Assembly (NCBI RefSeq): GCF_035645195.1
Contig: NZ_DASQNA010000030.1
Coordinates: 62,001-126,000, forward strand
Reading direction: 5' to 3'
DNA from: Paenibacillus sp.
Lineage (GTDB): Bacteria > Bacillota > Bacilli > Paenibacillales > YIM-B00363
DNA length: 64,000 bases
Position numbers and translations under genes: made by a program. Under the pieces are notes generated by a model. That model was not told the DNA's origin. It did no database searches and saw only the letters and a program-made list of their open reading frames with translations. Shown in pieces: positions 1 to 64,000 of this stretch; position 1 is the first letter of the stretch; each line of letters starts with the position of its first letter.

Positions 1-3000
1 GCGCACGGTCAAGGAGCGCCGCACGCTTCGCTTACGGTCGAACAGAGGAAAGTTCGACATTGGAAAGTGTATGTCGCGCACGATATGCATTTGGATATCG
101 GGTATACCCACGGTCAGGAAGAGCTCCTGGAAGACGTTTGGCCGGGGTATCTCGACGATGCGCTCGGCTATATCGAAGAAACCGAGGGCCGGGAGCCGAA
201 CGATCGCTTTCGATACCCGATCGAAGCCTCTTATATGCTTCACGATTCGGCATGGAACGCGCGGAATGCCGACTGGTTCGAGACGGTGAAAGCGCGGCTG
301 CGGGAAGGTACGCTGACCTATCCGTCCAACTATGTGAACACGGTGTACGGGGGGCTCGGTACGGAAGAGCTTGCCCGCATGCAGTACTACTCGGATAGGC
401 ATCTACTAGATAGGCTGGGCGTCGCCTCGAACAAGGTGCTGTATATGTCCGATAGTCCGGGCATGTCGTGGGCGGCTATCGACGCATTCGCCGCTTCAGG
501 CGTTCGCTATGCGATGCTGCGGCAAAATCCTTACCCGCTCGAGCCCTATCCCGAGTTGTTTTATTATGAGGGACTCAACCCGGACAACCGGATCTTGACG
601 TATAATTACGGTCATTACGCCACCGACGAATTCGATTTCCGAAACTCGGATCCGCAAGTTCCCTACACGAACATTACGGATCGCTTGATGCATTACCACA
701 GGGGCGATTACCCTTACGACGCGATCATCGCGGATTTCACGACGCCTTACGACAATCAAGGCATTACGGAGGCCGTGAAGGATAATATCGCGTTCCTGAA
801 TGCGAAGACGGATGCGCACGGTCGCAATTACGTATACCCGCAATTCATTAGTTCGACGGTCGACGATTTCTTCTCCTACGTATCGGAGCATTACGGCGAC
901 AAGGTTCCCGTTTTCAAAGGGACGATGGAGGATTGGTGGAACTACGGAGTCTCCTCGACCGCTTACGAGACGGCGCTAAATAAACAAAATCATGACAAGC
1001 TGCCGGCCGCAGAGCTTTACGCAACCTTGGCGAACGCCCTCGTGGATGGCGTCAAGTACCCGTATCAGGAGCTGGCTGACGCGTATCGAAACATGATTTT
1101 GTATGACGAACATACGTGGGGAAGTGAAATTCCGCAGCCGGACGATCAATGGAGGTGGAAGAGGAACACCGCGATCGCGAGCGATACGTTGGCGAATCGC
1201 GTGTTGGATCGGTCGCTGAAATCCATAAGCGGCCAGATCGCCGTTCCGGGAAAATCCGTCGTCGTCTATAATGCACTCGGCTGGGCGCGGTCGGATGTCG
1301 TCACCATGCCCGGCGACGACTTCCCGGACCGGTTTCATCTCATCGATCAAGAAACGGGACAGCCGGTGAAATACCAGAAGATGGACGACGGTTCGATTGT
1401 TTTCGTCGTAACCGACGTCCCGGGACTTGGGTATAAGACGTTCGCGATCGAAGAGAGCGAGAGCGAGCCGTCGTTCGCGAGCAGCATCGTTGCGACCGAC
1501 GACACGTTGGAGAACCGCTTTTATAAAATTACATTCGACGATACGGGGGCGATCTCCAGCATCGTCGACAAGCGGCACGGCAACCGCGAGATGGTGGACC
1601 CCGCATCGCCGTACCGATTGAATGAGTTCATCTACTTTACGACGAAGAAGATGAGCCACGATGTATATACCGAGCATCGAGTGCCGAAGGCGGAGTTGTC
1701 CGGCGAATCCGGTCCCGTGCTCGGTACGATGATCGCCGACGGCGTATCCGTCGGCGTCAAGGATATGCGCCGTCGGGTGATCCTCTATGAGGATTTGCCT
1801 CGTATCGATATTGTGAACGACGTCGTGAAGGAGGATGCGCCGTCGTACGCGACGCAGGATGAAGAAGCGTTCTTTACGTTCCCGCTTCGCATGCCGAACT
1901 TTATGCTGCGCCATGAGATGCCGAGCGGGAGCATGAGACCGTATGTACGAACGGATATTGCCCACCCGGAGAACGAGCAGTTTTTGTCTTCCAGCACGGC
2001 GTACTACACGGTGAACCGATGGATCGACGCATCCGACCAGGAGAGTTACGGCATTACGCTCTCGCCGATTTCCAACCCGATCGTCCAGTACGGCGAGCGT
2101 AGGTCGGCGCTCGGGCCTTGGGACTATAATACGGAAAATCCGTGGATCTACAGCTTTGTATTCAACAACAAGTGGCATGTGAATTTCCAGAAAACGCAGC
2201 CGGGGCCCGTAACCTTCCGTTATTCGATCGCTTCCCATGCGGGAGGGGACTGGGAAGCGGGGCGCGCGGACCGATTCGGCATGCAGGCGAGCCATGCGCT
2301 GCACGGCGTCGTGATCGACGAGGCGCAGCCGGAAGGTACGCTTCGTGCGTCCGCGGGGCAATTTATGACGATCGACCGGGACAACGTCGTTCTGACGGCA
2401 GCGAAGCTGGCGGAGGCGAACGGCGAGGGGGTCATTCTTCGTTTCAACGAAACGTTAGGCGAAGACACGACGGTTACCGTCGATTTGAACACGTTCGCTC
2501 CGGCGCGGGTTTTTCGAACCGACATGGTAGAGAACGACATCGAGATACTCGACCTGACAGAAGGACGGTTCGTCACGTTCGACATCGAAGGTCACGACTG
2601 GGTGACGCTCCGGATCGTTCACGGACAGCCGCCGGAACAGGTTCAGGGCGTATCCGCGGTGTCGAACGCGAACGGAACGTATGTGACCTGGAACGATCTT
2701 GCCGACGATCGCTTGTCGCATTACGAAGTGTTCCGGGGCACGAGCGCCGACTTCGTCCCGGGCCCGGGCTCGTATGTCGCCTCGGTGACGACGAACGGTT
2801 ACTACGATGATCAGGTGACCTCCGATATGAAGCACGATTATTACTACCGGGTGCGCGCGGTTAGGAACGGTGCGAAGGGCGATTACTCGGTGGCCGCGGG
2901 TGCGAGGGTAGGCGTCATTACGGACACGGAGGCGCCATCGGTTCCCGAAGCGCTGCAGGCGTTCGCGCAAAATCATTCGAGAGTGTCGTTGTCCTGGCAT

Positions 3001-4389
3001 CCCTCCACAGATCAAGTTCGGCTTCAGGGCTACACGATTTATCGGAACGGCGAACCGATCGCCGATCTCAAGGCGAACTTCACGAGCTACTTGGACACCG
3101 GCCTTACGGGAGGACAGACATATACGTACACGGTCGCAGCCTACGACGTATTCGGCAACGAATCCGCGCCCGGCCATGCGGTGTCCGTTCGCACGTTCCC
3201 GCTCGACGTCTCGGGAGGCAACGTCGCCCCGCTGGCCGTTGCGACCGCATCTTCCGAATATAATGCGGATTACGGAGCCGCGAAAGCGGTCGACGGCATA
3301 GCCGGCGTGCACGGCGCCGGTGAATGGGCGTCGAACGGCGAATCGAATCCGTGGCTTCGATTGGATTGGGCGTCGGACGTCACCATCCGATCTATTAAGT
3401 TGTACGACCGGCAAAACCTGCAGGATAATTCCGTGACCGCGTCCGTCTACTTCAGCGACGGTACCCAGATACCGGTCGAGGGCATTCCTGCGGACGGGGC
3501 GTTCAAAGAGATCAGCTTCGATCCGAAGACGGTGCGCTGGTTGAAAGTCCAAGTCACCGGCGGTTCCGGCGCCAACGTGGGGCTGTCCGAAATCGAAGCG
3601 TTCCAGGAGGGAGGGCATGCGGGCACGCTCGTAACCGCCTCGTCGGAATTTAACGAAGAGTATGGCGCGGCCAAGGCGGCGGACGGTGTGATCGGCGTTC
3701 ACGGCCGCGGCGAATGGGCGTCGAACGGCGAGCGGCTTCCGTGGATCCGCCTCGATTGGCCGGGTCTGAAGCTGGTCAACGAAGTCGTGCTTTACGACCG
3801 GGTCAACTTGCAGGATCACGCGAGCGGCGGGACGCTTACTTTCGGCGACGGATCGACGATCGACGTGTCGGACATTCCGAACGATGGGTCCGGCAAGGCG
3901 ATCACGTTCCCGAGCAAGGCGGTTTCCTGGATGAAATTTCAGGTAACCGAGGGAAGCGGGACCCACGTCGGATTGTCGGAGATTCGAATGGTCGAGGCTG
4001 TCAACCGCGCCAGGGAGGCGGCGATTACGGCTTCCTCGCAATACAGCGATCATTACGGTTCCGCGCGAGCGGCCGACGGCGTAGTCGGTTATCACGACCA
4101 CGGGGAGTGGGCGTCGAGCGGCGAATCGAACCCGTGGATTCAATTGAATTGGAACGAACCGGTAACGATCGACCGCATACGGTTGTACGACCGAATCAAC
4201 TTGGCGGACAACGCGCTGACCGGCGTGCTCCGCTTCAGCGACGGCAGCAGCATACCGGTCGGCGGAATACCGGAGGACGGAAGCATGAGAGAAGTCGTAT
4301 TTGATCGTAAAACCGTCGAGTGGGTTACATTCGAGGTGACCGGCGGAGCGGGCAGTAACGTCGGATTGTCGGAAATCGAGATTTTCTAA
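1..4389 (+). CDS. GH38 alpha-mannosidase-like enzyme with FN3 and discoidin-like repeats (5' partial)
   Basis: The reading frame is open from base 1, so the true start lies outside the window; the GTG at 67 falls inside the conserved core and is not a credible start. Just after it comes HDMHLDIGYT, the His/Asp zinc-binding motif of GH38, and DEHTWG near 1108-1125 is the second metal-site region. These support a zinc-dependent retaining mannosidase-type hydrolase. After the catalytic and beta-sandwich part come two fibronectin III-like domains (about 2626-3210). Three tandem discoidin/F5-8-type modules follow (about 3217-3610, 3616-4000, 4003-4386), each with ASSxxx, GEWAS, YDR and VGLSEI signatures. 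The modules suggest binding to cell-wall or mannan glycans. Secretion cannot be judged because the N-terminus is missing. The gene ends 65 bases from the convergent GH32 gene, with a shared terminator between them. Confidence 0.85.
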   Translation, partial: AHGQGAPHASLTVEQRKVRHWKVYVAHDMHLDIGYTHGQEELLEDVWPGYLDDALGYIEETEGREPNDRFRYPIEASYMLHDSAWNARNADWFETVKARLREGTLTYPSNYVNTVYGGLGTEELARMQYYSDRHLLDRLGVASNKVLYMSDSPGMSWAAIDAFAASGVRYAMLRQNPYPLEPYPELFYYEGLNPDNRILTYNYGHYATDEFDFRNSDPQVPYTNITDRLMHYHRGDYPYDAIIADFTTPYDNQGITEAVKDNIAFLNAKTDAHGRNYVYPQFISSTVDDFFSYVSEHYGDKVPVFKGTMEDWWNYGVSSTAYETALNKQNHDKLPAAELYATLANALVDGVKYPYQELADAYRNMILYDEHTWGSEIPQPDDQWRWKRNTAIASDTLANRVLDRSLKSISGQIAVPGKSVVVYNALGWARSDVVTMPGDDFPDRFHLIDQETGQPVKYQKMDDGSIVFVVTDVPGLGYKTFAIEESESEPSFASSIVATDDTLENRFYKITFDDTGAISSIVDKRHGNREMVDPASPYRLNEFIYFTTKKMSHDVYTEHRVPKAELSGESGPVLGTMIADGVSVGVKDMRRRVILYEDLPRIDIVNDVVKEDAPSYATQDEEAFFTFPLRMPNFMLRHEMPSGSMRPYVRTDIAHPENEQFLSSSTAYYTVNRWIDASDQESYGITLSPISNPIVQYGERRSALGPWDYNTENPWIYSFVFNNKWHVNFQKTQPGPVTFRYSIASHAGGDWEAGRADRFGMQASHALHGVVIDEAQPEGTLRASAGQFMTIDRDNVVLTAAKLAEANGEGVILRFNETLGEDTTVTVDLNTFAPARVFRTDMVENDIEILDLTEGRFVTFDIEGHDWVTLRIVHGQPPEQVQGVSAVSNANGTYVTWNDLADDRLSHYEVFRGTSADFVPGPGSYVASVTTNGYYDDQVTSDMKHDYYYRVRAVRNGAKGDYSVAAGARVGVITDTEAPSVPEALQAFAQNHSRVSLSWHPSTDQVRLQGYTIYRNGEPIADLKANFTSYLDTGLTGGQTYTYTVAAYDVFGNESAPGHAVSVRTFPLDVSGGNVAPLAVATASSEYNADYGAAKAVDGIAGVHGAGEWASNGESNPWLRLDWASDVTIRSIKLYDRQNLQDNSVTASVYFSDGTQIPVEGIPADGAFKEISFDPKTVRWLKVQVTGGSGANVGLSEIEAFQEGGHAGTLVTASSEFNEEYGAAKAADGVIGVHGRGEWASNGERLPWIRLDWPGLKLVNEVVLYDRVNLQDHASGGTLTFGDGSTIDVSDIPNDGSGKAITFPSKAVSWMKFQVTEGSGTHVGLSEIRMVEAVNRAREAAITASSQYSDHYGSARAADGVVGYHDHGEWASSGESNPWIQLNWNEPVTIDRIRLYDRINLADNALTGVLRFSDGSSIPVGGIPEDGSMREVVFDRKTVEWVTFEVTGGAGSNVGLSEIEIF

Positions 4390-4416
4390 GAACTTTTCGA
4401 TCTGATCGAACAACAA

Positions 4417-4448
4417 AGAACCTTAGCTCGCGAGCGAGCTAAGGTTCT
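4417..4448. terminator. bidirectional hairpin terminator
   Basis: A perfect 15-bp inverted repeat with a GA centre lies between the convergent GH38 and GH32 genes. On the minus strand it is followed by TTTGTTG, a usable U-rich tail for the GH32 operon. On the plus strand the tail is A/T-mixed and weaker. Confidence 0.8.
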
Positions 4449-4453
4449 CAAAT

Positions 4454-5968
4454 TTACAGCGAAGCCCGGAGGCTTGCCGAGACGTCTTCCAGTTCCCAGA
4501 ATTCAATTTGGCGAACGACGGCGGTGCCGCCGACCGCGTACACTTGAATGCCCCGGCTCTCGGGATTCGGAAACACGAAGCCGGACATGACGTAATCGCC
4601 TTCGTTCGCGTAGAGCTCGACCGTGGAACGGTCCAGGAACAAGCGCAGGGTCAGCGTGTCCCCGCCGAGATGTTCCACCGTGCAAGATTTTACGCCCGTC
4701 TCGCCGGCGCCGGAGCGCGTCCGGTCGAACGACAGCGTCTTCGCGGCGGTGTCGTAGCGGATGGCCGTGTATTCCGAGCCGTCCGCTGAGGAGCGAACGC
4801 GCAGACCAAGCTCGCGGGCGTCCGACTTCGCCAGGTCGAAAGCGACGATCAACTCGACGCAGTCGCCTTCGATGCCCGGCACGGAGCGGAGCTCGCCGTC
4901 CGCGACGGACAGCTCTCCGGCAGCGACATGACGTCCGCGCAGCGATTGCAGCTCTTCCACAGGCTGCATCCGCAGCCGGCCGTCTTCGGTCAGCGAGAGC
5001 TCTCTCGGCAGCGTCATGCTGCCCGCCCAATCTTTGCCGAGCGCCTTGCCGTCCATCGGCATCCAGCCGAACAAGATGCGTCGGCCTTTGTCGTCAAGGA
5101 ACGTCTGCGGCGCGTAGAAATCAAAGCCGTAATCGAGCTTACGGAACGGGCCGTGCGCATACTGGCAGGCGTCGTGATCGAATTGTCCGACGTAGTAGCC
5201 CGACAGCCTTGGCGCTTCGACGCCTTCGGGGGAGAGCAGCAGCACGTCTTGCCCGCCCAGCGGGAACAGGTCCGGACATTCGTGCATGTAGCCCATCGTG
5301 CCGTCGCTTTCCGTAAGGACATTCCGATACTCCCAAGTTAACAAATCCTGCGAGGTGTAGACGAGCACCTTGCCGCGCCCGTCCTTCTTCGCGCCGAGCA
5401 CCATATACCACGTGCCTTCATGCAGCCACACCTTCGGGTCCCGGAAATGGTTCGTCTGCCCGATGTGCGCCGGAGGCGCCGGGATAACGGGATTGTCCGG
5501 CAATTTCTCGAACGTCACACCGCCGTCCTCGGAGACGGCAACGCATTGCTGCTGGATCAGATCGTCCGGAATGCCGACCGGGGTCGTGAAGATGTTGGCC
5601 GTATAGAACAGGTACAGCTTGCCGTCGTGCTCTACCGCGCTGCCCGAGAAGCAGCCGTTGACGTCGTACTCCGCGCTTGGCGCGAGAGCGATCGGCAGAC
5701 GTTCCCAGCGGACCAAGTCCGAGCTTTTCACATGCGCCCAGTGAATGTCGCCCCACTGCTGGGAGTAAGGGTTATATTGATAGAACAAATGATATTCGCT
5801 GTTGTAGTGGATCAGTCCGTTCGGATCGTTCATCCAATGGATCGGCGGACTGACGTGGTACGCCAAGCGGTGCGGGTCGTCCTTCGCGCTTGCGAGCGTC
5901 TGTCCGACGAACCGCTCCGCTTTCGCGATGGCCTGCTGATGAGTGTCATGCTGCGTTTGTATTTTCAC
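4454..5968 (-). CDS. GH32 beta-fructofuranosidase (sucrose/fructan hydrolase)
   Basis: This 504-residue protein is a normal-length GH32 enzyme that hydrolyses terminal fructosyl bonds in sucrose, sucrose-6-phosphate or short fructans. WMNDPNG carries the nucleophile Asp48, FRDPKV is the RDP transition-state motif, and HECPDLF holds the acid/base Glu. A C-terminal beta-sandwich follows. No signal peptide is visible, so it should be cytoplasmic. The start is GTG at 5968, nine bases after GAGGG. It is the last gene of a minus-strand operon behind a CUT1 importer (33-base gap), so the imported sugar is probably a fructooligosaccharide or sucrose. Phosphorylated versus free substrate cannot be decided; no PTS gene is nearby, which favours the free sugar. 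Confidence 0.92.
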   Translation of the reverse strand: MKIQTQHDTHQQAIAKAERFVGQTLASAKDDPHRLAYHVSPPIHWMNDPNGLIHYNSEYHLFYQYNPYSQQWGDIHWAHVKSSDLVRWERLPIALAPSAEYDVNGCFSGSAVEHDGKLYLFYTANIFTTPVGIPDDLIQQQCVAVSEDGGVTFEKLPDNPVIPAPPAHIGQTNHFRDPKVWLHEGTWYMVLGAKKDGRGKVLVYTSQDLLTWEYRNVLTESDGTMGYMHECPDLFPLGGQDVLLLSPEGVEAPRLSGYYVGQFDHDACQYAHGPFRKLDYGFDFYAPQTFLDDKGRRILFGWMPMDGKALGKDWAGSMTLPRELSLTEDGRLRMQPVEELQSLRGRHVAAGELSVADGELRSVPGIEGDCVELIVAFDLAKSDARELGLRVRSSADGSEYTAIRYDTAAKTLSFDRTRSGAGETGVKSCTVEHLGGDTLTLRLFLDRSTVELYANEGDYVMSGFVFPNPESRGIQVYAVGGTAVVRQIEFWELEDVSASLRASL

Positions 5969-6001
5969 GATGCAACCCTCAATTCCTTAGTAGTCGCGAG
6001 T

Positions 6002-6844
6002 TTATTTCACGGAGCCTTGCGTAACCCCTTGGAGTATGAAGCGCTGCGCAAAAAGGTAGACGAGCAAAATCGGCAAAATGACGAGAAGGACGGCCGGCAA
6101 AAACTTTTCGTTGTCCGACGAGTACGTCCCCTTGAACACTTGAATCGCCAAAGGCAGCGTGAAGCTTTGCTGACCTGCGTTTTGCAAAATCAACAGCGGC
6201 AGAAGGAAGTCGTTCCAGATCCACAACACGTTCAGGATCGCGATCGTGACGGTCGTCGGCGTCAAAATCGGCAGAACGATGCGGAAGAACGTCTGTCTGC
6301 GGGTGCACCCGTCCATGAACGCCGCCTCTTCCAGCTCGGTCGGAATGCTCTTGATAAAGCCGTGGTAAATAAATACCGCGAGCGAGCTGCCGAATCCGAT
6401 GTACATGAAGATCAACGTCAGCTCCGGCGCCGTTTGAATCCATCCGAGCTTTTGGCCGTAGATGGACACGAGCGGGATCATGATCGCCTGGAACGGGATG
6501 ATCATCGATGCGACCATGATGAAGAACATGGCGTTGTTGAACTTCGTCCGGTTCCGCACGAAATAGTGCGCGGTCATCGCGGCGAACAGGCCGATCAGCA
6601 ATACGCTGCTGACGGTAATGAAGGCGGAATTCCAAAAGCTGCTCATATAGCTCATTTCGCGAGCGGCGGCGCCGAAGTTGTCGAACGAGAACGACGCGGG
6701 CAGCGACAGCGGAGAGTCGATAATTTGCGCATTCGTTTTAAAAGAGTTGAATACAAGCAGGACGAACGGCAGCAAGAAGGCGGCCAGGGCGATCAGCAGG
6801 ATCGCGTACACCGCAACGTTTTGCAGCAGCATTCTCGTTCTCAT
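6002..6844 (-). CDS. CUT1 sugar ABC transporter permease, MalG type
   Basis: A 280-residue integral membrane protein with about six hydrophobic helices. Its cytoplasmic EAA loop (LEEAAFMDGCTRRQTFFRI) contacts the ATPase. It is the second permease of the fructan-type importer. Its ATG (6844) overlaps the TAA of the upstream permease (TAATG), indicating translational coupling and a 1:1 heterodimer. The C-terminus GVTQGSVK is typical for MalG-like subunits. Confidence 0.93.
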   Translation of the reverse strand: MRTRMLLQNVAVYAILLIALAAFLLPFVLLVFNSFKTNAQIIDSPLSLPASFSFDNFGAAAREMSYMSSFWNSAFITVSSVLLIGLFAAMTAHYFVRNRTKFNNAMFFIMVASMIIPFQAIMIPLVSIYGQKLGWIQTAPELTLIFMYIGFGSSLAVFIYHGFIKSIPTELEEAAFMDGCTRRQTFFRIVLPILTPTTVTIAILNVLWIWNDFLLPLLILQNAGQQSFTLPLAIQVFKGTYSSDNEKFLPAVLLVILPILLVYLFAQRFILQGVTQGSVK

Positions 6845-7728
6845 TACGCCTCGACCTCCATTCGTTTGCCGATGTACACTTGAAAAATCGTAACGGTCGC
6901 GACGAGGAAGAACAGGACGAACGCTTCCGCTTGCCCGACCCCGTAATCGAAACGCTGGAACGCCTTATCGTACACGTGCATGGAAGCCATGACCGTGCTG
7001 CCGAACGGACCGCCGCCGGTCAACGCGTAGTTCACGTCGTACACCATGAACGCCCGCTGCAGCGACAAGAAGATCGTGACGATGAACGAAGGGACCATCA
7101 GCGGCAGCGTCATGTGCGTGAGCCGCTTCCAGGCGCCCGTGCCGTCGATTTTGGCCGCTTCCAGCACATCCTTCGGCACGCTCATGAGACCCGCGATGAA
7201 GATAACCATCATGTATCCGGCATATTGCCAGACGGTGACGATGACGAGCGCCCAGAACGCCAAGGTTTCGTCGCCGAGCCACGTTTTGCTGAACAGCGCG
7301 ATATCGTACTTCGCGCCGATCGTCGTGAAGAGATTGTTAAATACGAATTGCCAAATGAAGCCGAGCACGAGGCCCCCGATCAGGTTCGGCGTAAAGAAGG
7401 CGGCGCGGAAAAAGTTTTGCCCCCGCATGCCCGAGGTAACTAAGTAGGAAAGCAGAAAGGCGATCACATTGATCAGGACGACGGTCGCCCCGACGTATTT
7501 CAGCGTCAACCACACCGAGGTCCAAAACTTATCGTCCTGGAACACCCCGAGATAGTTGCCGAAGCCCGCGAAGGGCATATCGGACGAAATGCCGTCCCAA
7601 GTGAAGAAGGTCATATAAATGCCGTATATAAAAGGAGCGAGAATGACGGCGGCGAACGCCGTTAAGGTCGGCCCGGTGAAGAAGAGCTGATTCCCGATCC
7701 GTTTCAGTCGATTTTTTTCGGAGATCAT
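6844..7728 (-). CDS. CUT1 sugar ABC transporter permease, MalF type
   Basis: A membrane protein of about 294 residues with six predicted helices and the EAA loop EAAKIDGTGAWKRLTHMTLP. ATG 7728 (MISEKNRLKR) is chosen because GGAGGG lies directly upstream at proper spacing; an in-frame ATG 21 bases further up would start inside that ribosome binding site. It pairs with the downstream MalG-type subunit. A hairpin separates it from the binding-protein gene, which usually lowers permease expression relative to the binding protein. Confidence 0.92.
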   Translation of the reverse strand: MISEKNRLKRIGNQLFFTGPTLTAFAAVILAPFIYGIYMTFFTWDGISSDMPFAGFGNYLGVFQDDKFWTSVWLTLKYVGATVVLINVIAFLLSYLVTSGMRGQNFFRAAFFTPNLIGGLVLGFIWQFVFNNLFTTIGAKYDIALFSKTWLGDETLAFWALVIVTVWQYAGYMMVIFIAGLMSVPKDVLEAAKIDGTGAWKRLTHMTLPLMVPSFIVTIFLSLQRAFMVYDVNYALTGGGPFGSTVMASMHVYDKAFQRFDYGVGQAEAFVLFFLVATVTIFQVYIGKRMEVEA

Positions 7729-7774
7729 CCGGTGTCCCTCCAGTTCCAAGTGTGAATCAGGGTAGAAAATAAGG

Positions 7775-7808
7775 AATGTCGATGAGGGCGCGAACCCTCA
7801 CCGACATT
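7775..7808 (-). terminator. intercistronic hairpin after binding-protein gene
   Basis: AATGTCG-x-TGAGGG pairs with CCCTCA-x-CGACATT around a six-base loop. On the minus strand it is followed by CCTTATTTT. It is probably a leaky terminator or 3'-end stabiliser that lets the binding protein be made in excess over the permeases. Confidence 0.6.
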
Positions 7809-7826
7809 GCCGCGCGTGCATACGAT

Positions 7827-9137
7827 TTACTTCACGTTCTTCCAATACTCTTCGACTTCCGCAGCGAGTGCCGCTCGGTCGGATTTGTCGACGAGGTACT
7901 TTTGCATCGAAGCGCCAAGCACCTTCCAGTGGTCGCCCGGGACGTAGTTGCCTGCGAACGGAATCGTTTTGCCGGCGTTGTTGTACTCCTGCAGCGACTT
8001 CGCGAGCGGGTTGCTCAGCTCCAGCGTGATGTTCTTGAATGCCGGAATGACGTTGGCTTTGTTGACGAGGAAATCTTGGCCGGCGGCGTCGTACACGAGC
8101 CAGTTCAGGAATTTCTTCGCTGCTTCTTGCTGAGCCGGAGTGCTCTTTTCTTTGTCGATGAATACTTGCTTCGTCGCCCCGATCGCGATGGAGGCGTTCG
8201 CCGCATCGTTCGCATCGTTGCTGACCGGTACCGGCAGGAAGCCGAAGTCGCCGTCCGGGTTCGATTTTTGCATTTCCGTAATGAGCCAGTTGCCGTTGAA
8301 GGTCATCGCCGCTTCGCCCTTCGCGACGGCTGCCGCGCTTTGCTCGAGGTTGACCGCCATCGGGTCGTTCTTCGCTTTGTTATATTGCTTCAGCACATCG
8401 AAGGTGTCCAAGAGGCCGTTGTAGGCCGCGTTGTCCGCCAGCTTCACTTCGCCCGCTTGGAGCTGGGACAAGAATGCGGATACGTCGCCTTCCGGCTGGG
8501 TAGCATAAGCAAGAGCGAGATAGTGGTTGCCAAGCGACCAATCCATGCTGCCGATGATCATCGGCGCGACGCCTGCCGCTTCGATCGATTGGAACAAGCC
8601 TGCCAGCGCGTCGGTCGTATTGATCGTCGCCGGGTCGAATGCTCCGCCGAGCGCTTGTTCGACGACGGCTTTGTTGTAAATCAAGCCGTAGCCTTCAACA
8701 GCGAAAGGGAACGCGAGCGTCTTGCCGTCGATTTCGTTCGGCTGCGCGAGGTCGGCGACCCAAGCTTCGTTCGAAAGGTCGGCTGCTTTGTCTTGGAACT
8801 TGGCGATATCGCCGGCATCGAGCATCGCCAGCGTCGCCGGCGTGCCTGCCGCGTACAGAGACGATGCGCGCTCGACCGGAGATTGGCTCTCGGCTGCCGT
8901 GATGACTTCAACAGTGATGCCGGCGTTCGCGTCCATGAACGTCTTCGCCGCTTCGTTCATCTGCTGCTGAATTTCGGACTTGGAGTTTAAGAACGTAATC
9001 TTTACATTTTCCGTCTTGCCCGCGTCGCTGGAACCTTGTTCCGGGCTCGTCGCTTCGGAGCCGCCTCCGCACGCGGTAACGACCATCGCAAATCCGAGCG
9101 CAAGCGCCATAGCCCCGCCAAACCGCAATCGTTTCAT
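7827..9137 (-). CDS. sugar-binding lipoprotein of CUT1 importer
   Basis: A 436-residue family 1 extracellular solute-binding protein. It has a lipoprotein signal peptide (MKRLRFGG, hydrophobic core, VVTACGGG lipobox) and then an acidic Ser/Gly linker before the binding fold. It should be anchored outside the membrane, delivering sugar to the permeases encoded just downstream. The first gene after the LacI-type operators at 9198-9229, it sits in an operon ending in a GH32 enzyme, so fructosides are the most likely ligand (inference). The ribosome binding site is AAGAGGGG about ten bases before ATG. Confidence 0.93.
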   Translation of the reverse strand: MKRLRFGGAMALALGFAMVVTACGGGSEATSPEQGSSDAGKTENVKITFLNSKSEIQQQMNEAAKTFMDANAGITVEVITAAESQSPVERASSLYAAGTPATLAMLDAGDIAKFQDKAADLSNEAWVADLAQPNEIDGKTLAFPFAVEGYGLIYNKAVVEQALGGAFDPATINTTDALAGLFQSIEAAGVAPMIIGSMDWSLGNHYLALAYATQPEGDVSAFLSQLQAGEVKLADNAAYNGLLDTFDVLKQYNKAKNDPMAVNLEQSAAAVAKGEAAMTFNGNWLITEMQKSNPDGDFGFLPVPVSNDANDAANASIAIGATKQVFIDKEKSTPAQQEAAKKFLNWLVYDAAGQDFLVNKANVIPAFKNITLELSNPLAKSLQEYNNAGKTIPFAGNYVPGDHWKVLGASMQKYLVDKSDRAALAAEVEEYWKNVK

Positions 9138-9189
9138 ACGTATCTACCCCTCTTGAATGAATTAGTCGGTAAAGCGATTTCATGACTTG

Positions 9190-9219
9190 AGTATATATGT
9201 CAAGCGGTTGTCATGTCAA
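9190..9219 (-). promoter_or_regulatory. sigma-A promoter of the fructan importer operon
   Basis: On the minus strand, -35 TTGACA (9219-9214) and -10 TATACT (9195-9190) are separated by 18 bases. Both boxes are close to consensus. The -35 box is part of the second operator copy and the spacer is filled by the first, so repressor binding would block RNA polymerase. Confidence 0.75.
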
Positions 9220-9229
9220 GCGGTTGACA
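9198..9229. promoter_or_regulatory. tandem LacI-family operators
   Basis: Two 16-bp elements, 9198-9213 TGTCAAGCGGTTGTCA and 9214-9229 TGTCAAGCGGTTGACA, abut head to tail with a single difference. The second is a near-perfect palindrome around a central CG, the hallmark of LacI-family operators. The gene immediately upstream in the same direction encodes a LacI-family protein, the obvious candidate ligand-responsive repressor. Confidence 0.75.
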
Positions 9230-9273
9230 CAAAGAGGAAAATGAAAAGCCGAACCGTGGAACGATCGGGCTTC

Positions 9274-10248
9274 TTATGTGCTTCCTCTCTCGATTAAAGT
9301 GACCGGCAGGACGTTCTCGAGCGGCACATCGTTCCCGGCGATCATGGCGTCGAGCAATTCGACGACTCTGCGCGCCATCGCTTCCAACGGCTGCTTCACG
9401 GTCGTCAGCGACGGGTTCATCAGCTTGGCGACTTCGATATCGTCGTACCCGACCAGCTTAACCCGATCCGGGACCGCAATGCCGCGCGCAGTGCAGGCCT
9501 GCATGACGTTCAGCGCGAGCAAGTCGCCGCTGGCGAATATGCCGTCGACGTCCGGATGCTCGGCGAACAGCTTCGCGATTACTCGTTCGTTATCGGCGGC
9601 CTCGAACACGTCGGGACCCAATTCGACGAGAACCGGTTCTACGGAACGGGCGCGGAGCGTCCGCACGAACGATTCGGTGCGGCGGTTGCTCAGCAAATCC
9701 AGCTGCAGGTTCCCGCTGATGTGGGCGATTTTCCGGCACTGCTTGCTCATGAGCAATTCCGCGACGAGGGCGCCCCCTTGTTCATTGTCCGACGAGACGA
9801 AGGGAATGTTCTCGATCCGCCGGTCGAACGTGACGACCGGACGCGCCAGCTTCTTATATTCATCGATCTCCAGCGTATGGCTGGCCATGAAGACGCCGTC
9901 CACGCGGTTGCTTTTCAGCATGTCGATGTAATCCTTCTCCTTCTGTTGATCCAGCCTGGAATTACATAGCAGAATCTTGTAACCGAGCGAGGAGGCGTAT
10001 CGTTCGATATGGTTCGTCAGCTCGGCGAAGAACGGATGGGCGATCGCGGGGATGATGACCCCGAGAATCATGGACCGCTTGCGCGTCAACGATCTGGCGA
10101 TTTCGTTCGGCTGATAATTGATTTCTTGCATGACGCGATACACTTTCTCGCGCGTCTCTTGGCTGATGTATCCGCGGTTGTTCAATACGCGAGAGACGGT
10201 AGTCACCGTGACGCCGGCTCGTTCCGCTACGTCTTTAATCGTTGCCAT
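9274..10248 (-). CDS. LacI-family transcriptional regulator
   Basis: A 324-residue protein with a classic N-terminal LacI helix-turn-helix (TIKDVAERAGVTVTTVSRVL) and hinge, then a periplasmic-binding-protein-like effector domain (about 60-324). It probably represses the downstream importer/GH32 operon until the sugar or its phosphate binds. The start ATG follows AAGGGGGGAGCC. It is separated from the importer operon by 136 bases that contain that operon's own promoter and tandem operators, so the regulator is transcribed separately, with possible read-through. Confidence 0.93.
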   Translation of the reverse strand: MATIKDVAERAGVTVTTVSRVLNNRGYISQETREKVYRVMQEINYQPNEIARSLTRKRSMILGVIIPAIAHPFFAELTNHIERYASSLGYKILLCNSRLDQQKEKDYIDMLKSNRVDGVFMASHTLEIDEYKKLARPVVTFDRRIENIPFVSSDNEQGGALVAELLMSKQCRKIAHISGNLQLDLLSNRRTESFVRTLRARSVEPVLVELGPDVFEAADNERVIAKLFAEHPDVDGIFASGDLLALNVMQACTARGIAVPDRVKLVGYDDIEVAKLMNPSLTTVKQPLEAMARRVVELLDAMIAGNDVPLENVLPVTLIERGST

Positions 10249-10278
10249 AGGCTCCCCCCTTCGAAGTAATAATAACGA

Positions 10279-10287
10279 ATTATATCA
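10279..10287 (-). promoter_or_regulatory. extended -10 promoter of the LacI regulator gene
   Basis: On the minus strand, TGATATAAT forms an extended -10 (TG-N-TATAAT) about 30 bases upstream of the regulator's start codon. The -35 region is weak, as is usual with extended -10 promoters. Confidence 0.55.
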
Positions 10288-10396
10288 GCTTCCGGGAAGC
10301 CCTGAAAGCAAACCTCATAAATTACCTAGCGATTCGGAGGGTAGTCCGCGGCTGCGAAATTCGTTCCGGCAGGCGAAAAAGTATAGTTTCTAGGGG

Positions 10397-10410
10397 TGGA
10401 AACGTTAGCG
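10397..10410. promoter_or_regulatory. possible cre/LacI-type operator upstream of PhyH gene
   Basis: TGGAAACGTTAGCG keeps the AA-N-CG core of catabolite-responsive elements but departs at three degenerate positions. It sits where the -35 region would be for a weak TGCTATCCT -10-like element at 10416-10424. This suggests repression by CcpA or another LacI-family protein; tentative. Confidence 0.35.
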
Positions 10411-10468
10411 CATCATGCTATCCTTTATGGAAACGGTCCACATCCATAAAGGAAGGGGCATTCGAATC

Positions 10469-11218
10469 ATGAAACTTTCCTATGACCAAAAGAAACAACT
10501 GATCGACGACGGTTACGTCCGCATCCCGGGGGTCGTGCCGCCGGCGATGATCCGGAACGCATTGCAGGCGATCAACCATTCGATCGGCAGCGGGATGGAT
10601 ACGGAGAAGATGCCGATCTACCGCGCGCAATCGTTCTGCCCCGAGCTGCAGCAGGCGCCGGTCATCGGCGATTTGTTCGACCGTACCCCGGCGATCGATC
10701 TCGTCGCGTCCGCCTTGGACGGCCGGGACAGCTTCCGGCGGGGGAAGGGCGCGCAGATCGCGCTGCGCTTCCCGATGCTGCAGGATCCGCCGCCGCGTCC
10801 GGCGCCGCATCTCGACGGCATGTACACGCCGACGAACGGCGTTAAGGAGGGAACGATCGCGAGCTTCACCGCGCTCGTCGGCATTCTGCTGAGCGATCTG
10901 CCGGAGACGAACGCGGGCAACTTCACGGCGTGGCCGGGCAGCCATCGGCAGTTCGAGCAATACTTCCGGGAGCACGGGCCGGAAGCGCTGCTGAACGGGC
11001 TGCCGCCGGTCGAGCTGCCGGAGCCGCGCCAAATTACGGGACGCGCCGGCGATATGATCCTGTGCCATTATTTGCTGGGGCACGGCATCGCGCCGAACGT
11101 GTCGCCGAACATCCGGTACGCCGTCTTCTTCCGCATGACGCATGTCGATCACGAATGGCGGAAGCCGATGACGGACATGTGGATGCATTGGGGCGGGGTA
11201 CGGGACATTCTTCAATAA
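10469..11218 (+). CDS. phytanoyl-CoA dioxygenase (PhyH) family protein
   Basis: A 249-residue protein of the PhyH superfamily, Fe(II)/2-oxoglutarate oxygenases that hydroxylate small molecules. The HxD iron ligands are in PHLDGMY (His114, Asp116) and the distal His is in LLGHGIAP near 205. An Arg for 2-oxoglutarate follows in NIRYAVFF. ATG 10469 is preferred because AAGGAAGGGG lies at good spacing; an ATG 54 bases upstream has no such site. The gene stands alone between the LacI locus and the rhamnoside locus and is followed by its own terminator. The substrate is unknown. Confidence 0.87.
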   Translation: MKLSYDQKKQLIDDGYVRIPGVVPPAMIRNALQAINHSIGSGMDTEKMPIYRAQSFCPELQQAPVIGDLFDRTPAIDLVASALDGRDSFRRGKGAQIALRFPMLQDPPPRPAPHLDGMYTPTNGVKEGTIASFTALVGILLSDLPETNAGNFTAWPGSHRQFEQYFREHGPEALLNGLPPVELPEPRQITGRAGDMILCHYLLGHGIAPNVSPNIRYAVFFRMTHVDHEWRKPMTDMWMHWGGVRDILQ

Positions 11219-11230
11219 ACTTGCATAATA

Positions 11231-11281
11231 GAGCATTCGTCACGGGACCTTTCGCCCGGACGGGTGCTCTTTCTTTTTTTT
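11231..11281 (+). terminator. rho-independent terminator of PhyH gene
   Basis: GAGCATTCGTC pairs with GACGGGTGCTC (two T-G wobbles) and is followed by TTTCTTTTTTTT. Confidence 0.85.
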
Positions 11282-11299
11282 GCCAAAAAAAACGAAAGT

Positions 11300-11329
11300 G
11301 GTCGAAATTTTGTTGTTTGAAGGTCGAAA
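11300..11329 (+). promoter_or_regulatory. candidate YesN-type operator, copy 1
   Basis: Two GGTCGAA half-sites start 22 bases apart (11300 and 11322), about two helical turns, as expected for direct-repeat sites of AraC-type regulators. The first half extends as GTCGAAATTTTGTTG. It closely matches the element at 19549-19578. A weak -10-like TACGAT lies at 11360, 38 bases after the second half-site start, and an AAACGTTT palindrome overlaps that region. Confidence 0.55.
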
Positions 11330-11417
11330 GCTCGGTAGTAGCTTCGGGGGCGAAACGTTTACGATAAGGGCAGAACTTATGCAGATAGATTTCGGTCAAC
11401 TAGGAAGGAGCAGAACG

Positions 11418-12380
11418 ATGGTCACCATCACAACGAAACCCGCGGCGGCGACGAAGAAACAGGCGAACGTATGGAAAAATCGCTACAAACCCTATGTTCC
11501 GATCTTCCTCATGATGCTGCCTGGCCTGATTTATTTGGTCATCAACAATTATTTGCCCATGTTCGGTCTCGTCATCGCGTTCAAGAAAATCGACTATGCG
11601 AGGGGCATCTTAGGCAGCCCGTGGACCGGCTTCGATAACTTTATGTTTCTCTTTAAGACATCGGACGCCTACATTATCACTCGGAACACATTATTGTATA
11701 ACGGGGTGTTCATCGTCCTGACGGCGATCCTTTCGATCGCGGTCGCCATCTTGTTGAACGAAGTGCGCAGCAAGTTGATGTCCAGGCTGTACCAAAGCAT
11801 CATATTGCTGCCCTTTCTCATTTCTATGGTCATCGTCGGCTATCTGGCGTTCGCGTTTTTCGGCAATGCGCAGGGCTACGTAAACAATTCGATCTTGCCC
11901 CTGTTCGGCATGGATCCCATCTCGTGGTATATGGAACCTCAGTACTGGCCTTATATTTTAACGTTCGTACAGCTGTGGAAGACGGTCGGCTTCACCTGCA
12001 TCATTTACTTGGCTTCCATTATCGGCATCGATCCGGAGTATTACGAAGCGGCGACGTTGGACGGGGCGAACAAATGGCAGCAAATTCGGACGATTACGAT
12101 TCCTCTGATCATGCCTGTCATTATTATTATGACGCTGCTCGCGGTCGGCCGCATTTTCTATTCCGATTTCGGACTGTTTTATCAAGTGCCGATGAACTCG
12201 GGAATGCTGTACGACACGACGAACGTCATCGATACGTACGTGTTCAGAGGGTTGCTGCAGAACGGCGACATCGGCATGTCCTCCGCCGCAGGCTTCTACC
12301 AATCGGTCGTCGGGTTTGCGTTAGTACTGTTTGCAAACTGGTCGGTGAAAAAGTTCAGCAAAGAGAACGCCCTATTTTAA
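11418..12380 (+). CDS. LplB/YteP-type ABC sugar permease
   Basis: A membrane protein of about 320 residues with six helices. The opening IFLMMLPGLIYLVINNYLPM and the EAA loop EAATLDGANKWQQIRTITIP identify the LplB branch of CUT1 permeases, usually for complex oligosaccharides. ATG 11418 follows AGGAAGGAG; in-frame codons further upstream lie within the operator region and have no ribosome binding site. It is first in an operon with a second permease, GH78 rhamnosidase and a two-component system. The cognate binding protein is encoded more than 7 kb downstream, behind a similar operator. Confidence 0.9.
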   Translation: MVTITTKPAAATKKQANVWKNRYKPYVPIFLMMLPGLIYLVINNYLPMFGLVIAFKKIDYARGILGSPWTGFDNFMFLFKTSDAYIITRNTLLYNGVFIVLTAILSIAVAILLNEVRSKLMSRLYQSIILLPFLISMVIVGYLAFAFFGNAQGYVNNSILPLFGMDPISWYMEPQYWPYILTFVQLWKTVGFTCIIYLASIIGIDPEYYEAATLDGANKWQQIRTITIPLIMPVIIIMTLLAVGRIFYSDFGLFYQVPMNSGMLYDTTNVIDTYVFRGLLQNGDIGMSSAAGFYQSVVGFALVLFANWSVKKFSKENALF

Positions 12381-12396
12381 ATCGAGGTGAACGGCA

Positions 12397-13281
12397 ATGG
12401 GTATGGATCATCGATTATGGCAATGGATTTCGCACGTATGCTTGGCAGTGTTTTCGATCCTGTGCATCGTGCCCTTCGTACTGTTGATCGCCTCGTCCAT
12501 GTCGAGCGAGCAAGAGATTATCAAGCATGGATACAAGTTTATCCCCGAGGCGTTCAGCCTCGATGCATACCGATATTTGTTGTCCAATTTCAACGTCATC
12601 TCCCGGGCATACGGCATTACTGTCCTCGTCACGGTGGTCGGCACGACGGTCAGCTTGGTGATGACGGTGATGCTGGGGTACGGCCTCTCGAAGCGGGAGA
12701 TGCCGTTCAATCGCTTCTTTACCTTCTTCGTGGTGTTTACGCTGCTGTTCAACGGCGGCTTGGTTCCGACCTATTTGATTTACACGCAAGTGTTCGCGAT
12801 CAAGAATACGATTTGGGCGCTGCTGATTCCCGGATTGTTGATGAACGGCTTTAACGTGTTCCTGGCGAGCACCTTCTTCCGTACGACCGTGCCGACACCG
12901 GTGCTCGAGTCGGCGAGAATGGACGGAGCGGGGGAGATGCGCACATTCTTCCAAATCGTGCTCCCGCTCTCTCTGCCGATCATGGCGACGATCGGATTAT
13001 TTAACGGGATCGCTTACTGGAACGACTGGAACAACGGGTTGATTTATTTGTCGGATCCGATGTTGTTCAGTATCCAGAATCTATTGAACCAAATGATTCA
13101 AAACATCGAGGCGATCAAGACGTCCAGTACGGCATATGGTGCGAGCTCCGCTATGGAACTCCCTAGCGAAACCGTGCGCATGGCGATCGCGGTCGTCGGC
13201 ATTATTCCGATTCTGGTCGCGTATCCGTTCTTCCAAAAGTATTTCGTGAAGGGCATCGCGATCGGCGCGGTCAAAGGATGA
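12397..13281 (+). CDS. YtcP/LplC-type ABC sugar permease
   Basis: A 294-residue partner permease with six helices and the EAA loop ESARMDGAGEMRTFFQIVLP. It ends in IAIGAVKG, typical of LplC-like subunits. AGGTGA lies seven bases before ATG, 16 bases after the previous stop. It forms the heterodimer with the upstream LplB-type subunit. Confidence 0.93.
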   Translation: MGMDHRLWQWISHVCLAVFSILCIVPFVLLIASSMSSEQEIIKHGYKFIPEAFSLDAYRYLLSNFNVISRAYGITVLVTVVGTTVSLVMTVMLGYGLSKREMPFNRFFTFFVVFTLLFNGGLVPTYLIYTQVFAIKNTIWALLIPGLLMNGFNVFLASTFFRTTVPTPVLESARMDGAGEMRTFFQIVLPLSLPIMATIGLFNGIAYWNDWNNGLIYLSDPMLFSIQNLLNQMIQNIEAIKTSSTAYGASSAMELPSETVRMAIAVVGIIPILVAYPFFQKYFVKGIAIGAVKG

Positions 13282-13329
13282 TGGGATCGCGCGTTGCGGG
13301 CTAAGTAAAGCAATCAGGGGGCAAAATCA

Positions 13330-16149
13330 ATGCCGATTTTGAAAATGAAATGCAACCATATTGCGAATCCGTTAGGATTCGACATGCAAACGGCAGTACT
13401 CAGCTGGGTGACCGAAGGCGAACCGGGCATGCGCCAGACGAAGGCGGCGGTGCGGATCGCGTTGGACCCGGACATGCGGCAGGTCGTCTACGATTCGGGT
13501 GAACGAGAAGACATCGACGGTATCGCGCACCCCGTCCGCCTGGAGTGGAAGCCGCGCACGCGTTACTATTGGCGGGTGCGAGTATGGACCGACGCGGGCG
13601 CGGTCGCGGACAGCGAAATCGCTTGGTTCGAAACGGGCAAAAGAGACGAAGCGTGGCAGGCCCGTTGGATCGGTTCACCGGAGGACATCGAGCATCCGTC
13701 GTTCGCCAAAGCGTTCGAATTGCCGGCCGCGCCGATCTCCGCCCGCTTGTACGCGTGCGGGGTTGGGCTCTACGAGGCACAGTTGAACGGTGAACACGTC
13801 GGCGGCGAATATTTGACTCCGGGCTGTAACGATTACGATACATGGCTGCAGGTGCAAACGTACGATGTAACGGGCTTGCTGCGCGCCGGCCGGAACGAGC
13901 TGAGCGCGATCCTCGGACCGGGCTGGGCGCTGGGACGGTTCGGCCTGCACGGCGGCAAAGTGCGCATGTACGGCGAACGCCCGGCTTTCTTGGCGGAGCT
14001 GGTCGTCCGCATGGCCGACGGTACGGAACTTCGGATCGGCACGGACGCTTCCTGGCAAACCGTCGCAAGCGCGATTACGGCGAGCGGCATATACGACGGG
14101 GAAACGCTGGACGCCCGGCTGCAGGCGCCGCAGGAGCAGCGCGCGGCCTTGGAAACGGAGCAGCCGGTGAAGGGCCGCCTGACGGACCGGCGGAGCTTGC
14201 CGGTCGTTCGCAAGGAGACGCGCCGCGTGTCGGACATCGTGACCACCCCGCAAGGGGACACCGTGCTCGATTTCGGGCAAAACATGGCCGGGTGGGTGAC
14301 GTTCCGGGCGAACGCCCCGGCAGGAACGGAAATCGTGCTGGAATTCTCGGAATTCATGCAGCACGGGGAATTTTATACGGATAATCTTCTAACGGCCAAG
14401 CAGACGTTCACTTATATTTCAGACGGTACGACGGCATGGGTGCGGCCGCATTTTACGTATTTCGGGTTCCGCTATGCGCGCGTGCGCGGGTTGGAGTATA
14501 TCGAGCCAGAGTCGCTGGAGGCGTGGGTGCTGTATTCCGATATGGAATCGACCGGCGAGCTGGAGACGTCGAACCCTTTGGTCAACCGGCTCGTTCAGAA
14601 TGCGCTCTGGGGCCAAAAGAGCAACTTCCTTGAAGTGCCGACCGACTGTCCGCAGCGGGACGAGCGGCTCGGCTGGACCGGCGACGCGCAAGTGTTCGCT
14701 CCGACGGCAGGCTTCTATATGGATACGGCCGCATTTTTTAGCAAATATTTGTTCGATTTAGCTTGCGAGCAGACGAAGTTGAACGGCGCCGTACCGACGG
14801 TGATTCCGCTGATGATCGGAGGCGGAATGTACTCGGCCGCTTGGGGGGACGCGGCCACGATCATTCCGTGGCAGCAATACGTGCAATTCGGCGATGCGTC
14901 GATTTTGGAAGCGCAGTGGGATTCGATGAAGAGCTGGGTGGAATATGTAAGGAGCCGCGCCGGAGAAACGCATCTGTGGAAGAACGATCCTCATTTCGGC
15001 GATTGGCTGGCCCTGGACAGCACGACCGGCAGCTTGTCGGGAGGAACGCTCCAAGATCTCATCGCGACCGCTTATTACGCCAACTCCGTCCGACTGCTCG
15101 CGAAAGCCGCGGAAGTGTTGGGGCGCAAGGAAGACGAGCGCGAATATACAAATCTGTTCGAACAGATTCGGGAGGCGTTCCTCAAGGAGTTCGTTACCCC
15201 GAACGGGCGCATCGTCTCCGTCACCCAAACGGCGCAAATTCTTCCGCTCTATATGGAGCTTTTGCCCGAGGAATGGAGACAGGGCGCGGCGGATACGCTG
15301 GCGCAGCTTGTCGTCAAGGCGGGCTACCGTCTGCAGACCGGCTTCGTCGGCACGCCTTTCCTGTGCAAGATGCTGTCCGACTACGGGCATAGGGATCTGG
15401 CATACAAGCTGCTGCTCAACGAGGAGCTTCCCGGCTGGCTGTATCCGGTGAAGATGGGGGCTACCACGGTTTGGGAACGTTGGGATTCGGTGTTGCCGGA
15501 CGGGAGTATGGCTCCGCACGGAATGAATTCTCTGAATCATTACGCCTACGGCTCCATCGTCACCTGGATGGTACAAGATATGGCGGGGATTCAGCCGATG
15601 GAGAATGCGCCGGGGTATCGCCGCTTCCGGCTCGCGCCGAAGCCGAACGGCCGTCTGCGGCACGCGAAGGCCCGTTACGACAGCCGCGCCGGAACGATCG
15701 AGAGCGGCTGGTCTCTAGAGGACGACGGAACGCTGCGGCTGGAATTCGTCGTGCCGTTCCATACAGAAGCGGAGCTGATTCTGCCCGACTGCGAACCGGG
15801 AAGGATTCGGTACGAAGGGGCGCGCAAACCGTCCGACATCGTACAGGACGGCGCCGACTGCCGCATGAAGCTTGCGGCCGGAACGCATCGCTTCTCGTAT
15901 GCACCGACCGTCGCCTACTTGCCTCGCTACAATTCTTACAGCGATTTGCGGGATCTGCTCGCGGACGAGCGGATCGCGGCGATCGTGCGAAAGCATATTC
16001 CGGACATCGATCGGAAGCAAGGAGCCGTGTTCGGCATGAAACTAGCCAGTATGCGCGAGATGCAGTTCGTGACGCGCATTACGAACGAGCAGCTGGACGC
16101 GATGGATCAAGAATTGGACTATTATTATAAGTCTACTGTTGGTGTATAA
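13330..16149 (+). CDS. GH78 alpha-L-rhamnosidase
   Basis: A 939-residue enzyme of the GH78 family that releases terminal alpha-L-rhamnose from pectic or flavonoid glycosides by inversion. Residues 1-300 cover the N-terminal beta-sandwich and accessory domains. The (alpha/alpha)6 barrel contains DERLGWTGD (Glu445 proposed acid) and TVWERWD (Glu716 proposed base side). A C-terminal beta domain follows. The last ~75 residues form a predicted helical extension beyond the usual family end. No signal peptide is seen, so it should act on imported oligosaccharides. It lies in an operon between the permeases and the kinase gene, which suggests a rhamnose-containing ligand for this importer. Confidence 0.9.
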   Translation: MPILKMKCNHIANPLGFDMQTAVLSWVTEGEPGMRQTKAAVRIALDPDMRQVVYDSGEREDIDGIAHPVRLEWKPRTRYYWRVRVWTDAGAVADSEIAWFETGKRDEAWQARWIGSPEDIEHPSFAKAFELPAAPISARLYACGVGLYEAQLNGEHVGGEYLTPGCNDYDTWLQVQTYDVTGLLRAGRNELSAILGPGWALGRFGLHGGKVRMYGERPAFLAELVVRMADGTELRIGTDASWQTVASAITASGIYDGETLDARLQAPQEQRAALETEQPVKGRLTDRRSLPVVRKETRRVSDIVTTPQGDTVLDFGQNMAGWVTFRANAPAGTEIVLEFSEFMQHGEFYTDNLLTAKQTFTYISDGTTAWVRPHFTYFGFRYARVRGLEYIEPESLEAWVLYSDMESTGELETSNPLVNRLVQNALWGQKSNFLEVPTDCPQRDERLGWTGDAQVFAPTAGFYMDTAAFFSKYLFDLACEQTKLNGAVPTVIPLMIGGGMYSAAWGDAATIIPWQQYVQFGDASILEAQWDSMKSWVEYVRSRAGETHLWKNDPHFGDWLALDSTTGSLSGGTLQDLIATAYYANSVRLLAKAAEVLGRKEDEREYTNLFEQIREAFLKEFVTPNGRIVSVTQTAQILPLYMELLPEEWRQGAADTLAQLVVKAGYRLQTGFVGTPFLCKMLSDYGHRDLAYKLLLNEELPGWLYPVKMGATTVWERWDSVLPDGSMAPHGMNSLNHYAYGSIVTWMVQDMAGIQPMENAPGYRRFRLAPKPNGRLRHAKARYDSRAGTIESGWSLEDDGTLRLEFVVPFHTEAELILPDCEPGRIRYEGARKPSDIVQDGADCRMKLAAGTHRFSYAPTVAYLPRYNSYSDLRDLLADERIAAIVRKHIPDIDRKQGAVFGMKLASMREMQFVTRITNEQLDAMDQELDYYYKSTVGV

Positions 16150-16162
16150 TACGAACATTCCT

Positions 16163-16186
16163 AGGACCGCCTCAGTAGGCGGTCCT
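16163..16186 (+). terminator. hairpin after GH78 gene
   Basis: A perfect 10-bp stem (AGGACCGCCT) with a CAGT loop, followed only by TTCG. It sits 20 bases before the kinase start. It may be a leaky terminator that lowers kinase/regulator expression relative to the transport genes. Confidence 0.6.
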
Positions 16187-16205
16187 TTCGCAGGTGGTGC
16201 AACAG

Positions 16206-17942
16206 ATGAGATGGCTTCTTAACCTATCGCTTTTAGGCAATTCGGTTCGAACGAAGCTGGCGCTTAGCGTCCTGATGATCACGGTGCCTTTGTTCGGATT
16301 GTTGTATTATTACAACTACTACGCGGCGCAGGTCGTTCATACGCAGGTCGGCAGCTCGAACAAGAGCATGATGTCCTTATACATGACGCAGATCGACGCG
16401 GGGCTCGACGGAGTAGACCAGTATTTGCTCAATCTCATTGCTTCCGATTACGATATTCAATTAATGAGCCGGCCTCGCACGGAGGAAGAGTTCGTCCTGG
16501 CGAAGGTGAGAGTGAACAATAAGCTGGACAGCGACGCGTTAATGTATAAATCCGTCGTCAATTCGATTTTCGTGTATTCGCCGGACCAGGGAGCGATCGC
16601 GGCGACGGCGACGGGGATCGGCAGCAGGGAGTATACGATGCTGAATCGATACATTCAAACCGAGCTGCTGCAATCGTTCGAGGACGGCAGCGTACCGACC
16701 CGTTGGTTCGTAAGGAAGATCGGGGATGACCATTATTTGTTCCGAATTCAGCCCGGCGACAGGCTTTGGCTGGGCGCCTGGGTCAATCTAAGCACACTGC
16801 AGAAGCCCTTGTCGCTCATCGACTTCGGGGAGAACGGCAACTCGCTGTTTATTACGGAATCGGGCGTTCCAATGACCAACCGGGACTACGTGACGTCCCG
16901 GGAGCTGCAGCTGCAGCCCGTTCGGAATCAAGCCTATACGACGGGGCCCGGCAACGAGTACCACGTCATCAACGCCGCTTCGGCGAAGGGCGATTTCGGG
17001 CTCGCGGCCGTCGTCGCGGATGAAACGGTGCTGCAAAATTTGCCGTACCTCAACCGGATCGTGATCAGTATCACGCTGATCGGGATACTCTTAATCCCGC
17101 TTTACTTCCTCTATTTGCGAAGAACGGTGCTCACCCCGCTCAATAAAATCATCTACGCGATGAAACGAATCGGAGACGGCAGCCTGCAAACGAGGATCGA
17201 GCCGTTCCGAACGTCCGACGAATTCGCGGCCGTCAACCGCAATTTTAACGACATGATCGGGCAAATCCAGGATTTAAAGATTTCGGTGTACGAAGAGCAG
17301 TTAAGTAAACAAAAAGCGGAGCTGCAGCATCTGCAGCTGCAAATCAACCCGCACTTTTTCATGAACACTCTGAATTTGATTTATAGCCTAGCGTTGGACA
17401 AGGATTTCGAATTAATCAAAGACATGACGCTGCGGCTCGTCAAACATTTCCGGTATATGTTCCGAAGCAACTTAACGTTCGTCCCTCTGAAGGACGAGCT
17501 CGAGCACGTTCGCAATTATTTGGCGATCCACGAGCTGAGATTCCAGCAGAAGTTGAATTGCCGAATCGATGCTCCTGAACCGCTGCTGAAGGCCATGGTT
17601 CCGCCTCTTATCATTCAGACGTACGTAGAGAACGCGCTCAAATACGCGTCCTCCGTCGAGAATCCCCTCGCCTTGGACGTTACGGTTCGCGGGGACGATT
17701 GGGAGGGAGATGCCGCGATGGTGATCGAAATCGCGGACGAGGGCGCCGGCTACGATGAACGGCTGCTTCCGTTGTTAAACGCGGGAGAGCGCATCGTCGA
17801 CGAGCAAGGCGAGCATATTGGGGCTTGGAACGCGTGGCACCGGCTCCGCCTTTTGTATGGAGAGGGAGCCTATATTCAGTATTTCAATCGTCTGCCCCAT
17901 GGAGCGAAGGTCGTCATCCGGCTTCCGTTCCATTCGAATTAA
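16206..17942 (+). CDS. YesM-type sensor histidine kinase
   Basis: A membrane kinase of about 578 residues. It has TM1 near 15-40, an extracellular sensory domain of about 240 residues, and TM2 (ISITLIGILLIPLYFLYL). A HAMP segment and the His_kinase region QINPHFFMNTLN follow, with phospho-acceptor His383, then a HATPase domain (VENALKYA N-box, ADEGAGYD). ATG 16206 is selected because AGGTGG lies eight bases upstream; the GTG twelve bases earlier would begin inside that site. It is paired with the AraC-type regulator 27 bases downstream. Ligand inferred from context: a rhamnose-containing saccharide or the loaded binding protein. Confidence 0.9.
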   Translation: MRWLLNLSLLGNSVRTKLALSVLMITVPLFGLLYYYNYYAAQVVHTQVGSSNKSMMSLYMTQIDAGLDGVDQYLLNLIASDYDIQLMSRPRTEEEFVLAKVRVNNKLDSDALMYKSVVNSIFVYSPDQGAIAATATGIGSREYTMLNRYIQTELLQSFEDGSVPTRWFVRKIGDDHYLFRIQPGDRLWLGAWVNLSTLQKPLSLIDFGENGNSLFITESGVPMTNRDYVTSRELQLQPVRNQAYTTGPGNEYHVINAASAKGDFGLAAVVADETVLQNLPYLNRIVISITLIGILLIPLYFLYLRRTVLTPLNKIIYAMKRIGDGSLQTRIEPFRTSDEFAAVNRNFNDMIGQIQDLKISVYEEQLSKQKAELQHLQLQINPHFFMNTLNLIYSLALDKDFELIKDMTLRLVKHFRYMFRSNLTFVPLKDELEHVRNYLAIHELRFQQKLNCRIDAPEPLLKAMVPPLIIQTYVENALKYASSVENPLALDVTVRGDDWEGDAAMVIEIADEGAGYDERLLPLLNAGERIVDEQGEHIGAWNAWHRLRLLYGEGAYIQYFNRLPHGAKVVIRLPFHSN

Positions 17943-17969
17943 ACTTACTAGTTACGGAGGCTAAGCCGA

Positions 17970-19547
17970 ATGAACCTCATTATCGTCGACGACGAGCCTC
18001 TGGCGGTTCGGAGCGTCATGAATGCGATCGATTGGAGCAAGCTGGGCATCGAGCATGTGTACGACGCGAACAGCGCCAAGCAGGCGAAGGAGCTATTCGC
18101 CGAGCAGCAGATCGATATGATGCTATGCGATATCGAGATGCCGAAGGAGAGCGGGCTCGAGCTGCTCGCTTGGGTGCGGGAACAGCATCCTTCCACCGTC
18201 TCGATCTTTTTGACCTGTCACGCCGATTTTCATTTTGCCAAGGAAGCCATTCGATTGGGCAGTTTAGATTACTTGCTGAAGCCGATCCCGCCGGAGGAGC
18301 TAGAGGCGGCGATTTCCAAGGCGATTGAACAGTTGAAGGCAGAGCATGAGCTGAAGCGCCGGAGCGAATCGTGGGTGAAGCATCATCCGTTGTTTATCGA
18401 GCGGTTTTGGACCGACATCTTCAGCCGAACGATCCCGTCCTCTCCAGAGGCGGTGGAATCGGCGGCGCGCGAACGTAATATTCACCTCCCGGAAGGCCTA
18501 GCGATTACGCCGGTGCGGGTTCAGGTGCGAAGGTGGCATAAAGAGCTGACCCAGCGGGACGAGAAAATTATGGAATACGCCTTGGCGAATGCGCTGCAGG
18601 AGAGCTCCGGCGGCATCGGGGAGACGTATGGCATTATTGCGCCGGAACGGAACTATCTGGTGGCGATGCTGGGCCGCATCACGGCCGATAAGGGAAAGAT
18701 AAAGAAGCTGCTGCAGGAATACATTGACAATTGCCGGAGATTTTTCTACTGCGATCTTTCGGTCTACGTCGGCGAACCGACGGCGGTCCATGAGCTGCCG
18801 ATCGCGCACTCCCGATTGGAGAGACTGATGCGAGATAACGTCGCGAGCGAAAATCAGGTGCTATTCCTGGATGAGCAGCGGGAAGAGGATGCTGCGGTGG
18901 CTTGGCCCGACATGAAGCTCTGGCTGCATATGCTGCAAGAGGGCTCTGGCTCTAAGGGGCGGCTTCTGGAGGAAGTGAACAAGTTTTTAAAGAGGCTGCA
19001 GGGCGTTCCGGGGTTAAAGACGTTAACGCTGCACCAATTTCACCAGGATCTTCTTCAAATCGTATACTCCGTGCTGGGCGAAAAGGGCATTCAAGCGCAT
19101 CATTTATTCCGTGACCAAGTTTCCGTCGAGCTGTCCGACCGTTCCGCCGACTCCGTGAAGCATATGGCGGAATGGGCGCACCATTTGATCGAGAAAGCGC
19201 TCGGATATGCGGAGGAAATCGAAGCGTCCGAGTCGATCGTCGGCAAGGTCAAAGCCTATATTACGAAAAATATGCATGAGGACCTGAATCGGGAGATCAT
19301 CGCAAGCTCGTTCTTTTTACATCCGGATTATATGAATCGGTTATTTAAGAAGCAAACCGGACTCTCGATGACGGAATTTCTATTGAACGAGCGGATGCGC
19401 GTCGCGGAAGAGCTGCTGGCGAAGACGGATATGCCGGTGACGAGAATCGCGATGAACGTCGGGTATTCCAATACGTCGCATTTTGCCAAAACGTTCAAAA
19501 AGCAATACGGAGCCAATCCGAACGAATATCGGCAGATGAAGCGGTAG
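17970..19547 (+). CDS. YesN-type response regulator (receiver + AraC HTH)
   Basis: A 525-residue regulator. Its receiver domain carries VDDEP acidic residues, phospho-acceptor Asp54 in LCDIEMP, and the Lys of LLKPIPP. A long linker/dimerisation region follows, and the C-terminal ~100 residues form an AraC double helix-turn-helix (SSFFLHPDYMNRLFKKQTG, then the VGYSNTSHFAKTFKK signature). It is probably phosphorylated by the adjacent kinase and activates the locus. The two similar 22-bp-spaced GTCGA direct repeats at 11300 and 19549 are the natural candidate targets. Confidence 0.92.
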   Translation: MNLIIVDDEPLAVRSVMNAIDWSKLGIEHVYDANSAKQAKELFAEQQIDMMLCDIEMPKESGLELLAWVREQHPSTVSIFLTCHADFHFAKEAIRLGSLDYLLKPIPPEELEAAISKAIEQLKAEHELKRRSESWVKHHPLFIERFWTDIFSRTIPSSPEAVESAARERNIHLPEGLAITPVRVQVRRWHKELTQRDEKIMEYALANALQESSGGIGETYGIIAPERNYLVAMLGRITADKGKIKKLLQEYIDNCRRFFYCDLSVYVGEPTAVHELPIAHSRLERLMRDNVASENQVLFLDEQREEDAAVAWPDMKLWLHMLQEGSGSKGRLLEEVNKFLKRLQGVPGLKTLTLHQFHQDLLQIVYSVLGEKGIQAHHLFRDQVSVELSDRSADSVKHMAEWAHHLIEKALGYAEEIEASESIVGKVKAYITKNMHEDLNREIIASSFFLHPDYMNRLFKKQTGLSMTEFLLNERMRVAEELLAKTDMPVTRIAMNVGYSNTSHFAKTFKKQYGANPNEYRQMKR

Positions 19548-19548
19548 A

Positions 19549-19578
19549 AGTCGAGATTGTGTTGCTCCGGGGTCGAAG
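19549..19578 (+). promoter_or_regulatory. candidate YesN-type operator, copy 2
   Basis: GTCGA repeats start 22 bases apart (elements from 19549 and 19571). The first half reads GTCGAGATTGTGTTG, matching copy 1 at 13 of 15 positions, and the second half GGTCGAA is identical. A -10-like TATGAT at 19608 lies 37 bases after the second half-site, the same layout as copy 1. The next gene is the binding lipoprotein. Confidence 0.55.
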
Positions 19579-19656
19579 TTCGAGCGGTCGATCCGCCGGC
19601 GGGATTGTATGATGAATACAGTACCACGAAATCACACCTATTGCGGGGGGTTTGGC

Positions 19657-21177
19657 ATGAAAAAGACAGTAAGGGCTTTCTTATGTACTGGATTGGCTGC
19701 ATTCATGGCAATTGCGACGGCTTGCGGCTCTAACACGGGAACGACAAACAATGGTTCCGCGCCGACCGCGGAGGAAACGCCGACGGATGCCGCTGCGAAG
19801 AGCGAACCGGTCGAAATCGTATTAGGCTATCCGGTTCTAGGAGAAGTGCCTGCGGATACCGACGCGGTGGAAGCGGAAATTAACAAAATTACGCTGGAGA
19901 AAATAAACGCCAAGGTAAAGCTGTCCAGAATTTCGATCGGTCAATGGTTTCAGCAACAAAACCTGATCTTGGCCGGCAATGAGCAGATGGATTTATACGT
20001 GGCCAGCTTCGAAGATTATGCGAGCTTCGTTGCGAAAAATCAATTTCTTGAGCTGGACGAGCTGCTCGAAACGCATGGGCAGGGCGTTCTAGAAGCGTTA
20101 GGCGACAGCAAGCTCGAGGCGGCCACAATCAACGGCAGCATCTATGCTACGCCGGTGAACAGCTTCACCGATACGGGCACGGCGCTCCTGATGCGGAAGG
20201 ACCTGCTGGAGAAGCATGGTTTCGATATTTCCCAGATCAAAGGGACGAACGACTTGGACGCGGTGTTCCAGACGATGAAAGAGAAGGAGAACTTAATTGG
20301 CCTTGCCGCGCCGAACGGCCCAATGCCGATGACGCACGTCGTCGACTGGTTGAGCTACGATACGCTGGCCAACAGCTTGGGCGTTCTGCCGCACAACTCT
20401 GCGGACATGAAAGTCGTCAATTTGTTCGAGATGCCGGAATATGTGGAAGCGTTGAAAAAGATGAGAAGCTGGTACCAAGCCGGTTACTTGCCGAAGGATG
20501 CCGCGAACGCGAAGTCGGCGCCGCAAGATTTGCTTAAGAGCGGCGAAGTGTTCTCGATCTTCGAAGGAAACACCGTATTCTTGGAAGACCAAATTTCGAC
20601 GACGTCCGGCAAAGAGGTAGTTAAGGTGGTTATGCAAAAGCCGGTCCTTACGACGCAAAACGTATTGGGCTTGATGTGGGCGATGCCTCGAAACAACGTG
20701 AAGCACCCGGAAAAGGCGATGGAGTTCCTCAACCTGATGTATTCGGACAAGGACATCATTAATTTAATCAACTTCGGAATCGAAGGAAAACATTACACGA
20801 AGGTGAGCGACAACGTCATTTCGCTTATTCCGGACAGCGGGTATCGGATGAATCAATCCTTCATGTTCGGCAACCGGTTGTTGACGTATGTGCTGGAGGG
20901 AGAAGACCCGGCGCTGCGCGAAGCGGATCTGGAGTTCGGCAAGACGGTCGAGCGTTCCCGCGCGTTAGGCTTCCTGCCGAAGACCGAAGCGGTCACCAAT
21001 GAAATCGTAGCGGTCAAGAACGTGCTGGATCAATATCGGAAAGCGCTGGAGACGGGCAGCGTCGACCCGGAGAAGGTGCATCCGGAATTCGTCGCCAAAT
21101 TGAAAGCGGCCGGCATCGACACCATCATCGCGGATAAGCAAAAGCAATTGGACGCTTGGCTCGCGCAGCAAAAGTAA
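19657..21177 (+). CDS. LplA-type sugar-binding lipoprotein
   Basis: A binding protein of about 506 residues. It has a lipoprotein signal (MKKTVRAFL, hydrophobic stretch, IATACGSN lipobox), an N/T/A-rich linker and a large DUF3502/LplA-like fold. The start follows GGGGGG at 19657; an ATG 48 bases upstream lies in the promoter region. It should capture the oligosaccharide for the permeases at 11418-13281. Its own candidate operator and promoter let it be expressed more strongly than the permeases. A strong terminator follows. Confidence 0.88.
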   Translation: MKKTVRAFLCTGLAAFMAIATACGSNTGTTNNGSAPTAEETPTDAAAKSEPVEIVLGYPVLGEVPADTDAVEAEINKITLEKINAKVKLSRISIGQWFQQQNLILAGNEQMDLYVASFEDYASFVAKNQFLELDELLETHGQGVLEALGDSKLEAATINGSIYATPVNSFTDTGTALLMRKDLLEKHGFDISQIKGTNDLDAVFQTMKEKENLIGLAAPNGPMPMTHVVDWLSYDTLANSLGVLPHNSADMKVVNLFEMPEYVEALKKMRSWYQAGYLPKDAANAKSAPQDLLKSGEVFSIFEGNTVFLEDQISTTSGKEVVKVVMQKPVLTTQNVLGLMWAMPRNNVKHPEKAMEFLNLMYSDKDIINLINFGIEGKHYTKVSDNVISLIPDSGYRMNQSFMFGNRLLTYVLEGEDPALREADLEFGKTVERSRALGFLPKTEAVTNEIVAVKNVLDQYRKALETGSVDPEKVHPEFVAKLKAAGIDTIIADKQKQLDAWLAQQK

Positions 21178-21188
21178 CCTCGTCGACG

Positions 21189-21221
21189 AACCGACCATGC
21201 GAGTGGTCGGTTCTTTTTTTT
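21189..21221 (+). terminator. rho-independent terminator of binding-protein gene
   Basis: AACCGACCA / TGGTCGGTT perfect stem with six-base loop, then CTTTTTTTT. The GH1 gene starts only 30 bases beyond, so it probably depends on read-through. Confidence 0.9.
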
Positions 21222-21251
21222 CAAAAAATATGATTAGGAGTGTGTCGCATC

Positions 21252-22517
21252 ATGGCAAACGCGTTTCCGAAAGGGTTTCTCGTCGGCTCGTCCACGGCGG
21301 CGTATCAGGTCGAAGGCAATAACACGAACAGCGATTTTTGGGCGGAGGAGCAAGCGGAAGGCTCTCCGTACGCCGATAAGTCCGGCGACGCGATCGATCA
21401 CTATCGGCTGTACCGCGAGGACATCGCGCTGATGGCAAGCCTCGGGCTGAAGGCATACCGATTCTCATTCGAGTGGGCGCGCATCGAGCCGGCACCGGGT
21501 CAATATTCCCGTTCGGCGATCGAGCACTACCGCGGAATGCTCGAGGCGTGCCGCGAGTACGGGTTAACGCCGATCGTCTGTATGCATCATTTCTCGTCGC
21601 CGCAATGGCTGATGCGTTACGGCGGCTGGGGCAGCCCGGACGTGCCGGAACGGTTCGCTCGGTATTGCGAGTTCGTGTTCAACGAGCTGGGATCGCTCAT
21701 TCCGTACGCGCTAACGTTTAACGAAATCAATCTGCCTACGATGCTGCGCGATATTTTCACGAAGATCGGCTTCGTGGCTCCGGTCGGAATCGATGTCGCG
21801 ACGTGGTCGGCTCCCGAGTGGAGGGTGGACGCCGCTCGCTTATGCGGAACGACCGTCGACAATTACGTGACGTTCCATATGATCTCGGACGAAGCGAAGA
21901 TCGAGCTGCTGAAAGAGGCGCACCGGAAGGCGAGGGAGACGATCAAGCGGATTTCGCCGCATACCCAGGTCGGCTGGTCGATGGCGTTGTCCGACATTCA
22001 ATCGGTCCCGGGCGGGGAAGCGGCGGCTGCGGCAAGATGGAAGCTCGTATTCGAGCAATTCGTGGATGCGATGGACGGTGACGATTTCTTCGGGCTTCAA
22101 AATTACTCGAGAGAAGTGTACGGACCGGAAGGTCAAGTGCGTCCGGGCGAAGGCGCCGAGCTGACGCAGATGAAATATGAGTATTACCCGGAAGCGTTGG
22201 GCCTCGTTATTCGCAAAGTCGCGAGAGCGCTGTCGATTCCGATCATCGTGACGGAGCACGGCGTCGCGACAGACGACGACGAGCGTAGAGTCGAGTTTAT
22301 TCGTAGAGGGCTGGAAGGCTTGCAGGCGTGCATTGACGACGGCATCGACGTGCGCGGGTACATGCATTGGACTGCGTTCGACAACTTCGAGTGGCAGGCG
22401 GGCTACGGGATGACGTTCGGGCTGATCGCAGTCGATCGCGCGACGCAGGAGCGGAAGCCGAAGGAGAGCGCGCGGTATTTGGGCCGCATCGCCCGGAACG
22501 GAGGGCTGCCGGAATGA
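21252..22517 (+). CDS. GH1 family glycosidase (beta-glucosidase type)
   Basis: A 421-residue GH1 retaining beta-glycosidase. The N-terminal signature FPKGFLVGSSTAAYQVEG is present. Glu158 in TFNEINLP is the acid/base and Glu335 in VTEHGVA is the nucleophile (the family norm is TENG, here TEHG). No signal peptide, so it should be cytoplasmic. ATG 21252 is preceded by AGGAG; the GTG twelve bases earlier overlaps it. It closes the rhamnoside locus and may remove the glucose left after rhamnose (for example rutinose-type or other beta-glucosides; inference). Its stop overlaps the ATG of a truncated second GH1 gene (ATGA). Confidence 0.9.
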   Translation: MANAFPKGFLVGSSTAAYQVEGNNTNSDFWAEEQAEGSPYADKSGDAIDHYRLYREDIALMASLGLKAYRFSFEWARIEPAPGQYSRSAIEHYRGMLEACREYGLTPIVCMHHFSSPQWLMRYGGWGSPDVPERFARYCEFVFNELGSLIPYALTFNEINLPTMLRDIFTKIGFVAPVGIDVATWSAPEWRVDAARLCGTTVDNYVTFHMISDEAKIELLKEAHRKARETIKRISPHTQVGWSMALSDIQSVPGGEAAAAARWKLVFEQFVDAMDGDDFFGLQNYSREVYGPEGQVRPGEGAELTQMKYEYYPEALGLVIRKVARALSIPIIVTEHGVATDDDERRVEFIRRGLEGLQACIDDGIDVRGYMHWTAFDNFEWQAGYGMTFGLIAVDRATQERKPKESARYLGRIARNGGLPE

Positions 22518-22580
22518 GCATAAACAAGGCATTTCCTCAGGGGTTCTTATGGGGATCGGCGACGGCGGCGCATCAGGTCG
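22514..22580 (+). pseudogene. 5' fragment of a second GH1 gene
   Basis: Beginning at the ATGA overlap, 22 codons read MSINKAFPQGFLWGSATAAH, the unmistakable GH1 N-terminus and a paralogue of the preceding gene. Similarity stops abruptly after HQV, where VEG should follow; the sequence then belongs to an unrelated family in another frame. The remaining ~400 codons are absent. Confidence 0.8.
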
Positions 22581-22931
22581 GACGAGCGGTTCCATTACGA
22601 TATCGCGCTGACGCGGCGGGACGGCCAGCGCTTCGTACGCTTCCGGCGCCGGATCGGTTCGCTGTGGAAAGCGGAGCTGGAGGAACCGTACGAGGGGACG
22701 GACATCGTGTTCGGCGTCGAGGCGGATCCGGCCCGGTATCGGTTTTACTACGAGCGTCCGAACGGGGAACGAACGTGGTTCGGTTCGGGTGAGTGCTCGC
22801 TGCTGTCTACGGAGACGGCGGGCGGTTTTACAGGAGTGTACTTCGGCATGTACGCGACGGGCAACGGGAGCGCGTGCGCCGCTCCTGCGCATTTCGATTG
22901 GTTCCGGTACCGCCCAGGGGCGAACTCCTAA
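22581..22931 (+). pseudogene. 3' fragment of a GH43 beta-xylosidase-like gene
   Basis: The frame starting at 22581 encodes about 116 residues resembling the C-terminal concanavalin-like domain of GH43 beta-xylosidases: RFHYDIALTRRDGQRFV, then STETAGGFTGVYFGMYATG, and the terminal FDWFRYRP. There is no start codon with a ribosome binding site and no catalytic propeller. It is joined out of frame to the GH1 fragment at about 22580. It is probably the remnant of a deletion that removed most of both genes, or an assembly join. Confidence 0.75.
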
Positions 22932-22937
22932 AGAAAG

Positions 22938-22962
22938 GTCAACGAAACTGGAAAGATGAACA
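22938..22962 (+). promoter_or_regulatory. candidate regulator site upstream of GH43 gene
   Basis: GTCAACG, three bases, CTGGAA and then TGAA repeat the order seen at 27572-27597 before the binding-protein operon. A consensus -10 TATAAT begins at 22987, 49 bases after the GTCAACG start (48 in the other copy). No good -35 is present, suggesting an activator-dependent promoter. Confidence 0.45.
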
Positions 22963-23044
22963 ATGATCCCCCGCGTATGGCCGTTATATAATTTGGTTGC
23001 GAAGAATGTAACGGATTCATCAACTGAAGGGGGACAGGATTCCG

Positions 23045-24097
23045 GTGACCTACCACTCGATCCGACCGGGCCAAGTGTGGCTGGATACGGAAGGCAAACG
23101 AATTCATGCGCACGGCGGCTCCATCATGTACATCGACGGCACTTATTATTGGTACGGCGAAAATAAGGAAAAGTCTGCGCCCGGGAGCGGCATTTGGCAT
23201 TGGGGCGTTCGATGCTACGCTTCGAAGGATTTGTATAACTGGGAGGACAAAGGGCTGATCATTCCCCCGGATGAGGACAACGAGCAGTCGCCTCTGCATC
23301 CTACCAAATTGGTCGACCGCCCTCATATCATCTTTAACCGCTTCACCAAGAAGTACGTCTGCTGGCTGAAAATCATGCAACCGGACGCGTCCCAAAAGTC
23401 GACCGTTCTCGTCGCGGACGATATTCTCGGGCCGTATACGATCGTGAAGAAGGACTTGAAGCCGCTCGGCATGCACGCGGGCGACTTCGACCTCGTCGTC
23501 AATCCGAGCGACGGCAAAGCGTACTACTATTTCGAAAGAGTTCACAGCGAAATGATTTGCGCCGACTTGACCGACGATTATACGGATGTCACCGGGTATT
23601 ACTCGACGCATTTCCCGCAGCCGCATCCGCCTTACGTAAGGGAAGCGCCCGCTTATTTTTACAGGAAAGGTTTGCACTACTTGGTCACGTCCGGCACGAC
23701 GGGCTACTTCCCGAACCCTTCCGAGGTGGCGTGCGCCAAGCTGTACCACGGCCCGTTCGAAGTGCTGGGCAATCCCCATGTCGGGGATGCGACGAACACG
23801 TCGTTCGGCTCGCAAATTTGTTCCGTATTCAAGCATCCGCATAAGAAAGATTTGTATATCGCGCTCGCGGATCGCTGGGTGACGGAGCATACGCCGGGCA
23901 ATCCGGCCACGTACGAGGAGGCGGCGGAGCGGTTCGACCAAATCTTCAATCCGGACAAAGGGCTCGACCCGACCGTAGACCACTTCCAGCCGGTCGACAC
24001 CACGAAAGCGGACTATGTGTGGCTGCCGTTCCGATTCGACGGGAAGATGGCGTATCTGGATTGGAAAGAAGAATGGCGCATCGAAGACTTCGAATAG
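23045..24097 (+). CDS. family 43 glycosyl hydrolase
   Basis: A 350-residue single-domain five-bladed propeller enzyme. IHAHGGSIMYIDGTYYWYGE is the N-terminal GH43 signature seen in the galactanase/arabinanase-like branch. DFDLVV supplies the middle Asp and REAPAYF the likely acid Glu. No signal peptide, so it is cytoplasmic or released otherwise. The start is probably GTG 23045 (MTYHSIRPG); AGGA lies five bases before it and a stronger AAGGGGG lies further up, so the start is not certain. The promoter region carries a site resembling the one before 27667, tying it to the two-component/importer locus that follows. Substrate unproven (arabinan, galactan or xylan side chains). Confidence 0.83.
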   Translation: MTYHSIRPGQVWLDTEGKRIHAHGGSIMYIDGTYYWYGENKEKSAPGSGIWHWGVRCYASKDLYNWEDKGLIIPPDEDNEQSPLHPTKLVDRPHIIFNRFTKKYVCWLKIMQPDASQKSTVLVADDILGPYTIVKKDLKPLGMHAGDFDLVVNPSDGKAYYYFERVHSEMICADLTDDYTDVTGYYSTHFPQPHPPYVREAPAYFYRKGLHYLVTSGTTGYFPNPSEVACAKLYHGPFEVLGNPHVGDATNTSFGSQICSVFKHPHKKDLYIALADRWVTEHTPGNPATYEEAAERFDQIFNPDKGLDPTVDHFQPVDTTKADYVWLPFRFDGKMAYLDWKEEWRIEDFE

Positions 24098-24107
24098 TAT
24101 AATGTGG

Positions 24108-24142
24108 AAAACTGTACCTTCGGCAAGGAGGTACGGTTTTTT
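24108..24142 (+). terminator. rho-independent terminator of GH43 gene
   Basis: AAAACTGTACCT pairs with AGGTACGGTTTT (one wobble) around a nine-base loop and runs into TTTTTT. Confidence 0.85.
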
Positions 24143-24186
24143 CCGCTTATGGACCCGTGCGTCGCTCCGATCCGATCGAATAGGAC

Positions 24187-25941
24187 GTGATCCGCTTGAA
24201 CCTCAAGACGCGAATCGCTTCGCTCCGGCTTTTTCCCAAGCTTGTGCTTACTTTTCTATTCGTATTAAGCCCGCTGTACATTATCGGGACGCTGATGAAC
24301 GAATCCGGCTCCCGCAATATTCAACAAGAAATCGCGAGCTCGTTGTCGTCCCGCGTCGATCTGTACATGGAGATGATCGACAACGATCTGTATCGCGTCT
24401 ACCAGCTGCTGCAGCAGTACGTGAACGACGAAGACCTGCAAAATTTGAGCGTCAAAGCCGAGATCATGACCGATTTCGACCGAACGCAGGCCATACTCCG
24501 GCTGAAACGGCGGCTCGATTTGCTGAAGCAGTCCAGCGTGTTCGTGGAGAATGTGTCCGTCATGATCCCGCTGCTGCATCGGACGATCTCGTCCAACGAC
24601 GAGTCGATCGCCGAATTCGATTCGTCGCAGTTCGAAGCGCTTCGACTTGCGCCGAGCCGGCTCGAATCGCCGTTCATGGTGTGGCAGGATCGCATATTTA
24701 TCAGCATGGCGTACCCGGATGCGTCGACGAAGCGGCGCCCCGTCTTTCTGCTCTTGATCGAAATTTCCCGTTCCGAGCTGACGTCGGCGCTCGCCCGGTT
24801 TACGACGAAAGGCGGCGGCGCCGTGCTCGCCGGCAAGAGCATCGATTGGGCCGTCGTCGGCACGGCGGGCGCGAGCGAACACCGCGACTTGTTCGAATCG
24901 GTCGACGGGCGGGCGGCCGGCGCGCTGAGGGAAGTCGACATCGGAAAGCGAGCGTATTTGGCGGCGACGAAGCCGTCCGAGCGGTTCGGCATGTCGCTGA
25001 CGATGTTCGTCCCCGCTGAACAAGTGAACGCGCCGGTCCTGACGTACCGCAAGTGGCTGATCGCCCTGTCCGCGGCGTCCGCGGCGATCGCCGTCCTGTT
25101 TTCCTACAGCCTGTACCGGCTGATCCACCAGCCGCTGCGCGCGCTCATGCATACGTTCCGGCGCGTCGAACAGGGCCAATTGAACCAGACGGTGGCGTAT
25201 CCGTTCAAAGACGAGTTCGGGTATTTGTACGACCAGTTCAATGCGATGATTCGGCAGCTGAACGTGCTGGTGCACGAAGTGTACGAGCAGCAATACCGGG
25301 CGAAGCTGTCGGAGCTTAGGCACTTGCAGTCCCAAATCAATCCGCACTTTCTGTACAACACGTACTACATTCTATACCGCATGGCGAAACGAGAGGACAA
25401 CGAGAATCTTCTGCGGCTGACGAAGCATCTGGGGGATTATTTTCAATACATCACGCGCGACGCGGCCGACGAGGTGCCGTTCGCGAAAGAGGCGCACCAT
25501 GCGAGGACGTATATGGAGATTCAATCGATCCGGTTCGGCGGCCGGGTAGAGACGTCGTTCGACGAGCTTCCGGAGGGGGCGGAGCAGCTGCCGGTTCCGC
25601 GGCTCCTGCTCCAGCCGATTATTGAGAACGCTTACCAGCATGCGCTGGAGAAAATGTCCCGGGGCGGCTGGCTTCATGTCGGCATTACGCTTCGGCCGGA
25701 GGAGCTGATCGTCACGGTCGAGGACAACGGCGAAGGGCTGACGCAGGAAAAGCTGGATGAATTGCAGCTGGCGCTGCGGACGTACGACGCCGCGCGGGAA
25801 AGCACGGGGATGTTGAACGTTCACCGCAGACTGCGGATCAAATACGGCGAACGAAGCGGACTTCGGCTTACCGCCGGCGGCCGGGGAGGGCTTCGGGTCG
25901 AACTCGTCATTCCGAGGGGAGAGGAGAACGAGCATGCATAG
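24187..25941 (+). CDS. YesM-type sensor histidine kinase
   Basis: A kinase of about 584 residues. It has TM1 (KLVLTFLFVLSPLYIIGTL), an extracellular sensory domain to about 280, and TM2 (ALSAASAAIAVLFSYSLYRL). A HAMP region, QINPHFLYNTYY with phospho-acceptor His387 (numbered from GTG 24187), and a HATPase domain (IENAYQHA, DNGEGL) follow. Start uncertain: GTG 24187 is only one base after AGGAC, whereas TTG 24196 is ten bases after AGGA and may be the real start. It overlaps the next gene by eight bases, indicating coupled translation with its regulator. Confidence 0.88.
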   Translation: MIRLNLKTRIASLRLFPKLVLTFLFVLSPLYIIGTLMNESGSRNIQQEIASSLSSRVDLYMEMIDNDLYRVYQLLQQYVNDEDLQNLSVKAEIMTDFDRTQAILRLKRRLDLLKQSSVFVENVSVMIPLLHRTISSNDESIAEFDSSQFEALRLAPSRLESPFMVWQDRIFISMAYPDASTKRRPVFLLLIEISRSELTSALARFTTKGGGAVLAGKSIDWAVVGTAGASEHRDLFESVDGRAAGALREVDIGKRAYLAATKPSERFGMSLTMFVPAEQVNAPVLTYRKWLIALSAASAAIAVLFSYSLYRLIHQPLRALMHTFRRVEQGQLNQTVAYPFKDEFGYLYDQFNAMIRQLNVLVHEVYEQQYRAKLSELRHLQSQINPHFLYNTYYILYRMAKREDNENLLRLTKHLGDYFQYITRDAADEVPFAKEAHHARTYMEIQSIRFGGRVETSFDELPEGAEQLPVPRLLLQPIIENAYQHALEKMSRGGWLHVGITLRPEELIVTVEDNGEGLTQEKLDELQLALRTYDAARESTGMLNVHRRLRIKYGERSGLRLTAGGRGGLRVELVIPRGEENEHA

Positions 25942-27541
25942 ATTGTTGATCGTCGACGACGAACCGTACGTCGTGGAAGCGATGGCCGAAATGTTGCAGG
26001 AGATTGACGATTTAGGAGTAGAGCTGTACACGGCTTGCGCCTCGGAGGACGCGGTGCAGCTGATGACGCGCGCGAAGATGGACATTGTGCTGAGCGACAT
26101 TCGGATGCCCGGCATGGACGGGCTCGAGCTGCAGCGCTGGATTCAGGCGCGATGGCCGCGATGCAAGGTCATCTTCCTGACCGGGATGAGCGATATCCAG
26201 TACATCCAGCATGCGCTGCGGAACGGCGGCGTCGACTACATCTTAAAGACGGAGGGCGACGAGGCGGTCGAACGGGCGATTCGGAAGGCGATCGGCGCGA
26301 TCCGCGAAGAAGCGATGAACGAGCAGGCGCTCGTCAAGGCGCGAAACCAAATGTCGCAGGCGATGCCCTTGCTGCGGAAGGACTGGTTCCACGGCTTGCT
26401 CGACCCGCAGCGGGCCTCCTCATGCCTCCAGCCGGCAAGGCTGCAGGAAGCTGAGGTGCCGCTGCGCACCGACTGCAAGGCGCTGCTCGTCGCGGGCCGC
26501 GTCGACCGATGGCGGGAGGAGGATCGGGATTCCGGCCGCATGCTGCTGCTGTACGCGATCCAGAACATCGCCGAAGAATATTTGGCGCGCGTCGCGTTCC
26601 TGCCGGTCATTCTCGGAAGCGCGTATTTCGTCTGGCTCGTCCAGCCCGCAGGCGGCAGCGAAGCGGAATGGGACGATACGGCGAGCTTCGTGCTGGGGAC
26701 GCTCGAGAGCATCCAATCGACCTGCAAGGATTTGCTGCGGCTGCCGGTTTCGCTCGTGACGACCGGGCGTCCTTGCGCGTGGGAGGAGCTGGCCGCGGCG
26801 TACCGCCAGCTGAAGCAGACGATGATTTTGGGGCTGGGGGACGGCACGGAGATGCTGCTCACGCATTGCGAGACGGAGGCGCCGCGGGACGGTTACGCCG
26901 GCGTGCCCGACCGGCGGCTCGCGGAATTGGAGCAGCTGCTGGAATCCGGCCGGCAGGAGGAGTGGAACTTGCACCTCGACGAGCTGTTCGCGGCGAGCTT
27001 CCCGAATTACGCATCTTACGTGCAAGCGTACTACACGGTTGCCGTCATGCTGCTAAAGCATATGAACGAGTGGGGCGCCGGCGCTGCGTCCGACGGGGAC
27101 GGCTGGAAGAAGCTGATGGACGTGGACAGCCACCCGTCCAGAGAATCGGCCGTGACGTACTTGAAGGGCATCGCTTCCTCGCTGACGGACCGGAGGCAGC
27201 GGAATATCGACGAACGGACGCATAAAGTCATCCAAAAAATTAACCAGCATATCCGGGAGCATCTAGCCGACGACCTGTCTTTGGACGCGTTGGCGTCGGT
27301 CGTTTATTTGAACGCCTCCTACCTTTCCACGCTGTATAAGCAGTTCGCAGGCGTCAATTTGTCCGACGTGATCGCCGATCTGCGCATCGCCAAAGCGCAA
27401 GAGCTGCTCGTCTCTACGCCGCTCAAAATTCACGAAATCGCCGTTCGGGTCGGCTTCGGAACGTCGGGATATTTTACGAGATATTTCAAAAAGCATACCG
27501 GCGTCACGCCGCAGGAGTACCGCGCCGCGCACGAAGCTTGA
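25934..27541 (+). CDS. YesN-type response regulator (receiver + AraC HTH)
   Basis: A 535-residue regulator. Its receiver has VDDEP, phospho-acceptor Asp55 in LSDIRMP and Lys in ILKTEGD, where the usual KP becomes KT. A middle region follows, and a C-terminal AraC helix-turn-helix (VVYLNASYLSTLYKQFAG and VGFGTSGYFTRYFKKHTG). It overlaps the kinase gene by eight bases. Likely targets are the matched sites at 27572 (binding-protein operon) and 22938 (GH43 gene). Confidence 0.92.
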   Translation: MHRLLIVDDEPYVVEAMAEMLQEIDDLGVELYTACASEDAVQLMTRAKMDIVLSDIRMPGMDGLELQRWIQARWPRCKVIFLTGMSDIQYIQHALRNGGVDYILKTEGDEAVERAIRKAIGAIREEAMNEQALVKARNQMSQAMPLLRKDWFHGLLDPQRASSCLQPARLQEAEVPLRTDCKALLVAGRVDRWREEDRDSGRMLLLYAIQNIAEEYLARVAFLPVILGSAYFVWLVQPAGGSEAEWDDTASFVLGTLESIQSTCKDLLRLPVSLVTTGRPCAWEELAAAYRQLKQTMILGLGDGTEMLLTHCETEAPRDGYAGVPDRRLAELEQLLESGRQEEWNLHLDELFAASFPNYASYVQAYYTVAVMLLKHMNEWGAGAASDGDGWKKLMDVDSHPSRESAVTYLKGIASSLTDRRQRNIDERTHKVIQKINQHIREHLADDLSLDALASVVYLNASYLSTLYKQFAGVNLSDVIADLRIAKAQELLVSTPLKIHEIAVRVGFGTSGYFTRYFKKHTGVTPQEYRAAHEA

Positions 27542-27571
27542 CGGGAGGCGGGCGCGAACATGTAAACGAAA

Positions 27572-27597
27572 GTCAACGCTTCTAGAAGAAGTGAAAT
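27572..27597 (+). promoter_or_regulatory. candidate regulator site upstream of importer operon
   Basis: GTCAACG, three bases, CTAGAA and then GTGAAA. The same order of blocks occurs at 22938-22962. It starts 48 bases upstream of the -10 TATACT (27620-27625). A CTTCTAGAAG palindrome lies inside it. Confidence 0.45.
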
Positions 27598-27619
27598 ATA
27601 CGCCTCGATCCGCGGGTTC

Positions 27620-27647
27620 TATACTAAAAGGGAAGACAGCGCTTTCA
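27620..27647 (+). promoter_or_regulatory. -10 box followed by cre site
   Basis: -10 TATACT at 27620-27625 without a good -35. At 27634-27647 the minus strand reads TGAAAGCGCTGTCT, matching the CcpA cre consensus at all but its last position. Placed just after the expected transcription start, it should give glucose repression by roadblock. Confidence 0.65.
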
Positions 27648-27666
27648 AACAAAGGGAGGAATTCCG

Positions 27667-29424
27667 ATGATCCGAAGGAAACAAGCGGCGGCTGCGATCG
27701 CTTCGATGCTTTGTTTGTCGCTTGCGGTGACCGCATGCAGCGGTGGCAGCGGTGGCGGCGGGGGCGGCGCGGGCGGCGCCGCGAATTCGAGCGAATCCGG
27801 GGGCGGCGCGTCCGGCGGCGCGTCCGGGACGTCCGGCGGCGCTTCAACCGAACAGCCCGCGGCCGAGGCGGATCCGTTGTTCGGCAAATACGAGCCGGGC
27901 ATCGAAATTTCCACCGTCCGCGTCATCGACGAGCTCAAATTCGCGGACGGGGACGATATCGATAACAACGTATGGACGCGCACGTTGAAGGAACGGCTTG
28001 GCATTACGATCAACAATCAGTGGGTCGTCAAGCGGGATTTGGGGCAAGAAAAAATGAACGTCACCCTCGCTTCCGGCGATTTGCCGGACATCTTCGGCGT
28101 GAGCGATCCGACTCAGCTGAAGCAGCTGGTCGACTCCGAGCAAGTGTACGACTTGACCGAGCTGTATGAGAAGCACGCGTCGCCGCTCGTGAAGGAGTTC
28201 GCCGAGGCGACGACGAACGGCCTCGCCGCCGCGACGTTCGACGGCAAGCTGATGGCATTCCCGGCCGGCAACGCCACGATCGACAACGCGCCGATCCTGT
28301 GGATTCGCAAAGATTGGCTCGCGAAGCTGAATTTGCCGGAGCCGCAGACGATGGACGACGTGCTGAGAATAGCCGACGCTTTCGCGAATCAAGACCCGGA
28401 CGGGAACGGGAAGAAGGACAGCTACGGGCTCGCCTTGAATAAGACGCTGTTCTGGGCGAACGGCGGCGGCGCCTTCGGCAGCTTGGAAGGCTTCTTCAAC
28501 GGCTACCGCGCGTATCCGCAAAGCTGGATCAAAGACGCGAACGGGAACCTGGCCTACGGCAGCATTCAGCCGGAGATGAAGGCGGCGCTCGCTCAGCTGC
28601 AGGAGATGTATAAGAACGGCTTGATCGATAAAGAATTCGGCGTCAAGGACGAAAGCAAGGAAGCCGAGCTGGCGAACGCAGGAAAGTTGGGCATGGGGTA
28701 CGGCATGATGTGGAACACGCTGTGGCCGTTGAATGACGGTCGGAAGAACGATCCGAACACCGACTGGCAGGCGTACCCGATCGTGTCCGCCGACGGCAAT
28801 CCGGCGAAGCCGCAGACGCCCGCGCTCTCCGTCACCAATTACTACGTCGTGAACAAACATGCGAAAAACCCGGAAGCGCTCTTCAAAATGCTCAATTTGT
28901 TCGCGGAGCTGCAGTTCGACCCGAAGACGCCGAAGGAGGTTTGGGAGCAGCATTCCAAAATCAACGGCATCGAAACGTGGACGTACTACCCGTACCCGGT
29001 CGGCCGTCCCGACAAAAACTTGAAGATTCATCACAAGGTCGTCGCGACGCTGAAAAGCAGAGATCCGTCGGGGCTGAACCCGGAGGAGCTGGACGCGTAC
29101 AACAACAGCCTTGCGATGGCGGAAGGTACGGGAGACGCGAACGCATGGGGATATGACAAGGTGTTCGGACCGGAAGGCTCGTTCAAGGTCATCGACAAGT
29201 ACGTCACGGAGAAACTGCTGCAGCCGAGCGAGTTCTATGTGGCGCCGACGGCGACGATGGTGGATAAGAACGCGACGCTCCTTAAGATGGAGCAGGAAAC
29301 GTTCACGAAAATCATCATGGGCAGCGCATCGGTCGACGACTTCGACACATTCGTAAGCAATTGGAAAAAGCTCGGCGGCGATCAAATTACCGCGGAAGTG
29401 AACGAGTGGTATCAGTCCAAATAA
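27667..29424 (+). CDS. LplA/LipO-type extracellular sugar-binding lipoprotein
   Basis: A 585-residue binding protein. It has a lipoprotein signal (MIRRKQAAAA, hydrophobic core, AVTACSGG lipobox). An unusually long Gly/Ser/Ala-rich linker follows (residues about 25-60) that would tether the binding domain away from the membrane through the wall. The rest matches large oligosaccharide-binding proteins of Paenibacillus lpl-type importers. The ribosome binding site GGGAGG precedes ATG. It is first in an operon with two permeases, behind a two-component system and a cre site. Ligand unknown. Confidence 0.88.
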   Translation: MIRRKQAAAAIASMLCLSLAVTACSGGSGGGGGGAGGAANSSESGGGASGGASGTSGGASTEQPAAEADPLFGKYEPGIEISTVRVIDELKFADGDDIDNNVWTRTLKERLGITINNQWVVKRDLGQEKMNVTLASGDLPDIFGVSDPTQLKQLVDSEQVYDLTELYEKHASPLVKEFAEATTNGLAAATFDGKLMAFPAGNATIDNAPILWIRKDWLAKLNLPEPQTMDDVLRIADAFANQDPDGNGKKDSYGLALNKTLFWANGGGAFGSLEGFFNGYRAYPQSWIKDANGNLAYGSIQPEMKAALAQLQEMYKNGLIDKEFGVKDESKEAELANAGKLGMGYGMMWNTLWPLNDGRKNDPNTDWQAYPIVSADGNPAKPQTPALSVTNYYVVNKHAKNPEALFKMLNLFAELQFDPKTPKEVWEQHSKINGIETWTYYPYPVGRPDKNLKIHHKVVATLKSRDPSGLNPEELDAYNNSLAMAEGTGDANAWGYDKVFGPEGSFKVIDKYVTEKLLQPSEFYVAPTATMVDKNATLLKMEQETFTKIIMGSASVDDFDTFVSNWKKLGGDQITAEVNEWYQSK

Positions 29425-29434
29425 AGACGCTGAG

Positions 29435-29460
29435 GAGGGCGAGGGGCAACCCTGGCCCTC
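29435..29460 (+). terminator. intercistronic hairpin after binding-protein gene
   Basis: GAGGGC-G-AGGG / CCCT-G-GCCCTC with a GCAA tetraloop and one G-G mismatch, and no U-tract. It probably stabilises the upstream mRNA end so that the binding protein exceeds the permeases. Confidence 0.55.
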
Positions 29461-29487
29461 TTCCGCCGAAGGAAGGAGAGATCCCGT

Positions 29488-30444
29488 ATGAACCACCCGA
29501 CGGCCGAACGCGAGACGGCGGTCCGGACGACGTCTGCGGCGAGAATCCGCCGGGGCGGCCGGATTCCGCAGCTGCCGCTTCATCTCATGATCCTGCCTGG
29601 GCTGCTGCTCGTCGTCATTTATTGCTACGGTCCGATGCTGGGGCTCGTCATCGCGTTTCAAAAATTCGTGCCGGCGCGAGGGATCGGCGCTTCCGAGTGG
29701 ATCGGGCTTGAAAATTTCAAGTACGTGATGGCTTTGCCGGGCACGATGCAGGTGCTCTGGAATACGGTCGCCATCGCGTTCATGAAAATGGCCGCGCAGC
29801 TCGTCGTACCGATCGTCTTCGCGCTCCTTCTGAACGAAGTGAGGAAGGCGGTATTTAAACGCAGCGTACAAACCTTAATTTACCTGCCTCACTTTTTGTC
29901 CTGGGTCATTCTCGGCGGCATCCTGATCGACATGCTGTCCCCTTCCGAAGGGATTTTGAAGGACCTGCTGCTTCTTTTCGGCATCGAGCCGATCTACTTC
30001 CTAGGCAGCAATTTCTGGTTTCGTTACGTTATCGTCATCTCCGACGTATGGAAGGAATTCGGCTTCAACACGATCGTCTACCTGGCGGCGCTGACGGGCA
30101 TTAACCCCGCCCTCTACGAGGCGGCTATCGTCGACGGCGCGGGGCGCTGGAAGCAAACGCTGCACATTACGCTGCCGGGCATGTCTTCCATTATTATATT
30201 GCTGGCTGTGCTCAGCCTCGGCAACGTACTGAACGCGGGGTTCGATCAAGTGTTCAACTTGTACAGTCCTCAGGTATACCAAACCGGCGACATTATCGAT
30301 ACGTTCGTCTATCGGCTCGGATTGGAACAGGCGCAGTACGGCGTTGCGACGGCCGTGGGGCTGTTCAAGTCGGTCGTCTCTCTGACGTTCATTTCGCTCT
30401 CGTATTATTTGGCTTACCGGTTCGCCAATTACCGCATTTTCTAA
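29488..30444 (+). CDS. LplB-type ABC sugar permease
   Basis: A 318-residue membrane protein. After a basic, charged N-terminal tail, LMILPGLLLVVIYCYGPM starts the first helix; six helices and the EAA loop EAAIVDGAGRWKQTLHITLP follow. GAAGGAGAG precedes ATG. It partners the permease 18 bases downstream and the binding protein upstream. Confidence 0.93.
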   Translation: MNHPTAERETAVRTTSAARIRRGGRIPQLPLHLMILPGLLLVVIYCYGPMLGLVIAFQKFVPARGIGASEWIGLENFKYVMALPGTMQVLWNTVAIAFMKMAAQLVVPIVFALLLNEVRKAVFKRSVQTLIYLPHFLSWVILGGILIDMLSPSEGILKDLLLLFGIEPIYFLGSNFWFRYVIVISDVWKEFGFNTIVYLAALTGINPALYEAAIVDGAGRWKQTLHITLPGMSSIIILLAVLSLGNVLNAGFDQVFNLYSPQVYQTGDIIDTFVYRLGLEQAQYGVATAVGLFKSVVSLTFISLSYYLAYRFANYRIF

Positions 30445-30462
30445 CGAAAGGAGCGATCAGCC

Positions 30463-31347
30463 GTGGTCGAGCACGTTTCATGGGGGAGAAGGGCGTTCGT
30501 CGTTTTTAACTATACGTTCTTGTCCCTCGTCTCCCTCGCTTGCGTACTTCCGTTGATCCATGTGCTGGCCATCTCGTTCTCCTCGAGCGAAGCCGCGGCG
30601 GCGGGGCTGGTGAAGCTGTGGCCGGTCGGTTTTACGGTAAAGAGCTATGCGTACGTGGCGCAACAGAAGGCGTTCCTGGCGTCGTTCCTCGTGACGCTGC
30701 AGCGTGTCGCCGTGGGCGTCACCCTCAACATGCTCATGACGATCTTGATCGCATACCCGCTGTCGAAGGAATCGAGCGTCTTCCGGCCGCGGACGGCGTA
30801 CGCTTGGGCTTTCGTCGTTACGATTTTGTTCAACGGCGGATTGATTCCGACCTATATGGTCGTGAAATATACGGGAATTATGGACACGATCTGGGCGCTC
30901 GTCCTGCCGACGGCCGTGCCGGTGTTCAACGTCATCTTGATGCTCAATTTCTTCCGCAATTTGCCGAAGGAGATGGAGGAAGCGGCGTTCATGGACGGAG
31001 CGGGACAGTGGAGGACGCTGTGGAACGTGTATCTGCCGATGTCGCTGCCATCGCTCGCGACGGTCACCCTCTTCGCGACGGTCGCGCATTGGAACTCCTG
31101 GTTCGACGGACTCATCTTCATGAACCGGCCGGAGCATTACCCGCTTCAAAGCTATATGCAGACGGTCATCATCCAGCAGGATTTATCGGCGCTGGCGGCG
31201 TCCGACTTGGACGCCCTGAGCCAGGTGAGCACTCGGACGGTGAAAGCCGCGCAAATATTCTTAGGTGCGCTGCCGGTCCTGCTCGTGTACCCGTTCCTGC
31301 AGCGGTTCTTCATCAGCGGCATTGTACTCGGCAGCGTGAAGGAATGA
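30463..31347 (+). CDS. YtcP-type ABC sugar permease
   Basis: A 294-residue membrane protein with six helices, EAA loop EEAAFMDGAGQWRTLWNVYLP and C-terminal GIVLGSVKE. GTG start after AAAGGAGCG. Last gene of the importer operon; a hairpin follows. Confidence 0.92.
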   Translation: MVEHVSWGRRAFVVFNYTFLSLVSLACVLPLIHVLAISFSSSEAAAAGLVKLWPVGFTVKSYAYVAQQKAFLASFLVTLQRVAVGVTLNMLMTILIAYPLSKESSVFRPRTAYAWAFVVTILFNGGLIPTYMVVKYTGIMDTIWALVLPTAVPVFNVILMLNFFRNLPKEMEEAAFMDGAGQWRTLWNVYLPMSLPSLATVTLFATVAHWNSWFDGLIFMNRPEHYPLQSYMQTVIIQQDLSALAASDLDALSQVSTRTVKAAQIFLGALPVLLVYPFLQRFFISGIVLGSVKE

Positions 31348-31361
31348 ACGGACTCCTCAAT

Positions 31362-31399
31362 AGAACAGCCGCTCACCGATCCGGGGCGGCTGTTCTTTC
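31362..31399 (+). terminator. hairpin terminator of importer operon
   Basis: AGAACAGCCGC / GCGGCTGTTCT perfect 11-bp stem, 13-base loop, followed by TTCG. The U-tract is short. Confidence 0.7.
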
Positions 31400-31512
31400 G
31401 TATTGACACATTTCCGGGGATGAACCGGAGGGAGGAACCGGGGCGGGGACAACGCCGCAAACCCAGTCGTATCAAGGGTTCTGAATTCGGTTCATGGCCG
31501 GAAAGGTGTCTA

Positions 31513-31542
31513 TTGTCTCGTTCGCCCGCGTCCCCGTATAGT
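31513..31542 (+). promoter_or_regulatory. sigma-A type promoter of the 31574 importer operon
   Basis: TTGTCT (31513-31518) and TATAGT (31537-31542) are separated by 18 bases and lie 32 bases before the start codon. Upstream, GGTTC repeats at about 31478-31492 could be a regulator site, but nothing matches the other loci. Confidence 0.45.
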
Positions 31543-31573
31543 GTGGGTAACCGACCGACAGAAAGGGATGTTT

Positions 31574-32530
31574 ATGGATCAAGCTACATTGCAGCGCGAG
31601 TCGCTGACGGCGAAGACGACCGCAAAGCGCCGGCGGGGAGCAAGCTTCCTGCGCGATTATCAGCTATACTTGCTGATGATTCTTCCAATCGCGTACTTCA
31701 TTTTATTCAAGTACGTACCGATGTACGGAACGCTGATCGCGTTCCAGGACTACAGCATCTTCCGAGGCGTGGCGGGCAGCGAATGGGTCGGTCTCGAAAA
31801 TTTCCGGCAGCTGTTCGCGATGAGTCAATTCTACCTCGTTCTCCGAAACACGCTGCTGTTGAATTTGCTCGACTTGTTGTTTTCGTTTCCCGCGCCGATC
31901 TTGCTTGCCCTTCTGCTGAACGAGCTGAGGGTCATCTGGTATAAGAAAGCGGCGCAAACGATTTTGTATTTGCCGCATTTTATTTCGTGGATTATTATCG
32001 GCGGTCTCGTCTATCAGATGTTCTCCACGAACGGAGGCCTCGTCAACAATTTGCTCGTCGCGCTCGGCGTCGAACCGATCCCGTTCCTGACGGACAAAAA
32101 CAATTGGGTGCTGGTGTATCTGGGAACAGGCATTTGGCAGAGCGCCGGCTGGGGAGCCATCATCTATTTGGCGGCGCTAACCGGGATCAACAAAGAGCTG
32201 TACGAAGCGGCCGAGGTCGACGGGGCCGGAAGAATGAAGAAGATGTGGCATATTACGCTGCCGGGCATCCGCCCGACCATCGTCGTCATGCTGATCATGC
32301 AGCTCGGTCATATTATGACGATCGGCTTCGAACGTCCGTACGTCATGGGCAACACGCTCGTATTGGATTATTCGGAGGTCATCAGTACGTTCGTGTATAA
32401 AGTAGGTCTTCAATCGGCGCAATTTTCGCTGGCGACGGCGACGGGCTTGTTCCAAGCGGCGGTCGGCCTGTTCTTCGTCGTCCTGGCCAATTCGATCGCC
32501 AAGCGATTCGGAGAGCAAGGCATATGGTAG
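31574..32530 (+). CDS. LplB-type ABC sugar permease
   Basis: A permease of about 318 residues with six helices (YLLMILPIAYFILFKYVPMY first) and EAA loop EAAEVDGAGRMKKMWHITLP. ATG 31574 (MDQATLQRE) is chosen because AAAGGG ends six bases upstream; the ATG at 31568 abuts that site. First gene of an operon with a partner permease, binding protein, membrane AraC regulator and GH115, so xylan-derived acidic oligosaccharides are a plausible cargo. Confidence 0.92.
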   Translation: MDQATLQRESLTAKTTAKRRRGASFLRDYQLYLLMILPIAYFILFKYVPMYGTLIAFQDYSIFRGVAGSEWVGLENFRQLFAMSQFYLVLRNTLLLNLLDLLFSFPAPILLALLLNELRVIWYKKAAQTILYLPHFISWIIIGGLVYQMFSTNGGLVNNLLVALGVEPIPFLTDKNNWVLVYLGTGIWQSAGWGAIIYLAALTGINKELYEAAEVDGAGRMKKMWHITLPGIRPTIVVMLIMQLGHIMTIGFERPYVMGNTLVLDYSEVISTFVYKVGLQSAQFSLATATGLFQAAVGLFFVVLANSIAKRFGEQGIW

Positions 32531-32541
32531 GGGGCGGCGTC

Positions 32542-33429
32542 ATGAGCAAAGAGATTCAAGCGAAATCGTCGAAAATACGGCTCGGGGACGTCGTAATCAT
32601 GCTGATGATCGGTTTGGCGGTATTTTTATGTCTCGCGCCGTTCCTTCACATTATTGCGGTGTCGCTGAGCTCGAAAAGCGCCGTCTTGTCGAATCAAGTG
32701 ACGCTCTTCCCGAGGGAATTGGACTTCACGGCTTACAAAATTGTGTTCAGCGATTCGAAGATGCTGTGGTCGATGGGGTTAACGATCGTGCTGACGGTGT
32801 CCTACACGGCGATCAGCATGGTGATGAGCATCTGCGCCGCCTATCCGCTGACGAAGGAACGGCTGAAGGGAAGACAGGCGTTCATGCTCTTGATCGTCTT
32901 CACGATGTTTTTCAGCGGCGGTTTGATTCCCGATTATTTGCTCGTGAAAGAGTTGGGACTGCTGGATAAATTGTTAGCGCTTATCGTCCCCGGCATGATC
33001 AGCGCCTTCAATTTGATCATTCTGCGGACGTTCTTCTCCTCGATTCCGGAAAGCCTGGAGGAATCGGCGTATTTGGATGGAAGCTCGCATATCGGCACGT
33101 TGATCCGGATCGTTCTGCCGCTGTCGCTGCCGGTGCTCGCGACGCTCAGCTTGTTCTACGCGGTGTCCCGATGGAACGGATACATGGATGCGCTCTTCTA
33201 CATTACGAACGCGGATTTGTATCCGATTCAGCTGAAGCTGTATCAGATCGTCATGAACAGCATGATCACGGACTTGACGGCGCAGGAGGGGGCGACGCAA
33301 ACCGAGGTCGTTGCGGAGGGGCTTAAGGCAGCCAGCATTATGTTCGCGACGACGCCGATCTTAATCGTGTATCCGTGGCTGCAGCGGTATTTCGTCTCGG
33401 GCATCATGATCGGCGCCGTCAAAGGGTGA
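32542..33429 (+). CDS. YtcP-type ABC sugar permease
   Basis: A permease of about 295 residues with six helices, EAA loop EESAYLDGSSHIGTLIRIVLP and terminal IMIGAVKG. ATG 32542 (MSKEIQAKS) lies eight bases after GGGGG. The upstream ATG 32524 overlaps the previous stop but has no ribosome binding site. Partner of the preceding permease. Confidence 0.92.
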   Translation: MSKEIQAKSSKIRLGDVVIMLMIGLAVFLCLAPFLHIIAVSLSSKSAVLSNQVTLFPRELDFTAYKIVFSDSKMLWSMGLTIVLTVSYTAISMVMSICAAYPLTKERLKGRQAFMLLIVFTMFFSGGLIPDYLLVKELGLLDKLLALIVPGMISAFNLIILRTFFSSIPESLEESAYLDGSSHIGTLIRIVLPLSLPVLATLSLFYAVSRWNGYMDALFYITNADLYPIQLKLYQIVMNSMITDLTAQEGATQTEVVAEGLKAASIMFATTPILIVYPWLQRYFVSGIMIGAVKG

Positions 33430-33523
33430 CCGCGCCGGAGCGGCGAATCGGTTGAGTCCTCCGCTTCCGAGGGGGTCAATATATAGGAAGTCCCAAAATA
33501 TAAGCGTGAAGGGGATTAAAAGC

Positions 33524-35128
33524 ATGAGAGCGACAAGAAAAACAAGTCTTACGTCATTGACGTCCATCTTCCTGCTGTCGAGCTTGCTGTCGGCTTGCTC
33601 CGGCGGCGCGGCCGAACCGAACGCCCAGCCATCGGCCGAGGGCGAGACGAAAGGGGAGCCCGTCACCTTGCGGGTGGAAATGTTCGACCGGGGCAATGCG
33701 CCGGCGGGAGCGGGCCCGGTCACCGATAATTTCTGGACGCAATGGATGCAGAAGGAATTCGGCGATCCGAACAACATCAAGCTCGAATTCGTGCCGGTGC
33801 CGCGCAACCAAGAGGTGGATAAGCTGAATGTGCTCATGTCCACCGGCGACGCGCCAGACATTGTGTTTACGTACGATTTGAATACAATCTATAATTATGT
33901 CAAAGACGGCGGCTTGACCGACGTCGGCCCGGTGATCGAACAATACGGCCCGAATTTGAAGAAGTTTTTGGGCGAGGAAGTCCTCTCCTACGGCGTATTC
34001 GACGGCAAGCAGTATACGATTCCCGCGAAGCGCACGCTGCAATTCACGCATTCCTCTTATATTCGGAAGGATTGGCTGGATCGGCTGGGACTGCCGGTTC
34101 CGACGACGACGGAGCAATTTTACAATACGATGAAAGCGTTTAAGGAGCAGGATCCCGGACAAACGGGCGGCAAAGTGATCCCGTACGCGTTCAGCGCCAT
34201 GAACAATACAAGCGTATCGAATACGGACCAGCTCATCGGCTCGTTCGTCAAACCGATGTCGGAAGAAGATTTCTACGCGCTGTCGGCGACGGGGATCAAA
34301 GAAATCCTGAAGCCGGGCTACAAGGATGGCGTCCGGTTCTTGAACAAGATGAATCAGGAAGGCTTGATCAGCCCCGACTTCGCGCTGGACAAAGACGGCA
34401 AACAATTCGAAAGCGACGTAGCGAACGGTTATGTCGGCGCATTCACGGCGCTGGCCGCTCATCCGAGCTTGATGGGAGTCGGCAACGTGTTCGATACGCT
34501 GAAGAAGAACGTGCCGGGCGCCGAATACGTCGCGATGGATACGTTCACGAACGAAGAAGGCAAGACGCCGAAAATCATTTACGATCCGACCGGCATCCAC
34601 ATGATGATTCCGAAGTCGAGCAAACGCGCAGTGGAGGCTATTAAATTTTTGGATTGGATGTCGCAGCCGGACGTGCTGTTCACGCTCACGAACGGGATCG
34701 AAGGCCAGCATCATACGATCGAGAACGGGTTCCCGGTGGCGATCACGACGGATGAGGCGAAGAAGACGTTCTACAACAACTTCGATATCGCGATCGTCAT
34801 CAACGGGAAAGATTTCGGAAGCGTCGAGAAAAACATGGAGGCCGTGGCCGTCGGGTTCCCGGACTATAAGGATTTGGCGAAGCAAACGATCGTCAATGCG
34901 CTCAAGGACGGATATACGGCTCCGCGCTTCGACCGTCCGATCGAAGCCGAAATTAAATACGGGGCGACGCTCAGGGAGAAAGCGACGGAGATCGTCGTGA
35001 AGAGCATCTTGGCGAAGCCCGAAGAGTTCGATGCCGTCTTCGATGCGGGCGTCGAGGAATATTTGAGGCTCGGCGGGCAAGAAATCGTGGACGAACGCAG
35101 AGCCGCCTATCAGGCGATGAAGGAATAA
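33524..35128 (+). CDS. sugar-binding lipoprotein (LplA type)
   Basis: A 534-residue extracellular binding protein. The signal peptide (MRATRKTSLTSLT, hydrophobic core) ends in LLSACSGG, giving a lipid-anchored Cys. An acidic linker and the binding fold follow. ATG 33524 lies about eight bases after AAGGGG; upstream in-frame codons belong to the spacer. It is third in the operon after both permeases, an order opposite to the 27667 locus. Ligand unknown; GH115 downstream points to glucuronoxylan fragments. A perfect-stem terminator follows. Confidence 0.88.
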   Translation: MRATRKTSLTSLTSIFLLSSLLSACSGGAAEPNAQPSAEGETKGEPVTLRVEMFDRGNAPAGAGPVTDNFWTQWMQKEFGDPNNIKLEFVPVPRNQEVDKLNVLMSTGDAPDIVFTYDLNTIYNYVKDGGLTDVGPVIEQYGPNLKKFLGEEVLSYGVFDGKQYTIPAKRTLQFTHSSYIRKDWLDRLGLPVPTTTEQFYNTMKAFKEQDPGQTGGKVIPYAFSAMNNTSVSNTDQLIGSFVKPMSEEDFYALSATGIKEILKPGYKDGVRFLNKMNQEGLISPDFALDKDGKQFESDVANGYVGAFTALAAHPSLMGVGNVFDTLKKNVPGAEYVAMDTFTNEEGKTPKIIYDPTGIHMMIPKSSKRAVEAIKFLDWMSQPDVLFTLTNGIEGQHHTIENGFPVAITTDEAKKTFYNNFDIAIVINGKDFGSVEKNMEAVAVGFPDYKDLAKQTIVNALKDGYTAPRFDRPIEAEIKYGATLREKATEIVVKSILAKPEEFDAVFDAGVEEYLRLGGQEIVDERRAAYQAMKE

Positions 35129-35137
35129 GTTTCTCGG

Positions 35138-35175
35138 ATGACAAACCCCATTGCGATCATGGGGTTTGTCATTAT
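35138..35175 (+). terminator. terminator between importer and regulator genes
   Basis: A perfect 14-bp stem ATGACAAACCCCAT with a seven-base loop, followed by TATTTCC. It separates the importer genes from the AraC regulator/GH115 pair. Confidence 0.75.
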
Positions 35176-35199
35176 TTCCTAAGATCGGGGGGATGGAAG

Positions 35200-37437
35200 A
35201 TGAAAGTCAACAACTACGTCAAGCGGATGCTGCTTTCCTATCTCCCCATCCTTTTCGTTACGCTCGGACTATTTATCTTTATTTTTTTCGCAATCATGAA
35301 CCAGCTTAACGTGCGGAACGCCATTCAGGCGAATCGCATGACGGCCGAATTCGTCGCCAACATGATGGACAGCTCGCTGAAAGGCATCTCGTTCGACGCG
35401 CAGCGCATGATCGAAACGGGAGGCATGGTTCAACAGTATCTCGACGGTCCTTCGGACCGGGTTCGCGATTTCGACGTTTCCAATATGCTGAGCAGTCTGA
35501 TGGTGCGGCACGGGCTCATCGAGTCCGTGTATCTGTATCGAGCCGATGACGGCAGGGTGATGGATCAGAGCGCGATCCGCCCGCTCGGACAATTTCCCGA
35601 TCGGAACTATGTCCGCATCGCGCTTAAGCAGCCGTACACGGGCGTATGGTCCCCGCCTCGGATGAAACAGAGCGAATCGCAGGGCGAACCTAGGTCGCTG
35701 CGCGTCACGTCATTGGGCTTCAAAATCCCGCGCGATTCCGGGAGTCTCGGGTACTTGGTAATTAACGTGAAGGTGTCCTCGCTCGAATCGTTCCTCGACC
35801 AGATGATCGACCGGTCCATTACGGAGGCGCAACTGTACGACGCCGCCGGGGAACCGTTCTTCGCGGATGGCCGCCGGACGACGTTCGTGGACAGGCTGAG
35901 CGCCGAAATCGTCTCGGATTATACCGGCTGGACGTACCGGATCAGCATCAAGGGCGGGAAGCTGTTCGATTTCCTGTCCTATGGGAGTACGGTTTGGGTA
36001 TTGCTCGGTTTGGGCGGCATTGGTTTCGCGATCGGCTCCACCTTCTACGTGACTAAGCGGAACTACAAGCCGATCGAATCGATACTGCATCGAATCGAGC
36101 GGTTTTCGTCGGCGATCAAGCCGGCCGATCCGAAAGAAAACAAAAATGAATTCGCCTTCATCGACCATGCGATCGAACGCCTCATCACCAACAATATGGC
36201 GTTCCAAGAGCAGCAGCAGGAGCACCTCGTCATTCGAAGACAGCAGTACTTGCAAATGCTGCTCAAGGGCGAATGCGACGACGACCGGGCGGCGTGGGAG
36301 CAAGAATGGCTCTATTACGGACTGGCGGAAGGCCGCTGCATCGTCGCGTTATTGGAGATAGACAACTATGTCCGATTCGGACTGAAATACAGCCCGAACG
36401 ACCAATCGCTGTTCAAATTCATCGTCAGCAGCGTCGCGGTCGAAGTCGGCGAGCAGACCCATTCGCGGATCGTCGCCGAGTGGATCTCGAAACATCAGCT
36501 GGTCCTTCTCCTGATTTCGGGGGAGCGGGAACTGGAGCATCGGTCGCTGCAGCTTGCGGAGCAAATCCGGGCGTGGGTAGAGGATCACCTCGATTTCACG
36601 GTGACGATCGGCATCGGGCCCCCCGCGAACGACGAAGCCGACATTCATCGCTCGTTCGAGGAAGCGTCGGAGGCGGTCAGCCGCAAAGTGTCGCTCGGTT
36701 CGAACCAAATTATCGACGCGGTGGAGCTGAAAGACAAGCCGGCAGGCGAATGGTTCGCCTATTTGGAGGGAATCCGTTCGATCGTGCGCAAACTGCGCAT
36801 GTCGGAGCCGGATTGGCTGGACGATGCGAAACGGCTGTTCGGCGACATGGCGGTTCATCGTCTTCGCAAGGACGACGTCGACCGGCTGCTGCATTATTTG
36901 ATATTCCATCTGGAATACGAGCTGGAAGGGACGATGCAGGAGGCGGTCAAGTTTTGGCTTGCGGAGGCGAAGCCCCGTTTGCTCGCCGCGACGGAGCAGG
37001 CGGATACGCTGCGGGAGCTGGAAGACGATATGCTCGCTGCGATGCGCAGGCTTTTCGAGCAAATCGAGGAGCTCGCGCAGAGCCGGCGCCATCACGTGCT
37101 CATGCGGGAAATCCGCGATTACGTCGCGGAGCATTTCATGGATCCGAATCTTTCGCTTACGCTGCTCAGCGAGCGGTTTCAGATCGGACCGAAATATTTG
37201 AGTCAATTATTTAAGGACAGCATCGGCCAAAATTTCAGCGATTTCCTGATCGGGCTGCGCATCGACTACGCCAAGAAGCTGCTGCGGGAGTCGGACGCGA
37301 CCGTGCAGGATATTTCGGACATGATGGGCTATTCGAACCCGACGTCGTTTATTCGCGTGTTTAAGAAGATCGTCGGCGTATCGCCGGGACAGTACCGGGA
37401 GACGCAAACCAAACCTGCGGATTCCATTCAAGCTTAA
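35200..37437 (+). CDS. membrane-anchored AraC-type one-component regulator
   Basis: A 745-residue protein uniting sensor and DNA-binding parts. TM1 (YLPILFVTLGLFIFIFFAI) lies near 15-33, followed by an extracellular Cache-like domain (about 35-260) and TM2 (VWVLLGLGGIGFAIGSTFYV). A long cytoplasmic linker follows. The C-terminal AraC helix-turn-helix contains LSERFQIGPKYLSQLFKDS and then MMGYSNPTSFIRVFKKIVG. No histidine kinase or receiver motif is present, so it would bind DNA from the membrane. It lies between the importer and GH115 genes and probably activates them on sensing an extracellular sugar. Confidence 0.87.
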   Translation: MKVNNYVKRMLLSYLPILFVTLGLFIFIFFAIMNQLNVRNAIQANRMTAEFVANMMDSSLKGISFDAQRMIETGGMVQQYLDGPSDRVRDFDVSNMLSSLMVRHGLIESVYLYRADDGRVMDQSAIRPLGQFPDRNYVRIALKQPYTGVWSPPRMKQSESQGEPRSLRVTSLGFKIPRDSGSLGYLVINVKVSSLESFLDQMIDRSITEAQLYDAAGEPFFADGRRTTFVDRLSAEIVSDYTGWTYRISIKGGKLFDFLSYGSTVWVLLGLGGIGFAIGSTFYVTKRNYKPIESILHRIERFSSAIKPADPKENKNEFAFIDHAIERLITNNMAFQEQQQEHLVIRRQQYLQMLLKGECDDDRAAWEQEWLYYGLAEGRCIVALLEIDNYVRFGLKYSPNDQSLFKFIVSSVAVEVGEQTHSRIVAEWISKHQLVLLLISGERELEHRSLQLAEQIRAWVEDHLDFTVTIGIGPPANDEADIHRSFEEASEAVSRKVSLGSNQIIDAVELKDKPAGEWFAYLEGIRSIVRKLRMSEPDWLDDAKRLFGDMAVHRLRKDDVDRLLHYLIFHLEYELEGTMQEAVKFWLAEAKPRLLAATEQADTLRELEDDMLAAMRRLFEQIEELAQSRRHHVLMREIRDYVAEHFMDPNLSLTLLSERFQIGPKYLSQLFKDSIGQNFSDFLIGLRIDYAKKLLRESDATVQDISDMMGYSNPTSFIRVFKKIVGVSPGQYRETQTKPADSIQA

Positions 37438-37464
37438 AGAAGCAGGATTCCCATCGAAAGGAAC

Positions 37465-39537
37465 ATGATCCAGATGACGTTAACGATTGATCGACATACC
37501 GCATACCGATTGCCTCAGCCGCTGACGTCCCCCGTTCGGCACGCATGGGAGATGGTGGCGAGGGACCATGAGCGCGTATTCGGCGCCGCCCCGAAGCGGA
37601 TCGACGAAGGAGACGCGCCGGCCGCCGTGGAGGTTCGGTACGCGCAGCCCGAGGATCGCTGTCCGAACCGCCCGGAGGCCTATTGCTTCCGGTTCGCGGA
37701 AGCCGGCGGCGCGACGGCGCTGCATATCGCCGCTCGCGACGATCTCGGCCTCGTGTACGGCCTCTTGGAATACAGCCGCAGGTTCCTCGGCGTCGATCCG
37801 TTCTGGTTTTGGGCGGACAAGCCTCCGGAGCGGCGGGACGCCGTCGCCGTTCCCGCGGAACCGTTCGACTCGCCGGAGCCGTACACGAGATTCCGCGGCT
37901 GGTTCGTCAACGACGAGGTATGCTTGATCGGCTGGAAGGAGGAGTACCCGCCGACGCGGGACGTGTGGCTTCCGGTGTTCGAAGCGCTGCTGCGATGCGG
38001 CGGCAACATGGTCATCCCCGGCACCGATTTGCCGAAGCACGGCATCCATGCCGAACTGGCGTCCGAGATGGGACTATGGGTCACGCACCATCACGCCGAG
38101 CCGCTCGGCGCGGAGATGTTCCTGCGCGCATATCCCGGCAAGCAAGCCAGCTATCAGCAGCATCCGGAGCTGTTCGAAGCGTTATGGGAGGCGGCGATCG
38201 AGGAGCAGAAGGACAAAACAATCGTGTGGGTGCTTTCCTTCCGCGGGCAAGGGGATCAGCCGTTCTGGGAGCAGGATCCCGCGTTCGATACGCCGGAGAA
38301 GCGCGGGGCGCTGATCAGCCAGGTCGTTCGCAAGCAGTACGACATGGTGCGGCGCAAGGTCGCCGATCCGCATTGCTGCGTCGCCTTGTACGGCGAGATC
38401 GCGGAATTGTACAAGGGCGGGCATATCGATATCCCGGAGGACATCATGCGCGTATGGGCCGACAACGGCTACGGCAAGATGGTGTCCCGCCGGCACGGCA
38501 ACCTGAATTTGCGGATTCCCGCGCTGCCTGCGGCGGATGATCGAGCGAAACACGGCGTCTATTATCATGTCACGTTCCACGATCTGCAGGCGTCGAACCA
38601 TCTGACGCTGTTCCCGTCGCCGGCCGGCTTGATCGCGCGGGAGCTGGAGGACGCGTTCCGCGCGGGAGCGTTCTCGTACTTGCTCGTGAACAGCGGCAAT
38701 ATCCGGCCGCACGTATACACGCTGGACCTCGTCCGGGAGCTGTGGACCAAGGGGCGGGCGGACGCGGAGACGCATCTTCGCGAATTCGTGCGCCGCATGT
38801 ACTCCGCTCGCGAAGACGACATCGCCGCGCTGCACCGCGAATATGCGGAGCGGACGATTGCCTACGGCCCGAACGAAGACGACCGTGCGGGGGAGGAGTT
38901 TTACCATCACCCGGCGCGGAAGATCGTCGGCCATTGGCTGCAGGGCAAGCACGCCGAGCCGATGGAGCGGCTGTATTGGGCGACGGGCTCCGCCGCGTTC
39001 GCGGAACAGGTGGAGTGGTTCCGCCGCAAGTGCGCGGAGGCGATTCCCGGCTGGCGGTCGCTCAAGGAGCGGGCCGAGCGGCTCATGGCGGCGCTGCCGG
39101 CTGACGATCGGCTTCGTCTGAAGGATCATCTGCTGCTTCATATCGAGCTGCATTTGTCCGGCTGCGAAGGCTTCGCCGCTTTGGGAGAGGCGTTCGAGGC
39201 GTATTTGCGGCAGCAATATGCGGTCGCCTTCGTGCACGCCTCGCGCGCGATGCGGAGCTATCAGCGGGGAATAGACGCGCTGAAGGACGCGGAGCATGGG
39301 CCTTGGGAACATTTCTACCGAGCCGATTGGCTGACGAACATCAAGAGCACGGTGGACAATATGGATACGCTGCGCCGATGGCTGCGGATGCATGGCGACA
39401 GCCCGGATTTTTTCCTCTGGTACAAACAATATTTGATGCCGGAGACGGAGAAATACATCTATTTAGAAAACACGCATCGAAATCCGCTGTCGGACGACGA
39501 ACTCGCCCGCAGGCTGGAAGAGAAGTTCAATTTGTAG
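37465..39537 (+). CDS. GH115-like alpha-glucuronidase
   Basis: A 690-residue protein resembling the GH115 alpha-(4-O-methyl)glucuronidase family. It has an N-terminal small alpha/beta domain (LHIAARDDLGLVYGLLEYSR), then FRGWFVNDE, FRGQGDQPFW, YGEIAELYKGG and YYHVTFHDLQASNH motifs in the barrel region, and a helical C-terminal half. Such enzymes remove (methyl)glucuronic acid from xylan. It is shorter than many members and lacks a signal peptide, so it should act on imported oligosaccharides. Two starts are possible: ATG 37465 is very close to AAAGGAA, while ATG 37474 lies ten bases after it. Released glucuronate could be channelled to the UxuA/UxuB genes at the right edge. Confidence 0.78.
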   Translation: MIQMTLTIDRHTAYRLPQPLTSPVRHAWEMVARDHERVFGAAPKRIDEGDAPAAVEVRYAQPEDRCPNRPEAYCFRFAEAGGATALHIAARDDLGLVYGLLEYSRRFLGVDPFWFWADKPPERRDAVAVPAEPFDSPEPYTRFRGWFVNDEVCLIGWKEEYPPTRDVWLPVFEALLRCGGNMVIPGTDLPKHGIHAELASEMGLWVTHHHAEPLGAEMFLRAYPGKQASYQQHPELFEALWEAAIEEQKDKTIVWVLSFRGQGDQPFWEQDPAFDTPEKRGALISQVVRKQYDMVRRKVADPHCCVALYGEIAELYKGGHIDIPEDIMRVWADNGYGKMVSRRHGNLNLRIPALPAADDRAKHGVYYHVTFHDLQASNHLTLFPSPAGLIARELEDAFRAGAFSYLLVNSGNIRPHVYTLDLVRELWTKGRADAETHLREFVRRMYSAREDDIAALHREYAERTIAYGPNEDDRAGEEFYHHPARKIVGHWLQGKHAEPMERLYWATGSAAFAEQVEWFRRKCAEAIPGWRSLKERAERLMAALPADDRLRLKDHLLLHIELHLSGCEGFAALGEAFEAYLRQQYAVAFVHASRAMRSYQRGIDALKDAEHGPWEHFYRADWLTNIKSTVDNMDTLRRWLRMHGDSPDFFLWYKQYLMPETEKYIYLENTHRNPLSDDELARRLEEKFNL

Positions 39538-39604
39538 AGTAGAAGCTAGACATGGTAGTTTGCGCGGGGCTGTACACCTACCCATGCGGCAGTTGTTCCC
39601 CTCC

Positions 39605-39612
39605 CATATACT
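39605..39612 (+). promoter_or_regulatory. possible sporulation-type -10 element
   Basis: CATATACT upstream of the coat-like gene resembles the CATA-type -10 used by the mother-cell sigma factors E and K. No convincing -35 partner could be fixed. Confidence 0.3.
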
Positions 39613-39645
39613 GTATCAGACGATACGAAGGGAGGTGGATGCGGA

Positions 39646-39873
39646 ATGCCTTGCCAGCCGAAAAAATGCGTGAAAGAGCCGAAAGTCGTATACCGCGACA
39701 TATTTCATCCGCAGCCCGTCGAAATCGTGCAGCCGATCGAGATCGTGAATCGGCATCATTTTGTGCCCGTTCCTTACGTCGTCACGACCGTCACGGTCCG
39801 CGACGAGTTCCCGTCGTGCGGCGTAGCCGGAATTCGCGGCATGAAGAAGAAATCGCCCTCTCGCAAAAAGTAA
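39646..39873 (+). CDS. small CotD-like spore coat protein
   Basis: A 75-residue basic protein with Cys near both ends and a His/Pro/Val-rich middle (FHPQPVEIVQPIEIVNRHH). It ends in KKKSPSRKK. The pattern of HPxPVEVV-like repeats followed by a His-rich segment is that of CotD-family inner coat proteins. GGAGGTGG lies upstream of ATG and the gene has its own terminator. A mother-cell sporulation role is inferred from this resemblance and the CATA-type -10; similarity is short, so moderate confidence. Confidence 0.6.
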   Translation: MPCQPKKCVKEPKVVYRDIFHPQPVEIVQPIEIVNRHHFVPVPYVVTTVTVRDEFPSCGVAGIRGMKKKSPSRKK

Positions 39874-39886
39874 CATCGGTATAACG

Positions 39887-39919
39887 CCCCTTTGGTCCGT
39901 CGGGACCGAAGGGGTTTTT
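39887..39919 (+). terminator. rho-independent terminator of coat-like gene
   Basis: CCCCTTTGGTCC / GGACCGAAGGGG stem (one T-G pair) with GTCG loop, followed by TTTTTC and a later T-run. Confidence 0.88.
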
Positions 39920-39939
39920 CATTTTTTCATGGCTGCCTG

Positions 39940-39968
39940 TTGACAGGAGAGGATTAATCATTTAAATT
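39940..39968 (+). promoter_or_regulatory. ahpC promoter
   Basis: TTGACA (39940-39945), 17-base spacer, TAAATT (39963-39968). Transcription would start near 39975, placing the PerR-like box just downstream. Confidence 0.5.
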
Positions 39969-39984
39969 AAGTATTGTTCTTAGA

Positions 39985-39999
39985 TTATAATAATTATCA
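39985..39999. promoter_or_regulatory. PerR box upstream of ahpCF
   Basis: TTATAATAATTATCA matches the palindromic PerR operator TTATAATNATTATAA at all but one position. In Bacillus, PerR uses such a box to repress ahpCF until peroxide oxidises its metal site. It is well placed to block transcription of the two genes that follow. Confidence 0.75.
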
Positions 40000-40075
40000 A
40001 TAAGGAATTAACACAATCTATTGCTGGCCCCATCGGGCGCCGGTATTAATGTATCCTTAAGGAGGAATTTTTATC

Positions 40076-40639
40076 ATGTCTCTCATCGGCAAAGAAGTCA
40101 AACCTTTCAAAGCGCAGGCGTATCACAACGGCCATTTCATCGAGGTGACGGAAGAAAACTTGAAGGGCAAATGGAGCGTCGTCTGCTTCTACCCGGCCGA
40201 TTTCACGTTCGTCTGCCCGACCGAGCTCGAAGACTTGCAGAACCAATACGAAACGCTGAAAGAGCTCGGCGTCGAAGTGTACTCCGTATCGACGGATACG
40301 CATTTTACACATAAAGCATGGCACGACAGCTCGGAAGCGATCGGCAAAATTACGTACATCATGATCGGCGATCCGACGCACGTCATTTCCCGCAATTTCG
40401 AAGTGCTGATCGAGGAGGACGGCCTCGCCGAGCGCGGCACGTTCATCATCGATCCGGACGGCGTCATTCAAGCGCTGGAAATCAACGCCGGCGGCATCGG
40501 CCGCGACGCCAGCACGCTCGTGAACAAAATCAAAGCGGCCCAATACGTCCGCAACAACCCGGGCGAAGTATGCCCGGCGAAGTGGCAGGAAGGCGCCGAA
40601 ACGCTGAAGCCGAGCCTTGACCTCGTCGGCAAGATTTAA
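40076..40639 (+). CDS. ahpC: alkyl hydroperoxide reductase subunit C (peroxiredoxin)
   Basis: A 187-residue typical 2-Cys peroxiredoxin of the AhpC/Prx1 class that reduces H2O2, organic peroxides and peroxynitrite in the cytoplasm. Peroxidatic Cys47 is in FTFVCPTE and resolving Cys166 in GEVCPAKW. The length and N-terminus ([16 protein letters not shown]) are standard. AAGGAGG lies upstream of ATG. It is followed 14 bases later by its reductase gene ahpF and preceded by a PerR box. Confidence 0.98.
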
Positions 40640-40653
40640 GGAGGGATTCGAAC

Positions 40654-42183
40654 ATGGCATTGGAACAAGAAATCAAAGCGCAGCTGGAACAATATCTTCA
40701 ATTGATGGAAGGCGACGTCGTGCTGAAGGTAAGCGCGGGGTCGGACGCCGTCTCCCAAGAAATGACGGCGCTGCTGGATGAGCTGTCCGCCATGTCCTCC
40801 CGCATCGCGGTCGAGCCGGCGGATCTGCCGCGCACGCCGAGCTTCAGCGTCAATCGCAAGGGCGAAGACACGGGCGTGACGTTCGCCGGCGTGCCGCTCG
40901 GCCACGAATTCACGTCGCTCGTGCTGGCGCTGCTGCAGGTGAGCGGCCGAGCGCCGAAGGTCGACCAGAACGTCATCGACCAAATCAAGAGCATTCGCGG
41001 GGAATATCATTTCGAATCGTTCATCAGCCTGACGTGCCATAACTGTCCCGACGTCGTGCAGGCGCTCAATTTGATGAGCGTGCTCAACCCGGGCATTACG
41101 CATACAATGATCGACGGCGCGGCGTTCAAGGCCGAGGCGGAGAGCCGGAACATTCTGGCGGTGCCGACAGTGTTCCTCAACGGCGAACCGTTCGGCAGCG
41201 GCCGGATGTCGATCGAGGAAATCCTCGCGAAGCTGGGCGGCGGTCCGGAAGCGTCCGAGCTCGACAACAAAGAGCCGTTCGACGTGCTCGTCGTCGGCGG
41301 CGGTCCGGCCGGCGCCAGCGCGGCGATCTATGCGGCGCGCAAAGGCATCCGCACGGGCATCGTCGCGGAGCGGTTCGGCGGCCAGGTGATGGATACGCTC
41401 GGGATCGAGAACTTCATCGGCACGAAATACACGGAAGGTCCGAAGCTCGCGGCGAGCTTGGAAGAGCACGTGAAGGAGTACGGCGTCGACGTGATCAAGC
41501 TGCAGCGCGCGAAGCGGCTCGAGAAGAAAGAGCTGATCGAAGTCGAGCTGGAGAACGGCGCCGTGCTGAAGAGCAAGGCCGTCATTCTGTCGACGGGCGC
41601 CCGCTGGCGCAACGTCGGCGTGCCCGGCGAAGCGGAGTATAAAAACAAAGGCGTGGCGTACTGCCCGCACTGCGACGGTCCGCTGTTCGCCGGCAAGCGC
41701 GTGGCGGTCATCGGCGGCGGCAACTCCGGCGTCGAGGCGGCGATCGATCTCGCCGGCATCGTGAAGCACGTTATCGTGCTGGAGTTTAATGCGGAGCTGA
41801 AAGCGGACGGCGTCCTGCAGGACCGTCTGTACAGCCTGCCGAACGTGACGGTGCTGACGAACGTGCAAACGAAAGAGATCACCGGCGCCGACAAGGTGAA
41901 CGGCCTGACGTACACGGATCGCGAGACGGGCGAAGACCGCCATGTCGAGCTCGAAGGCGTGTTCGTCCAGATCGGCCTCGTGCCGAACACTGACTGGCTC
42001 GGCGATACGGTGGAGCGCACGCGCTTCGGCGAAATCGTCGTGAACAGCCACGGCGCCACGAGCGTGCCCGGCGTGTTCGCCGCCGGCGACTGCACGAACA
42101 GCCCTTATAAGCAAATCATCATCTCGATGGGTTCGGGCGCGACCGCGGCGTTGGGCGCATTCGATTACCTCATTCGAAATTAA
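40654..42183 (+). CDS. ahpF: alkyl hydroperoxide reductase subunit F
   Basis: A 509-residue FAD-dependent NADH:peroxiredoxin oxidoreductase that recycles AhpC. The N-terminal double-thioredoxin-like domain has the Cys128-Cys131 pair (TCHNC). [16 protein letters not shown] is the FAD site and [17 protein letters not shown] the NADH site. The redox-active CPHC (Cys337/Cys340) lies between them, and the C-terminal [12 protein letters not shown] motif closes the fold. All catalytic cysteines are present and the length is normal. Confidence 0.98.
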
Positions 42184-42188
42184 TCGGC

Positions 42189-42236
42189 AAACCGCTGCGC
42201 GACTCCGACGATTCGGAATCGCGCAGCGGTTTTTTT
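42189..42236 (+). terminator. rho-independent terminator of ahpCF
   Basis: A perfect 14-bp stem AAACCGCTGCGCGA / TCGCGCAGCGGTTT whose loop contains a second small hairpin (TCCGA/TCGGA), followed by TTTT. Confidence 0.92.
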
Positions 42237-42243
42237 GCGCCTT

Positions 42244-42293
42244 TTTTGCGCGCACGCCGCAAAACTATGCGTCCTCGGCGCGCAAGGTTTGCG
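42244..42293. promoter_or_regulatory. TTTGCG inverted-repeat array A
   Basis: TTTTGCG-N7-CGCAAAA (42244-42264) and CGCAA-N3-TTGCG (42281-42293). Two TTTTTTGCGC copies start 11 bases apart (42231, 42242). The last TTTGCG (42288-42293) lies exactly 23 bases before -10 TATAAT (42317-42322). The same layout recurs before the MFS gene. Confidence 0.5.
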
Positions 42294-42371
42294 TGCTTCG
42301 CCGTTCCTGCCTCGATTATAATGAAAGCTGACGAGGCGTCGTCAAACTTTTGATCGAAGGGGGACGGCAAC

Positions 42372-43043
42372 ATGCAGCTTTTGTTCGATATCCTGCGCAT
42401 CATTCATATCGCGGGCGGTTTTTTGGCGCTCGCCGTATTTTGGATCCCGATCGTTGCGAAGAAAGGGGGCCGAACGCACAACAAGGTGGGGTGGATATAC
42501 GTGTACGCGATGGCGGCCGTCTCGATCAGCGCGTTCGCGATGGGCGTGTATCGGATCGCTTGGGACGCGGGTCCCGACGCGGATGCGATTCCGTTTTCGT
42601 GGTTTTTGATATTCGTCGCCGCGTTAAGCTCCTCGACGGCTTGGTACGGGGTGCGCGTGCTGCGTTACAAGCGGCGTGCGACTCCGCACCGCAACGCTGC
42701 GGATCTGTTTTTCCCGTCGCTGCTGCTCGGTTCCGGGGTCGGGATTTCGATCTACGGGACGATCATACAATTTCCGCTGCTTCAATATTTTCCGATCACC
42801 GGAGTGTTTCTCGGAGGCTCGCAGCTGCTCTATTGGCTGAGGACGCCGAAAACCAAGGCGCATTGGGCCGTAGAGCATATCGTAGGCATGCTGTCGTGCT
42901 GCATCGCGACCGTAACCGCGTTTTTGGTATTCGGAGCGCCCAGACTGCTGCACATCGAGTCGACGAGCCTATGGGTGTGGTTTCTGCCGACGTTCGTCTT
43001 CGTGCCTCTAATCGTTTGGTTCACGAATCGATATAAGAAATAG
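42372..43043 (+). CDS. DUF2306-like integral membrane protein
   Basis: A 223-residue protein with about seven hydrophobic helices. The first helix contains IIHIAGGFLAL and the loop GRTHNKVGW follows; a late HWAVEH motif adds more His residues. These conserved His/Gly positions are typical of DUF2306-type membrane proteins, whose function is not established. GAAGGGGG precedes ATG. Consensus -10 TATAAT lies upstream with an array of TTTGCG inverted repeats shared with the next gene, which suggests joint regulation with the MFS exporter. Confidence 0.7.
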   Translation: MQLLFDILRIIHIAGGFLALAVFWIPIVAKKGGRTHNKVGWIYVYAMAAVSISAFAMGVYRIAWDAGPDADAIPFSWFLIFVAALSSSTAWYGVRVLRYKRRATPHRNAADLFFPSLLLGSGVGISIYGTIIQFPLLQYFPITGVFLGGSQLLYWLRTPKTKAHWAVEHIVGMLSCCIATVTAFLVFGAPRLLHIESTSLWVWFLPTFVFVPLIVWFTNRYKK

Positions 43044-43053
43044 GTCGCGATCA

Positions 43054-43093
43054 GGGCGTCCCTCCCAAGTCCATGGCTTGGAGGGACGCCCTT
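43054..43093 (+). terminator. hairpin terminator after DUF2306-like gene
   Basis: AGGGCGTCCCTCC-C-AAG pairs with CTTGGAGGGACGCCCT (single C bulge), followed by TCGCG. A long stable stem but no real U-tract. Confidence 0.65.
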
Positions 43094-43098
43094 CGCGT

Positions 43099-43146
43099 TT
43101 GCGCTTGGCGCGCAAAAACTTGCGCGGAACGGCGCCATGTTTGCGC
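43099..43146. promoter_or_regulatory. TTTGCG inverted-repeat array B
   Basis: TTTGCGC-N5-GCGCAAA (43099-43117), with the second arm also pairing as GCGCAA-N4-TTGCGC (43111-43126). A further TTTGCG (43141-43146) lies exactly 23 bases before -10 TATGAT (43170-43175). Compare array A. Confidence 0.5.
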
Positions 43147-43211
43147 GTTGCGGGGGCGGCCGCCGGATTATGATGGGTACATTCCTAAATTCCTAATGAG
43201 AGGTGTTTCGT

Positions 43212-44474
43212 ATGATGTCATCCGCGGCGCAAGCTCGTCAGCCCGGCATGAAAGATTTATTTGCCAATCGTTTTGTTCAATCCATTCTGTTGTCAGGCCT
43301 CTTCCTCCAGATGGGGATCTGGATCCGGAACTTCGCGATTTTGCTCTTCGTGACGGAGCAGACGAACAAGGATCCTGTCGCGGTGTCGCTCATTTCCCTC
43401 GCCGAGTTCGCGCCGATCTTTATTTTCTCGTTCGTCGGAGGAACGTTCGCGGACCGCTGGCGCCCCAAGCGCACGATGATCGCTAGCGATTTGCTGAGCG
43501 CTTTGTCCGTGTTCGTCGTCCTGTTGGCGCTCGTTTACGGCGGATGGGAAGCGGTGTTTTTCGCCACCTTGGTCTCTTCGATGCTGTCGCAATTTTCTCA
43601 GCCTTCCGGCATGAAATTGTTCAAGCTCCATGTGCCCGAGTCGCTCATGCATGTCGGCATGTCGATGTACCAGACGATCATGTCGGTGTTCATGGTGCTC
43701 GGGCCGGCGCTCGGCACGTTCATTTATTTCCGGTTCGGCATCGAGACGGCGATCGCTCTGATGGGCGCGTGCTTCCTCCTGTCGGCGGCGGCGCTTACGA
43801 TGCTCCCTCCCGATCGGAGAACGGAGGCCGCTCCGACGACGAAGCTTGCGTATGAAATGAAGATGGGACTGCAGTACGTCGCCCGCAACAAAGTGTTCGT
43901 TTATATGGGCGGATTTTTCTTGGTTTCCGGACTGGGGCTGGGCCTCATTAATCCGTTGGGCATTTTCCTAATTACCGAACAGCTGAGGCTGTCCCCCGAT
44001 CAGTTGCAGTGGTTGACGGCGGCGAACGGAACGGGCATGATTCTCGGCGGATTTTTGGCGATGGCTTTGTTTAAGAAATTGTCTCCGCAAACGATGCTGC
44101 TGATCGGTCTCGCCTTGAACGCGGCTGCCGTATCCGTCTTGGGCTCCGCCGAGAGCGTCGGGATCGCCCTCGCCGCGCAATGGTTTTCCGGCTTGATGAT
44201 TCCGTTCATTCATATCTCCTGCAATACGCTCGTCATGAATCATGCGGAGTCGTCGTTCGTCGGCCGCGTGAACGGCATTTTGAACCCGTTGTTCATGGGG
44301 GGAATGGTCGCGACCATGAGTCTTGTAGGCGTTCTGAAAGAGGCGCTTCCGCTGAACCAGATGTACTTATTGGCATCGGCCTTCTTCTTGCTCGGCGCGC
44401 TGGGCGCGATCCCGCTGCTTCGGATGAAGGCGAGCCGTTCGATAGGGGCGGCCGTTCATGTTCATCATCACTAG
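43212..44474 (+). CDS. MFS exporter (drug/macrolide efflux-like)
   Basis: A protein of about 420 residues with 12 predicted helices. The loop GGTFADRWRPKRTMI is the MFS motif A between helices 2 and 3. The overall pattern resembles MefA/YfmO-like proton-driven drug exporters. It ends in VHVHHH. ATG 43212 lies six bases after GAGGTG; a second ATG follows immediately. Substrate unknown. The TTTGCG array upstream suggests control by a regulator shared with the DUF2306-like gene. Confidence 0.85.
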   Translation: MMSSAAQARQPGMKDLFANRFVQSILLSGLFLQMGIWIRNFAILLFVTEQTNKDPVAVSLISLAEFAPIFIFSFVGGTFADRWRPKRTMIASDLLSALSVFVVLLALVYGGWEAVFFATLVSSMLSQFSQPSGMKLFKLHVPESLMHVGMSMYQTIMSVFMVLGPALGTFIYFRFGIETAIALMGACFLLSAAALTMLPPDRRTEAAPTTKLAYEMKMGLQYVARNKVFVYMGGFFLVSGLGLGLINPLGIFLITEQLRLSPDQLQWLTAANGTGMILGGFLAMALFKKLSPQTMLLIGLALNAAAVSVLGSAESVGIALAAQWFSGLMIPFIHISCNTLVMNHAESSFVGRVNGILNPLFMGGMVATMSLVGVLKEALPLNQMYLLASAFFLLGALGAIPLLRMKASRSIGAAVHVHHH

Positions 44475-44489
44475 GTAGACGACGATAGG

Positions 44490-45236
44490 TCACAAGGTTT
44501 GACCGCTGTCCGCCGTAATGATTTGCCCCGTCATCGCCTCTTGTTCCAAGACGGAGATGACGAGGGCGGCGATGTCTTCGGGCGCGGCGATACGCTCCAG
44601 CAGCAGGTTCGGAGCCAGTTGCTTCATCTGTTCTTCCCTGCCGGCCCACCAGCGGGTCGCGACGGCCCCCGGGGCGACGCAGTTGACGCGAATATAGGGC
44701 GCCAAGGCACGCGCCAACGACATCGTGAGGCCGTGCACGGCCGCTTTGGACACGGCGTACGGGAGAGACGAGCCCGTTCCCGTCCGTCCGGCGATGCTGC
44801 CGATGTTGACGATCGCGCCTTGCCGTCGCTGCTTCATATAGGGAGCGACGGCGCGCGCGCAGTAAAACATCCCTTTCACGTTCACGTCGAACAGTTCGTC
44901 CCATACGTCCTCCGTCGCCGATTCCAAGTCGTCCATCGGGATATGTCTGGTGATGCCGGCGTTATTGACGAGCAGATCGATCGCGCCGAACCGGTCCGCG
45001 GCCGTCCGGACCATCGCGCGCACGTCCTCGTCCCGAGCGACGTCGGCTCGGACGGCGATCGCGGTTCCTCCCTCGTCGAGAATGAGGCGCACCGTTTGCT
45101 CCGCATCCGCTTGCGACCGCGCGTAACCCACGGCGACGGCCGCGCCCTTCTTCGCCAGCGCGAGGCTGACCGCGCGGCCGATGCCCGTGCCGCCGCCCGT
45201 CACTAGGGCTGTTTTGTTCGACAGTTCCATGTTCAT
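44490..45236 (-). CDS. SDR family oxidoreductase (FabG-like)
   Basis: A 248-residue short-chain dehydrogenase. It has the TGGGTGIG nucleotide-binding motif, NNAG (LLVNNAGIT), catalytic Ser in IVNIGSIAGRTG and YxxxK in PYAVSKAAV. It probably uses NADP(H); substrate unknown. AAGGAG is close to ATG 45236 and better spaced for ATG 45230. Only about 14 bases of native upstream sequence remain before the truncated LysR frame, so its promoter appears to have been lost with the start of that regulator gene. Confidence 0.93.
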   Translation of the reverse strand: MNMELSNKTALVTGGGTGIGRAVSLALAKKGAAVAVGYARSQADAEQTVRLILDEGGTAIAVRADVARDEDVRAMVRTAADRFGAIDLLVNNAGITRHIPMDDLESATEDVWDELFDVNVKGMFYCARAVAPYMKQRRQGAIVNIGSIAGRTGTGSSLPYAVSKAAVHGLTMSLARALAPYIRVNCVAPGAVATRWWAGREEQMKQLAPNLLLERIAAPEDIAALVISVLEQEAMTGQIITADSGQTL

Positions 45237-45250
45237 CCGCTCCTTCGGGG

Positions 45251-46060
45251 TTTCGGTGGTTTGAGGAGACGGAGCTGGGCGTCCAGCTGCTCGAACGCGG
45301 CCAGGAAGTCGGATTGACGGAGGCCGGCCGGCTGTTTTACGACCACAGCCTGCACATCGTGAAGGACGTGGAACGCCTTCGGACGAGCCTAGCGGATTTG
45401 AAGGCGGGCGAAGCGGGGCATGTTCGGATCGGAGCGACGGAGCCGACGGCCAGCTTCCGGCTGCCGCCGATTTTGAAGCGGTTTGCGGACGCGTACCCGA
45501 ACGTGCGCGTTTCCGTGGACATCGGGAGCACTCCGGCGCTTAGCGAGCGGTTGCTTAAGGGCGAAATCGATTTTGCGCTGTCGACGGCGCCGAATCTCGG
45601 TTCGGGTTTGTATTTCGAGCCTTGGTTCGAGGAGGAGTTCGCGGTGTTTCTGCCCGCAAGCCATCCGCTCGCGCGGCGGGAGACGATCGATCCGAGCGAT
45701 TTCGCCGGGCACCGCCTGCTCGTCACTTCGGAAACTTGCCCCTATCGTAAGAAGCTGGAAATCGTCATGCAGGAGCAAGGCCCCGCCGCGCTCGACGCGA
45801 TGGTGGTCGGCAGCATGACGGCCTTGAAGGCGTACGTCGAACACGGGCTGGGGATCGCCCTCGTGCCGAAAATTACGGTCGCGGAGCCGGAAGCGAAGGG
45901 GATGGCGGTGCGCAGCATCGCCGGCAGCCTGATCCATATGACGTGCGGCATGACGTGCAAGGAGTCGGCGTACCCGTTTCGGCACGCGAGTCATACGTTG
46001 TATACCTTTATCAAACAAGCTTTGGGAGAGCGCGTCGGCACTACCGAATCAGCTCGATAA
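45251..46060 (+). pseudogene. LysR-type regulator lacking its DNA-binding N-terminus
   Basis: The frame from 45251 reads RWFEETELGVQLLERG and then LTEAGRLFYDH, i.e. the end of the winged-helix domain and linker helix of a LysR regulator. A complete effector-binding domain follows (AGHVRIGATEPTA to the end). The first ~40-45 codons with the helix-turn-helix are missing, and no ribosome binding site precedes the TTG at 45314. Divergent from the SDR gene, it would normally have controlled it across an intergenic region that is also gone. It overlaps the convergent LysR gene by 20 bases. Confidence 0.78.
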
Positions 46061-46925
46061 AGCCGCTCGCCGCCGTCGACAGCGGCACGTTCCGTTTCGT
46101 CAGGATGCCTACGCGGGAAGGGGGGATCGGCACGTTCAGCCGCACCTCGAACAGCGAGCCCTCCTCCAGCTCCTTCGTCACGAATTCCCTCGTAATATAA
46201 GAGATCCCCAGCCCCCTCCGCGCGAATTCGACGAGCAAATCCACGCTTCCGACCTCGATCTCGGGTTTAAGCGAATACCCATAGCTTTGGAACAATTCGG
46301 TAATGCCCGTCCGCGCCCGGCTGTTCCGGGAGAACAAAATGATCGGATGCTGCAGCAGCCGATCGAGCGACAGCACTTGTCCGCGCAAATGCGCGAATCG
46401 GCTGCCCGCCACGAAGCAATCCTGCAGCTGAAAGCTTTCCCTCACTTCGAGCTGCGGCTCGTCGATCGGCATGCGCACGACCCCGAGATCGATGCTGCCT
46501 TCCTTCAAATACGTAATGATTTCCGGCGTCGTGCCGTGGTGCAGCAGCAGCTTGACGCCCGGATGCTGCTCGTGGAAGTGCTCGAGGTGCGGCAGCAAAT
46601 AATGCCGGAACAGCGAGTCGCTGCCGCCGATCCGCAGCTCGCCGCTGGCGAGGTTTTTGAGCGCGGCCATTTTCTCTTCGGCGAGCGCGATCAAAATTTG
46701 CGCCTGTTCGATATACGAATACAGCACGGCGCCCTCCTGCGTCAGCTCGACGCCTTTCGCGTTGCGTAGGAACAGGGCGACGCCGAAATGGCGCTCCAGC
46801 TGCTTGATCGCGTGGCTGACGCTTGGCTGCGTCAGAAACAGCGCTTTAGCGGCTTGTGACAAGCTGCCCGTCTTCGCGGCCCAATAAAAGACTTTGTACA
46901 AGTCGTGATTAATATGGCTGGCCAT
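46041..46925 (-). CDS. LysR-family transcriptional regulator
   Basis: A 294-residue intact LysR regulator. It has an N-terminal winged helix (AAKALFLTQPSVSHAIKQLE) and a coinducer domain from about residue 95 (GELRIGGSDSLFRHY). It is divergent from the transketolase gene across 120 bases and may control it, although LysR proteins also often regulate distant genes. No further gene identity is evident. Confidence 0.93.
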   Translation of the reverse strand: MASHINHDLYKVFYWAAKTGSLSQAAKALFLTQPSVSHAIKQLERHFGVALFLRNAKGVELTQEGAVLYSYIEQAQILIALAEEKMAALKNLASGELRIGGSDSLFRHYLLPHLEHFHEQHPGVKLLLHHGTTPEIITYLKEGSIDLGVVRMPIDEPQLEVRESFQLQDCFVAGSRFAHLRGQVLSLDRLLQHPIILFSRNSRARTGITELFQSYGYSLKPEIEVGSVDLLVEFARRGLGISYITREFVTKELEEGSLFEVRLNVPIPPSRVGILTKRNVPLSTAASGFIELIR

Positions 46926-46960
46926 AGATACGGTCTATATCTCCCCTGAAATATATTCAT

Positions 46961-46990
46961 TACACGTATGACGCTAACACGTATTATAGT
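46961..46990 (+). promoter_or_regulatory. possible tkt promoter
   Basis: TTACAC, 18-base spacer, TATAGT in the LysR/tkt divergent region. A second AATATAAT stretch at 47018-47025 is an alternative -10 without an obvious -35. Confidence 0.35.
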
Positions 46991-47045
46991 AAAATCAGGA
47001 CTCTGCGTGAACAGAAAAATATAATGGAGAAAGAGGGATCCGTAC

Positions 47046-49046
47046 ATGCCGCAAACGCAAACGCAAACGATCAACAAACTGGCGATCAACACGATCCGTA
47101 CGCTGTCGATCGATGCCATCAACGCCGCCAATTCCGGGCACCCGGGGCTGCCGATGGGCGCCGCGCCGATGGCGTTCGCCCTCTGGGCCGAACATCTTAA
47201 GCATAATCCCGCCAACGCCAGATGGTTCAACCGAGACCGGTTCGTGCTGTCTGCAGGGCACGGCTCCATGCTGCTGTACAGTCTGCTGCATTTGTTCGGG
47301 TACGACGTGACGATCGACGATTTGAAGCAGTTCCGGAAGCTGAACAGCCGCACGCCAGGCCATCCCGAGTACGGGCACACGGACGGCGTGGAGGCGACGA
47401 CGGGGCCGCTCGGTCAAGGGATCGCCATGGCCGTCGGCATGGCGATGGCCGAAGCGCATCTCGCGGCGCGCTATAACCGCGACGGCTTCCCGGTCGTCGA
47501 CCATTACACGTACGCGCTCGTCGGGGACGGCTGCTTGATGGAAGGCATCTCGTACGAAGCGATGTCGATGGCCGGCCATATGAAGCTCGGCAAGCTCATC
47601 GTGCTGTACGATTCCAACGATATTTCGCTGGACGGGGAGCTTAAGCTCAGCTTCGGCGAGAACGTTAAGCAGCGGACGGAATCGGCGAACTGGCATTACC
47701 TGCGCGTCGAGGACGGCAACGACGAAGCGGCCGTCTCGGCGGCGATCGCGGAAGCGAAGCGCCAAGGCGACCGTCCCACGCTCATCGAAGTGCGCACGGT
47801 CATCGGCTACGGCAGCCGCGCGGCGGGCACGAACAAGGTGCACGGCGCCCCGCTTGGCAAGGAGGACGCCGCGGCGGCGAAGGCGGCGTACGGCTGGCCG
47901 CACGAGGAAGAATTCGCCGTGCCGGAGGAAGTGCGCGCGCATCTCGACCGTCTGAAGCAGGAAGGCGCCGCCAAGGAAGAAGAGTGGAAACGCCTGTTCG
48001 CCGCATACGCCGAGAAGTACCCTGAAGAGGGACGGGAGCTGCTTGACGCGATCGAAGGCAAGACCGCGATCGACGTCGCCGCGATTCCGACTTTCGATTC
48101 CGCGAAGGCGATTTCGACGCGCGTCGCGAGCGGCGAAGCGATCAACCGGTACGCGGCGGTCGTTCCGACGTTGTTCGGCGGCAGCGCGGACTTGTCGCAT
48201 TCGACGATGACGGACATCAAAGGAGAGAAGCCGTTCGCCCTCGAGACGTACGCGGGGCGCAACGTCTACTTCGGCGTGCGCGAGCATGCGATGGGCGCGG
48301 CCGGCAACGGTCTTGCGCTGCACGGCGGCGTGCGGCCGTTCGTCAGCACGTTCTTCGTGTTCAGCGACTACCTGCGCCCGGCGATCCGATTGGCCGCGCT
48401 GCAGAAGCTGCCGGTCGTCTACGTCTTCACGCACGACTCGATCGCCGTCGGGGAAGACGGACCGACGCACGAGCCTGTCGAGCATTTGGCGGCGCTGCGC
48501 ACGATCCCGGGCCTGACGGTCATTCGTCCGACCGACGCCAACGAGACGGCGAGCGCCTGGGCGTTCGCGCTGTCGCAGCGGCAAGGACCGGTCGCGCTCG
48601 TGCTGAGCCGGCAAAACTTGCCGGTGTTCGAACAGACGCAGCGCAACCTGGAGCAGGTCGCGAAGGGCGGCTACGTGCTGACGGAGACGAACGATTCCCC
48701 GGACCTCATTCTGGTCGCTACCGGGTCGGAGGTGTCGCTGGCCGCGAACGCGAAGGCGGCGCTCGAGCAGGACGGCGTCTCCGTCCGCGTCGTGGCGATG
48801 CCGAGCAGGGAGCTGTTCTACGCGCAGCCGGAAGCATACCGGCAGAGCGTCCTTCCCGACGCGGCGTCGAAGCGGATCGTCATCGAAGCCGGCATCGGGC
48901 TCGGCTGGGAGCGAGTCGCGGGACCGAGCGGCAAGGTGCTGTCCATCGAGACGTTCGGGGCGTCGGGATCGGGCGGCGCGGTGATGGAATATTTCGGCTT
49001 CTCCGTCGACAACGTCGTTCGGATGGCGAAAGAACTGTTGAAATAA
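47046..49046 (+). CDS. tkt: transketolase
   Basis: A 666-residue thiamine diphosphate enzyme of the pentose phosphate pathway that moves two-carbon units between ketoses and aldoses. The N-terminal [18 protein letters not shown], the cofactor motif [18 protein letters not shown], the pyrimidine domain ([32 protein letters not shown]) and the C-terminal domain are all present at usual length. Cytoplasmic. Monocistronic with a strong terminator, divergent from a LysR gene. It links the pentose and uronate-oligosaccharide systems in this window to central metabolism. Confidence 0.98.
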
Positions 49047-49055
49047 TGAAAGCGA

Positions 49056-49088
49056 AGCGGCGGGCAGCCATTGCCCGCCGCTTTTTTT
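49056..49088 (+). terminator. rho-independent terminator of tkt
   Basis: AGCGGCGGGCA / TGCCCGCCGCT perfect stem, five-base loop, TTTTTT tail. Confidence 0.93.
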
Positions 49089-49203
49089 GTTTTACTTTTC
49101 CTCCGCCCAAGGTCGCTTTTGTACAAAAAGAGTCTCTATCTCCCATTCAAGAGTCGCGGCGCGAAGCCTACACTATAGGGGAACGGAAACGGAGGGGACG
49201 ATC

Positions 49204-50259
49204 ATGAAATCGTTTGGGATCGGGATCATCGGTTTGGGCGGCATGGCGAACGCGCATATTAACGGCTTGCGAAACATCGCGGGCATGCGGGTCGCGGCCA
49301 TATGCGACGTGGACGCCGCCGCGCTCGAAAGGATTGGGGAGCGGCTAGGCATTCCGGCGGACAAACGGTTCGCCGACTACGGGCGGCTCATCGAGGAGGC
49401 GGACGTGGACGCCGTCATCTCCGTGACGCCGAACGTCGTCCACGCGGACATCATGGAGCGTTGTTTGAAGGCGAGGAAGCCGTTCTTGTCGGAGAAACCG
49501 TTCACGATGAACTTCGAAGAAGCGGAACGGTTGAAAGCGCTGTACGACCAGGCGCCGGTATCCGCGATGATCGGGTTCAGCTACCGGTATACGCCGGCTT
49601 TCCGCTATGCGCGGGAGCTGCTGCGGCGAGGGGACATCGGGGACGTGAGAAGCTTCTTCGTTCAATATTTGCAGGGCTGGGGATCGGCCGCATACCGCCA
49701 GCCGTTCGTCTGGAGATTCGATAAGGCCGTCACCGGCACCGGGACGCTGGGCGATTTGGGCGCGCACATGATCGACCTCGCCCACTATCTCGTCGGCTCG
49801 TTCCGGGATGTATCGGCGCAGCTTGCGACGTTCATTCCGGAACGGAACCTCCCGAACTCCGAGGAGCTCGTCCCCGTCGCGGTCGACGATTTCGCCAGCT
49901 TCCAGGCGCGGATGGCGAACGGCGCCGCGGGCGTGTTCCAAACGTCGCGCAACTGCATCGGATCCGGAAATCAACTCGAAATTTCGCTGTACGGCGACAA
50001 GGGCACCCTTCATGCCAGCACGCTCCGGCCGGATCAAGTCGTGCTTGTCCGCGTCGACGATGACACGGGCGAGCTCGCCGAGATGCGGGCGAACGTCCCG
50101 CAGCGCGCGAAGTTGACGCAGTGGGAAGATTTCGCCCGAATGCTGAACGGCGAGCCGAGCGAGGGGCTGCCCGATTTCGCGGCCGGCTTCGAAAACCAGA
50201 AGGTGCTGGAAGCCATACTCCAGGCGAACGAGACCAAGCGCACGGTGTCGTGCGAGTAA
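49204..50259 (+). CDS. Gfo/Idh/MocA family NAD(P)-dependent oxidoreductase
   Basis: A 351-residue protein with an N-terminal Rossmann fold (GIIGLGGMANAHINGL) and the EKPF motif (FLSEKPFTM) whose Lys is catalytic in this family. A C-terminal alpha/beta substrate domain with GDLGAHMIDLAHYL follows. Such enzymes oxidise sugars or inositols or epimerise them. ATG 49204 follows GGAGGGG; upstream in-frame codons lie in the tkt terminator. It forms a two-gene operon with the ThuA-like gene, a frequent pairing in disaccharide 3-keto modification pathways. Specific substrate unknown. Confidence 0.92.
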   Translation: MKSFGIGIIGLGGMANAHINGLRNIAGMRVAAICDVDAAALERIGERLGIPADKRFADYGRLIEEADVDAVISVTPNVVHADIMERCLKARKPFLSEKPFTMNFEEAERLKALYDQAPVSAMIGFSYRYTPAFRYARELLRRGDIGDVRSFFVQYLQGWGSAAYRQPFVWRFDKAVTGTGTLGDLGAHMIDLAHYLVGSFRDVSAQLATFIPERNLPNSEELVPVAVDDFASFQARMANGAAGVFQTSRNCIGSGNQLEISLYGDKGTLHASTLRPDQVVLVRVDDDTGELAEMRANVPQRAKLTQWEDFARMLNGEPSEGLPDFAAGFENQKVLEAILQANETKRTVSCE

Positions 50260-50285
50260 ACCAATCAAGAAAGCGGTGAGAGAAT

Positions 50286-51026
50286 ATGATTCGAGTGACG
50301 ATTTGGAACGAGTTTATTCATGAACGCAAGAACGAAACGGTTGCCGCCGTGTACCCGGCCGGCATTCATGAGGCGATCGCGCAGGGGATCGCGGCCGCCG
50401 ACGTCGCGACGCGTACTGCGACGCTCGACCAGCCGGAGCACGGCCTTAGCGACGAAGTGCTGAACGCCACCGACGTGCTGATGTGGTGGGGCCATGTCGC
50501 GCACGGCGAGGTGTCCGACGAAGTTGTCAACCGCGTCCACCGCAGAGTGTTGGACGGCATGGGACTCATCGTGCTGCACTCCGGACACTGTTCGAAAATT
50601 TTCAATAAGCTGATGGGGACGCAGACGTGCAGGTTGAAATGGCGCGAGGCGGATGAGAAGGAGCGCTTATGGGTCGTGCAGCCGAGCCATCCGATTACGG
50701 CGGGCCTCGGCGAATACATCGAATTGGAAAAAGAAGAGATGTACGGCGAACATTTCGACGTACCGCCTCCGGACGAGCTCGTGTTCGTCAGCTGGTTCGA
50801 GGGCGGGGAAGTGTTCCGCAGCGGCATGACGTTCTCGAGGGGGCGGGGGAAGATTTTCTACTTCCGTCCCGGACACGAAACGTACCCGACGTACTACAAC
50901 GAGAACGTTCGCCAGGTTCTCCGCAATGCGGTTCGCTGGGCGGCTCCGCTGCCGACGCCGGCGCCGAAATACGGGAACGCCGCTCCGCTGGAGCCGATCG
51001 CCGCGAAGGTCCCGGACGCGACGTGA
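50286..51026 (+). CDS. ThuA-domain protein
   Basis: A 246-residue glutamine-amidotransferase-like ThuA protein (trehalose utilisation type). It begins [12 protein letters not shown], contains [15 protein letters not shown], a conserved [14 protein letters not shown] segment and a late [19 protein letters not shown]. Biochemical role unsettled; family members accompany sugar dehydrogenases in disaccharide catabolism. It starts 26 bases after the oxidoreductase gene and is followed by a terminator. Confidence 0.88.
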
Positions 51027-51033
51027 TCGGGAA

Positions 51034-51082
51034 GGAGCCGTGCTAACGCGTTATGCGAACAGCGCGGCTCCTCCCGTTTTTT
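51034..51082 (+). terminator. rho-independent terminator after ThuA gene
   Basis: GGAGCCGTGCT / AGCGCGGCTCC stem (one wobble) with 16-base loop, followed by TCCCGTTTTTT. It lies just beyond the end of the convergent AraC gene and might serve both. Confidence 0.82.
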
Positions 51083-51962
51083 ACGAGTCTACTCTCATTT
51101 TCTTGTAATACTGCAAGGGCGACAGGCCGGTGTATTTTTTGAACAATTTGCTGAAATAGTACGGATCCTCTAGGCCCGTTAAATATCCGATTTCGCCGAC
51201 GGGCAAATGCGTCGCTTCGATGAGCTCCTTCGCGTGCTGGATGCGAACGAGGTTCATGTATCGGACGATCGTATACCCTGTCATGCGCCGAAACATCCGG
51301 TTCAAATAGTCGTAATTGCACTCGAATATTCGCTCGATGTCGGCACCGGTCATTTTGTTCGTGTAATTCTGATGAATGTAGTCGAGCAAGGCGTTCACTT
51401 TCATCCGGGCCTTCGACTTGACGCCTTGCTGCAACTCATGATTCAGATATTCCCGGGACATTTCGATCAACAGCTCGGAAAATTTGAGGGCCGCGATGGT
51501 CCGGTGATGATGTTTGCGCCTGTATAGGTGAAGCATTTCGTTCAACCGGCGGAACGTTTCGCGGAGCGCCGCGTCGCCGAGCGAGAACTGTTTCGGCACG
51601 GCGTAGAAGGTGCCGTCGTCGCTGGCGTCGTATAGCGCGTTATCGATCAACGTTCGTTCGGCGGACGAAAGCGGCGCGTCGGCGGACCTTCGAAGCAGAC
51701 CTTGGTGGGTGAAGTGAATGTAATAATAATCGCAAACATGTTTTTGCGTCCCTTCGTGGTCCAAGTTGGGCTCGAGCAGGAACGCGTCGCCGCGCCGAAG
51801 CGCGAAATCGGCTCCGTCCTCCCGAAGATGCAATTCGCCGCTTTTGATAATGTACAAAATAAACTCGTCCACGTTCCGCTTGAAATGAATCCACGGCTGC
51901 TGATAGGAAACGAATCCCATCAGCTTCACTCTTGGCACGAATTCCGCGTCCATCGCCAGCAT
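51081..51962 (-). CDS. AraC-family transcriptional regulator (cupin sensor)
   Basis: A 293-residue regulator with an N-terminal cupin-like sugar-binding domain (SGELHLREDGADFALRRGDA). The C-terminal AraC helix-turn-helix pair is degenerate in its first recognition helix (IERIFECNYDYLNRMFRRMT) and typical in the second (IGYLTGLEDPYYFSKLFKKY). It is divergent from the GH66/importer operon across a 262-base control region and is a candidate regulator of that operon, in addition to the operon's own two-component system. Confidence 0.92.
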   Translation of the reverse strand: MLAMDAEFVPRVKLMGFVSYQQPWIHFKRNVDEFILYIIKSGELHLREDGADFALRRGDAFLLEPNLDHEGTQKHVCDYYYIHFTHQGLLRRSADAPLSSAERTLIDNALYDASDDGTFYAVPKQFSLGDAALRETFRRLNEMLHLYRRKHHHRTIAALKFSELLIEMSREYLNHELQQGVKSKARMKVNALLDYIHQNYTNKMTGADIERIFECNYDYLNRMFRRMTGYTIVRYMNLVRIQHAKELIEATHLPVGEIGYLTGLEDPYYFSKLFKKYTGLSPLQYYKKMRVDS

Positions 51963-52151
51963 TCCGGTTCACGCCCCGTTTGCAAAAAGTCGGTTTCATA
52001 CAAAGCATCCTATTCTCCCTCCATCGTATCATGAAAGGTAGCCGAGACAGTGCATTATTTCTCCGAAACGCCGGTTCGCATCGGAACATAATACACCCCC
52101 GCCTCGAACGCCCCGGACGCATGACAAAAAGAAAGAACACCAAAACCGGAA

Positions 52152-52189
52152 TGTAAGCGGTTACCCACCCCGGTCGGAACCTCTAGTAT
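52152..52189 (+). promoter_or_regulatory. cre site overlapping a promoter of the GH66 importer operon
   Basis: TGTAAGCGGTTACC (52152-52165) matches the CcpA cre consensus except at the last base. It overlaps a TTACCC -35-like box, 17 bases before TAGTAT (52184-52189). The arrangement predicts catabolite repression; another LacI-family repressor is also possible. Confidence 0.55.
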
Positions 52190-52224
52190 GGGAAGTGTCA
52201 CATCGAACGAAAGGGGAACCGGAG

Positions 52225-53529
52225 ATGGTACAAAAGAAAAAATTTGCCGCGCTGACTTTTGCGACCGCCATGATACTTACCGCGTGCGGAGGCGGCGGCG
52301 GTGCGGAGGGCGGCGGCGCAGCCGAAGGAACGCAGGACGCCGGGACGGCCGAGACGTCATCGGAGAGAGTATCGATCGAATATTGGCATACGTACAGCGA
52401 TCAGGAGGAAAAGATTTTAGTCGAGCAAGTGAAGCCGGCGTTCGAAGCCGCGCATCCGAACATCGAGCTCGTCTTGACGCGGATGCCTTACGAAGGGCTG
52501 AAGCAGCAGGTGATCGCCGGCGTGGCGGGCGACGCCGCGCCCGATTTGATGCGGATGGACATCGTATGGGTGCCGGAATTCGCGTCGCAAGGCGCGCTGC
52601 AGGACGTCAGCGGTTTCGAAGGATTCGGGGAGCTAAAGGATAGCGTATTCGAGGGGCCGATGGCGACGAACTTCTTCGAAGGCGGCTACTACGGCGTGCC
52701 GGTCAACACGAACACGAAAATCGCCATCTACAACAAGGCGACGCTGGCGGAGGCGGGCTTCGCCGAAGCGCCGAAAACGATGGATGAGCTGGTGCAGGCG
52801 GCGCAAACGCTCAAGTCGAAAGGCAAGTTCGGTCTCGGCGTATCCGGCGTCCATGCGTGGGGATTGGCGCCGTGGTTCTGGAGCCTCGGCGGCAAAATGA
52901 CGAATGACGATTATACGCAGGCGGAAGGGTTCCTGAACAGCGCGGAAAGCGTCAAAGCGCTGGAGACGATCGTCGGCTGGCATCGAGACGGCTTGATCAT
53001 TCCCCCAATTCTCGGCGGCGAGCCGGGGACATGGGACGGTCTGATCAGCGGCGAATATCTGATGACCGACGACGGCCCGTGGTTTTACAGCATCAAGATG
53101 AACGAAACGGAAAGCGGCTTCGATCCGATGGCGGAAACCGTCCGCGGATTGATGCCCGAAGGTCCGGGCGGCAGCCGCTCCGTCATCGGCGGAGAGGACC
53201 TCGTCATCTTCACGAATTCCAAGCATCCGGAGGAAGCGTGGACGTTCGCGAAGTGGATGCTGACGGAGGAGCCGCAGAAGATGATGGCCGGGGCGGGACT
53301 CATCCCGACGAACAAAGCGGCGGCGTCGGCCATGACGGAGATGGATATCCCGTACATCGCCGAATACGTGAAGCAGCTCGAGACCGCGCTGCCGCGCACG
53401 CCGATTCCGCAGTGGAGCGAAATGGAAGGCATCTTCAATCTCGCCTTCGAGAAAGCGATTCGCGGCGAAGCGGAGCCGAAGGCTGCGCTCGACGAAGCGG
53501 CCCGTCAAATCCAAGCGCTGCTGCAGTAA
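52225..53529 (+). CDS. sugar-binding lipoprotein of the GH66-linked importer
   Basis: A binding protein of about 434 residues. It has a signal peptide (MVQKKKFAALTF, MILTACGG lipobox), a Gly-rich linker, and a fold beginning IEYWHTYSDQEEKILVEQVK. ATG 52225 follows AAAGGGG; an upstream in-frame ATG lies before that site. First gene of an operon with two MalFG-type permeases and a GH66 enzyme, so isomalto-oligosaccharides from dextran are the likely cargo (inference). It is paralogous to the second binding protein at 60683, sharing WHTYSDQE and PDLMRMD/PDVVRME blocks. Confidence 0.92.
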   Translation: MVQKKKFAALTFATAMILTACGGGGGAEGGGAAEGTQDAGTAETSSERVSIEYWHTYSDQEEKILVEQVKPAFEAAHPNIELVLTRMPYEGLKQQVIAGVAGDAAPDLMRMDIVWVPEFASQGALQDVSGFEGFGELKDSVFEGPMATNFFEGGYYGVPVNTNTKIAIYNKATLAEAGFAEAPKTMDELVQAAQTLKSKGKFGLGVSGVHAWGLAPWFWSLGGKMTNDDYTQAEGFLNSAESVKALETIVGWHRDGLIIPPILGGEPGTWDGLISGEYLMTDDGPWFYSIKMNETESGFDPMAETVRGLMPEGPGGSRSVIGGEDLVIFTNSKHPEEAWTFAKWMLTEEPQKMMAGAGLIPTNKAAASAMTEMDIPYIAEYVKQLETALPRTPIPQWSEMEGIFNLAFEKAIRGEAEPKAALDEAARQIQALLQ

Positions 53530-53632
53530 AAGTCTGCGCACCGCCAAGCGATAGATTCGCCCGCTTCGCCGGACGGAGGGAAACCGATGACTTCCGGCGA
53601 GGCGTTCATTTCAACGAGAGGGGGGCGCTCGC

Positions 53633-54589
53633 ATGGCCAACGTATCGACGGCGCCCGGCGGAATAGGGCCGGGGCGAAGAGAGAGCGCGTTCGCGAAAGG
53701 GCTGAGGCAGTGGCGGGCCGTCCTGCCGTTCGTCATTCTCGGCTTCGGCGGAACGGCCGTGTTCGTCATTTACCCGATGATCAAGAACGTCCTGATCAGC
53801 TTTCAGGATTTCAGTATTATGCCGAATGCGAAGAACGAATGGGTCGGGTTGGACAATTACGCGAAGGTGTTCCAAGATCCGAACGGCAAGTTCGGGATCG
53901 CTCTGCGCAACACGTTCCTGAACGTGGCGGCTACCGTGCCCGTCAACTGGTTTTTGGCGATTTTCTTCGCCGTCTTGATCAACGCCAAATTCGTCAAATA
54001 CAAAATCGCGTTCCGAACGATCTACTATTTGCCGATCGTCACCTCTTGGATCATCGTCGCGCTTTTGTTTAAATATTTGTTCGCCGACGGCGACGGCGGG
54101 TTCGTCAATTTCATCCTTCACAAGCAGCTCGGCCTGCTGCCCGAACCGGTTTCGTGGCGAAACCATTATTGGTCCGCCATGATCATGATTTGGCTATTTC
54201 ACATTTGGAAAACGGTGGGCTGGGGCGTCGTCATTTACTTGGCCGCGCTGCAGGGCGTGCCGAAGGATTTGTACGAAGCGGCCGACATCGACGGCGCCGG
54301 GTCGGCCCACAAGTTTTGGCTGATCACGATCCCTTTGCTGAAGCCGGTCACCGTCTTCGTCCTGATTAACCTGGTCAACGGAGCGTTCGGGTTTTTCCCG
54401 CAGGTGTATTTCATTACCAAAGGCGGACCGATGGACCAAACGCAAGTCATCCCAAGCTTGATTTACACGCAAGCGTTCGAACAGCTGAAGTTCGGGCCCG
54501 CGTCGGCCATGGGCTTTATGATGGGCATCATGGTGTTCGTATTGACGTACTCGCAAATGAAAAAATTCGGCAAGCAGCGCATGTTCTAA
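53633..54589 (+). CDS. CUT1 ABC sugar permease, MalF type
   Basis: A 318-residue membrane protein with six helices, EAA loop EAADIDGAGSAHKFWLITIP and a cytoplasmic N-terminal tail. GAGAGGGGGG precedes ATG. Twelve bases before the partner permease. Confidence 0.93.
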   Translation: MANVSTAPGGIGPGRRESAFAKGLRQWRAVLPFVILGFGGTAVFVIYPMIKNVLISFQDFSIMPNAKNEWVGLDNYAKVFQDPNGKFGIALRNTFLNVAATVPVNWFLAIFFAVLINAKFVKYKIAFRTIYYLPIVTSWIIVALLFKYLFADGDGGFVNFILHKQLGLLPEPVSWRNHYWSAMIMIWLFHIWKTVGWGVVIYLAALQGVPKDLYEAADIDGAGSAHKFWLITIPLLKPVTVFVLINLVNGAFGFFPQVYFITKGGPMDQTQVIPSLIYTQAFEQLKFGPASAMGFMMGIMVFVLTYSQMKKFGKQRMF

Positions 54590-54600
54590 GGGGGAGAAAC

Positions 54601-55434
54601 ATGAAGACATCGATTATCAACCAGTGCATCGTCTACGCGATCATCGTCTTCGGCGCGCTGCTGTTTTTGTTCCCCTTCGTGTATATGGTGTTGACGACGT
54701 TCTTCCTAGGGACGAACACGCTGCCCAAGCCGCACGAGGTGTTCGCGGTGACGCCGAACGCAACGAATTATGTGACGGTATGGAACAAAAATCATTTCAC
54801 GACTTATTTCATGAACAGCGTGATCGTGACGTCGGTGGCGATGGTTGGTTCTTTGTTTTTAGGGGCGCTGACGGCCTACGGGTTCGCCCGCTTTTCGTTC
54901 CCCGGCAAGGAAGCGATCTTCCGCGTCTTCCTGTTGACGATGATGATTCCCGGCGTCATCAACATCATTCCGCAGTTCGTCACGATCAAGGGACTCGGAC
55001 TCGTCAATACGTACGCCGGCCTCTGGCTCGTCTACATCGCCGGCGGGGTCGTCGGCAATATGTTTTTCCTGCGGGGCTTCTTCGAGAGCATTCCGAAGGA
55101 GCTCGAGGAATCGGTGCTGATCGACGGGGGCGGCGACTGGCGCATTTTTTGGAACATTTATTTGCCGCAATCGCTTCCGGCGATGGGAACGTTGGCGATT
55201 TTCATTTTCCAAGGCACGTGGGAGGAATATTTCCTCGCGCTGACGCTCATCAAGAGCGAGTCGCTGCGCACGCTGCCGATCGCGATCATGATGTTCAACG
55301 ATAAATACGCAACGAACTACGGGCAAATTTTCGCCGCGTCGATGATTGCGCTCGTACCGGTCATCGCCATATACATGGCCTTCCAGAAGAAGTTCGTCCA
55401 ATCCGGCTTTAACGAGGGCGGCGTCAAAGGGTAA
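54601..55434 (+). CDS. CUT1 ABC sugar permease, MalG type
   Basis: A 277-residue membrane protein with six helices, EAA loop EESVLIDGGGDWRIFWNIYLP and C-terminal SGFNEGGVKG. GGGGGAGA precedes ATG. Forms the import channel with the upstream MalF-type subunit. Confidence 0.93.
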   Translation: MKTSIINQCIVYAIIVFGALLFLFPFVYMVLTTFFLGTNTLPKPHEVFAVTPNATNYVTVWNKNHFTTYFMNSVIVTSVAMVGSLFLGALTAYGFARFSFPGKEAIFRVFLLTMMIPGVINIIPQFVTIKGLGLVNTYAGLWLVYIAGGVVGNMFFLRGFFESIPKELEESVLIDGGGDWRIFWNIYLPQSLPAMGTLAIFIFQGTWEEYFLALTLIKSESLRTLPIAIMMFNDKYATNYGQIFAASMIALVPVIAIYMAFQKKFVQSGFNEGGVKG

Positions 55435-55463
55435 CGCGAATAGGACGTATCAGGAGGAGAAGC

Positions 55464-57263
55464 ATGGTTCATCCATATCGAAGAGTCCCCGCGAGAGCGG
55501 CGGCGATCGCGGCGGCGGCGGCCGCCGCCCTGCTGGCCGGATGCATCGGCGGAGGTGGGGAGGTTCGTCCTCAGGATGCAGGCGGCGAGGATATTTTCGG
55601 GGCGATCGCGACGGACCGTTCCCGCTATGACCCGGGGGAGCCGGTGCGGTTTACGCTCCGGTTGAACGAGACGGGGCCTCCTCAAGGCGAATTGCTCGTC
55701 CGGTACCGGCAGTTGGATGCCATTGTCGAAGAGGCGAACATCGACGTCGCGGGCCGGGACGAGGTCCAGTGGGAATGGCGGCCGCCGAAGGACGACTTTA
55801 CCGGATATATGGCCGAAGTATACTTCCGGGCGGGCTCCGACGTTCTCGACCATGTCAATATCGCCGTCGACGTCTCCTCGGACTGGGGCAAATTTCCGAG
55901 ATACGGGTATTTGGCGGATTATATGGACATGGCGCCGAAGGAACAAGAAGCCGTCATCGAGCGGCTCAACCGGTTCCATATCAACGGCATCCAATTTTAC
56001 GATTGGCAGTGGAAGCATCATATTCCGCTCAGAATGGAGAACGGGCGGCCGGCGGAGCGGTGGCGGGAAATCGCCAATCGCGACGTGTCGCTCGAGACGG
56101 TCCGGCGGTATATCGACCTCGCCCACGAGAAAAACATGAAGGCGATGAACTACAATTTGCTGTTCGGGGCGTACGAGGATGCGGCGAACGACGGTGTCCG
56201 CCGGGAGTGGGGCATGTTCAAGGATCCGCTCGCGACGACGCAGGATAAGCATCCGCTGCCCGATTCGTGGGCCAGCGACATTATGCTGATGGATCCGTCC
56301 AACGACGACTGGAAGCGGTATTTGTTCGAGCAGGAGCGTACGGTGTTCGAGCATTTGCCGTTCGACGGGTGGCACGTGGATCAGCTCGGCGACCGCGGGA
56401 CCCTCTGGAACGCCGCTTCGAAGAAAATCGACCTCGGCGCGGCCTATCTCGACTTCCTTCGCGATGCCAAGCAAGCGATCGACGTCGAGTACGTGTTCAA
56501 CGCGGTGGGACAGTTCGGCCAAGCGTATATCGCGCAGGCGCCCGTGAAGTTCCTGTACACCGAGGTGTGGAGCGGCCATCCGCAGTACAAGCATTTGAAG
56601 GACATCGTCGATCAGAATGCGAAACTCAGCAAAGGGCGGCTGAACACCGTGCTCGCCGCGTACATGAATTACGATCGCGCGGACAGCCCTGGCGAGTTCA
56701 ACGCGCCGGGCGTGCTGCTGACGGACGCCGTCATGTTCGCCTCTGGCGCGTCGCATCTCGAACTCGGGGAAAACATGCTCGCGAAGGAGTATTTTCCGAA
56801 CCGCAACTTGTCGATTCCCGCCGCGTTGGAGGAGCGGCTGATTCGGTATTACGATTTCCTCGTGGCGTATCAGAATGTGCTGCGGGACTCCGTCGAGGAC
56901 TTGGGGCGGGAAGCGGCCGCGATCGACGGAGCGGAGCTGTCTTCCGCAGCGGAACAAGGGAAGGTGTGGACGTTCGCAAAGCGGAAGAAGGACATGGACG
57001 TTCATCATTTCATTAACTTCTCCGATGCCGTCCACATGCAGTGGAACGACGCGAACGCTACGCAGACGGAACCCGGGACGATCGCGGACATCCGGCTGTC
57101 GGTGCCGACGCGCGGGAAGGCGGTCAAGGTGTGGACGGCTTCCCCGGACCGGTACGAAGGCTCTCCGATCGAGCTTGACTTCAAGCAGGAAGGCGACGTC
57201 TTGACGGTCGTCTTGCCCGAACTGCAATATTGGAATATGCTCATCATCGAGTATTCATCGTAA
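55464..57263 (+). CDS. GH66 dextranase-like lipoprotein
   Basis: A 599-residue enzyme resembling GH66 endo-dextranases/cycloisomaltooligosaccharide glucanotransferases. The signal peptide is very Ala-rich and ends in LLAGC (Cys27), so it should be membrane-anchored outside. An N-terminal beta domain is followed by the barrel signature FPRYGYLADY, then FHINGIQFYDWQWKHH. Asp306 in GWHVDQLGD is the likely nucleophile and Glu367 in LYTEVWS the acid/base, 61 residues apart, close to family spacing. A C-terminal beta domain ends the protein. No CITase-specific inserted carbohydrate-binding module is seen, so a hydrolase is more likely. Surface cleavage of dextran would feed the adjacent importer. 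Confidence 0.88.
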   Translation: MVHPYRRVPARAAAIAAAAAAALLAGCIGGGGEVRPQDAGGEDIFGAIATDRSRYDPGEPVRFTLRLNETGPPQGELLVRYRQLDAIVEEANIDVAGRDEVQWEWRPPKDDFTGYMAEVYFRAGSDVLDHVNIAVDVSSDWGKFPRYGYLADYMDMAPKEQEAVIERLNRFHINGIQFYDWQWKHHIPLRMENGRPAERWREIANRDVSLETVRRYIDLAHEKNMKAMNYNLLFGAYEDAANDGVRREWGMFKDPLATTQDKHPLPDSWASDIMLMDPSNDDWKRYLFEQERTVFEHLPFDGWHVDQLGDRGTLWNAASKKIDLGAAYLDFLRDAKQAIDVEYVFNAVGQFGQAYIAQAPVKFLYTEVWSGHPQYKHLKDIVDQNAKLSKGRLNTVLAAYMNYDRADSPGEFNAPGVLLTDAVMFASGASHLELGENMLAKEYFPNRNLSIPAALEERLIRYYDFLVAYQNVLRDSVEDLGREAAAIDGAELSSAAEQGKVWTFAKRKKDMDVHHFINFSDAVHMQWNDANATQTEPGTIADIRLSVPTRGKAVKVWTASPDRYEGSPIELDFKQEGDVLTVVLPELQYWNMLIIEYSS

Positions 57264-57345
57264 AACGATACAGCGGAGGCGTCTCAGGAGAGGCGTCTTT
57301 GCGTCTTTGGGCAACGATTCCGCGTACCGACAAGGGAGGCTCCGC

Positions 57346-59154
57346 ATGCAGCTCATCGCGAAATGGAAGCGCCGGTTCGCCGCGAAAATGATCGCCGCGT
57401 TCGTCATCGTCATCTTGATTCCCGCCGCGTTCACGAGTGCATCGTTCTATTGGGTCTCCAATTCGACCGTCAAAAACAACGTCCGGGAATCGTCGGTGCA
57501 AATCGCCGTGCAAGCCGCGGACTCCATCTCCTATATTTTAAACGCGGGGAGCGACGTATCCGATCTGTTGTATTCCGACCTCCGCATCCAGAACGTGGTG
57601 AAGAAGCAATCCGGGGCTTCCGAGAACGTCAGGGAGTATTTGGAGGACGAAGCGTATTTGAAGAGCGTGCTGAATAACATCGTCTACTCGAGCTCTTTCG
57701 CCAACATCGTTTACGTGCTGAAAAACAGCGAGCATGGGTGGGGCAGCGGATCGTTTTCCCGGACGAAGTTGAGCCGCTACAATCTAGAAGCGTTCGACTG
57801 GGCGAGCGAAGCGAAACGGCGGGACGGAGGCCTCGTCTGGATGGGGCTGCAGGACGACCGGTTCAGCGGCGGCGGGGACAATACGGAGCTGGTTTTGCCG
57901 ATCGCCCGCGTGCTGAAGGATTTCGACACGATGGACAATATCGGGTACATCCTCGTCAACATTAACGGCCGGAAAATCGTCGAGAAGCTCGAGCAATTGA
58001 AGCTTGGCGAAACCGGACGTTTCTTCGTCGCCGATTCGGAAGGACGAGTGATGATCGACGCCGACATCTCGCGCATTCATCGGCTCGTCGCCAACGACGA
58101 GCTGCTGCGGAACATCGTCGACAATCCGTACGTCGAGTTCGAGTTCGACGACGGCGGGGTGCCGCACTACGGCGTGAAGCAGCGCCTCAGCAACGGCTGG
58201 TATATCGTCGGCACGGTTCCCGTCCGCGAAATTACGCAGAAGCTCGATGCGCTCAACCGCAATATCGCGTCTTCGTTCGCGGCGTTCACGCTGGCCGGCA
58301 TTCTGATCGGTCTCGTCATCGCGAACTACGTCACGAAGCCGATCAAGCAGCTCACCCGACAAATGAGGCTGGTCCAGCAAGGGGACCTCACGGTGCGTTC
58401 CGACGTCCATTCGAGCGACGAGCTCGGCTTGCTGAGCCGCCAATTCAATCGAATGATCGCCGATATCGATCGGCTGATGGAGCAGGTGCGGGAGGAACAG
58501 AAGAAAAAGCAGGACGCGGAGCTGCGCGCGATCCACCACCGAGTTAATCCCCATTTCCTCTTCAACACCCTCAGTACGCTGCGGTGGCTGATTAAGTACG
58601 GCCAGACCGAGAAGGCGGACCAAGGCATGTCGGCGCTCATCCGGCTGCTGGAGGCGAACATGGGGAAGAAGGGCAACTTCGTCACGGTTCGGGAGGAGCT
58701 CGATATTATCGAAAAGTACCTGGCTATACTGGAGCTGCGATACAATCGAAAGTTCCGTCTGCAAACCGATATCGAGCCGGCGGCGGCCGATTTCGTCATC
58801 CCCCGCATGCTGCTGCAGCCGCTCGTTGAGAACGCGATTTTCCACGGCATCGTGCCGAAGGACGAGGACGGGGACATCCGGATCGCGGCCGCGCGGACGG
58901 CGGCCGGCCTCGCGATCGAAGTGAGGGATAACGGCATCGGCATTTTGCCGGAGAAGCAGGTGGTGGTTCGGTCCGTGGAAGAGGCGATCGCAACGGGCGA
59001 AGCCGGGATCGGTTTGCGTCACGTGCACGAATGCGTGCAGCTGTATTACGGGCCCGGATCTTCCGTGACGCTGCGCAGCGAGGGCGGGGCCGGGACGACC
59101 GCGAACATCGTATTAACCGCGAATGCGGTGGAGGCAAGGGGGGACGGCGTATGA
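57346..59154 (+). CDS. YesM-type sensor histidine kinase
   Basis: A kinase of about 602 residues. It has TM1 (MIAAFVIVILIPAAFTSASF), a dCache-like extracellular domain to about 300, and TM2 (FAAFTLAGILIGLVIANYV). A HAMP segment, RVNPHFLFNTLS with phospho-acceptor His403, and a HATPase domain (VENAIFHG, DNGIGI) follow. ATG 57346 follows GGGAGG by six bases; a TTG start 39 bases upstream has no such site. It overlaps the regulator gene by ATGA. With the regulator and second binding protein it forms a tightly coupled sensing cassette. Confidence 0.9.
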   Translation: MQLIAKWKRRFAAKMIAAFVIVILIPAAFTSASFYWVSNSTVKNNVRESSVQIAVQAADSISYILNAGSDVSDLLYSDLRIQNVVKKQSGASENVREYLEDEAYLKSVLNNIVYSSSFANIVYVLKNSEHGWGSGSFSRTKLSRYNLEAFDWASEAKRRDGGLVWMGLQDDRFSGGGDNTELVLPIARVLKDFDTMDNIGYILVNINGRKIVEKLEQLKLGETGRFFVADSEGRVMIDADISRIHRLVANDELLRNIVDNPYVEFEFDDGGVPHYGVKQRLSNGWYIVGTVPVREITQKLDALNRNIASSFAAFTLAGILIGLVIANYVTKPIKQLTRQMRLVQQGDLTVRSDVHSSDELGLLSRQFNRMIADIDRLMEQVREEQKKKQDAELRAIHHRVNPHFLFNTLSTLRWLIKYGQTEKADQGMSALIRLLEANMGKKGNFVTVREELDIIEKYLAILELRYNRKFRLQTDIEPAAADFVIPRMLLQPLVENAIFHGIVPKDEDGDIRIAAARTAAGLAIEVRDNGIGILPEKQVVVRSVEEAIATGEAGIGLRHVHECVQLYYGPGSSVTLRSEGGAGTTANIVLTANAVEARGDGV

Positions 59155-60686
59155 TACGAGTCTTGCTGGCGGACGACGAGCCGCTGATCCGTTACGGCAT
59201 CAAGGCGTCCGTCGATTGGGAGCGGGAAGGGTTCCGCCTCGTCGCGGACGTCGCCAACGGCGCCGACGCGCTGGCCGTCATGGAGACGGAGACGATCGAT
59301 ATTTTGATCACGGATATCAAGATGCCGATAATGGACGGACTCGCCTTGACGAAAAAAGCGATGGCGCTCCATCCGGGCATCAAGGTCGTGTTCGTCAGCA
59401 GCTATAACGATTTCGAATATGTTCGCGAAGGGCTCCGCCTCGGCGTGGTCGATTACATTTTAAAGCCGTCGCTGGAGCCGGAGGACTTGCTGCAGATCGT
59501 GAAGAAATGCGCCGAGGCGATTCGGGCAGAGGGACGGGTCCCGCGCGACGCCGCGGAGGACGACCTGCGGGAGCGGAGGGGATACGAGCACACGCTGAAG
59601 CGGTTTCTCGTCCACCGTTCGCAGGCCGCGCCGGCGGGACGATTCCCGCCATGGCTGGATGGGGCGTACACGGCCGCATATGCGGCGCTGCATCGACAAG
59701 GGGAGGCGGACGGCTTTTTGAACAAATCGATCGTCGCGGATTCCTTCGTCGATTTGTTTTACGCGGAGAACCCGCGGGGCATCGTGTTTCCGACGTCCGA
59801 GAGCGAGATGTTTTGCTTGCTGCCCTTCGAGGAAGCGCCGGAGCGGCGGTTCGGGAAGCTGCGGGACGCGATGCGGAGCGAGAACGGGACGGACGTGTCG
59901 TTTGGCTGCGTCGCGAGCCGCGGAACGGACGACCTTCAACGAGCGTACGATTGCAGCAAACAAGCATGCCGGCGGAGCTTTTTCCGCGGCGCCGGCATTT
60001 ACCGGTTCGAGGAAGCCGATCCATCGATCCGCGATGCTTCCGGGGAAGATCTGCCGCGCATGCTCGAATCGATCCCGGATCCGAACGGCGAAGCGCTGGC
60101 CGAGGCGGTCGGCCGATGGCGGGCGCGCTGGACGGCGGGCGGGAAGCCGCCCGATGCTCTCAAGGAAGAGGCGTGCAGAGTGCTGTCGCAGCGGTTTAAG
60201 CACGCGATCGATCCGTACGCGCTGGTCGAGTGCTTCGACCTGCTGTTCGCGTCGGAGACGTTCGACGAGCTGTGCCGCAGGCTGCTCGAGCAGATCGCGG
60301 AGCTGAGCAAAATCGGGCCGGAGCTCGCCGCGCCGCAAAACCCGGTTGGGAAAGCGCTCGAGTATATCCGCCGGCATTACCTAGAGACGATTACCCTGCA
60401 GCAAGTCGCGGATTACGTGCATGTCAGCAAAAACTATTTCTCGATTTTGTTCAAGAAAACGATGGGCTGCAACTTTATCGACTACCTGATCGATTTGCGA
60501 ATCCAAAAGGCGAAGGAGCTGCTGCTTCGAACCGATTTGAAAATTTACGAAATCGCGGAGCAGTCCGGCTTCAACGACACCAAATATTTCAGCAAGCTGT
60601 TCAAGAAGGTAATCGGGTTGTCGCCGAACGAGTTTCGGGAATGTCACGGCATGGTCCCCCTGGAACGGCAGAAGGAGCGCCCATGA
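59151..60686 (+). CDS. YesN-type response regulator (receiver + AraC HTH)
   Basis: A 511-residue regulator. Receiver: ADDEP, phospho-acceptor Asp55 in ITDIKMP, Lys in ILKPSLEP. A middle region follows, then the C-terminal AraC helix-turn-helix (VADYVHVSKNYFSILFKKT and QSGFNDTKYFSKLFKKVIG). It starts within the kinase stop (ATGA) and its own stop overlaps the ATG of the next gene (ATGA), so all three are translationally coupled. Probably activates the GH66/importer operon. Confidence 0.93.
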   Translation: MIRVLLADDEPLIRYGIKASVDWEREGFRLVADVANGADALAVMETETIDILITDIKMPIMDGLALTKKAMALHPGIKVVFVSSYNDFEYVREGLRLGVVDYILKPSLEPEDLLQIVKKCAEAIRAEGRVPRDAAEDDLRERRGYEHTLKRFLVHRSQAAPAGRFPPWLDGAYTAAYAALHRQGEADGFLNKSIVADSFVDLFYAENPRGIVFPTSESEMFCLLPFEEAPERRFGKLRDAMRSENGTDVSFGCVASRGTDDLQRAYDCSKQACRRSFFRGAGIYRFEEADPSIRDASGEDLPRMLESIPDPNGEALAEAVGRWRARWTAGGKPPDALKEEACRVLSQRFKHAIDPYALVECFDLLFASETFDELCRRLLEQIAELSKIGPELAAPQNPVGKALEYIRRHYLETITLQQVADYVHVSKNYFSILFKKTMGCNFIDYLIDLRIQKAKELLLRTDLKIYEIAEQSGFNDTKYFSKLFKKVIGLSPNEFRECHGMVPLERQKERP

Positions 60687-61984
60687 GCATGCGTTTCCGT
60701 TTCGGCCAATGGGCTCTCGCGGCCGTCTTGTTTGCCGCTGGCTGTTCGAACTCGCACATTATCGACGATCCGCAGGGAGTTCAGCGGGTCGACGACGAGC
60801 CCGTCAAGACGATCGTGGTTTGGCACACGTACAGCGACCAAGAGACGAAAATTTTCGAGGAAACGCTCATTCCGCGATTCGAGCGCAACCATCCGGGCGT
60901 GCGCATCGAGTCGGTCAGGCAAGAGTACAACCTGGAGTATCGGGCGGCCATCGCGGCGAAGGCGTCGGCCGGCGCAACCCCGGACGTCGTGCGCATGGAA
61001 TATTCGTGGGTGCCCGACTTCGCCTCCAAGCGGCTGCTGTATCCGCTCGACGCCTTTCCCGATTTCGCCGAAGCCGCGGGGGCGCTTGCGGAGCGGATGA
61101 AGGAGAGCGGCTATTATCAAGGACGCGCGTATGCGCTGCCGCTGAACATGAATACGAAAGCCGCCGTGTACAATGCCGAATTGGCGCGCCGCGCCGGGGT
61201 GAATCCCGCCGAGGCTTCGCTGCCCGAGGTGCTCGAAGCCGCGCGCGGCCACGGACTCGTCGTCGGGATGGCGGGCCTCGAAATGTGGCAAAGCTTGCCG
61301 TATTTTTTCGGGCTCGGCGGCAGGCTCGCCGACAAGGAGTTCCAGGCCGCAAGCGGCTATTTCGACAGCGACGAAAGCGTACGCGCAATGGAGACGCTTC
61401 TCGAATGGCATCGGGCGGGCGTCCTCGCTCCCGAGCTGCTGGACGACGCGGATTTGTGGGGCGGCATTCGGTCCGGCGAGCGGCTGCTGATGATGGACGA
61501 AGGCCCATGGTTTTACAGCATCCTGCTCAACTCCGCGGAGGTCGGGCGGAGCCTGATGTCGGCGACGACGCCCGCTCCGTTCCCGCAAGGGCCCGAATAC
61601 GGCGCCGTGGTCGGCGGAGAAAGCTTGGTCATCACGAAAGGAAGCCGACATAAGGAGGAAGCGTGGGCATTCATCCGCTGGATGCTCGGGAAGGAGGCGC
61701 AGACGGCGCTGTTCGGCGCCGGTTTGATCCCGACGCATCGGGAGGCGCTGCGCGACGCGGAGCAGATCGTCGCGGAGAATCCTTACTTGAAGGCGTATAT
61801 GGAGGGAATCGCCGACAGCTTCGTTCGCCCCCCGGTCCCGCAGTGGTCCAAGGTGGAGGAAATTTACAAAAAGGCGATGGAGGACATGTTTCTGCACAAC
61901 CGGGACGTCCGCGTCACGTTGAACGAAGCGGCTGCGCGCATGGATGAGGCGCTGAACGCGGGAGGGCGGTCGAGCGACCGATGA
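60683..61984 (+). CDS. second sugar-binding lipoprotein, likely co-sensor
   Basis: A 433-residue binding protein with a short lipoprotein signal (MSMRFRFGQW, VLFAAGCSNS) and a CUT1-type binding fold (VVWHTYSDQETKIFEE, PDVVRMEYSWVPDFA, MMDEGPWFYSIL). GAAGGAG precedes the ATG, which overlaps the regulator's stop. It is a clear paralogue of the importer's binding protein at 52225, but no permease gene follows. Instead it is coupled to the kinase and regulator. It may hand ligand information to the kinase, as in AraP-AraS-AraT-type three-component systems, or be a second receptor for the same importer. A terminator follows. Confidence 0.9.
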   Translation: MSMRFRFGQWALAAVLFAAGCSNSHIIDDPQGVQRVDDEPVKTIVVWHTYSDQETKIFEETLIPRFERNHPGVRIESVRQEYNLEYRAAIAAKASAGATPDVVRMEYSWVPDFASKRLLYPLDAFPDFAEAAGALAERMKESGYYQGRAYALPLNMNTKAAVYNAELARRAGVNPAEASLPEVLEAARGHGLVVGMAGLEMWQSLPYFFGLGGRLADKEFQAASGYFDSDESVRAMETLLEWHRAGVLAPELLDDADLWGGIRSGERLLMMDEGPWFYSILLNSAEVGRSLMSATTPAPFPQGPEYGAVVGGESLVITKGSRHKEEAWAFIRWMLGKEAQTALFGAGLIPTHREALRDAEQIVAENPYLKAYMEGIADSFVRPPVPQWSKVEEIYKKAMEDMFLHNRDVRVTLNEAAARMDEALNAGGRSSDR

Positions 61985-62025
61985 GCAGGCTCCAACCATT
62001 ACGGTAATGGATGGGCCTGTTTTTC
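61985..62025 (+). terminator. rho-independent terminator of the GH66/sensor operon
   Basis: CAGGC and CCATTAC segments pair with GTAATGG and GGCCTG across a GG centre with small internal mismatches, followed by TTTTTCTT. Confidence 0.82.
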
Positions 62026-62047
62026 TTATGGGCGAAAATTCTTGTAT

Positions 62048-62063
62048 TACTTGTATACAAGTA
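62048..62063. promoter_or_regulatory. palindromic GntR-family operator
   Basis: TACTTGTATACAAGTA is a perfect 16-bp palindrome 52 bases before the GntR start codon; its right end overlaps a -10-like TATGAT (62062-62067). Such TTGTATACAA-type palindromes are typical FadR/GntR targets, so autoregulation of the regulator-uxuA operon is likely. Confidence 0.65.
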
Positions 62064-62114
62064 TGATGAGTTGGTGGTAAAATGTAAGCTGAAAGCCCTT
62101 ACGGAGGTGCAACG

Positions 62115-62828
62115 ATGCTCGAACTTGAGCCGGCCGCGCCGGCCCCCAAGCAGTCGGCCCGCGATTACGTATACGAATTGCTGCGCGATCATATCGTTCG
62201 GCTGAAGCTTGCTCCCGGCCAGCCGCTGTCGGAGAACGAGATCGCCGCGAAGCTGCAGATCAGCCGAACCCCGATCCGGGAAGCGCTCGTGCGGCTGTCG
62301 CAGGAGCAGCTGCTGGAGGTGCTGCCGCAGCGCGGGACCTACGTGTCCCTCATCGATTTGGAGGAGGTGGAGGAGGCCAGGTTCGTCCGCGAGCAGCTGG
62401 AGCCGGCTGTCGTCAGGCTCGCTTGCGAACGGTTCTCGCCGGATCATCTCGTGCAGCTCGACATGAACGTGCTTCTGTTCGAGAAATACGTCGAGGAACG
62501 AAATTACGCGAAGCTGTTCGGATTGGACATTCAATTCCACGAAATTTTGTTCGCGGGCAGCGGCAAGCAGCGAACATGGTCGATCGTACATACGCTGAAC
62601 GCGCATTTAAGCCGGATTCGCATGCTTAGCTTGGCTTCGGCGTTCAACTGGAGCACGATCGCGGCGCAGCACCGGGCGATGGTCGAATGCATCCGGAGCG
62701 GGGACGCGGACCGGGCGGAACGCATTATGAAGGAGCATGTGACGTTGATCGTGCACGACCAAGAGGCGCTGGTGCGCGCTTATCCGACCTATTTCAAAAA
62801 CACGAAACGAGGCGGTGACGAGCAATGA
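62115..62828 (+). CDS. GntR-family regulator (FadR/FCD type)
   Basis: A 237-residue regulator with an N-terminal winged helix (LSENEIAAKLQISRTPIREA) and a C-terminal all-helical FCD effector domain containing the Asp/His metal-binding pattern (LDIQFHEILF, AAQHRAMVECI). Its stop overlaps the uxuA start (ATGA), so it probably represses the uronate operon and is released by a hexuronate intermediate. The palindrome just upstream is the likely operator. Confidence 0.93.
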   Translation: MLELEPAAPAPKQSARDYVYELLRDHIVRLKLAPGQPLSENEIAAKLQISRTPIREALVRLSQEQLLEVLPQRGTYVSLIDLEEVEEARFVREQLEPAVVRLACERFSPDHLVQLDMNVLLFEKYVEERNYAKLFGLDIQFHEILFAGSGKQRTWSIVHTLNAHLSRIRMLSLASAFNWSTIAAQHRAMVECIRSGDADRAERIMKEHVTLIVHDQEALVRAYPTYFKNTKRGGDEQ

Positions 62829-63895
62829 GGATGGTATTCCGCTGGTTTGGCGAAGGAAACGACCAAGTCGCGCTGTGGCAAATCAAGCAAATCCCCGGCG
62901 TCGAAGGGATCGTCTGGGCGCTGCACGACGTCCCGGCGGGCGAGGAATGGCCGATGGATAAAATCGAGGCCGTGAAGCGCCAAGCGGAGGCGCACGGCTT
63001 CCATATCGATGTCGTGGAAAGCGTGAACGTCCATGAAGACATCAAGCTGGGACGGCCGACGCGGGACCGGTACATAGAGAACTACAAGCGAACGATCGAA
63101 AAGCTGGGGCAAGTCGGCGTGAAAGTGATTTGCTACAACTTCATGCCCGTGTTCGATTGGATTCGCACCGACTTGTACCGCGAGCTGGAGGACGGCTCCA
63201 CGGCGCTGTTTTACGAGAAAAGTCTGCTTCAAAACATAGACCCGGAGGTGCTGGTCCGCACGATCGCCGACAATCCGAAATTCACGATTCCGGGCTGGGA
63301 GCCCGAACGGCTGCGAACGCTGTCCGGCTTATTCGAAGCGTACCGGGACGTGACCGAGGAGCGATTGTGGAGCAACCTGCAGTATTTTCTAGAGGAAATC
63401 ATCCCGGTCGCCGCGCGGTGCGGCATCCGGATGGCGATCCATCCGGACGATCCGCCGTGGTCCGTCTTCGGGCTGCCTCGCATTATGACCGGGCAGGACA
63501 ACATCCGGAGGCTGCTCCGGCTCGTCGATCACCCGTCGAACGGCGTCACGCTGTGCAGCGGCTCGCTCGGCGCCAATCCGGCGAACGATATTCCGGCGAT
63601 GATTCGCGAGTTCGGCGACCGCATTCCGTTCGCGCATATCCGCAATGTACGCGTGTACGAGAACGGCGATTTCATCGAGACGTCCCATCGCGGAGCGGAC
63701 GGAACTGTCGATATCGTCGGCATCGTCGAGGCGTACCACGATATCGGATTTACGGGCTACGCGAGACCGGATCACGGCAGACATCTGTGGGGCGAAGAGT
63801 GCCGCCCGGGCTACGGCCTGTACGACCGGGCGATGGGGATCATGTACTTGTGGGGCGCATGGGACGCCATTCAGCGAACGAAGAAAGGGAGATGA
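62825..63895 (+). CDS. uxuA: mannonate dehydratase
   Basis: A 356-residue Mn/Fe-dependent D-mannonate dehydratase that converts D-mannonate to 2-keto-3-deoxygluconate in glucuronate breakdown. Family blocks include MVFRWFGEGND, WALHDVPAGEEWP, CYNFMPVFDWIRTDL, AIHPDDPPWSVFGLPRIM and TLCSGSLGANPANDIP, and near the end PDHGRHLWGE. Length normal. Translationally coupled to the GntR gene and followed six bases later by an SDR gene. Confidence 0.96.
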   Translation: MRMVFRWFGEGNDQVALWQIKQIPGVEGIVWALHDVPAGEEWPMDKIEAVKRQAEAHGFHIDVVESVNVHEDIKLGRPTRDRYIENYKRTIEKLGQVGVKVICYNFMPVFDWIRTDLYRELEDGSTALFYEKSLLQNIDPEVLVRTIADNPKFTIPGWEPERLRTLSGLFEAYRDVTEERLWSNLQYFLEEIIPVAARCGIRMAIHPDDPPWSVFGLPRIMTGQDNIRRLLRLVDHPSNGVTLCSGSLGANPANDIPAMIREFGDRIPFAHIRNVRVYENGDFIETSHRGADGTVDIVGIVEAYHDIGFTGYARPDHGRHLWGEECRPGYGLYDRAMGIMYLWGAWDAIQRTKKGR

Positions 63896-63901
63896 GGCAG
63901 C

Positions 63902-64000
63902 GTGCTGGGGATCAATGAAAACTTGAGAGGCAAAGTGGCCGTCGTCACCGGCGGAAGCGGCGTGCTGTGCGGCGCCATGGCCGTCGAGCTGGGACGCCAG
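63902..64000 (+). CDS. uxuB: SDR-type D-mannonate oxidoreductase (3' truncated by window end)
   Basis: The first 33 codons are visible: GTG start, MLGINENLRGKVAVV and then the SDR nucleotide-binding motif TGGSGVLCGAMA. This variant motif and the position after uxuA fit the SDR form of fructuronate reductase (D-mannonate:NAD oxidoreductase) of Gram-positive bacteria. The catalytic Ser/Tyr/Lys lie beyond the window. A weak GAGG lies just before the GTG. Confidence 0.72.
   Translation, partial: MLGINENLRGKVAVVTGGSGVLCGAMAVELGRQ

Follow-up and report, generated by a model that had tools for sequence, protein, structure and literature searches.

At the araBAD promoter of Escherichia coli, the AraC half-sites araI1 and araI2 are direct repeats that lie 21 bp apart. 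Two-component systems that belong to importers have been described in Caldicellulosiruptor bescii; BxgRS, AviRS and others are pairs of a kinase and an AraC-type response regulator encoded beside a CUT1 importer (PMC8579813). The same study predicts tandem-repeat sites with large spacers upstream of promoters, based on a search for a 21- or 32-bp periodicity, lists two conserved sites for BxgRS, and infers that most of the regulators are activators (PMC8579813). The XydS/XydR system of Clostridium cellulolyticum has a YesN-like regulator of 532 aa, which bound upstream of its target genes in gel shifts and was needed for their expression; no consensus operator was defined, and the regulon consists of cellulosomal genes (PMC3572039). 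In the pneumococcal YesNM / TCS07 system, YesN could not be linked to any clear repeat motif (PMC11034029). A literature search, which covered mostly non-subscription papers, retrieved no earlier description of a GTCG operator for YesN-type regulators and no published operator for the YesMN-type systems of Paenibacillaceae. Direct-repeat activator sites for AraC-type two-component importer regulators have already been predicted in Caldicellulosiruptor, and the locus described here is a further, well-supported case. Possible novelties are how widely the operator family extends in Paenibacillaceae and an apparent residue-to-base code.

The locus is part of a 64-kb stretch of a Paenibacillus genome, which was analysed over its whole length and is called the window. 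The following features were annotated:

11418..12380, forward strand: ABC importer permease 1 (Pfam BPD_transp_1)
12397..13281, forward strand: ABC importer permease 2 (Pfam BPD_transp_1)
13330..16149, forward strand: GH78 alpha-L-rhamnosidase (Pfam Bac_rhamnosid6H and companion domains)
16194..17942, forward strand: YesM-type sensor histidine kinase (Pfam His_kinase, HAMP)
17970..19547, forward strand: YesN-type response regulator with receiver and AraC-type double HTH (Pfam Response_reg, HTH_18)
19657..21177, forward strand: lipoprotein solute-binding protein (SBP_bac_8 and DUF3502)
21188..21213, forward strand: Rho-independent terminator 3' of the binding-protein gene (terminator prediction)

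The first promoter precedes the two permeases, the GH78 rhamnosidase, the YesM-type kinase and the YesN-type response regulator, in this order, and the second begins 2 bp past the regulator stop codon, with the DUF3502 binding-protein gene downstream. The first-pass annotation had spoken of the two split halves of one importer. The separate promoters agree with this description, but the genes are not distant from one another, as the gap between the regulator gene and the binding-protein gene is about 110 bp. Because no terminator was predicted in this gap, the binding-protein gene may receive read-through from the operon in addition to transcription from its own promoter. A gene for a PhyH-type dioxygenase is found at 10415-11218, immediately 5' of the importer operon.

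Pfam analysis revealed a receiver and a C-terminal AraC-type HTH in the regulator, next to a kinase with His_kinase and HAMP domains, as is typical of YesM/YesN pairs, and this domain content suggests that phosphotransfer from kinase to regulator would control transcription. The two BPD_transp_1 permeases and the SBP/DUF3502 protein identify the adjacent importer as CUT1-type; the genes from 11418 to 21177 do not include one for an ATPase. The regulator is YesN-like and similar in size to XydR, and the system is of the YesMN type, like pneumococcal YesNM / TCS07, but it is linked to an importer and not, as in the case of XydR, to a cellulosomal regulon. It resembles the C. bescii systems, which belong to another lineage, in gene setting and in having tandem-repeat sites, a likeness of architecture (PMC8579813). 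Like AraC the regulator has a double HTH, and the AraC structure 2k9s was the second-best PDB match of its DNA-binding domain; unlike AraC it is a phosphorylatable response regulator without an arabinose-binding domain. Two further systems are present in the window. At 24187-35125, kinase 24187 and regulator 25934 form another YesMN pair, which has genes for permeases and a binding protein downstream and is devoid of a GTCG operator. A third importer, at 52195-60686, includes a GH66 gene together with a dCache kinase (57307) and the YesN-type regulator 59031.

It had been noted earlier that each of the two transcription units is preceded by GTCGA half-sites 22 bases apart, and that each element is followed by a -10-like hexamer. 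The elements were recovered at exactly these positions (L076, L075 and L035 are related loci, see below):

11301 and 11323, forward strand: GTCGA words of element 1, GTCGAAATTTTGTTGTTTGAAGGTCGAA (direct re-reading)
11301..11315, forward strand: putative operator 1, half-site 1, GTCGA box and inner box TTGTTG (11310-11315), kept in L076, L075 and L035
11323..11339, forward strand: putative operator 1, half-site 2, GTCGA box (11323-11327) and inner box GGTAGT (11334-11339), adjoining the -35 position
11360..11365, forward strand: TACGAT, -10-like hexamer in the promoter of the permease operon, 37 bases past the start of the second GTCGA
19550 and 19572, forward strand: GTCGA words of element 2, GTCGAGATTGTGTTGCTCCGGGGTCGAA (direct re-reading)
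19550..19564, forward strand: putative operator 2, half-site 1, GTCGA box and inner box TGTTG (19560-19564)
19572..19588, forward strand: putative operator 2, half-site 2, GTCGA box (19572-19576) and inner box AGCGGT (19583-19588)
19608..19613, forward strand: TATGAT, -10-like hexamer in the promoter of the binding-protein gene, 36 bases past the start of the second GTCGA

The start-to-start distance of the GTCGA words is 22 bp in both elements. The identity reported for the first half-site extension (13 of 15 bases) and for the GGTCGAA of the second half was verified, and overall 21 of 28 bases agree. The second inner box of operator 2 is weak, and neither promoter has a good -35 hexamer. Given the 299 GTCGA words on both strands of the window, about 0.7 pairs with 22-bp spacing were expected in the 64 kb, and two were seen, both on the forward strand, namely elements 1 and 2. 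A bare pair of this kind is thus only weakly unusual and its spacing alone says little; the longer joint match is more telling. With up to three mismatches, the pattern GTCGANATTNTGTTGN6GGTCGAA occurred four times on the forward and not once on the reverse strand of the 5.95-Mb genome, and the control pattern did not occur at all. The four matches were elements 1 and 2, one site upstream of a contig C10 gene, and one match on contig C16 (three mismatches), which appears to be coding and was excluded. A pattern match at window position 1750 (GTCGG) was outside the ten best matrix scores and was therefore treated as a chance occurrence.

An agreement of 21 of 28 bases, in the same orientation and within one locus, could also be what is left of a duplicated promoter, or a core-promoter element that both units share and that no regulator binds. 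A comparison with other loci bears on this question. Relatives of the regulator were collected, and about 20 kb were read around each of about 100 of them. A weight matrix was built from 51 non-redundant sites, all of them in other genomes and none in this one. It gave 42.0 bits at 11301 and 33.2 bits at 19550; the runner-up position in the window reached 1.0 bits, and among 40 resampled windows the highest score was 11.1 bits. GTCG pairs at 22 bp were present in 35 of 76 regions upstream of binding-protein or permease genes, and no other spacing between 8 and 45 occurred in more than five of the same 76 regions; control genes of the same loci did not exhibit the 22-bp peak. The pairs precede binding-protein, permease and kinase genes in dozens of loci of the YesN/DUF3502 importer family, often all three in one locus. 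In 81 of the 103 sites of the 22-bp class, counting from the second GTC, a -10-like hexamer begins at +36 (59 sites) or +37 (22 sites), and it was almost absent at the neighbouring offsets; in the 23-bp class it begins at +36 in 19 of 40 sites. Sites with the full definition numbered 153 in 2.0 Mb (102 loci), compared to 10 in the reversed control, and 78 versus 10 loci had at least one site. About one quarter of the 102 loci were without a site under the strict definition, and the strict listing contained no such site for the clostridial YesN relatives L094 and L099. The main group has a spacing of 22 bp and subgroups have one of 23 or 21 bp, and these classes track regulator subgroups. GTCA boxes with 21-bp spacing were observed at L156, L160 and L162, the regulators of which have NPAYLSRLF helices.

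The closest relative, L076 (Paenibacillus sp. SY21-1), has a regulator with 72% identity, the same gene order and both sites, and in L075 (Cohnella mopanensis) and in L035 a site precedes each of the kinase, binding-protein and permease genes, three per locus. Four-way alignments of these loci with the window, a check that the first-pass annotation had proposed, revealed that the boxes are near-invariant and that half-sites and spacing are kept, while the flanks have diverged. This persistence across Paenibacillus and Cohnella loci, the fixation of the spacing at 22 bp (23 or 21 in subgroups), and the fact that the box letters follow regulator residues (see below) make a duplication remnant or a core-promoter element extremely unlikely. 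Instead, the two elements are very probably tandem head-to-tail operators of the YesN-type regulator encoded at 17970, which would activate both transcription units; this assignment is deduced from sequence comparisons.

The genome encodes about ten YesN paralogs, and similar GTCG operators with different inner boxes precede the paralogs' own importers, so that the elements could instead be targets of one of these, or of another YesN-type or AraC-type protein encoded in the window. In genome-wide pattern matching, GTCG N18 GTCG N30-34 TANNAT was found 15 times on the forward strand and once in the control, and most matches lie before YesN-linked importers. The paralogous loci each have their own inner box, and the sites group by locus: identity outside GTCG was 0.65 within a locus and 0.35 between paralogous loci, a difference that was reached in 0 of 5000 permutations. 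The combination of a TGTTG inner box with GTCGA occurred only with regulators that bear N456 and the S-H-F-A-K helices (window, L035, L075 and L076). The two other YesN-type regulators of the window (25934 and 59031) have unrelated helices, and no other place in the window scored like elements 1 and 2 in the matrix scan. Taken together, control by another regulator is quite unlikely. The 17970 protein, which the earlier annotation had already named, is favoured by the ortholog conservation, the family-wide 22-bp GTCG pairs and the covariation, and likewise by the differing recognition helices of its two neighbours and the absence of a further such site from the window.

The anatomy of the sites fits this regulator class. 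The information per repeat unit peaks at positions 0-3 (GTCG) and at about 13-15, which indicates a pair of contacts separated by one helical turn and agrees with an AraC-type double HTH. As at araI1-I2, two bipartite half-sites, each with one box per HTH, have the same orientation and lie about two helical turns apart, and the proximal one adjoins the -35 region, with the -10-like hexamer at +36/+37. Unlike araI1-I2, the operators of the window have a spacing of 22 bp and a GTCG box, and no looping site was seen. The recognition-helix residues of the regulator are N456 (helix 3) and T502, S503 and K507 (helix 6). For 53 representatives, 497 variable regulator columns were compared with the DNA letters. 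The letters after GTC were best predicted by residue 456, and those of the inner box by residue 507. N or D at 456 coincided with GTCGA (11/11), T at 456 with GTCGT, GTCGC or GTCGG (17/18), and H451 together with S456 with GTCAG (9/9). The DNA-binding domain was aligned with MarA (1bl0) over equal ungapped ranges, and residues 456 and 507 correspond to MarA positions 45 and 96, which we take to be on base-reading helices. The non-contact columns 468, 469 and 313 likewise ranked high, and compared to random triples of DNA-binding-domain columns the covariation was modest (P about 0.03 to 0.04). All columns share one phylogeny, and the ranking among columns is thus a partial control. Residues 456 for the box and 507 for the inner box can provisionally be named as base-reading, the modest P value and the high rank of columns 468 and 469 making the exact contacts provisional.

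Regulator binding, phosphorylation, the direction of control and the ligand are parts of a mechanism that we infer as follows. Each 22-bp unit would be one bipartite AraC-type half-site, in which recognition helix 3 of the first HTH reads the GTCGA box and helix 6 of the second HTH the inner box, one helical turn on. Two regulator molecules would be bound on the same face of the DNA from about -70 to -33; counted from a -10 hexamer that begins at -12, the half-sites would start at about -70 and -48, the position of araI1-I2. The promoter-proximal molecule, placed against a -35 region that lacks a good hexamer, would recruit RNA polymerase. Upon sensing of an oligosaccharide the YesM-type kinase would bring about phosphorylation of the regulator, which would turn on the permease-GH78-kinase-regulator operon and separately boost the binding-protein gene. 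Positive autoregulation would result, because the kinase and regulator genes are part of the first operon. AraC-type proteins can repress at some sites, and the regulator might accordingly bind both sites but repress, or act differently at the two promoters. However, the sites are located entirely 5' of the -10 hexamer, beside the -35 region in an araI-like position and clear of the start site. In Caldicellulosiruptor, AraC-type regulators whose sites precede mapped starts were inferred to be activators (PMC8579813). Repression or divergent action is thus very unlikely, and activation of both units is the preferred reading.

The site on contig C10, GTCGTGATTTTGTTGTTAACAGGTCGAG (L060:9593-9660; contig C10:173593-173657 of genome G000), is a third operator of the same type, with TATAAT 37 bases past the second GTC. 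It precedes a lone apiosidase-like gene (PF13204), which is divergent from a gene for a ROK-family regulator. It shares the inner box with the window sites and is far from any YesN gene. The apiosidase gene is a likely third target of the 17970 regulator, judged by this operator, and it is plausible that the enzyme is a partner of the rhamnosidase in the use of pectin side chains; only these two enzymes hint at the substrate of the importer. With the same pattern, a counterpart of the third site was not found in the L075 and L076 genomes. A paralogous YesN locus, L057 (contig C8 of G000), taken together with contig C8:144396, has at least five near-identical operators of the GTCGTAGAAGTGCCA type over about 24 kb, which make it a candidate multi-promoter regulon.

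Soil Paenibacillaceae have many YesMN-type systems next to sugar importers. An operator of defined, fixed geometry makes regulons readable from sequence, ties orphan genes, here the apiosidase, to their sensor, and makes the avoidance of cross-talk among similar paralogs testable by single-residue and box swaps. The evidence leans slightly towards the view that the YesN paralogs of Paenibacillaceae have a common operator architecture, made up of a GTCR box, an inner box, a spacing of 21-23 bp and a fixed distance to the -10 hexamer, and are insulated from one another by a short residue-to-base code, in which residue 456 would set the letters after GTC and residues 502 and 507 the inner box. 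If this is true, the operators, and hence the regulons, of hundreds of importer systems that are as yet uncharacterised would be predictable from the protein sequence.
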